32,884 bases of DNA from Candidatus Woesebacteria bacterium GW2011_GWB1_33_22 (GTDB taxonomy: Bacteria > Patescibacteriota > Microgenomatia > UBA8517): the NCBI GenBank assembly GCA_000989765.1, contig LBOW01000008.1:1-32884 (forward strand), written 5' to 3'. The notes beneath the pieces are model-generated. The model did no database searches, was not told where the DNA came from, and saw nothing but the letters and a program-made list of their open reading frames with translations. A program made the translations under genes and the position numbers. This document shows, one piece after another, positions 1 to 32,884 of this stretch (positions within the stretch are counted from its first letter, which is position 1; the number at the start of each line of letters is the position of its first letter).

Positions 1-1
1 T

Positions 2-3000
2 GGAGCCATTGATACAGGGGCAGATGCAATTGTCACCACAGGAACTATTGGGAGCGCTGGACTGACTGCTTTCACTGGCAATACTCTGGCCATTAACTCC
101 ATATCTTCAACAGGAGACATTTCCATAATTGCTACTGGAGGGAATGTAGGTATTGGGACAGCAACACCAACACAAACACTAACAGTCCTCGGTGACCTAG
201 CCTCATCTGTTGCCGTAGGTGTAGAAGGGTTAAAATTAACAGATACAACTGATGTAACCAAGATGGCCATGAAGTGGACAAGTTCTGGAATTAATATGGA
301 CATCCCAGGCCTAGCAACAACCAACAAACTAACCAATGGAACTTTTGAAACAGACATTACAACAGGAGGTTGGAACCAATATACCTTAAATGACCAGTTT
401 ACTACAGATAGATCAGCAGGAGCAGTCAATGGCACTTCTGCAGAACCAACTGGTGGAACAAGGACAGTGGTGGATACCAATTCCAAATTATCAATTTCCA
501 GTTCTCAATTATCATTTGCAACGGGAGGGAGTGCGGCGGGAAACCCAGGATTGTCATACCCAATAATTACAAGAGGGGCAGGAAAAATATTGGTTGGAAA
601 AATAAACATATCCACCGTGCAAGCAGCATTTGGTTGGGGTACAGACGCGAGTAGTTACATTGAAGATAGCTTTACATTTACAGATAGCCTTTATGCCCGT
701 GTTAATCAAAATACTGTAACTTTGGGAAGTTTTTCCACTGGCACTGATTACTATATGGCAATAATTATGCGAACAACTGGATACTATTGGTACATTAAGG
801 GAGGAGCATTCACCAATTGGACATTGATGCATATTGATTCAACAATCACAGGGAATAAATACCCCAGGATAATAACAGAAAATACCACCTCCGTCTTTAC
901 TGCTGACAACATCCGTATCCCTACCTCTTTATGGTTGCCAACACCATTATCATATGACACATTCACGAGAGGAGACGGAGCGATTGGCAGTAGTGAGACA
1001 ACAGGTCCAGACTCCCAGACTACTCCCTCCCTTGCTTGGACAGGTGGAGCAATATCTTCTAATAAAAATGTGATTACACCAAGTTTGGGGAGTGAGCTGT
1101 GGGATGCTGATGCGGCAGCATTTACATCAGGAACATATGCGTGGACGGCTTACGGAACAAATACCATAGAAAATGATGCAAATTCTCTAAAAATAACTTA
1201 TGTTGATAATCAGGCAGGGGCATTAGAATACTTGAAAAATAGTAGTGACTTGTCAGCCGATATGACAACAGGCTTATGGTACACTCTAAATCTCAATACC
1301 AAAGTCAATGCGGGAACATCTGTTAGGATTGGTGTAAATGACGGAATTTCTTTACAATATGGTCGTAACGAAACCGCAACAACCTTTACGCCATATGTAA
1401 CAACATTTAGAGCGAGACAATCTAGTAGTGCCTATATGGTTCTCAATGGCATGGGGACGGGAGAAATTTTTTGGATAGATGATTTATCAGTCAAACCCCT
1501 CACCCTTTCCTCCCTCTTCTCCTCTGTCTCAACTTCTGATGCGGATGTGATTGCAGATGCCAATGTCACTTTAACCGCTGGGACACAGGCAGGATTGGTG
1601 ACTAACCTTGATTCAACTTCAACACCAGCCAACTTCCTGATTGCCTACCATGATGGAACCAATGTCAAACTGGACAAGAATGTGGCAGGGACTTACACCA
1701 ACTTAATTAGTGCAGCCGCTACCTACTCTGCAGGGGCAACTCTACGAGTCATTACCTACACCTCATCTGGTTCTTTGAAAGTCAGAGTTTACTACAACAA
1801 TGCTTTGGTTGGGAGTGAACAGACGGTTTCCGATGCAGGGATAATCTCTAACACCAAACATGGGTTATTCTCTACCTATTCAGGTAACACTTTTGATAAC
1901 TTTACTTTGTGGGCCAGAGGAACAGGCAATGAGTATGTTAATCTGCCAGATACTGACTTAACAGCTACTCGTGATACTTCTGTTTACTACACTGGTTCTT
2001 CCTCCTTAAAGTTAGTAGCAGGAACTTCTGATAATGGCTATACCCAGGCCTACACTTTGCCAGATACCAGTAACTACACCCTATCTGCTTTTGTATATAC
2101 CAATGGAAGTGCTGTTACATCTTCTGACCTGTCTTTGGAAAATGGAGATGTTAATCTAACCACTACTTACACTTCTGTAGGTAATGGGTGGTATAAACTA
2201 TCTGCTAGTTTTACCGGAGTCACCTCTTCCCGTAACTATGGAGTCAAGGTTAAGGCAGGCAGAACTGTGTATGTTGATAATTTGTCTCTGTTTGCTTCCT
2301 CTGGTTCAGGAAATACTCTGGCTATTGGAAACTCAACCACAGGCCTGGGAGGGTTAAGTGTAGAAAGTACCACCACCCTCAATTCTGGTCTTGCCTCTTT
2401 ACAAGCTTTAATTGTCAAGGGTTTCTCAGGTCAAACAGCTAATTTACAGGAGTGGCAGGACTCAACAGGGACAGTCCTAGGGAGTATTTCTCCAACAGGA
2501 GCTTTAACTTCTGCAGGGAACTTAGATATTAATGGGACTGTCAATGATATGGCCGGAGCTTTAAATTTGTCAGGGAATTCTTTAACTTCCAGTGGTGCTT
2601 TAACCATAACTCCCTCGGCTGGAAATAACCTTAATATAGTTACTTCCGCAGGAGGGCAATTAGCAATTAACACTAACCAATTAGCAGTTGATAGTACAAC
2701 AGGAAGAACTGGAATAGGAACAATAGCTCCATCTGCAAAACTACACATTATTGCAACAACAGAACAACTCCGTCTGGGATATGACTCCAGTAATTACTGG
2801 AGTAACACAGTAGGAACAACCGGAGGCTTAACCATGCAGGGAGTAGGAACAGGAGGTTCTCTAACTCTCTCCCCTACCTCTGGACAAAACTTAAATATCT
2901 CTCTAGCAACAACCGGGGATATGGTAGTCAATACCAATGACTTAGTAGTAGATACTTCATTAGGTTACATTGGAATTAACACAACAGCTCCAACTGCCCT

Positions 3001-5776
3001 ACTTGATCTAGCAGGTACCAGTGGCACAGATGCCTTTAGACTAACTAACGCAGGAACCAAAGTCCTCGGCCTTTCCTACGCCACCAACTCCACCATTTTT
3101 GACCAGACCTCGACCGACCCCACCAACAAACTATTAAATTCTACTTTTGACTCTGACTTAACCTCCTGGTCTGAAGTCCCCTCATATACCTTAAATGACC
3201 AATTCACCACCGACCGCTCAGCAGGAGCAGTCAATGGAACTCAAGCAGAACCTACTGGGGGAACAAGAACTGTAACAGATACAAATAGCAAGTTAAGTAT
3301 TACTGGAGGACAGTTAAGTTTTGCAACGGGAGGGGTAACAGATGGAAACCCTGGATTATTATATTCTGTTGTTACTAGAGGGGCAGGAAAAATAGTAACT
3401 GGCGCATTAAATGTTAGTTCAGGTCAAGGACAATTGGGATGGAATAATACTACATCAGGAAGACTGTCTGATGGATTTTTCCTTTCTGGTGGAACACTGA
3501 ATATTCAAGCAAACGGGACGGCTATTGCTACGGGTGTATACGTGGCAGGAACATCTTATCAACTTACCACTGTGATGCGAACTACAGGCGCATATTATTA
3601 TATTAAAGGTGGAACATTCACTGACTGGACTTTACTGTACATTAACAGTACAGGAAGTGGTAATTTATACCCTGCTGTAGGAACAAACAATACAACATCA
3701 GTTGCTACCGCTGACAACATCCGTATCCCTACCTCCACCTGGTTGCCGACACCTTTGGCGTATGATACTTTTACCCGTGGTGATGGGGCGATTGGAAACA
3801 GTGAAACAACAGGGCCAGACAGCCAGACCACACCTAGTTTGGCTTGGACAGGAGGAGCAATATCTACCAACAAAAATGTAATTACACCAAGTTCGGGGAG
3901 TGAGTTGGTAACGAATGGAGGTTTTGATACAGATACTACATGGACAAAAGGAGATGGATGGACAATTAGCGGGGGAACTGCTAATGCAAGTACAACAGGG
4001 AATTCCAACATCTCTCAAGGAGCAGTGCTTACCGTCGGGAACTGGTATCAAGCAACGTTAAATATAACATCTTTATCTGGAAGTTTGGTTTTTGGTGACG
4101 CAAATCTTGCCGCCCCAGTTCACACAACCACTGGCACTAAAACTGTTACATCACGAACAACAACTGACAATATACGGGCCAGAGCCATCGGAACCACAAC
4201 TGCTGTAATAGATGATTATTCAGTTAAAGCATTAACCCTCTCCTCCCTTTTCTCTACTGTCTCAACTAGTGATAGTGATGTGATTGCGGATGCTGGTGTA
4301 ACTTTAACCGCAGGAACACAGGCGGGATTGGTCTTGAATTTGGATAGCACTTCAAGCCCTGCTAACTTCATCATTGTGTACCATGACGGCACAAGTGTAA
4401 AAGTTGATGAAGCAGTAGCAGGAGTCTACACCAACAAACAAAGTACTACAGTTACCTACTCTGCAGGAGCAACTCTTAGAGCAATTAGAGAAGGAACTAA
4501 ACTACGAGTCTACTACAACAATGCTTTGGTTGGAGCAGAACTCACCATGACTGCCAATACCGCAACCATTCACGGGTTATTCTCTACCTATTCAGGTAAC
4601 TCTTTTGATAACTTTACTTTGTGGGCCAGAGGGACGGGGGCGGAGTATACGGGGGCACCGTTTGAGGAGTTGACAGCTACCAGAAACACTACCACTAAGT
4701 ATAACAACAGTACAGCCAGTGTTCAGTTGGTAACAACAGGCACTGATGCTAATTATTTACAATCTGTAAATGTTGGTGACACCTCAACATACAACTTGAT
4801 TGCATATGCATATACCACTGGGGCTGCCGTGACAACAGCCGATCTTAATTTGTATTACGACACGGCCGAACTCACTACTGCTTTTACTCCCATGGGGGGT
4901 ACTGGCTGGTACAAGTTAACCGGGAGCTTTACCGGTGTGGCTTCGGCCAAAGACTATGGAGTTAGAGTTAAGGCTGGAAAAACAGTGTATGTGGATGAAA
5001 TGCATTTACAAGTAGGAACAGGAACTACCCAGAATATGTATGTCTTGAACAGCGCAACCGGAGTCACCGGTCTTAATGTCCAGGGGTTAGTTAATGGAAC
5101 ACTAAATGGTATAGCAACTTATTCAAAAGCGGGAACTATTTCAGACTCTGATTTTGGGGGTGGAGTAGCTGGTGGTTTAATGGGTATTGATACAACTAAC
5201 CACAGACTTTACTTTAGAGAAGGTGCGTCTTGGAGTTACATAGCCAGAACTGGTGGTTTTCAAATACCAGAAGAAGAAGCTAGAATTCAGAATCTAGAAG
5301 TTAGTGACTACCTAATTCCATACGTGGAGTCAAGAATGAGTGATGGTGCAATACATGGACTATACAAAAAACTAAGTGATGTTGTTTTTGATGGTTTGAC
5401 TGTAACTGGAGACACTACACTTGGTGATGCAATTATAACAGGAAGTTTACTTGTAAATGATATTAACTCCCCATTAACAATTAACATTCAGCAATTAGCT
5501 CTTGCTGGCATTGACTTTGTTGGTGGAAACATAAAGTTTACCAAAGAAGGACTTATATATGGTAATGATTTAATTAGAGGGAAAACAACTATACCTGCAG
5601 AAACTGCAGAAGTTAATGTAACTATGAATTGGGAAGAGAGTCCAAAATCTATTAACGTCACTCCTGAGTTTAGTACCAAGGCTTGGGTAGAAAATCTTTC
5701 AAAAGATGGATTTATAATTCACACATCAAATTCCCCAACAACTGAATCAGGAGTATTATGGCAAGCAGTCTGGTAA
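2..5776 (+). CDS. Giant repetitive surface/fibre protein, 3' part (5' end outside window)
   Basis: The frame is open from base 2, so the first internal ATG at 263 is not the start; about 1,924 residues are visible and the N-terminus lies outside the window. The sequence is Thr/Ser/Gly/Asn-rich and Cys-poor. Fibre-like repeats of the type NVGIGTATPTQTLTVLGD and IGINTTAPTALLDLAGT resemble those of phage tail fibres and bacterial adhesins. Two large homologous blocks (nt ~320-2368 and ~3122-5089) each contain segments opening with DQFTTD and YDTFTRGDGAIG, like concanavalin/LamG-type domains, and a segment such as TNGGFDTDTTWTKGDGW that resembles CenC-type carbohydrate-binding modules. The last ~200 residues are less repetitive, contain an IPEEEARIQNLEV helix, and end in LWQAVW, probably a terminal folding or anchoring domain. 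It is likely extracellular and adhesive; ligand unknown. The right-hand gene at 30518 has the same style and shows what the missing N-terminus may look like. Confidence 0.85.
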   Translation, partial: GAIDTGADAIVTTGTIGSAGLTAFTGNTLAINSISSTGDISIIATGGNVGIGTATPTQTLTVLGDLASSVAVGVEGLKLTDTTDVTKMAMKWTSSGINMDIPGLATTNKLTNGTFETDITTGGWNQYTLNDQFTTDRSAGAVNGTSAEPTGGTRTVVDTNSKLSISSSQLSFATGGSAAGNPGLSYPIITRGAGKILVGKINISTVQAAFGWGTDASSYIEDSFTFTDSLYARVNQNTVTLGSFSTGTDYYMAIIMRTTGYYWYIKGGAFTNWTLMHIDSTITGNKYPRIITENTTSVFTADNIRIPTSLWLPTPLSYDTFTRGDGAIGSSETTGPDSQTTPSLAWTGGAISSNKNVITPSLGSELWDADAAAFTSGTYAWTAYGTNTIENDANSLKITYVDNQAGALEYLKNSSDLSADMTTGLWYTLNLNTKVNAGTSVRIGVNDGISLQYGRNETATTFTPYVTTFRARQSSSAYMVLNGMGTGEIFWIDDLSVKPLTLSSLFSSVSTSDADVIADANVTLTAGTQAGLVTNLDSTSTPANFLIAYHDGTNVKLDKNVAGTYTNLISAAATYSAGATLRVITYTSSGSLKVRVYYNNALVGSEQTVSDAGIISNTKHGLFSTYSGNTFDNFTLWARGTGNEYVNLPDTDLTATRDTSVYYTGSSSLKLVAGTSDNGYTQAYTLPDTSNYTLSAFVYTNGSAVTSSDLSLENGDVNLTTTYTSVGNGWYKLSASFTGVTSSRNYGVKVKAGRTVYVDNLSLFASSGSGNTLAIGNSTTGLGGLSVESTTTLNSGLASLQALIVKGFSGQTANLQEWQDSTGTVLGSISPTGALTSAGNLDINGTVNDMAGALNLSGNSLTSSGALTITPSAGNNLNIVTSAGGQLAINTNQLAVDSTTGRTGIGTIAPSAKLHIIATTEQLRLGYDSSNYWSNTVGTTGGLTMQGVGTGGSLTLSPTSGQNLNISLATTGDMVVNTNDLVVDTSLGYIGINTTAPTALLDLAGTSGTDAFRLTNAGTKVLGLSYATNSTIFDQTSTDPTNKLLNSTFDSDLTSWSEVPSYTLNDQFTTDRSAGAVNGTQAEPTGGTRTVTDTNSKLSITGGQLSFATGGVTDGNPGLLYSVVTRGAGKIVTGALNVSSGQGQLGWNNTTSGRLSDGFFLSGGTLNIQANGTAIATGVYVAGTSYQLTTVMRTTGAYYYIKGGTFTDWTLLYINSTGSGNLYPAVGTNNTTSVATADNIRIPTSTWLPTPLAYDTFTRGDGAIGNSETTGPDSQTTPSLAWTGGAISTNKNVITPSSGSELVTNGGFDTDTTWTKGDGWTISGGTANASTTGNSNISQGAVLTVGNWYQATLNITSLSGSLVFGDANLAAPVHTTTGTKTVTSRTTTDNIRARAIGTTTAVIDDYSVKALTLSSLFSTVSTSDSDVIADAGVTLTAGTQAGLVLNLDSTSSPANFIIVYHDGTSVKVDEAVAGVYTNKQSTTVTYSAGATLRAIREGTKLRVYYNNALVGAELTMTANTATIHGLFSTYSGNSFDNFTLWARGTGAEYTGAPFEELTATRNTTTKYNNSTASVQLVTTGTDANYLQSVNVGDTSTYNLIAYAYTTGAAVTTADLNLYYDTAELTTAFTPMGGTGWYKLTGSFTGVASAKDYGVRVKAGKTVYVDEMHLQVGTGTTQNMYVLNSATGVTGLNVQGLVNGTLNGIATYSKAGTISDSDFGGGVAGGLMGIDTTNHRLYFREGASWSYIARTGGFQIPEEEARIQNLEVSDYLIPYVESRMSDGAIHGLYKKLSDVVFDGLTVTGDTTLGDAIITGSLLVNDINSPLTINIQQLALAGIDFVGGNIKFTKEGLIYGNDLIRGKTTIPAETAEVNVTMNWEESPKSINVTPEFSTKAWVENLSKDGFIIHTSNSPTTESGVLWQAVW
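320..2368 (+). repeat. Large intragenic duplication, copy 1
   Basis: This codes for the first copy of a ~650-680 residue block, beginning TNKLTNGTF and ending near NSTTGLGGLSVES. It contains the segments YTLNDQFTTDRSAGAVNG, DTFTRGDGAIGSSETTGPD and ARGTGNEY, all of which recur in the same order in copy 2. The central part (nt ~1100-1490, GSELWDADAAAF onward) differs from copy 2, so one submodule has been exchanged or has diverged. Confidence 0.8.
3122..5089 (+). repeat. Large intragenic duplication, copy 2
   Basis: This is the second copy of the block, beginning TNKLLNSTF and ending near NSATGVTGLNVQG. The order of conserved segments matches copy 1 (DQFTTDRSAGAVNG, DTFTRGDGAIGNSETTGPD, LFSTYSGNSFDNFTLWARG). 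In place of the copy 1 central segment it carries a CenC-like module starting at TNGGFDTDTTW (nt ~3910-4240). Confidence 0.8.
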
Positions 5777-5829
5777 TTTTCCCTCTTGCAAAGACTAAAC
5801 TATATAAATTACAATTACATATTGTTAAT

Positions 5830-6240
5830 ATGTCTAAATTTAAAATAATATCAATTGCTTTAGTTGTTTTAATTTTTGCAGGAGTGGCTGGTGGTGGATA
5901 TTACTTCTTTAATAAATATCAGGAAACTAAAAAGATTTTAGAAAATCCTGAAGAGGCAGCCAAGATAGAAACTCAAAAAATAGTTGAAAAGGTCGGCAAG
6001 TTAATGGAACTTCCTTCAGGTGAGCCAACAATTGCCACAGTTTTAGACAAAGAAAAATTAAAAGATCAAGCCTTCTTTTTAAAGTCTGAAAATGGAGACA
6101 AGGTTATAATTTATGCAGAATCCAAAACTGCTATTCTTTATAGACCATCAACTAATAAAATAATTGGTTTTGCTCCAATTAATCTTGGTGAGCCAAAAGA
6201 TCAAGAACCTGTTCCGACCGAAGCTCCAGTTTCAGATTAA
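5830..6240 (+). CDS. Small membrane-anchored protein of unknown function
   Basis: The frame is open from 5758, but the start MSKFKI at 5830 places a hydrophobic segment (IISIALVVLIFAGVAGGGYYFF) directly at the N-terminus, as expected for a signal anchor. The earlier ATG lies inside the preceding giant gene and adds an unlikely extension. The remaining ~110 residues are hydrophilic, with a short helical stretch (QETKKILENPEEAAKIETQKIVEKVGKL in two pieces) and a compact C-terminal part ending PVPTEAPVSD. It follows the giant surface gene by 53 nt on the same strand, so co-transcription and a role in its export or anchoring are plausible but unproven. Its stop codon overlaps by 3 nt the stop of the convergent uppS. 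I do not recognise a family. Confidence 0.65.
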   Translation: MSKFKIISIALVVLIFAGVAGGGYYFFNKYQETKKILENPEEAAKIETQKIVEKVGKLMELPSGEPTIATVLDKEKLKDQAFFLKSENGDKVIIYAESKTAILYRPSTNKIIGFAPINLGEPKDQEPVPTEAPVSD

Positions 6241-7466
6241 GCTACTCGTTCCTTAAGGGCTGAATAGTATTTTTCTAAATAATTTTCAGCCGATTTCCAA
6301 TCTCCCCTATTTTTAGCTACATTTGCTAAAACCCGAAGATGGGCTACTTTGGCAGCTTGAAAAAGACTTATTCTATAAACCTCTGCTAAGTGTTCTCTCT
6401 CAAGTTCCTCATTTTCCCCATTATGTTTTCTCATTTCAACTTCTAAAGTTGCAACAATTTCAGGTTCAAAAGCAAGCTTTAGCTCAAATTTTATTAATTT
6501 ATAAAACTTCTTTAGAGAACTCTTGGCTTTATCCAGTTTATTTTTATCAAATTCAAACCCTGCTTGAAGCATATACTTTGCAGCCTGTCTTGCCAGTTTT
6601 TTAGAAAGCCCAAACTGTTCTTTTACATGCTTCATGGAATAATCAAGAAGCGTGACACCTTGTGGTATTTTCCCTAATCTCCACCACTTAAGTTCTAAGT
6701 TAGCAACTAAATGTGGATCAAAAGTAAAATGTTCCATAGCATCATTACCTCCAAACCTCCTTCTGCGTCTTGAAAAATCTAGAATTGACGCTTTTAACTT
6801 CTCTGGACTAAAATCTGGAAGGTGAACATCGGAAAAGAGATATTCTGCATAAACCATTTGCCAAGGCATTAAACCTGAAGTTCTTTGTTCTCCGGAAGTT
6901 CTAATAAAAAGGTCTGGGTTTGGATATGGCTGGTTATAAGTATCTAAAAATTTCTCAAAACTTTTCTCATCCAATTCTGAAGGCTTAATACCAGATTCAA
7001 TTGCTTTTTGAACAGCTCTTACAATTTCACTTCTTCCACCATAATCAACTGCTAAGTTATAAATATGATTTTTAGAATACTTGGCAGTGTCTTTTTCTAA
7101 TTTTATAAGCATTTCTTGAATATCTTTGGGTAATCTATCTTTCCTACCCAAGTGAACAAGGGCAACTTTTTCTTGATGAAATTCTTTCTCCTTTTCTTTT
7201 AATGCACGTCTAAATAGATCCATAATTGCATCTATTTCTCTTTGAGGTCTATCCCAGTTTTCTGTTGACCATGCCCAAACTGTAAATGTATGAATCCCTA
7301 ATTCTCTGACTGCTTTAGCTAATTTTTCAACTGCCAAGTAGCCATTATAATGGCCTTCCCAAGGCTTTAATCCGCGGGCACGCGCCCAGCGCCTATTGCC
7401 ATCAAGAATCATGGCTATATGGTTTGGAATTACAGTACCTTTGGGGAGTGAAATTAGATTAGACAT
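6237..7466 (-). CDS. uppS: Isoprenyl transferase (UppS-like) with ~170-residue C-terminal extension
   Basis: This is a cis-prenyltransferase that condenses isopentenyl diphosphate onto an allylic diphosphate to make undecaprenyl-type diphosphate, the lipid carrier for cell-wall and surface glycan precursors. Visible family motifs are MILDGNRRWAR (residues 19-29, catalytic Asp22), FTVWAWSTENW (61-71), YNLAVDYGGRSEI (136-148) and the substrate-binding RTSGEQRTSG (189-198) followed by PWQ. The family domain normally ends near SRRRRRFGG (residue 240). Here 169 further helix-rich residues follow (YLEKYYSALKERVA at the end), containing repeated helical hairpins of possible TPR type. An extended -10 box (7475-7483) lies 8 nt upstream of the ATG, so it has its own promoter inside the 3' end of the DUF4143 gene. 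Confidence 0.93.
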   Translation of the reverse strand: MSNLISLPKGTVIPNHIAMILDGNRRWARARGLKPWEGHYNGYLAVEKLAKAVRELGIHTFTVWAWSTENWDRPQREIDAIMDLFRRALKEKEKEFHQEKVALVHLGRKDRLPKDIQEMLIKLEKDTAKYSKNHIYNLAVDYGGRSEIVRAVQKAIESGIKPSELDEKSFEKFLDTYNQPYPNPDLFIRTSGEQRTSGLMPWQMVYAEYLFSDVHLPDFSPEKLKASILDFSRRRRRFGGNDAMEHFTFDPHLVANLELKWWRLGKIPQGVTLLDYSMKHVKEQFGLSKKLARQAAKYMLQAGFEFDKNKLDKAKSSLKKFYKLIKFELKLAFEPEIVATLEVEMRKHNGENEELEREHLAEVYRISLFQAAKVAHLRVLANVAKNRGDWKSAENYLEKYYSALKERVA

Positions 7467-7474
7467 GAGTCATT

Positions 7475-7483
7475 ATTATATCA
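7475..7483 (-). promoter_or_regulatory. Extended -10 promoter of uppS, leaderless spacing
   Basis: On the minus strand the sequence reads TGATATAAT, followed by 8 nt and then the ATG of uppS at 7466. Transcription would start at or within 1-2 nt of the start codon. The box overlaps the last codon region of the upstream DUF4143 gene. Confidence 0.65.
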
Positions 7484-8672
7484 CTAAATTAAGATTTTTT
7501 AGATCAGTTGTAATAATATATGATTTTTTTGCATTAAATTTATTAACAAAGCTTTTTAACGACCTCGTACTTTTAATTTTTGATTCTGAATATTTAACTT
7601 CAATTGGGATTGGATTAGGATAGGTGTCCAAAACTATATCAACTTCTGCACCCTCTTTAGTCCTCCAAAATCTTCTTAAGACTGTTTTTCCATTTATTGC
7701 TTTCCTAAGTTCATTGAAAACAAAATTCTGGAATAAAAATCCTTTATCAAAAATTGAATTAAAATCATTAATATTAAGTAAAAAATTTCTAAGCCCTAAA
7801 TCTACAAAATAATAGACTGGTGATTTTGTAATTTCTTTTCTAACATTTTTAAAAAAGGGAATTGATTTTTCCAAAATATATGTTTTCTCCAAATACCAAA
7901 GATAGTTTTTAACTGTAGGCAAGGACAAATTCAATGTATTCGAAATTTCAGTATAATTGATTAGCCTTCCATTTTGAGAACCGATTACTCTAAGTAAATC
8001 GGTTAAACTCTCACTTTTTTGTAACTTTAATAAAATCTGAATATCTTTTTCGACGAAACTTCTGTAGATATCTTCAAGAGAATGTTTTTTATCATCCACA
8101 GTCTCACTTAAGACAACCTTTGGATATCCACCAAACATTAGATATTCTTCTAAAAACTTTTTGCGCATGTTTGGGTCACCACTTAAAAAAACTTCAAGCT
8201 TATCGGAATATAAGTAATTTGTTTTATAATCCACAAACTCATAAAAGGTCAACGGATATATTTCAAAAATTCTTTTTCTTCCGGCAAGTGATTCATAGAT
8301 CTTTTCTTTTAATTCGACTGACCCCGAACCTGTAACAACAAATTTATAAGGAAGTTTCATGTCACTAATACCTTTTAAAAAAAGGCCAGCATTTTCCTTA
8401 CGTTGAATTTCGTCAATAAAAACATATCCCTTACTATTTCCAATCTCTATTTTTATTTTTTCAACAAGCCTGTCTTGTGAAGCAAAAAAATATCTATCCT
8501 TTTCAATATCTAAATTTAAATAAATATATTTAAGTTTTTTTTCTCTTAATTCGTCAATTAAAGCTAGCATTAAAGTTGTTTTACCAGCTTGACGAGGACC
8601 GACAAGAAGTGTTATTTCATCATTCTCAAGATGAGCTAAAAGTTTTGGATATACCGACCTTTTTATAAGCAT
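7476..8672 (-). CDS. AAA-type ATPase with C-terminal DUF4143 nuclease-like domain (copy 1)
   Basis: This P-loop ATPase belongs to the AAA_14/DUF4143 family, which is common in bacteria and archaea and of unknown cellular role. Walker A is GPRQAGKTT (residues 25-33), Walker B is YVFIDEIQR (83-91), and sensor-1-like VVTGSGS follows. A winged-helix-like middle section (LINYTEISNTLNLSLPTVKNYL) precedes the C-terminal domain with EGAEVDIVLD and PIPIEVKYS, the D-x-D...E-x-K arrangement of PD-(D/E)XK-like folds. Its length (398 aa) is normal. It is divergent from the polyprenyl synthetase and their -35 regions overlap. A paralogue lies at 15141-16322. Confidence 0.92.
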   Translation of the reverse strand: MLIKRSVYPKLLAHLENDEITLLVGPRQAGKTTLMLALIDELREKKLKYIYLNLDIEKDRYFFASQDRLVEKIKIEIGNSKGYVFIDEIQRKENAGLFLKGISDMKLPYKFVVTGSGSVELKEKIYESLAGRKRIFEIYPLTFYEFVDYKTNYLYSDKLEVFLSGDPNMRKKFLEEYLMFGGYPKVVLSETVDDKKHSLEDIYRSFVEKDIQILLKLQKSESLTDLLRVIGSQNGRLINYTEISNTLNLSLPTVKNYLWYLEKTYILEKSIPFFKNVRKEITKSPVYYFVDLGLRNFLLNINDFNSIFDKGFLFQNFVFNELRKAINGKTVLRRFWRTKEGAEVDIVLDTYPNPIPIEVKYSESKIKSTRSLKSFVNKFNAKKSYIITTDLKNLNLVI

Positions 8673-8678
8673 AGTTAT

Positions 8679-8707
8679 ATATTAACCCCAGCTTATCATA
8701 AAGTCAA
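8679..8707 (-). promoter_or_regulatory. Promoter of DUF4143 ATPase copy 1
   Basis: On the minus strand, TTGACT (8702-8707), a 17-bp spacer and TAATAT (8679-8684) are followed after 6 nt by the ATG. The -35 and following bases (CTTGACTT, then ATTAGC/ATAAGC) resemble those of the second DUF4143 gene. Confidence 0.6.
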
Positions 8708-8723
8708 GCATTACATAATTAGG

Positions 8724-8732
8724 TGTTATAAT
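8724..8732 (+). promoter_or_regulatory. Extended -10 promoter of polyprenyl synthetase gene
   Basis: The sequence TGTTATAAT ends 8 nt before the ATG at 8741. No good -35 is seen; its position falls on the -35 of the divergent DUF4143 promoter, so the two promoters may compete. Confidence 0.65.
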
Positions 8733-8740
8733 ACAGATTC

Positions 8741-9619
8741 ATGATACAACAAACACTTGAGGAAACAAAAAAACTTGTCTGGCCAGAAATTAAAAAATAC
8801 TTAAAAGATCCAACATATCCAAAGCAGTTTGCACTTTCAACAAAATATAAAAAGGAAATAGATTTATATTGGAAAATAAATAGAGAGTACCCTGAACGCA
8901 TGGGAAAATACCTCCGACCAACACTTGTATTGCTGGTAGCAAAAGCGATTGGAATAAAAAACAAAAATTTAATAAAAGTGGCGGGCGCAATGCAGATTTC
9001 CGAGGAATGGATATTAATTCACGATGATATTGAAGATAAATCAGAAAAAAGAAGAGGGAAACCTACACTACACAAACTATATGGACAGGAACTGGCAATA
9101 AACGCAGGAGATGCGCTACAGATGATAATGTGGAAAATTATTAATGACATAAATTCTAAAAAAATCAGCAATGAGTTTTATGAAATGTTAATGAGAACAG
9201 CTTTGGGTCAAAGCGTTGAACAAATTTGGACCAACAAAAGAGAAAATTTAACAGATAGTCAATATTTTTTTGTCGCAGATAGCAAAAGCGCCTATTATTC
9301 TATAGCAGGACCAATGAGGCTTGGTGCAATAATTGCAAATGCATCCCAAAAACAACTTGATAAAATTACAGATTTTGGATTACACCTAGGAAGGTGTTTT
9401 CAATTAGTTGATGACATTTTAGATGTTGATCAGGATAAAAAAGAAGGTAAAACAACACTTGCAAATACTAAAGGTGTCGAATATGCCAAAAAACTAGCTC
9501 AAAAAGAAAAAGGTAAAGCCAGAGAAATTTTTGACAAAAATTTAAAATTTTTATCTTGTGAACCAGCCAGAACAAAACTAAAAGAATTAATTGATTTCAT
9601 TTTGGAAAGAAAATATTGA
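8741..9619 (+). CDS. Polyprenyl (farnesyl/geranylgeranyl-type) diphosphate synthase
   Basis: This trans-prenyltransferase makes the allylic C15-C20 or longer diphosphate from isopentenyl diphosphate, the primer for UppS encoded nearby. The first aspartate-rich motif is HDDIEDKSEKRRGKPT (Asp95, Asp96, Asp99), the second is QLVDDILDVDQD (Asp224, Asp225, Asp228), and GQSVEQ plus KSAYYSIAGP match other conserved helices. The length of 292 aa is normal, if a little short at the C-terminus. Chain length cannot be fixed by eye. The start at 8741 is supported by the extended -10 box 8 nt upstream. Confidence 0.92.
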   Translation: MIQQTLEETKKLVWPEIKKYLKDPTYPKQFALSTKYKKEIDLYWKINREYPERMGKYLRPTLVLLVAKAIGIKNKNLIKVAGAMQISEEWILIHDDIEDKSEKRRGKPTLHKLYGQELAINAGDALQMIMWKIINDINSKKISNEFYEMLMRTALGQSVEQIWTNKRENLTDSQYFFVADSKSAYYSIAGPMRLGAIIANASQKQLDKITDFGLHLGRCFQLVDDILDVDQDKKEGKTTLANTKGVEYAKKLAQKEKGKAREIFDKNLKFLSCEPARTKLKELIDFILERKY

Positions 9620-9633
9620 CATTGTACTTGTAA

Positions 9634-9653
9634 GGTGTAACCTTTAAAGGTAT
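9634..9653. repeat. REP-like repeat, copy at 5' edge of transposase
   Basis: The 20-nt sequence GGTGTAACCTTTAAAGGTAT contains the perfect palindrome ACCTTTAAAGGT and runs into the transposase start codon. An identical 20-mer lies inside the gene and a one-base-shorter copy lies just after it. TTGACA at 9616-9621 plus TAACCT within this repeat could form the transposase promoter. Confidence 0.85.
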
Positions 9654-10335
9654 GCCTGCAAAGAATGTTGTTAAATTTTATATTCCAAATTCTATTTACC
9701 ATATATATAACCGTGGAGTTAACAAAATGACAATATTTGAGGATGATCAAGACCATAAAGTATTTTTAAATTATCTCAAAGAATATCTTTCTCCTCCACC
9801 AGACTTACTAACTCTCAAAAAAGATGTTACCTTTAAGGGTGTAACCTTTAAAGGTATACCAAAACAAATTAAAAATTATTCTGAAGAAATTAGTTTATTG
9901 GCCTTTTGTTTAATGCCAAACCATATACACCTACTTATTAAACAAGCTGATAAAAATTCAGTAAAGATGTTTACACAATCCCTATTTACAAGATATTCAA
10001 TGTATTTTAATAAAAAATACAAAAGAAACGGTCCTTTGTTTCAAAGCACTTATAAAGCTACAAATGTTATAAACAAAGACTATTTATTGGACATTACAAG
10101 ATATATACATAAAAATCCGCTTAAAATAACAAAGAATTTAGTTGATTATTATTCATCATATGCTCATTATCTGAATCAATTTAATATTCCATGGATCAAA
10201 AACCAGGAGGTTTTAGATTATTTTAATGAAAGCAGTTTTATAAAACAAAACAAGGTAGGATCATACAAAGATTTTGTTGAAAATTTTAAATACAAAACTG
10301 AGGAGCTTGATTTAGAATCAGACACAAGGACGTAA
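9652..10335 (+). CDS. REP-associated-type Y1 (HUH) transposase
   Basis: This single-strand DNA transposase belongs to the IS200/RAYT-like Y1_Tnp superfamily. The fold is recognisable from SIYHIYNRGVNKMTIF (residues 14-29), the HUH metal motif in FCLMPNHIHLLIK (His91, His93) and the nucleophile helix FTRYSMYFNKKYKRNGPLFQ (112-131, with Tyr115/Tyr118 as candidates). It ends with YIHKNPLK and a variable tail. It has no tnpB partner. Identical 20-nt repeats lie at its 5' edge and inside the reading frame, where they encode VTFKGVTFKG (59-68) in the loop before the HUH strand; a third copy follows the stop codon. This association of transposase and short palindrome is typical of RAYT elements. Activity is unknown, but the reading frame and motifs are intact. 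Confidence 0.88.
   Translation: MPAKNVVKFYIPNSIYHIYNRGVNKMTIFEDDQDHKVFLNYLKEYLSPPPDLLTLKKDVTFKGVTFKGIPKQIKNYSEEISLLAFCLMPNHIHLLIKQADKNSVKMFTQSLFTRYSMYFNKKYKRNGPLFQSTYKATNVINKDYLLDITRYIHKNPLKITKNLVDYYSSYAHYLNQFNIPWIKNQEVLDYFNESSFIKQNKVGSYKDFVENFKYKTEELDLESDTRT
9838..9857. repeat. REP-like repeat, copy inside transposase ORF
   Basis: The 20-mer is identical to that at 9634-9653. It is preceded by a degenerate copy (TTACCTTTAAGG, 9827-9838) so that the pair encodes VTFKG twice. Confidence 0.85.
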
Positions 10336-10495
10336 AGGGTGTAACCTTTAAAGTATTTAAATCTACGGTTGTTTTTTCAGTTGGTTTTTTTTCTACAGAT
10401 GGTTCAGGTTTTTTTGGCACTCTTCCTGGTTCTGGCGAAGCTAAATCCTTAGCAAATTCTTCGACATCTTCTTTCGTAATTGTTTCTGGTCCCAT
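10286..10495 (-). CDS. Small acidic/proline-rich protein, 3' end probably replaced by transposon sequence
   Basis: The first ~47 residues (MGPETITKEDVEEFAKDLA, then a Pro/Lys/Glu-rich stretch PGRVPKKPEPSVEKKP) look like a real hydrophilic protein. The remaining ~22 residues (KVTPFTSLCLILNQ onward) are read through the REP-like repeat and the antisense of the transposase end. The simplest reading is a small gene whose original 3' end was displaced when the element inserted. A promoter, TTTACA-N16-TATAGT with TG extension, lies upstream, divergent from the sigma factor gene. A regulatory relation to the sigma factor is possible from position alone. No family is recognised. Confidence 0.45.
   Translation of the reverse strand: MGPETITKEDVEEFAKDLASPEPGRVPKKPEPSVEKKPTEKTTVDLNTLKVTPFTSLCLILNQAPQFCI
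10338..10356. repeat. REP-like repeat, copy after transposase
   Basis: The sequence GGTGTAACCTTTAAAGTAT is one G shorter than the other two copies and starts 3 nt after the transposase stop codon. Together with 9634-9653 it brackets the gene in direct orientation, which marks the probable ends of the element. Confidence 0.8.
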
Positions 10496-10511
10496 ATCTA
10501 GTTAGTCTTTG

Positions 10512-10539
10512 ACTATACCAAAATCCCACGATTTGTAAA
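10512..10539 (-). promoter_or_regulatory. Promoter of the small acidic ORF
   Basis: On the minus strand, TTTACA (10534-10539) is followed by a 16-bp spacer ending in TGG and by TATAGT (10512-10517). The ATG lies 16 nt further, so a short leader of about 9 nt is expected. Confidence 0.55.
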
Positions 10540-10568
10540 CTGGAAGTAAGGATTTTTCTTACTTCCAG
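10540..10568. promoter_or_regulatory. Perfect inverted repeat between divergent promoters (possible operator)
   Basis: The arms CTGGAAGTAAG and CTTACTTCCAG (11 bp, perfect) are separated by 7 nt. The repeat sits between the -35 of the small acidic ORF and the -10 of the sigma gene, covering the sigma -35 position. Neither side has a T tract after the stem, so a terminator is unlikely and an operator is more plausible. Confidence 0.55.
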
Positions 10569-10572
10569 CTTT

Positions 10573-10581
10573 TGCTATACT
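10573..10581 (+). promoter_or_regulatory. Extended -10 promoter of the sigma factor gene
   Basis: The sequence TGCTATACT ends 6 nt before the ATG at 10588, giving a leaderless or nearly leaderless transcript. The -35 position falls in the loop and right arm of the inverted repeat. Confidence 0.6.
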
Positions 10582-10587
10582 TAATAA

Positions 10588-11124
10588 ATGTCATTTATTA
10601 AACTTTACAAACAATCAATTTCTCCCCTAACCCGTTTTGTATTTAAAAAGTTAGGGTCTGACCCTGAGGTAGCTGATATAATAGTAACTGAAACATTTTC
10701 AGCTGCCTGGAAAGGGTATAAAACGTTTAAGCATAAATCCTCTTTTTTTACCTGGCTATGCCGTATTGCTTTAAATAAAATAGCTGATTATTATAAAGAT
10801 CAAATTAATAGTAGATCACACTTAATATATCCAACTCTTAAAAAATGGTCCCAAATTGAAGCTATTACGGGTTCCGAACCCGTAATCTCGCCAGAGGAAC
10901 AATTTGTATTAAACGAATTAAGAGATAAAGTTAATGAAGTTTTAAATCTACTTCCTCCACAAAAAAGGAAACTTCTTTGGTTTAAATATTACCGTGATTT
11001 GTCATATAAAGAAATATCGGTCGTCTTAAAAATCTCTCCCCGTGCGGTAGAAGGTAAAATTTATCGAGCCAAACTAGCTTTTGAATCTATGTTCAAAAAG
11101 TTTAGCAATTACAATTCTAACTGA
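10588..11124 (+). CDS. ECF-like RNA polymerase sigma factor (sigma-70 family)
   Basis: At 178 aa this has the two-domain layout of an ECF sigma factor. Region 2 (residues ~8-72) carries SDPEVADIIVTETFSAAWKGY and FFTWLCRIALNKIADYY, and region 4 (~112-170) carries LNLLPPQKRKLLWFKYYRDLSYKEISVVLKI with a helix-turn-helix, then RAVEGKIYRAK. The linker contains ITGSEPVI, which is encoded by a perfect palindrome (10864-10886) shared with comEA. The downstream wecG-type gene is convergent and the two overlap by 51 nt. No anti-sigma factor is evident; the small acidic ORF opposite is the only neighbour candidate. Target genes are unknown. Confidence 0.88.
   Translation: MSFIKLYKQSISPLTRFVFKKLGSDPEVADIIVTETFSAAWKGYKTFKHKSSFFTWLCRIALNKIADYYKDQINSRSHLIYPTLKKWSQIEAITGSEPVISPEEQFVLNELRDKVNEVLNLLPPQKRKLLWFKYYRDLSYKEISVVLKISPRAVEGKIYRAKLAFESMFKKFSNYNSN
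10864..10886. repeat. Intragenic palindrome, family 1, in sigma factor gene
   Basis: The arms ATTACGGGTTC and GAACCCGTAAT (11 bp, perfect) surround a single C. The element encodes the peptide ITGSEPVI in the variable linker between sigma regions 2 and 4. Related copies occur at 18389-18425 and 22112-22134. Confidence 0.85.
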
Positions 11125-11868
11125 AAATACTAAAACAGCATTCCAAATTCTAATTATTCTCTTAGGCTCATGTATTACCCTCCAAAGCCACTCCAACCCA
11201 AGACTGGCAAGCCATTTAGGGGGTAGTTTTGAAAGGCCTGCAATAAACTTAAATGTTCCACCAACAACCATTGCAGAAGACTGGAATTTCATTCTGTATA
11301 TATTTCTATAAATCCATTTTTCCTGTTTTGGGCAACCCAAGCCAACAAAAATTAAGTCAGGCTCAAAAAGTTTAATATTACCTATAATTTTTCTATGTAA
11401 ATTTTTGTCGTTTTCTGAAGCAGGCTGACCCATTAGCGTATATTTTGGAAATTTGTGATAAGTCTTAAAAGCAATTTTTGGATAGATATTTTTCAACTTG
11501 TTCATGGCCAATTCGGCCTCATTATTCTCTCCACCCATAAAATAAACTCTTAAATTCATTTCATTTGCTATTTTTAAAATATCTAAAAATAATTCCCTGC
11601 CTTTAATTACTTCAACATCTTCGTTATGCAAAAATTTATAAGCAAACTTAAGTCCAATACCATCTGGGACTGAAAAACTAGACCTTAAGATAGTTTTTCT
11701 AAGTAACCAGTCATTGGTTGCTACCAAAACTATTTCAGGATTAGGTGTAACAATATAGAACTTTTCTTTTGATTCTAGCTTCGAACGAATCTCACTTAGC
11801 AGTTTCTCTTTTCGAGTGCTATCCAAGCGAATTCCCAAGATATTGCCGTGTTTTGGACCAGTTTTCAT
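11074..11868 (-). CDS. WecG/TagA/CpsF family glycosyltransferase
   Basis: This membrane-associated glycosyltransferase (GT26 type) adds N-acetylmannosamine-type sugars to lipid-linked precursors in wall polymer, capsule or enterobacterial common antigen pathways. Motifs visible are TPNPEIVLVA (residues 41-50), SVPDGIGLK (66-74), VYFMGGENNEAEL (108-120), DLIFVGLGCPKQEKWI (171-186) and the C-terminal VGGTFKFIAG...LGLEWLWR signature. The length of 264 aa is normal. Its lipid-linked acceptor would be made from the product of uppS nearby. The actual sugar and acceptor cannot be told. It overlaps the convergent sigma gene by 51 nt at its 3' end. Confidence 0.9.
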   Translation of the reverse strand: MKTGPKHGNILGIRLDSTRKEKLLSEIRSKLESKEKFYIVTPNPEIVLVATNDWLLRKTILRSSFSVPDGIGLKFAYKFLHNEDVEVIKGRELFLDILKIANEMNLRVYFMGGENNEAELAMNKLKNIYPKIAFKTYHKFPKYTLMGQPASENDKNLHRKIIGNIKLFEPDLIFVGLGCPKQEKWIYRNIYRMKFQSSAMVVGGTFKFIAGLSKLPPKWLASLGLEWLWRVIHEPKRIIRIWNAVLVFSVRIVIAKLFEHRFKS

Positions 11869-12148
11869 ATAATTTTTGTCAATTTTTTAATAAAAACTAG
11901 GTTTATTTTAGCAAAATTTGTCTATTTTTTATTAATTTTTTCACTTTTTTCTCCGCAACGCTTTATTTTTGTCTTGATTTTTTATATTGTTTTGTTCTAT
12001 ATACTATATACTATATACTATATACTAGTTTATGTGAGAAATTACATTATTGTATAACTTTTTGACTCGATTTACGAATACAATTTATTAATATTATCCA
12101 CAAACTACTAACATTATTTTATTTTCAGGTATAATTAACTATAAGTCC
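11869..12148. other. AT-rich intergenic region with heptamer repeat
   Basis: The region separates the starts/ends of the wecG-type gene and mreB, both on the minus strand. It is T-rich on the plus strand and holds four perfect TATATAC units (11998-12025). A short plus-strand frame through it encodes low-complexity LYILYTIYYIL-like sequence and is probably not a gene. I see no RNA gene and no convincing terminator. Confidence 0.6.
11998..12025. repeat. Heptanucleotide tandem repeat (TATATAC x4)
   Basis: Four perfect tandem copies of TATATAC occur in the intergenic region upstream of the wecG-type gene. The 7-bp period is the same as in nine other loci of this window. Confidence 0.9.
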
Positions 12149-13186
12149 TTAGCCTTTGGTTGTTACTGACCTTTTCCATAGTTCTATATTTTCCAAAACT
12201 AGTCCAGTTCCCCGCACAACGCAAAGAAGTGGTTCGTCTGCTACATGAGCTGGAACTCCAGTTTCTTCTGTCAAAAATCTGTCTAAATTCCGTAAGCTCG
12301 ATGTACCACCACTCATGATAATTCCCTTGTCAATAATGTCAGCTGCAAGTTCAGGGGGCGTATCTTCAAGTACAGCTTTAACAGCCCCGATCATTTGTAA
12401 AAGTATTGGTCTGATGGCTTCAGTAACTTGAGTTGAAGTTACTGTAACTGTTCTTGGAAGACCAAAAACAAGATCACGACCAGAGATTTCTAGTTTTTCC
12501 TCTTTGGGAAGTTTAATCGCAGAACCAATTTTAATTTTAATATCCTCAGCTGTTGTATCTCCAATTATTAAATTATGTTTCTTCTTCATATAGGCAATAA
12601 TAGCTTCGTCAAGTTTAGTTCCTGCTACTCTTACAGATTTATGAACAACCACACCTCCCAATGAAATAACAGCAGCTTCGGTTGAACCACCACCACTATC
12701 TATAATCATATGCCCTGAGGGTGCTGATACAGGCACACCTGCACCAATTGCAGCCGCCAGTGGTTCGTCTATCAAATAGGCATGAGCAGCTCCAGCTGAA
12801 AGGGTAGCATCAAGTGCAGCTCGACGCTCAACTTGAGTACATCCCGCAGGCACACAAACCATAACATCAGGTCTTAAAAGTCTAAATTTACCTGTGACCT
12901 TACCAATAAAATAGCGTAACATTGCCTCAGTTACTTGATAATCTGCAATTACTCCATCTCTCATTGGCCTAACAGCAATTAAGCTCTCAGGAGTTCTACC
13001 AAGCATTTTTTTAGCTTCCTCTCCCACAGCTACAACCTTGTTATCATCGACAGATGTAGCCACAACTGTAGGTTCATTAGCAACGATTCCCTGGCCCAAG
13101 ACCCAAACTAAAGTATTGGCAGTACCTAAATCTATTGCTATTTTTTGTTTGACAACAAAATTCTTCATATTAAAAAAGTTCTGCAT
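12149..13186 (-). CDS. mreB: MreB, actin-like cell-shape protein
   Basis: This actin-fold ATPase polymerises under the membrane and directs cell-wall synthesis. Motifs are phosphate-1 IAIDLGTANTLVW (residues 16-28), phosphate-2 IIDSGGGSTEAAVISLGG (DSGGGS rather than the usual DIGGGT) and the adenosine site GIIMSGGTSSLRNLD. The length of 345 aa is typical. The start at 13186 is chosen because a TATAAT box ends 8 nt upstream; starting at the inner Met (13168) would also keep all motifs. mreC, mreD and rodA are not next to it in this window. It is divergent from the PEGA protein, and their two -10 boxes form one perfect palindrome. Confidence 0.95.
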   Translation of the reverse strand: MQNFFNMKNFVVKQKIAIDLGTANTLVWVLGQGIVANEPTVVATSVDDNKVVAVGEEAKKMLGRTPESLIAVRPMRDGVIADYQVTEAMLRYFIGKVTGKFRLLRPDVMVCVPAGCTQVERRAALDATLSAGAAHAYLIDEPLAAAIGAGVPVSAPSGHMIIDSGGGSTEAAVISLGGVVVHKSVRVAGTKLDEAIIAYMKKKHNLIIGDTTAEDIKIKIGSAIKLPKEEKLEISGRDLVFGLPRTVTVTSTQVTEAIRPILLQMIGAVKAVLEDTPPELAADIIDKGIIMSGGTSSLRNLDRFLTEETGVPAHVADEPLLCVVRGTGLVLENIELWKRSVTTKG

Positions 13187-13194
13187 TAGCTTGC

Positions 13195-13214
13195 ATTATA
13201 CAATATTGTATAAT
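13195..13214. promoter_or_regulatory. Palindromic divergent promoter of mreB and the PEGA protein gene
   Basis: The arms ATTATACAAT and ATTGTATAAT form a perfect 20-bp palindrome with no spacer. Each arm carries an outward-facing TATAAT: 13195-13200 for mreB (8 nt before its ATG) and 13209-13214 for the gene at 13224 (9 nt before its ATG). Two polymerases could not occupy both at once. Confidence 0.7.
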
Positions 13215-13223
13215 ATCTTAAGT

Positions 13224-14381
13224 ATGGCAAAAAATGGCCTAGTTCAATCTAGGGTAATAATTCTTTTTACAACCTTAGTTGTTGTTGGAATAATTGGTTA
13301 TATTGTATCTCTAGTTGCTAGAGGATATCAATTTGATATAGATAAATTTAAGTTTCTAGCCAATGGAATTCTGGTTGTAAAATCAGATCCTGACGGTGCT
13401 TCTATATATGTTAATGGAGATTTAAGAGGAGCAACTAACCAAAATTTAAAATTGTCACCCAGTTCATATGACATTGAGGTCAAAAAGGATGGACATATTT
13501 CTTGGAAAAAACGATTAAATATCAAAAAGGAAGAAGTTACTCAAATATCAGCACAGCTTTTTAAAACAGCCGCTTCTTTGTCCCCAATTACCTTTGATGG
13601 AGCAACAAATCCCATTGTATCTTCCGATTTTAGTAAAATTGCATACATCAATAACCAAGGGCTTTGGGTTATGTCTGTTTCATCACTTCCAATTGGATTT
13701 CCAAACGAACCTAAAAAAATTACAGATGCACTATCAACAAGCTCAAAATACGCTTTTTCACCAAACAGTAGAGAAATACTTTTAACAACTGATAATGGTA
13801 CCTATTTATTAAATTCAAATGAATTTACTGCACAAAACCAGAGAGTAAATATTGGTTCCAAAGTGGATGAAACATTAAAAACATGGAACAAAGAGAAAAC
13901 CCAAAAGGATACAGCAGAATTAAAATACTTACCACTTGAATTAAATGATATCTTTAAAAGAAAAGTTTCAAAATTCTCTTTCTCTCCTGATGCTACCATG
14001 GTTATGTATCAAGCTAGTAGTGAAGCAAAAATAAAAGAAAATCTAATTCCAACACTTCCAGGATCTTCAACACAACAACAAGAAAGAGATATCAAAATAG
14101 GTAAAACATATATTTACGATATCAAAGAAGATAAAAATTTTGAGGTTGGAGATGAAAACAATAATCTATATTGGTTGCCAACATCAAGACATTTAATTTC
14201 TGCTGAAACGGGGAAAATTGTAATTATGGATTATGATGGAACAAATAGACAAACTGTATTTTCAGGCAATTACATTGCCCCCCATGCCTATCCATTTGTT
14301 AATGCAAGTAAACTTTTAATTTTAACAAACCTAGGCTCAGATTCACAAATTCCAAATTTGTATTCATTAAGCATAAAGTAG
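13224..14381 (+). CDS. Membrane-anchored PEGA-domain protein with beta-propeller-like C-terminus
   Basis: The start MAKNGLVQSR at 13224 is supported by a -10 box 9 nt upstream; the frame upstream of it is antisense to mreB. One N-terminal transmembrane helix (residues ~10-32, VIILFTTLVVVGIIGYIVSLVA) is followed by a PEGA domain (ILVVKSDPDGASIYVNGDLRG, then YDIEVKKDGHISWKKRLNIKKEE). The rest has repeated WD/TolB-like strands such as SSDFSKIAYINNQGLWVM, YAFSPNSREILLTTDNGTYLL, FSFSPDATMVMY and GKIVIMDYDGTNRQTVF. It is probably an extracytoplasmic protein anchored in the membrane. PEGA domains are linked to the cell surface, but the function is unknown. Divergence from mreB suggests a link with envelope growth. 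Confidence 0.8.
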   Translation: MAKNGLVQSRVIILFTTLVVVGIIGYIVSLVARGYQFDIDKFKFLANGILVVKSDPDGASIYVNGDLRGATNQNLKLSPSSYDIEVKKDGHISWKKRLNIKKEEVTQISAQLFKTAASLSPITFDGATNPIVSSDFSKIAYINNQGLWVMSVSSLPIGFPNEPKKITDALSTSSKYAFSPNSREILLTTDNGTYLLNSNEFTAQNQRVNIGSKVDETLKTWNKEKTQKDTAELKYLPLELNDIFKRKVSKFSFSPDATMVMYQASSEAKIKENLIPTLPGSSTQQQERDIKIGKTYIYDIKEDKNFEVGDENNNLYWLPTSRHLISAETGKIVIMDYDGTNRQTVFSGNYIAPHAYPFVNASKLLILTNLGSDSQIPNLYSLSIK

Positions 14382-14388
14382 CTCCAAA

Positions 14389-14397
14389 TGGTAAAAT
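14389..14397 (+). promoter_or_regulatory. Extended -10 promoter of the tRNA pair
   Basis: The sequence TGGTAAAAT ends 8 nt before the mature 5' end of tRNA-Arg, so transcription would begin almost at the tRNA itself. The spacing equals that seen before protein start codons here. Confidence 0.55.
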
Positions 14398-14405
14398 AAT
14401 GACAA

Positions 14406-14477
14406 GTCCTCGTAGTTCAACGGATAGAACAAGGGTTTCCTAAACCCTAGATTTCAGTTCGATTCTGAACGGGGACA
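14406..14477 (+). tRNA. tRNA-Arg (anticodon CCU)
   Basis: The cloverleaf folds by eye: acceptor GTCCTCG/CGGGGAC with one T-G pair, D arm GTTC/GAAC, anticodon stem AGGGT/ACCCT with loop TTCCTAA (anticodon CCT in DNA), and T stem TTCAG/CTGAA with loop TTCGATT. The discriminator is A and no CCA is encoded, so a CCA-adding enzyme is required. It reads AGG codons. Confidence 0.93.
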
Positions 14478-14482
14478 CAAAA

Positions 14483-14554
14483 CGGGGTGTAGTGTATCGG
14501 TAACACGCTCGGTTCGGGACCGAGAGACAGGCAGTCCAATTCTGCCCTCCCCGA
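14483..14554 (+). tRNA. tRNA-Pro (anticodon CGG)
   Basis: Acceptor CGGGGTG/CTCCCCG has a T-T mismatch at 6:67, the D arm is GTGT/ACAC, and the anticodon stem is CTCGG/CCGAG with loop TTCGGGA (anticodon CGG). T stem GGCAG/CTGCC carries the loop TCCAATT, in which position 55 is C instead of the nearly universal T. No CCA is encoded. It lies 5 nt after tRNA-Arg and is probably co-transcribed. It reads CCG codons. Confidence 0.9.
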
Positions 14555-14576
14555 CTAAAGATTCTTAACTTAACAC

Positions 14577-14597
14577 TTGCAGGGTGAAACCCTGCAA
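14577..14597. repeat. Palindrome, family 2, intergenic copy after the tRNAs
   Basis: The arms TTGCAGGGT and ACCCTGCAA (9 bp, perfect) flank GAA. There is no T tract on either side, so it is not a typical terminator. The same pattern, TTGCARGGT-N3-ACCYTGCAA, occurs inside leuS at 23626-23648. Confidence 0.8.
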
Positions 14598-14632
14598 CAC
14601 TTAGAATACAGAAAAAATCACTATTAAAAAAT

Positions 14633-15100
14633 TTACTTCCCCACTTCTTCCTTGGAGTAAATTAGAAGGTCAGTTGCAGAATCATAGTCAAAAATTTCAT
14701 CTGCATTAAAAATAAGTCCCAACTCTTTTTCTGCTGATTCAGGTGAATCTGAAGCATGAATTATATTATTTGACCCACTCATACCAAAATCTCCCCTAAT
14801 TGATCCTGCTTCTGCTTCTCTAGCTTTTGTGATTCCTACGATCTTTCTGACAGCTGCGATAGCATCAAGTCCTTGCCAAACCATAGCAACAACAGGAGTC
14901 CACTCCATAAAATCCTTCAACGTCTGAAAAAAAGCTTTATCTTTATGGTGTGCATACCAATTATCAATAATGGTATCAGTAAAGCGAACCATCTTAATAC
15001 CCACAAGTTTTAGTCCTTTTCTTTCAAATCTATGAATTATCTCACCAACTAAACCCCTTTGAAGCCCATCTGGTTTAACTAGTACTACCGTTTTCTCCAT
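14633..15100 (-). CDS. ndk: Nucleoside diphosphate kinase
   Basis: This cytoplasmic enzyme transfers the gamma phosphate from ATP to nucleoside diphosphates through a phosphohistidine. The N-terminal EKTVVLVKPDGLQRGLVGEI, the active-site His115 in SGSNNIIHASDS, and EAEAGSIRGDFG are all present. The length (155 aa) is normal. It is transcribed alone on the minus strand from an extended -10 box 8 nt upstream of the ATG. The tRNA pair lies convergently beyond its 3' end. Confidence 0.97.
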   Translation of the reverse strand: MEKTVVLVKPDGLQRGLVGEIIHRFERKGLKLVGIKMVRFTDTIIDNWYAHHKDKAFFQTLKDFMEWTPVVAMVWQGLDAIAAVRKIVGITKAREAEAGSIRGDFGMSGSNNIIHASDSPESAEKELGLIFNADEIFDYDSATDLLIYSKEEVGK

Positions 15101-15108
15101 ACTTAATT

Positions 15109-15117
15109 ATTTTAACA
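15109..15117 (-). promoter_or_regulatory. Extended -10 promoter of ndk
   Basis: On the minus strand TGTTAAAAT ends 8 nt before the ndk ATG at 15100. Confidence 0.6.
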
Positions 15118-15140
15118 AACTAAAATGTATAAAAATACTA

Positions 15141-16322
15141 TTAAATTTCCCAGGGGTATTTAAAATAATCTTGGTTCTTTTCTCCATCAAGCCCCACTAC
15201 ATTAAATTTATCAATTTTATATTTTTCCAAAAATGAATTTATTTTTGATTTTTTAAACTGTGCAAAATTATTTTTTACCTCAATCGGTAATATTTCATTA
15301 TCAATTTCAACAATAAAATCAATTTCATTCATGTTTTTATTTCTCCAGTAATTTATATTTCCTCTACCATATTTTTTAACTAATTCTGAAAAAACGCTGG
15401 TTTCGAGTACATTACCTATCTTTTCTTTTTGAAGTTTTTTAATCCATATCATTTGCAAAATTCCTGTATCATAAAAAAATATCTTTGGTGTTTTACCTAC
15501 TTCTACTTTTGGACTAGTTGAAAATGGAGAAATCAACTTGATTATATATGTTTCTTCTAAGATTTCTAGATAAGAATTTATCGTTTGCATTGCCAAACCT
15601 GTAATATCAGACAGTTCTGAGATTTTTAATAATTGTCCAGATTGCGAAGACAAAACCTTTAACAAATCATTAAATTTTTTTGTTTCTTTAATGTTTGCAA
15701 GATCAAATATATCTTTTTTTATATATGTATCTATAACTTGCTGTAAATACTTCTCTTTTCGTAAAATATCATCTTCAATTACAACTTTGGGATATCCCCC
15801 GAAAGCTATATATTCGTTATATAAATCATAAAGTTGACTGATTAAGTTAGTCTTTATATTTTTAAATCTTAAAAACTCTGAGAAATTTAATGGATAAATT
15901 TCAAATTCCACGGTTCTACCCACGAGAGAGTCAGAAAATTTTGATTTAATATCAAAACTTGATGATCCTGAAACAACCAATTGATATTCTGAATGATGAT
16001 CTATCATTAATTTCAAAAACGATGATGGATTATTTAAATACTGAATTTCATCAATAAAAATAGTCGCACCTTCTTTTATTCCTGCACCTTTAATATACGA
16101 AAGAAAATAATCTATCCCTTGGTCTACATTTTCTAAATCTCTAGAATCTTCTAAATCCATGTAATGTGTTTGCTTTTGAAGGCCTTGAAGATAATTTTGA
16201 AGGTAATATAAAATATGTGTTTTACCTACCTGCCTTGCTCCGTGCAAAACAATTATGTTATTTGTGCCTAAATAAGTTTGGATTTCATCGATAATATCTC
16301 TTTTTAATATGACTTTTTCCAT
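15141..16322 (-). CDS. AAA-type ATPase with C-terminal DUF4143 domain (copy 2)
   Basis: This is a paralogue of the gene at 7476-8672. Walker A is GARQVGKTH (residues 28-36), Walker B is IFIDEIQYL (88-96), and SGSSSFDIKSKFSDSLVGR follows as the conserved motif after sensor 1. The helix-turn-helix-like LLKISELSDITGLAMQTINSYL and the nuclease-like MNEIDFIVEI with LPIEVKNN complete the layout. Its length (393 aa) is normal. The cellular role of the family is unknown; its scattered distribution suggests horizontal spread. It stands alone with a strong consensus-like promoter. Confidence 0.92.
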   Translation of the reverse strand: MEKVILKRDIIDEIQTYLGTNNIIVLHGARQVGKTHILYYLQNYLQGLQKQTHYMDLEDSRDLENVDQGIDYFLSYIKGAGIKEGATIFIDEIQYLNNPSSFLKLMIDHHSEYQLVVSGSSSFDIKSKFSDSLVGRTVEFEIYPLNFSEFLRFKNIKTNLISQLYDLYNEYIAFGGYPKVVIEDDILRKEKYLQQVIDTYIKKDIFDLANIKETKKFNDLLKVLSSQSGQLLKISELSDITGLAMQTINSYLEILEETYIIKLISPFSTSPKVEVGKTPKIFFYDTGILQMIWIKKLQKEKIGNVLETSVFSELVKKYGRGNINYWRNKNMNEIDFIVEIDNEILPIEVKNNFAQFKKSKINSFLEKYKIDKFNVVGLDGEKNQDYFKYPWEI

Positions 16323-16330
16323 ACATGGTT

Positions 16331-16360
16331 ATTATATATCCATGCTAATATATAAGTCAA
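16331..16360 (-). promoter_or_regulatory. Promoter of DUF4143 ATPase copy 2
   Basis: On the minus strand, TTGACT (16355-16360), an 18-bp spacer and TATAAT (16331-16336) are followed by 8 nt and the ATG. The short inverted repeat CATGG/CCATG flanks the -10 box. Confidence 0.65.
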
Positions 16361-16380
16361 GTTTAACTTTAGCGTACTTT

Positions 16381-17658
16381 TTAGAGGAGTTTTTGAAAAT
16401 CTTTGTCCGATTTATACGGGCCAATTATGGCTAAATTTAATCTTGCGGGAACAAATAATCTCTTGGCTTCGAAGTTGACTTCATCCATAGTTACCTTATC
16501 AATCTTTTTGAAGACTTCCTCAGGTGTCAAAACTTTCTCGCCAAATAATTCTTGATCTCCAAAGAAACTATTAACATCTGAAGTATCTTCCAAGGCTAGA
16601 GCCAGATGACCTTTTAAAAACTCCTTAGCTTTCTTAAGCTCAGAATCTAGAATCTGGAATCTAGAATTTCGAATTTTGTAATGTTGTTCCAGCATTACAG
16701 CCACAGCTTCCTCTGCCTTTTTAACGTCAAGCCCTGCATAAGTACCTATGTAACCAATATCAGAATACCTATCCATTGAAGTACGGATTGCATAAGCTAA
16801 ACCCCTTCTTTCCCTGACTTCTATAAACATGCGCGATGACATTCCCCCACCTAAAATTGCAGCTAAAATGCTTTGAGCATATTTACCTTTGTAATTTTTC
16901 CCATCAGCCAAAAAGCCCAATATCACGTGCGCCTGTTCTTTTTTCTTGTTGTGAAGTTTTATCTGGGGTTTGGTTTGTTTGGAAATTGATTTATTGAAAA
17001 TTGATTGTAAATTGGAAATTGGTAATTGAAAATTGTCAAAATATTTTTTAGCTAGTTTTTCTACAATATTTTGACTTACCCCTCCTGCCACTGTCAGCAT
17101 CATATTTTCAGCTGTATAAAACTTCTTTCTGTAATCTATAAAATCCCTATAACCTATTCCCTGCACGCTAGCTTCTGTTCCCGAGATATCCCAACCAAGT
17201 GTGCTTCCAGCATAAATTAATTCTTCAAAAGTATCTCCTATTTTCATCATTGGTGTATCTTCATACATTCTAATTTCTTCAATGATTGTTCCCTTTTCTC
17301 TTTCAATTTCACTTTTATCTAAAATTGGGTTAATAATCATATCAGACAATATATCAAATGCTGTTTCTATATCATCTTTACGGCATTTTACATAGTAATT
17401 TGTATACTCTTTGCCTGTTCCTGCGTTAAACTCTCCACCAATAGCATCTATAACTTCTGAGATTTCTTTGGCCGTTGGTCTTTTTTTACTTCCTTTAAAG
17501 CCCATATGCTCTAAAAAATGGCTTATACCACTGTTTTTCTTTTCCTCATTCCTTGATCCTGTCTTGACCCAGACTGTAACAGTAGCAGAAGGGACAGAAG
17601 GCATGGGGATTGTTAAAACTTTTAATCCATTATCTAATACAGTCTTTGCGTATTGCAT
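16381..17658 (-). CDS. M16 family zinc metallopeptidase (processing-peptidase-like)
   Basis: This inverzincin-type peptidase has the active site HFLEH (His47, Glu50, His51) in NSGISHFLEHMGFKGS, with the downstream metal ligand region EREKGTIIEEIRMYEDTP. The C-terminal half carries GGMSSRMFIEVRERRGLAYAI, the conserved substrate-groove segment of M16 proteins. At 425 aa it is the usual two-domain half-size. Two segments are encoded by heptamer tandem repeats, the peptide FQLPISNLQSIFNKSISK (~residues 208-226) and KIRNSRFQILDSE, and both lie where family members have short loops. An extended -10 box lies 6 nt upstream of the ATG. Only 23 nt separate its start from that of the divergent DUF1003 gene. 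Confidence 0.92.
   Translation of the reverse strand: MQYAKTVLDNGLKVLTIPMPSVPSATVTVWVKTGSRNEEKKNSGISHFLEHMGFKGSKKRPTAKEISEVIDAIGGEFNAGTGKEYTNYYVKCRKDDIETAFDILSDMIINPILDKSEIEREKGTIIEEIRMYEDTPMMKIGDTFEELIYAGSTLGWDISGTEASVQGIGYRDFIDYRKKFYTAENMMLTVAGGVSQNIVEKLAKKYFDNFQLPISNLQSIFNKSISKQTKPQIKLHNKKKEQAHVILGFLADGKNYKGKYAQSILAAILGGGMSSRMFIEVRERRGLAYAIRTSMDRYSDIGYIGTYAGLDVKKAEEAVAVMLEQHYKIRNSRFQILDSELKKAKEFLKGHLALALEDTSDVNSFFGDQELFGEKVLTPEEVFKKIDKVTMDEVNFEAKRLFVPARLNLAIIGPYKSDKDFQKLL
16643..16677. repeat. Heptanucleotide tandem repeat in M16 peptidase gene
   Basis: Five imperfect tandem 7-mers read GAATCTA, GAATCTG, GAATCTA, GAATTTC and GAATTTT. They encode RNSRFQILDS on the minus strand. Confidence 0.85.
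16996..17034. repeat. Second heptanucleotide repeat in M16 peptidase gene
   Basis: GAAAATT at 16996 and the contiguous units GGAAATT, GGTAATT and GAAAATT at 17014-17034 form an imperfect 7-bp array. It encodes part of FQLPISNLQSIFNKS. Confidence 0.75.
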
Positions 17659-17664
17659 AAAAGT

Positions 17665-17673
17665 ATTCTAACA
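17665..17673 (-). promoter_or_regulatory. Extended -10 promoter of the M16 peptidase gene
   Basis: On the minus strand TGTTAGAAT ends 6 nt before the ATG at 17658. On the plus strand the same few bases hold TATTCT (17664-17669) and TAACAT (17669-17674), possible -10 boxes for the divergent DUF1003 gene. Confidence 0.55.
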
Positions 17674-17681
17674 TTATTGAT

Positions 17682-18143
17682 ATGAGTAGAATAGTCCAAA
17701 GTTTTGAAGCCAAGGAATTAAAAAAAAGGCCTTTTATAATTAAAATTGCAGATAGGCTAACCTCTTTCTTTGGTAGTATTTCTTTTTTAATTTTGAACCT
17801 TTTGTTTTTTGTAAGTTGGATAATATTTAATAAATTTGATAAATTTCCATTTCCAATGTTAACTATGATAGTTTCGCTCGAAGCTATATTTTTAACAATT
17901 GTGATGCTTGTTAGTCAACAAAGGCAAACTCATATCGCGACGATTAGAGAAGAACTTGATATGCAGATCAATAAATACTCTGAACGCGAAATTACTAAAA
18001 TTTTAAATCTTTTAAAATTAATTGCTGAAAAACAGGGTGTAAAACTTGAAGATAAAGAGCTTGATGAAATGTTAAACGAACTTGAATTGGGCTACATTGA
18101 AAGAAAACTAGAAGAACAGCTTACATCTTCTCAGGAACACTAA
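17682..18143 (+). CDS. DUF1003 membrane protein
   Basis: At 153 aa it has two transmembrane helices (about residues 33-50, SISFLILNLLFFVSWIIF, and 60-80, LTMIVSLEAIFLTIVMLVSQ). The second runs into SQQRQTHIATIREELDMQIN, the conserved stretch of DUF1003 proteins (typically SLEA...SQNRQ...). A charged, helical C-terminal tail follows. The function of the family is not established. The 3' end overlaps the convergent argS by 23 nt. Confidence 0.85.
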   Translation: MSRIVQSFEAKELKKRPFIIKIADRLTSFFGSISFLILNLLFFVSWIIFNKFDKFPFPMLTMIVSLEAIFLTIVMLVSQQRQTHIATIREELDMQINKYSEREITKILNLLKLIAEKQGVKLEDKELDEMLNELELGYIERKLEEQLTSSQEH

Positions 18144-19866
18144 TACCTAACAAATTTAAGCCATTTTTAAGAACTTGTCCTGTTCCCTTTGTCAAAAGTA
18201 TTCGGAATGTTTCGTTCTCACTTTTAATAATTTTGTGCTTATTGTAAAAAGTATTATATTTTGAGGCTAAACTATATAAATATTCACATAAAATGTTAGG
18301 TGAGTAACTTTTGGCGGCAATCGAGATTATCTCAGTAAATTGGGATAATTTACGCAAGATTGCAAGTTCTTCTTCTTGCAGTTCTTCCAGGTTCGGAACC
18401 CGTAAGTCTTTCGGGTTCCGAACCTTATATTCAGGTTTCAGAGTCCGACCTTTAGAAACTACTGAGTTGCATCTTGCAACTGTGTATTGTATATAAGGCC
18501 CACTATTCCCTTCCAAAGAAATTGATTCTTTTAAGTCAAAGGAAACATCCTGAAGTCTACTTACCTTTAAAATACTATATTTTACAGCTCCGATACCAAC
18601 TTTTTCGGAGATAATTTCTTTCTCTTGGTCATTAAAATCAGAACTTTGTAAAATGTTATTTACTTTTCTTTTTGCTTCATCAAGTAGATCGTCAATATAA
18701 ATAACTGTTCCCTCTCGCGAACTCATTTTCACTTTACCCTTAAGACTCATATAACCATAGGCAAGATGTATACAATCTTCGTATTTGATGATTCCAAGCT
18801 GTTCACAAACAGCAAACATTTGCTTCAAAGCAAGTGATTGTTCAGGACCAATAACCCAGAAAATTTTGTCAGGATTAAAAGTTTTTTTCTTCAACTCTGT
18901 TAGTGATAAATCTTGAGTTATGTAAAGTGCTGTCCCGTCAGATTTAATTACAACCGTATCTGGCAGATTATATTTAGAAAGATCAGTAACTATCGCCCCC
19001 TTTTCACCAACTTTAAAAATCCCTTTCTTCAAACCTTTCTGAACAAATTCTTTTCCTTTTTTATAATGTTCATGTTCATGCCAAACTTTATCCCATTTAT
19101 TACCAAGCCTTTTAAGTGTTAAGTTTTGGCCTTCATAGGAATATTCTAGAACTTTTTCCCACAAAGCCCAAACAGCCTTATCTTCAGCCTCCCAATCGAC
19201 GACCAATTGTCTGACTTTTGCCTCGATTTCTGAATTTTTAAAATCTTCTGATCCCTTTACATACAAATCATCGACGAATTTATCTGGTCTAACTCCCAAT
19301 TCTTCAGAAGTTTGCCATTCATTTTGGTGGTTAAACCAATAATTAATATCTAAATCTTGTTTTCCATCTTTATTTGCATACTTCAAGTATCCCCACATCA
19401 ATTTAGCAATTGCTATACCTCTATTGTTATCAATACAGTCACGGGTAACATTACATCCTAAAAATTCCCACATATTAGCAATAGCCATTCCCGTAACATT
19501 GTTTCTCAAGTGGCCAAGATGCAAAGCCTTGTTTGGATTAGGACTAGTGTGTTCAATTAAATATTTTTGACCCGTTAAAATTTCACTTTTCCCATAATCT
19601 CCTTTTTTCTCTTCAATCTGTATCAAATTATCAACTAATATATTTTTTTTCAACCAAAAGTTGATAAATTTTCCAACAACTTTGGCAGAAAACTGTAAAT
19701 CTTTACCATTTATTTCATTCGCAATTTTTTGAGGATCTAAATCTTTGTTTCTTAAACAAATATTACTGCTATAGTCACCAAACTTAGAATCTGAAGCAAA
19801 ATCCACTTCAGGATTTTTTATTCCAGTCACTTTTTCCAAAATTTTTTGAATATTATCTTTAGTCAT
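18121..19866 (-). CDS. argS: Arginyl-tRNA synthetase
   Basis: This class I synthetase charges tRNA-Arg. The HIGH signature is HLGH in SPNPNKALHLGHLRNN, and the KMSKS region is VKMSSREGTVIYIDDLLDEA. The N-terminal Add1-like part (DFASDSKFGDYSSNICL) and the C-terminal anticodon-binding helices (ILRKLSQFTEII and NGLNLLGISVPEKM) are present. The frame is open up to 19962, but I prefer the ATG at 19866 (MTKDNIQKIL) because a TAAAAT box ends 7 nt before it; 19875 is an alternative. Between QYTVARCNSVVSK and ELAILRKL there are roughly 25 extra residues (KVRNPKDLRVPN), encoded by a 14-bp perfect inverted repeat. Confidence 0.95.
   Translation of the reverse strand: MTKDNIQKILEKVTGIKNPEVDFASDSKFGDYSSNICLRNKDLDPQKIANEINGKDLQFSAKVVGKFINFWLKKNILVDNLIQIEEKKGDYGKSEILTGQKYLIEHTSPNPNKALHLGHLRNNVTGMAIANMWEFLGCNVTRDCIDNNRGIAIAKLMWGYLKYANKDGKQDLDINYWFNHQNEWQTSEELGVRPDKFVDDLYVKGSEDFKNSEIEAKVRQLVVDWEAEDKAVWALWEKVLEYSYEGQNLTLKRLGNKWDKVWHEHEHYKKGKEFVQKGLKKGIFKVGEKGAIVTDLSKYNLPDTVVIKSDGTALYITQDLSLTELKKKTFNPDKIFWVIGPEQSLALKQMFAVCEQLGIIKYEDCIHLAYGYMSLKGKVKMSSREGTVIYIDDLLDEAKRKVNNILQSSDFNDQEKEIISEKVGIGAVKYSILKVSRLQDVSFDLKESISLEGNSGPYIQYTVARCNSVVSKGRTLKPEYKVRNPKDLRVPNLEELQEEELAILRKLSQFTEIISIAAKSYSPNILCEYLYSLASKYNTFYNKHKIIKSENETFRILLTKGTGQVLKNGLNLLGISVPEKM
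18389..18425. repeat. Intragenic palindrome, family 1, in argS
   Basis: The arms AGGTTCGGAACCCG and CGGGTTCCGAACCT (14 bp, perfect) flank a 9-nt loop. Each arm itself contains the near-palindrome GGTTC-S-GAACC shared with the copies in the sigma gene and comEA. It encodes KVRNPKDLRVPN on the minus strand. Confidence 0.85.
18465..18481. repeat. Short inverted repeat in argS
   Basis: The arms AGTTGCA and TGCAACT (7 bp, perfect) are separated by TCT. It shares the TTGCA...TGCAA core with family 2, but it is short and the link is weak. Confidence 0.5.
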
Positions 19867-19873
19867 TTCATAC

Positions 19874-19879
19874 ATTTTA
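19874..19879 (-). promoter_or_regulatory. -10 box of argS
   Basis: On the minus strand TAAAAT ends 7 nt before the ATG at 19866 and overlaps the alternative ATG at 19875, which supports the inner start. Confidence 0.45.
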
Positions 19880-19897
19880 GCTTTTTTGAAAGAAAAA

Positions 19898-19906
19898 TGA
19901 TAGAAT
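19898..19906 (+). promoter_or_regulatory. Extended -10 promoter of the 70-aa protein gene
   Basis: The sequence TGATAGAAT ends 9 nt before the ATG at 19916. Confidence 0.55.
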
Positions 19907-19915
19907 GCTCTCACT

Positions 19916-20128
19916 ATGCCAGATAGAATAGGACAGTCAAATTTTTTTAATGTATTCAGCAATGAATATTTTATAAATGTTGAGACTGGGGAAACAGTTC
20001 ATGGAAAAATACAGGTTCGTGTAGAAGAGCTTGATGGCAAACTGCTTAGAGTACAAGCAGGTCAACGTATACATTCTGTAGATGGCGATAAAATAGAAGA
20101 TTTTTTGAAAGTTGTTCGACAGGATTAA
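19916..20128 (+). CDS. Small conserved-looking protein of unknown function (70 aa)
   Basis: This soluble 70-residue protein is beta-rich (FINVETGETVHGKIQVRVEE, then LLRVQAGQRIHSVDGDKIEDF) with no signal peptide or transmembrane helix. It is likely real because it has its own extended -10 box at the usual leaderless spacing, fills a gap divergent from argS, and ends with a 4-nt convergent overlap with the comEC hydrolase gene. I do not recognise a family. Confidence 0.65.
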   Translation: MPDRIGQSNFFNVFSNEYFINVETGETVHGKIQVRVEELDGKLLRVQAGQRIHSVDGDKIEDFLKVVRQD

Positions 20129-20919
20129 TTTTTCACTTCATAATCAATATCCCCCATTTCATCAGTTCTTAAAATTTTGATATTTTTGTTTTTTAACATT
20201 TGAAGTATTTCTTGATGAGGGTGGCCGTAGCTATTTTTTGCACCAACACTAATTACTGCTACATCAGGATCAATTGCGTCAAGTAGTTTTTGACTCAAAC
20301 CGTTTTTAGAACCATGATGATTCACTTTGAGATAGTTGATGTTTTGTATTTCGCTGTAAACTGAAAGTTCGTCACTTACTGCATTCTCCACGTCTGCAGT
20401 AAACAACGCCTTAAATTGGCCATATTTAAGAAGCGTTACTATACCGTTGTCGTTTGTGTTTATATTTTGAATTTGGGCCGAAGGCCACAACATATCTAAA
20501 TATATCATTCCCACTCTAACTTTTACCCCTTTTGTCAATTTAATACGATTGGTTGGTATGTTTCTTAGCACTTGGTAGGACACATTGCTAGAATCACGAT
20601 TATACTCCCCAAATTTATCCACTTTGTAATTTTTAAAGACATTAATTAATCCCCCATAATGGTCTTCCTGTGGATGGGTTAAAATAACAAGTTCTATTTG
20701 TCTATCCCAAAACGGCATATACTTTCCAAGACAATCTAGGACTTTTTGGTTTGGTCCACCGTCAATTAAAACTTGAGTATTTGATTTTTGTATTAAAATT
20801 GCATCCCCTTGGCCCACATCACAAGCAATGATATGCAAATTATCATCAATTGTAAAAACTGCTATCCAAACAGCAATTGTTATTAAAACGAAAATATTTC
20901 TAAAACTTTTGTAAACCAT
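20125..20919 (-). CDS. comEC: ComEC metallo-beta-lactamase-like domain as a separate protein
   Basis: This is the C-terminal hydrolase half of ComEC/Rec2, thought to process DNA during natural uptake. One transmembrane helix (residues ~8-23) precedes the signature CDVGQGDAILI (33-43). Further motifs are the metal site THPQEDHYGG (81-90, with Gln84 where Asp is common in ComEC), FTADVE (173-178), VNHHGSKNG (199-207) and SVGAKNSYGHPH. The ATG at 20919 overlaps the end of the channel gene by 37 nt in another frame, so the two halves are separate genes read in an overlapping operon. Confidence 0.88.
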   Translation of the reverse strand: MVYKSFRNIFVLITIAVWIAVFTIDDNLHIIACDVGQGDAILIQKSNTQVLIDGGPNQKVLDCLGKYMPFWDRQIELVILTHPQEDHYGGLINVFKNYKVDKFGEYNRDSSNVSYQVLRNIPTNRIKLTKGVKVRVGMIYLDMLWPSAQIQNINTNDNGIVTLLKYGQFKALFTADVENAVSDELSVYSEIQNINYLKVNHHGSKNGLSQKLLDAIDPDVAVISVGAKNSYGHPHQEILQMLKNKNIKILRTDEMGDIDYEVKN

Positions 20920-21950
20920 AATAATAATGGAAATAATATAAATAGTATCAATCTACCAACTAGTGGTACAACTAATCCTACAATTCCACCGATTGCCCCA
21001 AAGATCATGATATAGGGAACGGTCCACAAAATTAAAGCATTAATAATAGGCGACAATATATTAAACTGTCCAAAGGTAGCGTAAATGATTGGCGCGACCC
21101 CTATTTGAGCTGCAAGTGAAGTTGATAATCCTTCTCTTAATATGTTTGGTACAAATTTAAGTTTGCTATCAATTCTTTTTTGAAACAACATTAATGACAT
21201 TGTAGCTACAAACGACAAAATAAAGCCCAGATCTGTTATCCAAATAGGCTTAATTAAAAGCATTATTCCGGCTGAATAAATTAACAGTCGCCATGAATTA
21301 ACCAATCTTCCCTTTTCTTGGCCTAATAATAATATACTTCCCATTATCCCCGCTCTTATAATTGGTGCGTCAAAGCCTGAAATTACTACATAGCCCAAAA
21401 TTCCAACGAGTGTAATCCAAATTGCCAGTCTTCTTTTAAAAAAGTAGGTTAAGACAGCAATTAAAAAACTTGCAGTCATTGTTACATTTGTGCCTGAAGC
21501 AACGACTACATGAGCAGTTCCTGTTTTTTTTAACCTCTCCCAAAAATTTTCTGGCATATTTTTTGAACCAATTGTAATTCCTGCCACAAGACTAGAATAT
21601 GGTTCAGGCAAGCTGGCTTTGTAAAAAGAAATTAATTTAAGTCTAAGATTAAACAAGATATTTTTATCTTCTGTTTCAAGTTTTTCAAGCTTTGGGTTTA
21701 CCAGTTTTCCGTTTTCAACTTTACCTGTCACCTGTACCCTATCCCCATATATCACCTCGGGGTATTTTGGTAGATACATTTTAAGTCCTTGAAGTTTTAA
21801 ATATTGTTGCCTGTCGTAAATTATTGGTTCTGAATAAACTCTTGAAGTAATCCTTATATTATCACCATTTTCGTAAACCGGACGGGTCGAAAAATATCTT
21901 ACAAAAATAAGTGAAATTAGAATAAATATACTAATAGACAGAAATTTCAT
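20883..21950 (-). CDS. comEC: ComEC competence (channel) domain as a separate protein
   Basis: This is the membrane half of the ComEC/Rec2 DNA-uptake channel. An N-terminal helix is followed by an OB-like region (YGDRVQVTGKVENGKL), and then the competence domain begins at LPEPYSSLVAGITIGSKNMP. The characteristic GTAHVVVASGTNVTM (normally G.x.H..AiSG.h) and FDAPIIRAGIMGSILLL are present. About nine hydrophobic helices follow, ending LLLWFTKVLEIFSF. The hydrolase half is encoded by the next, overlapping gene. The 5' end overlaps comEA by 20 nt. Confidence 0.88.
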   Translation of the reverse strand: MKFLSISIFILISLIFVRYFSTRPVYENGDNIRITSRVYSEPIIYDRQQYLKLQGLKMYLPKYPEVIYGDRVQVTGKVENGKLVNPKLEKLETEDKNILFNLRLKLISFYKASLPEPYSSLVAGITIGSKNMPENFWERLKKTGTAHVVVASGTNVTMTASFLIAVLTYFFKRRLAIWITLVGILGYVVISGFDAPIIRAGIMGSILLLGQEKGRLVNSWRLLIYSAGIMLLIKPIWITDLGFILSFVATMSLMLFQKRIDSKLKFVPNILREGLSTSLAAQIGVAPIIYATFGQFNILSPIINALILWTVPYIMIFGAIGGIVGLVVPLVGRLILFILFPLLLWFTKVLEIFSF

Positions 21951-22563
21951 TTTTTATTTTTTCCAAAGTTTTTTGACTAATTGCTCCTTTTGACACCAAC
22001 TCTTCAACATTTGAGTAAGGTCTTTGTTCAATGATCTTTTGGGCGTAAACAGGGCCAATTCCAACCAAACTTTCCAGTTCTTTTTGACTTGCAGTATTAA
22101 TATTGACTAAAATTACGGGTTCCGAACCTGTAACGTTTAAAACCTCCTGATCTGGTTTGATACCCCCACTATTTTTAGCACTTTGGACCTCCGATTGCGA
22201 ATAGATGTAAATCTTTTGCCCGTCAGAAAGTTTTGCAGCTCTATTGACATTTTTATTAACCCAGTCCCTATCAGCATTTATAGAAAGTCCTCCAGAAACT
22301 ATTAAAAGATCATCAACTCTTGAGTTAGTTGGTAATTTATAAACAGCGGGTTTTTCAACACTTCCAGAAATTTCTACTATTAAGTCCTGAGAACTCTCAG
22401 GACCTGACTTAGTCGTTTCTAAAACTTCAACTTTGTCACCAGTTGAAAAGATGTTAGTTTTAAAAGAAAGTACCCCAAAACCTACTAAAATAAGTCCTAA
22501 AAGGCTATATAACAAAGTTGACGAGTTTATTAGGAATAAAAATTTCTTTTTTAATTTTTCCAC
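21931..22563 (-). CDS. comEA: ComEA-like DNA-binding competence protein (SLBB + helix-hairpin-helix)
   Basis: An N-terminal transmembrane helix (~residues 15-33) anchors an extracytoplasmic protein. An SLBB-type domain (DLIVEISGSVEKPAVYKL, then VDDLLIVSGGL and DGQKIYI) follows, and then the double helix-hairpin-helix (VNINTASQKELESLVGIGP, YAQKIIEQRP). This is the usual ComEA layout for binding incoming double-stranded DNA. Two linkers are encoded by palindromes: SGPESSQD between membrane helix and SLBB, and VTGSEPVI just before the HhH domain. The gene overlaps leuS by 59 nt at its start and comEC by 20 nt at its end, which indicates translational coupling in a leuS-comEA-comEC operon. Confidence 0.9.
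   Translation of the reverse strand: MEKLKKKFLFLINSSTLLYSLLGLILVGFGVLSFKTNIFSTGDKVEVLETTKSGPESSQDLIVEISGSVEKPAVYKLPTNSRVDDLLIVSGGLSINADRDWVNKNVNRAAKLSDGQKIYIYSQSEVQSAKNSGGIKPDQEVLNVTGSEPVILVNINTASQKELESLVGIGPVYAQKIIEQRPYSNVEELVSKGAISQKTLEKIKNEISVY
22112..22134. repeat. Intragenic palindrome, family 1, in comEA
   Basis: The arms ATTACGGGTTC and GAACCTGTAAC surround one C and pair fully if two G-U pairs are allowed. On the minus strand it encodes VTGSEPVI; the sigma factor copy encodes ITGSEPVI. Confidence 0.85.
22384..22403. repeat. Intragenic inverted repeat in comEA linker
   Basis: The arms GTCCTGAG and CTCAGGAC (8 bp, perfect) flank AACT. It encodes GPESSQD in the linker after the membrane helix. 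Confidence 0.7.
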
Positions 22564-24424
22564 TCTTTAACCATTTTGACGCTTTTATGTCTTCTTTTGC
22601 AAGTTTTAATATTTTTGTTTTATCTGAAGACTGTAGACTATCGACCACAAGCTGTGAGCGCAACTTTCCATTAACTTGAACCACAACTATCACTTCGTCA
22701 GATTTTAAGTACTTTTCATCATAAATAGGCCATGGTGAGATGTGGATTGAATTCTTTTGACCTAGTACCTCATGCCAAATTTCCTCGGTCATATAGGGTG
22801 CAAAGGGGGCAAGAAGTTGGCATAGAACTGTTAATAGTCTACGGTCGACAGCTTTTTCTGCAGTAGACTGTAAGCTATAGTCTATAAGCATATTTACAAA
22901 TTCCATTAAACTTGAAATAGCAGTATTAAACTTGTAATTTTCAATATCTTCCCCTACTTTTTTAATTGTTTGATGCATTTTGGAAACAACTTCGTTGTTT
23001 GGTGATTGGTGATTGGTGATTGGTGATTGGTGGAATAACCTCCATACTCTACCTAAAAATCTATGAGCTCCTTCAACTCCTGTAAGGCTCCACGGCTTCA
23101 TAATATCAAATGGCCCCATAAACATCTCATAGACTCTCAAAGTATCAGCCCCAAACTTTGGAATAATATCATCAGGTGTAACCACATTTCCCCACCTTTT
23201 ACTCATCTTTCTAGAGTCTGGTCCTAAGATCCAACCAGGAGCACGGAGCTTCAAAAACGGTTCATCTCCCCATTTTTTATTAATATAGCCTGTATCATAT
23301 AATACTTTCCAAAAAAATCTGGCAAATAATAAATGTTGGACAACATGTCCACCACCCACATAATCATCAACAGGAATAATTTTATCTTTACTTGCAAATT
23401 CTTTACTATTCTTTGGATCACAAAACCTTAGAAAGTACCATGATGAGTCAACATAAGTATCCATTGTGTCAACTTCTCGTCTAGCTGGCTTTCCACAACT
23501 AGGACAAACTACATCTTTCTGAAAACTAGTAGATCGTGCGATCGGCGATTCACCATGAGGTAAAAAATCAACATCAGTTGGCAAAAGTACAGGTAACTCA
23601 CTTTCAGGAACAGGAAACCACCCAGATTGCAAGGTCTGACCTTGCAATTTTGCACAATGTTCACAGAAAACCATGGGGATTGGACAACCCCAGTATCTTT
23701 GTCTTGAAATCAACCAATCATGAATATGATAAGTAATTTCTTTCTTAACTTTTTTTCTCCCTATCCAATTCTTTTGTTGAATTTTAACTTCTTCTAACCA
23801 ATCAATACCATCCAAACCAGATATTAATCTATCAGCATAATCTGTAATTTTAAAAAACCACTGATCAAGGTCTTTTTTAATAACAGGTGTATCACACCTT
23901 TCACACTTTCCATCTTCCACTTGCTCATTGGCTAGGACTGTTTCATCTTTAGGGCACCAATTTACAGGAGATTTCTTTTTATAAGCCAAGCCTTTCTCAA
24001 AAAACTTTATAAACAACCACTGTGTCCATTTATAAAACTTAGGACTACTTGTATCAATTTCTTTATCCCAATCGTACGACAAACCTGAAGCAATTAATTG
24101 TTTTTTAAAAACTTTTATATTTTTATGAGTTTCCTTATCAGGGTGAACACCAGTTTTAATTGCAAAGTTTTCTGCAGGAAGCCCAAAAGCATCCCAACCC
24201 ATTGGATGCAAAATATCAAAACCCTTCATTCTTAAATACCTACTTATAATGTCAGTTCCAACATAGCCTTCTAAATGTCCAACATGCATTGAGGCTCCAG
24301 ATGGGTAAGGAAACATGTCTAAAACATATCTTTTTTTACCGTTTGAGGCGCTAGTTTTGTAAATTTCATCTTCTTTCCATTTTGCTTGCCACTTCTTTTC
24401 AATCTTCTTGTGATCATATTGCAT
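22505..24424 (-). CDS. leuS: Leucyl-tRNA synthetase lacking the CP1 editing domain
   Basis: This class I synthetase charges tRNA-Leu. HIGH-type HVGH (47-50) is in FPYPSGASMHVGHLEGY, zinc-type Cys pairs occur at CPKD...CERC and CEHC...CPSC, and the KMSKS loop reads SRKMSKRWGN (405-412). At 639 aa it is some 160-220 residues shorter than usual. The whole editing domain normally inserted between NWIGxSEG and RDWLxSRQRYWG is missing: NWIGR (219-223) is followed by only 14 residues before WLISRQRYWG. TTRPDT-type and GTGAVMxxPAHD-type motifs are absent. A LQGQTLQ insertion (~260-266) is encoded by a palindrome, and HQSPITNHQSPN (~465-476) by heptamer repeats. A TAGAAT box ends 9 nt before the ATG. 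Confidence 0.95.
   Translation of the reverse strand: MQYDHKKIEKKWQAKWKEDEIYKTSASNGKKRYVLDMFPYPSGASMHVGHLEGYVGTDIISRYLRMKGFDILHPMGWDAFGLPAENFAIKTGVHPDKETHKNIKVFKKQLIASGLSYDWDKEIDTSSPKFYKWTQWLFIKFFEKGLAYKKKSPVNWCPKDETVLANEQVEDGKCERCDTPVIKKDLDQWFFKITDYADRLISGLDGIDWLEEVKIQQKNWIGRKKVKKEITYHIHDWLISRQRYWGCPIPMVFCEHCAKLQGQTLQSGWFPVPESELPVLLPTDVDFLPHGESPIARSTSFQKDVVCPSCGKPARREVDTMDTYVDSSWYFLRFCDPKNSKEFASKDKIIPVDDYVGGGHVVQHLLFARFFWKVLYDTGYINKKWGDEPFLKLRAPGWILGPDSRKMSKRWGNVVTPDDIIPKFGADTLRVYEMFMGPFDIMKPWSLTGVEGAHRFLGRVWRLFHQSPITNHQSPNNEVVSKMHQTIKKVGEDIENYKFNTAISSLMEFVNMLIDYSLQSTAEKAVDRRLLTVLCQLLAPFAPYMTEEIWHEVLGQKNSIHISPWPIYDEKYLKSDEVIVVVQVNGKLRSQLVVDSLQSSDKTKILKLAKEDIKASKWLKSGKIKKEIFIPNKLVNFVI
22628..22655. 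repeat. Degenerate heptanucleotide repeat in leuS 3' part
   Basis: The units AGACTGT, AGACTAT, CGACCAC and AAGCTGT are in tandem. They encode part of QLVVDSLQSSD near the C-terminus. Confidence 0.6.
22864..22891. repeat. Heptanucleotide repeat in leuS
   Basis: The units TAGACTG, TAAGCTA, TAGTCTA and TAAGCAT are in tandem. They encode part of MLIDYSLQST. Confidence 0.65.
23001..23028. repeat. Heptanucleotide tandem repeat (GGTGATT x4) in leuS
   Basis: Four perfect tandem GGTGATT units are followed by GGTGG. On the minus strand they encode HQSPITNHQSPN, between the catalytic and anticodon-binding regions of LeuRS. Confidence 0.92.
23626..23648. repeat. Palindrome, family 2, inside leuS
   Basis: The arms ATTGCAAGGT and ACCTTGCAAT (10 bp, perfect) flank CTG. 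On the minus strand it encodes KLQGQTLQ, an apparent insertion in the zinc-binding region between CEHC and FPVPESELPVLLP. The intergenic copy at 14577-14597 has the same pattern. Confidence 0.85.
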
Positions 24425-24433
24425 AATATTGAT

Positions 24434-24439
24434 ATTCTA
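24434..24439 (-). promoter_or_regulatory. -10 box of leuS
   Basis: On the minus strand TAGAAT ends 9 nt before the leuS ATG at 24424; no TG extension is present. Confidence 0.5.
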
Positions 24440-24451
24440 CCTCTTTTTAAC

Positions 24452-24457
24452 TAAACT
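24452..24457 (+). promoter_or_regulatory. Possible -10 box of the surface-protein operon
   Basis: The sequence TAAACT ends 8 nt before the ATG at 24466. The match is weak, but its spacing equals that of the other leaderless genes. Confidence 0.35.
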
Positions 24458-24465
24458 GAAAACAT

Positions 24466-24792
24466 ATGCTTTACATCTTAGCTCTAATTATTATTCTATA
24501 TACTTCTTCACATTTTCTATTTAGAAAAAAAGAAACCTATTTAAAGGTTCGAAAATATATTGATATAGCAACAATTTTAGTTACTTCTATTTTAGTTATA
24601 GCTTGGGTTGAAGTTTTTAAATTATCTTTTTTAATAATAATTTATTTTTTTACATCCCTTGGGATGATGAGTTATCTCATATATCGTTTGAGAAAAACAG
24701 AAATTAAGAAGCTTAAGGCAGAAGAAGTTATAAAAACATTAAAAACAGAAGAAAAAGTACTAGAAAATGAAATTGAATCACTGCAAAAATGA
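24466..24792 (+). CDS. Small integral membrane protein with coiled-coil tail
   Basis: This 108-residue protein has three hydrophobic helices (about residues 1-17, 33-51 and 53-75) followed by a charged helical tail (RKTEIKKLKAEEVIKTLK, then EEKVLENEIESLQK) likely to form a coiled coil in the cytoplasm. It opens a plus-strand operon of surface proteins, and its TGA stop overlaps the ATG of the next gene (ATGA). No family is recognised; a role in assembling or anchoring the exported proteins downstream is only a guess from position. Confidence 0.7.
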   Translation: MLYILALIIILYTSSHFLFRKKETYLKVRKYIDIATILVTSILVIAWVEVFKLSFLIIIYFFTSLGMMSYLIYRLRKTEIKKLKAEEVIKTLKTEEKVLENEIESLQK

Positions 24793-25499
24793 AATGGCTA
24801 TTTATTGTTTTTAGTTTTTTATATTTAGTTCCTGTTTGTTATGCCCAAGAACGAATAGAATCTAGTAATTACAGGATACAATTTCCCAATTTAAATTCTG
24901 GCGCTGGGATTCCCTCATCTTCTAATTACAAGCTTGATTCTACCGTCGGCCAGGGAGTTGCAGGAAAATTTACCTCAGCAGGATATATTGCAAAAGCAGG
25001 ATTTCAATATATTCATTCTATTATCCCGTTTTCCTTCTCAATTGATGATTTACAAATTAATTTTGGAACTCTAACTCCTAATTCCCCATCCACTGATACT
25101 TCCACATTGACAGTATCCGCCGGTGGCGCAGGAGGCTATTCGGTTAAAGTTTCTGAAAACTTTCCTTTAAATACCTCAGACGGTGGGGATACTATAATTG
25201 ATACGTTATGTGACACAACCTGTTCTGAGACATCTGCTACTGTGTGGTCATCAGCATCAAAGTATGGCTTTGGATTTAATATGAGTGGAGATGATATCCC
25301 CGCCGATTTTACAGATGCTACTTACTTTAGACAGTTTGCAGATCGAAGTTCTGCAGAGACAGAAAAAACGATAATGACCTCTGGCAATGTCGGTACAAGT
25401 AGAACAGCAACTATTAGCTATAAAATAAATGTAAGTAGTGTTCAACCAGCAGGAGTATATAGAAATGTACTAACATTTACTGCAATTCCAAGTTATTAA
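24789..25499 (+). CDS. Secreted beta-rich surface protein (WxL-like partner, copy 1)
   Basis: A Sec-type signal peptide (MKWLFIVFSFLYLVPVCYA, probable cleavage before QE) is followed by ~217 residues of strand-rich sequence. Features are SSNYRIQFPNLNSGAGIPSS, SSNYKLDSTVGQGVAG, two Cys in DTLCDTTCSET, and a C-terminal TISYKINVSSVQPAGVYRN then TFTAIPSY. The end resembles the last strand of the protein at 26391 (TQPAGYYYNKIKYTAVPTF), so the two share a terminal domain. It has no membrane anchor of its own. Its neighbours are DUF916-like membrane proteins, as in WxL operons of Gram-positives, though a true WxL motif is not seen. Confidence 0.75.
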   Translation: MKWLFIVFSFLYLVPVCYAQERIESSNYRIQFPNLNSGAGIPSSSNYKLDSTVGQGVAGKFTSAGYIAKAGFQYIHSIIPFSFSIDDLQINFGTLTPNSPSTDTSTLTVSAGGAGGYSVKVSENFPLNTSDGGDTIIDTLCDTTCSETSATVWSSASKYGFGFNMSGDDIPADFTDATYFRQFADRSSAETEKTIMTSGNVGTSRTATISYKINVSSVQPAGVYRNVLTFTAIPSY

Positions 25500-25500
25500 G

Positions 25501-26412
25501 ATGATAGGTTATAGGTTACAGGTTACAGGTGATAGATTAAAACTAATTTTGGTTAGTGTTTTGTTTTTCCTATTCACTATTACCTGTATCCTATTACCTA
25601 GAAAGATTTATGCGCAAGCAATAAATCTTTCCATTAGCCCTCCTCTTTTTGAACTCATGATTCAACCCAATAAACAAGTCAAACAGATATTTACTATAAC
25701 AAATTTAGGAGGTGATAGTATCATAACTCCAAGCCTAGTTTATTTTGAACCCTCCGATGAAACTGGCAATGTTAATCTAACTGAAAATCAAGTCGCGGAT
25801 TGGGTTATTTATAATCAATCTCCATTTAATTTAAAGGGTCAAGAAAAATTTGATTTTGAAGTTTTGTTTTCTCCCCCATCTGACACAGAAGAAATTGATC
25901 ATTTATTAACTTTAGTTTTTGAGACTAATGAGCCTGTTGATCTGTTAGGACAAAATTCAGCAACTTACACCTCAAGAATTGGAGCAAATATATTACTTAC
26001 AATTTCCAAAGATGGTAGCCCAAAAAAATCAGCAGAAATTATAGAATTTTCAGCGCCAAAAATCATTGATTCTCTATACCCTATACGCTATGCACTTAAA
26101 TTGGCTAATAATGGCAATTCGTTCTGGAAGCCAAGTGGCAAAATTACTACCAAAGATGAAGTTTTAACTTTAGCTCCTCAAAATATCCTTTCAGGTTATT
26201 CACGAAACATAAATTGTATCGACAATGAAACACTAATTAACTGCAAGCTTAAAAAGAAGTTTAGTATTGGTAAAATAGTATCAAAATTAGAATTTACTAT
26301 CGATGAGGAAGCAAAAGTTTATACGCTTGAAACTATAACCTATTCCTTACCCTTGACATATTTAAGTCTAATTGTAGTATTATTATTAGTATGGCGAAAA
26401 GTAAAGCGTTAA
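25501..26412 (+). CDS. Membrane-anchored surface protein, DUF916-like (copy 1)
   Basis: A signal peptide follows an unusual N-terminus, MIGYRLQVTGDRLK, encoded by heptamer repeats; the hydrophobic core is LILVSVLFFLFTITCILL and cleavage is probably after IYAQA. The mature part starts INLSISPPLFELMIQPNKQV with an Ig-like fold (IFTITNLGGDSI, VADWVIYNQSPFNL). A C-terminal helix (LPLTYLSLIVVLLLVWR) and a basic tail anchor it. The layout (N-terminal peptidoglycan-binding DUF916-type domain, C-terminal TM) resembles WxL-interacting proteins. It starts 1 nt after the preceding stop and overlaps the next gene by 22 nt. Confidence 0.72.
   Translation: MIGYRLQVTGDRLKLILVSVLFFLFTITCILLPRKIYAQAINLSISPPLFELMIQPNKQVKQIFTITNLGGDSIITPSLVYFEPSDETGNVNLTENQVADWVIYNQSPFNLKGQEKFDFEVLFSPPSDTEEIDHLLTLVFETNEPVDLLGQNSATYTSRIGANILLTISKDGSPKKSAEIIEFSAPKIIDSLYPIRYALKLANNGNSFWKPSGKITTKDEVLTLAPQNILSGYSRNINCIDNETLINCKLKKKFSIGKIVSKLEFTIDEEAKVYTLETITYSLPLTYLSLIVVLLLVWRKVKR
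25504..25538. repeat. Heptanucleotide tandem repeat at the start of a signal-peptide gene
   Basis: Five tandem units read ATAGGTT, ATAGGTT, ACAGGTT, ACAGGTG and ATAGATT, beginning right at the start codon. They encode the residues IGYRLQVTGDRL. Confidence 0.9.
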
Positions 26413-27896
26413 TTATACCGTTAGTTATAGCTATTATAGCTTTAGGTTTTTATTTTGTTTATCCTAGCAAAAAACTTTATTCAGCCAATTTTACTTCAGC
26501 CTCAGCAACCTTATCAAATGCCAGATTTTCATATAAAGCAGGTGTTGCTTCAGGTACAACTGGCACCTCAGTTGTTAATATCGATACCTCAGCTAATGCT
26601 GATAATGACACGGATCATTTATTTCCTAAGGATGTTATTTGTATTTCAAATGCAACAGAAGATGGCTGTACAGGAAGCACAACCTATACAGTAGCCAACA
26701 TTGTAGATACTGATACATTTAACACAACAGCTGCACTTGGTGCAACGCTTCTTGCAACTGATTATGTTGTTGCTACACAATCAGGAAGCTTAACAATTTC
26801 TTTTACCACAGCAACTGAGGTTCCAATCGGCGGAACTCTTTTAATTACAATTCCTGCAGTTGTAAGTGGTGCCGGAAATGCAAATGACGGAATTCCAGAT
26901 ACAGCTGCAACTACTGCGGATAATGGTTTTGATTTATCAACTATTGCCACAGGTGACGTCACAGTGTCAGATATAACAGGTTGTACCTCAGCTGGATGGG
27001 GGTCAGCAACAGTAACGGCTGGAAACGGTACAGCAACAGATCATACAATATCATTCACTAGAGCCGGAGCAACTTGCGCCCCCAATAAGGCCATAACAGT
27101 GACGATTGATAGTGCGCCAGGTATTATTAATCCGGCACCAATTACTTCTCATACTCAAGGTCAAGCAGATGCATATCAAATAAATATTAAAACAAGAGAT
27201 GGTGGCACTAACGTACTTGACCAGTCCGATGTCACGGTTGCACCTGTTGAAGGTGTATTAATCTCTGCCACTGTTGATGAAACACTTTCTTTTACTGTTG
27301 CAGGTATAACTACTGATTCTGGTTCATATTGTGGAGTGACAAGAACGGCTAGTTCCCCAGATACAACAGCCATGTCAGTTCCTTGGGGAAGCCTTTCGCC
27401 AACCTATTCGGCAGCAACACACAACACAAACCATCAATTAACTGTTTCGACAAACGCAACTGGAGGATATAAAGTTTATGCTGAAGAAAATGACCAAATG
27501 GGTAAAGACGGAGTTGCTTGTACTGGGGCAGCAGCTGGAGAATCGGTTGACTGTATTCAAGATACTGCCTGTGGAGCTACTCCTTGCACACATGTAACCG
27601 CAAGAGATTGGGGTGCAGATCCATCAAGCTATCCTGGACTTGGTTATTCACTTGAAGATACATCAGGAACAGATGCTTATTTTGAATTCGACGATAGTGG
27701 TACATTTTACGCTAAGCAATTTGCAGATCAAGAAGCCGTAGAAGTAAGGTCGGATGCTGGAGCTGAATTAATGAGTAATGCAGGCCCAGTTTCAGGATCA
27801 GCTGCTTACGTATGTTATAGAATTGATATCACAGGTACACAACCAGCTGGATATTACTATAATAAAATAAAGTATACTGCAGTACCTACCTTCTGA
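26391..27896 (+). CDS. Secreted/anchored beta-rich surface protein (WxL-like partner, copy 2)
   Basis: An N-terminal hydrophobic segment (ALIIPLVIAIIALGFYFVY) acts as signal peptide or anchor. The ~470-residue remainder is Thr/Ser/Ala-rich and strand-rich with several Cys (ICISNATEDGCTG, CTSAGWG, VACTGAAAGESVDCIQDTAC), unusual for the AT-rich Cys-poor proteins nearby and possibly disulphide-bonded. The C-terminal section (HQLTVSTNATGGYKVYAEEN, then ITGTQPAGYYYNKIKYTAVP) is shared with the protein at 24789. It overlaps the preceding gene by 22 nt. A 7-bp stem-loop surrounds its stop codon. Confidence 0.75.
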   Translation: MAKSKALIIPLVIAIIALGFYFVYPSKKLYSANFTSASATLSNARFSYKAGVASGTTGTSVVNIDTSANADNDTDHLFPKDVICISNATEDGCTGSTTYTVANIVDTDTFNTTAALGATLLATDYVVATQSGSLTISFTTATEVPIGGTLLITIPAVVSGAGNANDGIPDTAATTADNGFDLSTIATGDVTVSDITGCTSAGWGSATVTAGNGTATDHTISFTRAGATCAPNKAITVTIDSAPGIINPAPITSHTQGQADAYQINIKTRDGGTNVLDQSDVTVAPVEGVLISATVDETLSFTVAGITTDSGSYCGVTRTASSPDTTAMSVPWGSLSPTYSAATHNTNHQLTVSTNATGGYKVYAEENDQMGKDGVACTGAAAGESVDCIQDTACGATPCTHVTARDWGADPSSYPGLGYSLEDTSGTDAYFEFDDSGTFYAKQFADQEAVEVRSDAGAELMSNAGPVSGSAAYVCYRIDITGTQPAGYYYNKIKYTAVPTF

Positions 27897-27905
27897 AAGA
27901 AGGTA
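27887..27905 (+). repeat. Stem-loop around a stop codon
   Basis: The arms TACCTTC and GAAGGTA (7 bp, perfect) flank TGAAA, whose TGA is the stop codon of the preceding gene. No T tract follows, so it is not a normal terminator; it may affect mRNA decay or coupling to the next gene. Confidence 0.5.
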
Positions 27906-27910
27906 AATCA

Positions 27911-27938
27911 AAAATTAATAGTTAAGAATTAATAATTA
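27911..27938. repeat. Heptanucleotide repeat upstream of a start codon
   Basis: The units AAAATTA, ATAGTTA, AGAATTA and ATAATTA end 2 nt before the ATG at 27941, where a ribosome binding site would normally lie. Confidence 0.75.
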
Positions 27939-27940
27939 AA

Positions 27941-28954
27941 ATGAAAACAGCTAAACAAAACAAAATAACCTTTTTTCCAGTATTTTTAGTTCTTGTAATT
28001 TCATTCTTAATTCTTAATTCTTCATTCTTAATTCAGGCGGTAAGCGCGCAAGCGCGCATTCCGCTTGTTGTTGCGCCAGCAAGACAAACTGTTGCTATAG
28101 ATCCAGGTAAGACTGCAGACCTACAAATTAAATTCTTCAATGAATCAGTAACAGCAGTTGCGGGCAATATTAAGGCTGTAGATTTTATTGTTACAGAAGA
28201 TTCAGGAGCACCTGTTCTTTTAGAAAACCAAGTTAACCCATGGGTAAAATTACCTTATGAAAAGGCTTCAATTGCTGCAGGTGATGTATTAAAAGTTAAT
28301 TTCAAAGTTAATATTCCAACAAATACGCAACCGGGCGGAAGATACGTTGCAATCATGTTTGAACAGACAGGACAAATTCCTGATACACAAACAAATGATG
28401 AGGGAGCATCTGCAATTTCATCTAGAATTGTTGGTCTTGTAAGTATTAGAATTAATGGTCCTGTTTATGAATCAGCTTTTGTAGATATATTTAAAACCCC
28501 TAGCTTTTTGGAATTTGGACCAATCCCTGTTTATTTTGAAATATTAAATAAAGGCGGATATCACATCACTCCAGTTGGACAATTAACACTTACAAACTGG
28601 TTTGGGCAAGAGGTAGAAAAGAAAACAATTGATAGTAAAAACATTTTCCCAGATGCAAGAAGAAACTATGATACCAAGATTGGTAAGACATGGATGTTTG
28701 GTAGATATCTTCTTAATTTTACCGCTAGTTATGGCGACCAAGGAAAAACTATAACAATGTCTAAATTTATTTGGGTAGTTCCTGTAACCCTGATCTTGGT
28801 TATAATCCTAGGTATAATTATAGCCATACTCTCAACTGTCTTAATAATTAAAAGGTTTAAAGTAAAACAAGTCAAATTAGAAGAAAAATTAGAAGAGGAA
28901 ATTACAGAACTTGAGTCTTTAAAAAATAAATTCAAAGACAAGCTACCTAAATAA
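27941..28954 (+). CDS. Membrane-anchored surface protein, DUF916-like (copy 2)
   Basis: A signal peptide (hydrophobic core FFPVFLVLVISFLILNSSFL, cleavage near AVSAQA) is followed by RIPLVVAPARQTVAIDPGKT, then LQIKFFNESVTAVAGNIKAV, and NPWVKLPYEKASIAAGDVLK, a layout typical of DUF916-type Ig-like domains. A second beta domain (FEILNKGGYHITPVGQLTL) leads to a C-terminal transmembrane helix (VPVTLILVIILGIIIAILSTVLII) and a cytoplasmic coiled-coil tail (KLEEKLEEEITELESLKNKF). Part of its signal peptide is encoded by ATTCTTA repeats. Its 3' end overlaps the convergent Ig-like gene by 12 nt. Confidence 0.78.
   Translation: MKTAKQNKITFFPVFLVLVISFLILNSSFLIQAVSAQARIPLVVAPARQTVAIDPGKTADLQIKFFNESVTAVAGNIKAVDFIVTEDSGAPVLLENQVNPWVKLPYEKASIAAGDVLKVNFKVNIPTNTQPGGRYVAIMFEQTGQIPDTQTNDEGASAISSRIVGLVSIRINGPVYESAFVDIFKTPSFLEFGPIPVYFEILNKGGYHITPVGQLTLTNWFGQEVEKKTIDSKNIFPDARRNYDTKIGKTWMFGRYLLNFTASYGDQGKTITMSKFIWVVPVTLILVIILGIIIAILSTVLIIKRFKVKQVKLEEKLEEEITELESLKNKFKDKLPK
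28003..28037. repeat. Heptanucleotide tandem repeat inside signal-peptide codons
   Basis: The units ATTCTTA, ATTCTTA, ATTCTTC, ATTCTTA and ATTCAGG encode the hydrophobic core FLILNSSFLIQA. The same ATTCTTA unit recurs at 30401-30435. Confidence 0.88.
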
Positions 28955-29665
28955 TTTAGATTTTACTCTTGTAGGCTCTTTTAAGACCAGTATCCCCAGG
29001 ATCATGATAATGACAAGCTCTAATATAATCAAAGAGCTTAATTTATGCCTTAAAAGAAATTCTTTTAAGTCAAAAAATGAAGATTTAGCAGGTGAAATAA
29101 CAGAAAAAGTTAAGGTTGTGCTTTTGGCTGTAGGATTCTCCCCCGCTTTGGAAGTAGCAAAAATTCTATAGACTGATGTGTCGGCTGTTGGTAGAGAAAA
29201 CTCAAATAATCCCTCATTATTTGATTTGATTTGATATTTTGGCAGGTAATAGATGTTACCTGCCATAAAAACATCAACTGGAGAATTAGGTATGGTAATG
29301 CCCGATACAAAACCAGTATCACCTGTCAACAAATAATTTTCACTTAAGGAAATTGTAGGAGAAATTAAAACTGGCCCAACCTTTGCCGGAACCAAACTAC
29401 TGTTTGGCAGGGCAGGTATACACACGGGTTGAGACAATCTATTAAAACTGTCTTTTGCTTGCAAACAAAGTTCGGGATAGAAAAATGAATAAGAGTAAAC
29501 CTCATCGAATTCAAAATAGCCGTCTTTATTGGCTGTTGTTCTTTCAGATATACCAACACCCGAAAGGTAAATTTCAGATTCACTTGGACCATATCCATAG
29601 AGAATTAATGATGGCTTTCCAATAGTTAGATAAACTTTAACGGCAGATGTCGATATAATAGACAT
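28943..29665 (-). CDS. Membrane-anchored Ig-like/carboxypeptidase-regulatory-like surface protein
   Basis: This 240-residue protein has two beta-sandwich-like repeats, SLILYGYGPSESEIYLSGVG...TTANKDGYFEFDEVYSY and FVSGITIPNSPVDVFMAGN...IKSNNEGLFEFSLP. Each has the DGxFxF pattern of carboxypeptidase-regulatory or filament-like Ig domains. A C-terminal helix (LIILELVIIMILGILVL) with a basic tail (KEPTRVKSKLFR) anchors it. No N-terminal signal peptide is obvious with this start, which is odd for a surface protein. It starts 5 nt after the stop of the upstream Ig-like gene, so it is probably co-transcribed with it. Confidence 0.7.
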   Translation of the reverse strand: MSIISTSAVKVYLTIGKPSLILYGYGPSESEIYLSGVGISERTTANKDGYFEFDEVYSYSFFYPELCLQAKDSFNRLSQPVCIPALPNSSLVPAKVGPVLISPTISLSENYLLTGDTGFVSGITIPNSPVDVFMAGNIYYLPKYQIKSNNEGLFEFSLPTADTSVYRIFATSKAGENPTAKSTTLTFSVISPAKSSFFDLKEFLLRHKLSSLIILELVIIMILGILVLKEPTRVKSKLFR

Positions 29666-29670
29666 TTATT

Positions 29671-30075
29671 TCAATCAAATATAATTTTTACCTTCTGAGG
29701 CAATACCAGACCATCAACTTCTGCTTCCAGAGAATAAGCTCCCATAATATTGGATCTAAGATCAAAAATGGCCTTGCCCACTCCGTCAGTTAATGGTTGA
29801 ATCTCTGTTATGTTTAAATTTGTATCACCTTTCAATATAATTTTTTTACCTTCTATGCCTAAGCCTCTTTCATCTAAGATAAAAATAGTAATTCGAATTA
29901 AATCACCCCCAGCTGTTGCTCTTACGGGAGATGCAAAAATATAAGAATTAGAAACAGATACACTAGCTAAATTAGGTCCTTTAGCGTTTGGAACTACAGA
30001 AGTCTTGTTTCTAATAAAGATTAGAGATATAATTAAAATTAGTATTAATATTAAAATTACAAAGATAGCTCTCAT
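29671..30075 (-). CDS. Membrane-anchored protein with one bacterial Ig-like (Big_1-type) domain
   Basis: The frame is open to 30111, but the start MRAIFVI at 30075 puts the transmembrane helix (AIFVILILILILIISLIFI) at the N-terminus, and a TATATT box lies 6 nt upstream. The ~100-residue outer part reads VRATAGGDLIRITIFILDER, then GIEGKKIILKG, DGVGKAIFDLRS and YSLEAEVDGLVLPQKVKIIF. This matches the strand order of invasin-type Ig domains (T.G...I.i.v.D..G.pv.g..V.). It heads a two-gene minus-strand operon of surface proteins; function unknown. Confidence 0.72.
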   Translation of the reverse strand: MRAIFVILILILILIISLIFIRNKTSVVPNAKGPNLASVSVSNSYIFASPVRATAGGDLIRITIFILDERGLGIEGKKIILKGDTNLNITEIQPLTDGVGKAIFDLRSNIMGAYSLEAEVDGLVLPQKVKIIFD

Positions 30076-30400
30076 TAATATAATATACTCCAATAATAAG
30101 GCCCAAAACAAGTCTAATTACTGTCTATCACTTATATTGCCTAACTGCTAATTTTATATAAATCCCAGTTCTAAATAATTACAAAAAAAATGGTATATTA
30201 AACGATAGCTAAATAAAAATAAACAAACACTAATAAATATCTCCGCAGTTTTCCGCAAGTTTAACAAATTTTATATGTAGGCTCATAAAATATAAACCTA
30301 TAATAATTATTATTACATTTATATGTATAATATATTATGCTATATGATATATTTATGTCTATAAAATTAGGTGCGGTAATTAAATTATTTACGGTGTGAA

Positions 30401-30435
30401 ATTCTTAATTCTTAACTCTTAATTATTAATTGAAT
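30401..30435. repeat. Heptanucleotide tandem repeat (ATTCTTA type), intergenic
   Basis: The units ATTCTTA, ATTCTTA, ACTCTTA, ATTATTA and ATTGAAT lie just upstream of the TTGACA box of the giant gene. They are the same unit as in the signal-peptide codons at 28003. Confidence 0.85.
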
Positions 30436-30442
30436 TAGCCTC

Positions 30443-30470
30443 TTGACAAGTTCCTGCGGTATATTATTAT
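30443..30470 (+). promoter_or_regulatory. Probable promoter of the right-hand giant surface gene
   Basis: TTGACA (30443-30448), a 16-bp spacer and TATTAT (30465-30470) are followed by a ~40-nt leader to the ATG at 30518. Two further TATAAT boxes (30484-30489 and 30493-30498) could give shorter leaders. Confidence 0.55.
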
Positions 30471-30517
30471 CAGTATAGATAAGTATAATCAATATAATCT
30501 GAAGCTAACAAAAAACA

Positions 30518-32884
30518 ATGCGGAAAATGATAGAAGATTTTTTAAAGTATTTAAGTTTACACGGAGTCTCTCCTAAATCCTTGAAATACTACAAATCTGA
30601 TCTTCTCAATTTTTTAACTTGGGCAAACGGAAAGAAAGTAAGCCAAAATTTAATTAATGAATATGTTGAAACAATTAGATTAATTACACCAACTTCTACC
30701 CTAAAAAGAAGACTTTCAACACTTCGTAGTTATAGTTCTTTTTTGGGTATTAAAAAAATAACAGTAACTTGGCAGGAAAATATATTACAACGTTTCACCA
30801 ATAAACCTAAATTACACGAGATATTATACAAACTATTCTTTAATAGACCAAATTGGTACAAAAAATATCATTCGTACCCTATTGCAAATTATATTCATAT
30901 TGCTATTCTAGTTATATTCTCAAGCCTTTCTGCTTATGCCTTATATGACCAGGTATTTAGACAAGCAGACGATCTTTCAGCTTTCCCAACTGCATTAACA
31001 AGACCTAATAGATATTTAAGTTTCCAAGGAAGACTAACTAGTAATCTTGGAAATCCAATTACTATCGCTACAGATGTTGTTTTTAAGCTTCATACAGCTT
31101 CATCTGGAGGAAGTGAACTTTGGAATTCTGGTACATGTTCAATAACTCCCGATTCTGATGGAATTTTTTCTACACTTCTTGGTTCTTCTTGTGGAGCTGA
31201 AATTGCATCATCAGTATTTTCTGAAAACGCCGGGGTCTGGGCCAGTGTAACAATTGCAGCAGATGCAGAGGCAACCCCAAGAATTCAAATTGCAACAGTA
31301 GCTTACGCCTTAAATGCGGAAACATTACAAGGTTTTCCTGCTGGAACAGGAACATCAACAATTCCTTACCTTAACTCAAGCGGTGAAGTTGTAATTGCAG
31401 CAGCTTCGCCAAAATTACAATCTACTTCAGGAACTTTTTCTGTCGAAGGAGTTGCACTAACCATAACCACTCCAAATGCATCAAACGGTGTCATTACCGT
31501 TAATCCAGACGGTACAGGAACCTTAAATTTAACTTTTGAAGGTCTGGCGGCTGGAGGTTCAGTAAATGGCTTTGTAAATGCCGTAAATGCAAACATTACA
31601 TCAGGTGCTTTATATGGTGGTACCGTTGCTTCAGCCGCAACTGGCTATAATTTTATAGATTTTCAAAGTGGTGTTTCCCCCACTTCCAAATTCTCAGTAA
31701 ATAATGCTGGAGACATTACTACAGCTGGAGACTTGCTTCTTTCGGGAGGAAACTTAAACACTGGAAATATTGCTTTAGTGATTGGCGATGCAACAACTGA
31801 CACATTAACTTTGACTACAGATGGAACAGGTAATGGAGAGGTGGTTTTACCTAATGATTCTATAAGTCCAAATGAAATCATGTCAACAGATCAGACCGAT
31901 GAATACTGTCTCACTTATGAGGCTACTGGAGCAACTTGGGCTTGGCAAAGTTGTGGCGGGGGTACATGGTCATCTATAACAGCTCCAACCACTGATCTAA
32001 CTCTGACCATGGCTACATACAACACAACATTTAATTGGGATCCTGGGGCCGACTCTACAGAAACTAACTTTTCATTAACAACACAAGGTGAGGATACTGT
32101 AGCTGGAGGAGAAGTAGACCAGACTCTTTTAGCTCTTTCTCAAACTAGTAATGGGGCCGATGTTGATCAAGCAGCAGATTCCCTACTAACTTTAACTAAT
32201 AATGATACTAATGATCCAGTTACTTCTGCAATTAGGTTTGATGCTGGAGCTGCTGGAACAGATTTTACGTATGGTATTAATTTTGACGCTGCTGATATTG
32301 GCACTGCAGAAATTATTTTAGAAAATGCAGAAACAATAGATAATCAAACAGATGGAACAGTTGCCATAACTGCTGCAACCACTTCCCTTTCAGGTAATTT
32401 AAAATTATCTGGTGGAAATATCCTAAATTCAGTAGGAACAGCAACTGTTGTCCTTTCATCTGCTCCCACAACAACTGCCAACACTTTATCAGCAGGAAAC
32501 TGGATGGTAGATAATACCGCCAATGTTGGCCAGGCTGCTTTAATTGTTAATCAACAAAAGGCAGGAGATTTATTTACTGCAACTTCTTCAGCTACAACCA
32601 AATTTACAATTGAAAATGATGGAGATGTAAACATGGTTGGTGATATAACAGTTGGTGGCGGAAATATAAATACAGGTAACATTGCCTTTGTAATTGGAGA
32701 TGCAACAACAGATGGAATAACTTTTACAACAGATGGAACAGGAAATGGAGAATATACTTTCTCGGCAGATGGAATTGGAGATGTTGATCTTGATTGGGGT
32801 ACTGGAGCGGGACAAATTGATGTTACTGATGTTGAAAATGGATCAGTAAACATACTTCTTGAAACTGAAATTGATGCCTCTAGC
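30518..32884 (+). CDS. Giant surface protein with N-terminal tyrosine-recombinase core-binding domain, 5' part (3' end outside window)
   Basis: The frame runs from ATG 30518 (alternative 30527) to the window end without a stop, giving 789 residues. Residues 1-~90 match the SAM-like N-terminal domain of XerC/XerD-type recombinases: MIEDFLKYLSLHGVSPKSLK, YYKSDLLNFLTWA and TLKRRLSTLRSYSSFLG. No catalytic R-HxxR-Y domain follows. Instead a transmembrane helix (~122-143, IANYIHIAILVIFSSLSAYAL) leads to RYLSFQGRLTSNLGNPIT, the start of a fibre-base domain ending RIQIATVAYALNAETLQGF. Then come Thr/Gly-rich fibre repeats (GDATTDGITFTTDGTGNGE, GDATTDTLTLTTDGTGNGE). The recombinase-like part would be cytoplasmic and the fibre outside. 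It shares style with the truncated gene at the left edge. Confidence 0.85.
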   Translation, partial: MRKMIEDFLKYLSLHGVSPKSLKYYKSDLLNFLTWANGKKVSQNLINEYVETIRLITPTSTLKRRLSTLRSYSSFLGIKKITVTWQENILQRFTNKPKLHEILYKLFFNRPNWYKKYHSYPIANYIHIAILVIFSSLSAYALYDQVFRQADDLSAFPTALTRPNRYLSFQGRLTSNLGNPITIATDVVFKLHTASSGGSELWNSGTCSITPDSDGIFSTLLGSSCGAEIASSVFSENAGVWASVTIAADAEATPRIQIATVAYALNAETLQGFPAGTGTSTIPYLNSSGEVVIAAASPKLQSTSGTFSVEGVALTITTPNASNGVITVNPDGTGTLNLTFEGLAAGGSVNGFVNAVNANITSGALYGGTVASAATGYNFIDFQSGVSPTSKFSVNNAGDITTAGDLLLSGGNLNTGNIALVIGDATTDTLTLTTDGTGNGEVVLPNDSISPNEIMSTDQTDEYCLTYEATGATWAWQSCGGGTWSSITAPTTDLTLTMATYNTTFNWDPGADSTETNFSLTTQGEDTVAGGEVDQTLLALSQTSNGADVDQAADSLLTLTNNDTNDPVTSAIRFDAGAAGTDFTYGINFDAADIGTAEIILENAETIDNQTDGTVAITAATTSLSGNLKLSGGNILNSVGTATVVLSSAPTTTANTLSAGNWMVDNTANVGQAALIVNQQKAGDLFTATSSATTKFTIENDGDVNMVGDITVGGGNINTGNIAFVIGDATTDGITFTTDGTGNGEYTFSADGIGDVDLDWGTGAGQIDVTDVENGSVNILLETEIDASS

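Follow-up and report, generated by a model that had tools for sequence, protein, structure and literature searches.

The window analysed here, a stretch of DNA of 32,884 nucleotides, is one entire contig (G000:C8) of an 860-kb genome, and the contig end cuts its last gene, which is left as an open frame of 789 codons on the forward strand (30518-32884, +; 789 aa). In relatives carrying a full-length copy the fibre gene encodes 1482 to 2581 residues. The protein begins with a tyrosine-recombinase core-binding (SAM-like) domain (residues 5-76; 30530-30745, +), continues with a conserved juxtamembrane segment that was recognised in the alignment and ends in RPNWYKKYHSY (30806-30877, +), and then crosses the membrane by a helix with its N-terminus inside (30881-30961, +). 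This helix is followed by a membrane-proximal beta-domain (RYLSFQGRLT...PRIQIATVAYALNAE; 31010-31333, +) and, judged from the letters themselves, by the start of a repetitive, beta-rich fibre shaft, which occupies the rest of the contig (31334-32884, +). In an AlphaFold2 model of the open frame (mean pLDDT 77) the first domain consists of four helices (2-14, 19-36, 43-53 and 59-76), followed by three short ones (85-119), by a long helix (121-148) that includes the hydrophobic transmembrane stretch at about 124-143, and by the beta-domain from residue 167. The core-binding domain ends near residue 80, and residues 80-120 form a separate juxtamembrane segment whose positive charge places it on the cytoplasmic side by the positive-inside rule. 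A cleavable signal peptide is absent before the transmembrane helix, the anchor being of type II. This order of parts, with a core-binding domain, a basic segment, a transmembrane helix and a fibre, is almost certainly correct.

The original prediction, made without database searches, held that the first ~90 residues follow the pattern of the XerC/XerD core-binding domain, and that a transmembrane helix and a large extracellular fibre stand where the catalytic domain would be expected. Both claims were borne out, with the domain ending nearer to residue 80. Residues 5-76 match the Pfam family Phage_int_SAM_1 (PF02899) at E=2.2e-10 and 41.1 bits, above the gathering score of 22.3; a search of the genome placed the domain at the same position, and it is only the N-terminal ends of the NCBIfam XerD and XerC models that match these same residues. 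A Foldseek search with the AlphaFold2 model led to the archaeal recombinase XerA (4a8e), with 78 columns aligned at 1.8 A rmsd and a probability of 1.00; the E-value of 0.04 is modest because the query carries two domains. When the PDB was searched with a profile of 14 family members, the integrase N-domain 3nrw (1.2e-5) and E. coli XerD (1a0p, 3.9e-5) were found, and the fold matches of a tandem/split model were likewise mainly tyrosine recombinases. No Phage_integrase catalytic domain (PF00589, with the RKHRH pentad and the tyrosine nucleophile) was found by Pfam in the 789-aa open frame, and in the model its place is taken by the transmembrane helix and the beta-domain. Thus, while the Xer recombinases (XerC, XerD, XerA and XerH; PF02899) share the four-helix core-binding domain with the window protein both by profile and by fold, the fibre proteins are without a catalytic domain or tyrosine nucleophile, pass into a transmembrane helix and a fibre instead, and in some members carry the core-binding domain in tandem or divided between two genes. 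Genomes of the Microgenomates class retain separate catalytic Xer recombinases, usually two each, and those of the window genome sit on contigs C2 and C3. Since these have been kept, the fibre domain is no stray recombinase.

Matches to the fibre protein were obtained in 43 of the 95 relatives searched, and the full N-terminal pattern extends to distant families of the class. GTDB genomes were then scanned with patterns from the fibre beta-domain and the hits confirmed with the whole query, which gave 80 named loci, almost all from Microgenomates-group CPR bacteria, with Woesebacteria, Roizmanbacteria, Gottesmanbacteria, Collierbacteria, Levybacteria, Shapirobacteria and Beckwithbacteria among them. 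As to how many CPR surface proteins share the fusion, a question that the original prediction had raised, the family HMM found at least one core-binding domain, either N-terminal or encoded by a same-strand gene upstream, in 79 of the 80 loci, a frequency biased by a ranking query that included the core-binding domain itself. The one remaining locus is truncated by its contig end. Approximately 22 of the 79 have a single domain, as in the window, 32 have two in tandem in one open frame (the second copy being degenerate in two of these), 24 are split and one has a broken frame. Two sequential core-binding domains are also present in RitA tyrosine recombinases (PMC8138268), resembling the tandem fibre roots, but RitA is described as a simple recombinase of a core-binding and a catalytic domain (PMC8138268), whereas the fibre proteins are membrane-anchored and lack the catalytic part. 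The suspicion that the fusion might be a misassembly between a recombinase gene and a surface gene could be set aside, as the same architecture is seen in a Woesebacteria gene 82% identical to that of the window (L046) and members of the family also lie on the complete chromosomes CP011214, CP055308, CP066686, CP066689 and CP011210. The core-binding-rooted fibre is therefore a class-wide architecture, neither an artefact of assembly nor a rarity, and the window gene is a reduced form of it, in which the first domain is kept with its basic helix-D residues and the second is lost. A viral origin of the fusion was also rejected, a single one of 2.9 million viral contigs having matched, in the beta-domain only. 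An open frame of 24,949 aa at one of the loci (L004) proved to be a 72-kb run of N.

The beta-domain that follows the membrane helix gave a match to the N-terminal domain of the MAT fibres of Bdellovibrio (NF053851), with E=0.002 in the window; several relatives reach 1e-6 to 1e-8, and none of these matches attains the curated cut-off of 60 bits. MATs (mosaic adhesive trimer) are the trimeric adhesins by which Bdellovibrio recognises its prey (PMC10769870). In these proteins the beta-domain, like its putative relative in the window, forms the foot of a long fibre immediately beyond the membrane (PMC10769870; NF053851, below cut-off), but there it is preceded by a signal peptide, where the window protein has the core-binding domain, the basic segment and the transmembrane helix. 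On this comparison the first beta-domain of the fibre appears to be distantly related to the N-terminal domain of MAT prey-recognition fibres. If the relation holds, the fibres are probably trimeric and hence multivalent, and each would have three copies of the domain inside the cell. Neither the fusion nor the split domain was described in the open-access literature searched, where absence is weak evidence; the core-binding domain and the MAT-like fibre were already known, and what is new is their combination and the split domain. A long repetitive fibre gene (2-5776, +; 1924 aa, open at its 5' end) also lies at the start of the window. It was considered as a candidate for the far end of the same fibre, but the relatives show no synteny there. 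Fibre repeats are found at both contig ends, and the contig breaks inside them. In the Shapirobacteria fibre gene at L060:3388-6006, N- and C-terminal splicing signatures of an intein were seen at residues of about 605-869.

The residues of the core-binding domain that could contact DNA were found on two helices. Helix B (30572-30625, +; AlphaFold2 helix 19-36) carries K23, Y25 and D28, at family columns 20, 22 and 25, and helix D (30692-30745, +; AlphaFold2 helix 59-76) carries R64, R65 and R70, at columns 70, 71 and 76, both sets being picked out by conservation. On a residue-by-residue alignment of our own, helix B would correspond to the helix of Cre in which K43 and M44 lie, and helix D to that with K86, Q90 and Q94. 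It was shown that the DNA-contact residues of Cre are in helices B and D (PMC6486577), and that the N-terminal four-helix bundle of XerH (PMC5241119) and the core-binding domain of the Tn1549 integrase (PMC5871717) enter the DNA major groove. Among the first domains of the family, K or R is present at column 20 in 94%, R at column 70 in 96%, R or K at column 71 in 71% and at column 76 in 86%. In these first domains K or R at columns 20, 70 and 76 is retained in all three architectures; column 71 varies among the tandem first domains (49% K/R). In the fibre family, helices B and D show more polar conservation than helices A and C (p=0.0009), where the polar positions drift, and the same bias is seen in XerC-type recombinases (p=2e-5) and is absent in the XerD type (p=0.5). 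The net charge of the fibre core-binding domain, +5.4, is within the range of Xer domains (+4.9 to +6.3), and the lysines and arginines of the juxtamembrane segment are also expected from the positive-inside rule alone.

Because the DNA-contact helices are conserved and the domain is positively charged, we favour the reading that the first domain tethers DNA beneath the attachment fibre, to which we assign a probability of about 0.5, a salt bridge discussed below accounting for part of the conservation. A captured tyrosine-recombinase core-binding domain would then form the intracellular root of a surface-attachment fibre. We infer with moderate confidence that this first domain would grip double-stranded DNA through helices B and D, and multivalent fibres might in this way hold the chromosome to the membrane under the attachment site. 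The main rival reading, less likely but quite conceivable, is that DNA binding has been lost and the fold is now reused purely for protein docking, linking the fibre with some partner in the cytosol or with its own copies. Such a role does not readily account for the lysines and arginines that the first domain keeps at columns 20, 70 and 76 whatever the architecture, or for polar conservation that tracks the DNA-contact helices as it does in XerC.

In the split loci the first gene (ORF1) encodes one whole domain together with helices A-B of the second, and the fibre gene, which starts with its own methionine, supplies helices C-D, the transmembrane helix and the fibre, so that the seam lies throughout in the loop that joins helix B to helix C. 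In about 33 split genomes all three frame relations between the two genes occur, with gaps of -59 to +697 nt, and in two Roizmanbacteria the halves are about 6.7 kb apart, with a large surface-protein gene among those intervening. These frames, gaps and distances exclude programmed readthrough or frameshifting as a general mechanism and likewise dispose of sequencing error as the cause of the splits, although such an error may explain the lone same-frame stop of one genome. A tree was computed for 82 members from the beta-domain together with the first domain, and on it split and fused forms interchange about 10 times (bootstrap range 9-11; 6 changes are forced by well-supported branches), and so many changes at one seam indicate that the genes were cut or rejoined there repeatedly, as expected if the halves cooperate in cis or in trans. 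When the TAA stop of a Shapirobacteria pair was ignored and the joined sequence modelled by AlphaFold2, the halves folded confidently as one domain; the pLDDT is 91 overall, and within the second domain mostly 94-98 with a dip to 82-84 around the seam.

Further evidence comes from two family columns, one in each half. An aspartate at column 25 (helix B) and an arginine at column 70 (helix D) are both found in XerC-type domains, and XerD-type domains have tyrosine at both. By sequence, this pair looks like a fold-stabilising salt bridge, and the conservation of arginine at column 70 is therefore no evidence of DNA contact. When these two residues were scored by eye in the sequences of 33 split pairs, both were kept in 26, the aspartate alone in 4, neither in 3 and the arginine alone in 0, a co-retention across separate genes with p=0.006, kinship being ignored. 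One of the two pairs separated by 6.7 kb has both residues and the other the aspartate only. It is very probable that the separately encoded halves associate and complete the second domain in trans, in which case the soluble ORF1 protein would be clipped to the fibre through completion of a shared fold. In the second domains of split loci column 76 is relaxed (K/R in 28%) but the salt-bridge residues are kept, and this copy may thus have lost DNA binding, which suggests a division of labour with a ligand for the first domain and a clip for the second. For protein docking these data are no obstacle. Relaxation at column 76 with the fold residues kept, and repeated fission and fusion within one domain, are what would be seen if the fold served as an assembly device with the split second domain as its docking clip, and they fit docking as well as DNA binding.

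If the first domain does tether DNA, the chromosome, perhaps at a specific site, might be held on the host-attachment fibre, in many lineages by way of a two-protein clip with one domain completed in trans; this extended scheme is put forward tentatively. Host attachment and the rooting of fibres in CPR cells are poorly known, and a class-wide fusion of a recombinase module with an attachment fibre provides a tangible and testable connection from nucleoid to cell surface. In addition, a second domain that has been repeatedly cut and rejoined shows split-domain complementation at work in nature, and could serve to study the breakage of genes within a fold that keeps its function.

The topology of the protein, a single pass with the N-terminus inside and the C-terminus outside, a domain of DNA-binding type in the cytosol and a sensor-like ectodomain, recalls regulators of the ToxR/CadC type, and it could be proposed that the fibre protein is a membrane-tethered one-component receptor in which host contact alters DNA binding and so regulates genes. 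We consider this unlikely, as the window domain is a recombinase core-binding fold and not the winged helix of ToxR and CadC, a giant fibre of several thousand residues would be an odd sensor, and no core-binding domain is known to act as a transcription factor. Highly improbable, in our opinion, is that the folded domain is an inert stop, conserved for folding alone, that keeps the N-terminus inside and resists the pulling out of the fibre. It is true that a related fibre of the same class (L026) manages with an ordinary signal-like N-terminus and no core-binding root, and that most occurrences of the beta-domain, common throughout the phylum, lack the fusion; nevertheless, a plug would not need two helices with conserved polar surfaces or two half-genes kept for the sake of one domain.

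Next to the fibre gene are a short membrane-anchored Big_1-like protein (29671-30111, -; Pfam Big_1 E=1e-5, below the gathering score), an Ig-like surface protein with a C-terminal transmembrane helix (28943-29665, -) and two secreted surface proteins (27941-28954 and 26391-27896, both +), of which fibre-adjacent homologues were found in 52, 43, 40 and 34 locus records, respectively, these counts being of locus records searched, in which some genomes are present twice. The protein at 26391-27896 has a weak similarity to the CPR Pam pilin (NF058581, E=0.009, below cut-off), and that at 24789-25499, though below cut-off, clearly resembles PamT, a protein of CPR pili (E=5e-17). The secreted proteins clustered at 24789-28954 (+) have relatives among the Pam pilus components of CPR bacteria, with a PamT-like protein and a Pam pilin-like C-terminus, and the cluster is conserved beside the fibre together with two membrane-anchored proteins. 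With regard to docking, no conserved gene that could encode a cytosolic partner was seen next to the fibre, the conserved neighbours resembling membrane or secreted proteins.

Leucyl-tRNA synthetase directly adjoins the fibre pair in several relatives, and the window copy lies at 22505-24424. Directly downstream of it are comEA and comEC (20125-22563, -), the latter as two overlapping open frames (20125-20919 and 20883-21950). A function in DNA uptake, one of the roles first suggested for the fusion, found no support, since comEC homologues lie near the fibre in only 4 relatives and a cytosolic binder of double-stranded DNA is ill-suited to the ComEC step. At three loci (L028, L029 and L030) tandem core-binding domains and a transmembrane helix occur in short open frames (400-441 aa) with no obvious long fibre, and the root module may serve other ectodomains there; the L029 and L030 copies adjoin leuS.

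The separate Xer recombinases of the window genome also have features of their own. In the XerD-type gene (G000:C2:74233-76446; L034:234-2447, -) a LAGLIDADG intein follows directly after the HGIRH, HxxR active-site motif. The XerC-type gene (G000:C3:39406-40272; L035:607-1473, +) has a degenerate HxxR motif, with VNDLRTT replacing HGLRHT, and its product may be catalytically weak. Chain 14 of PDB entry 9i5v, 401 aa long and named RaiA, matches a whole XerD-type recombinase over residues 20-282. This chain is apparently a recombinase-RaiA fusion, and should the entry prove to be a ribosome structure, the ribosome would bear a recombinase core.
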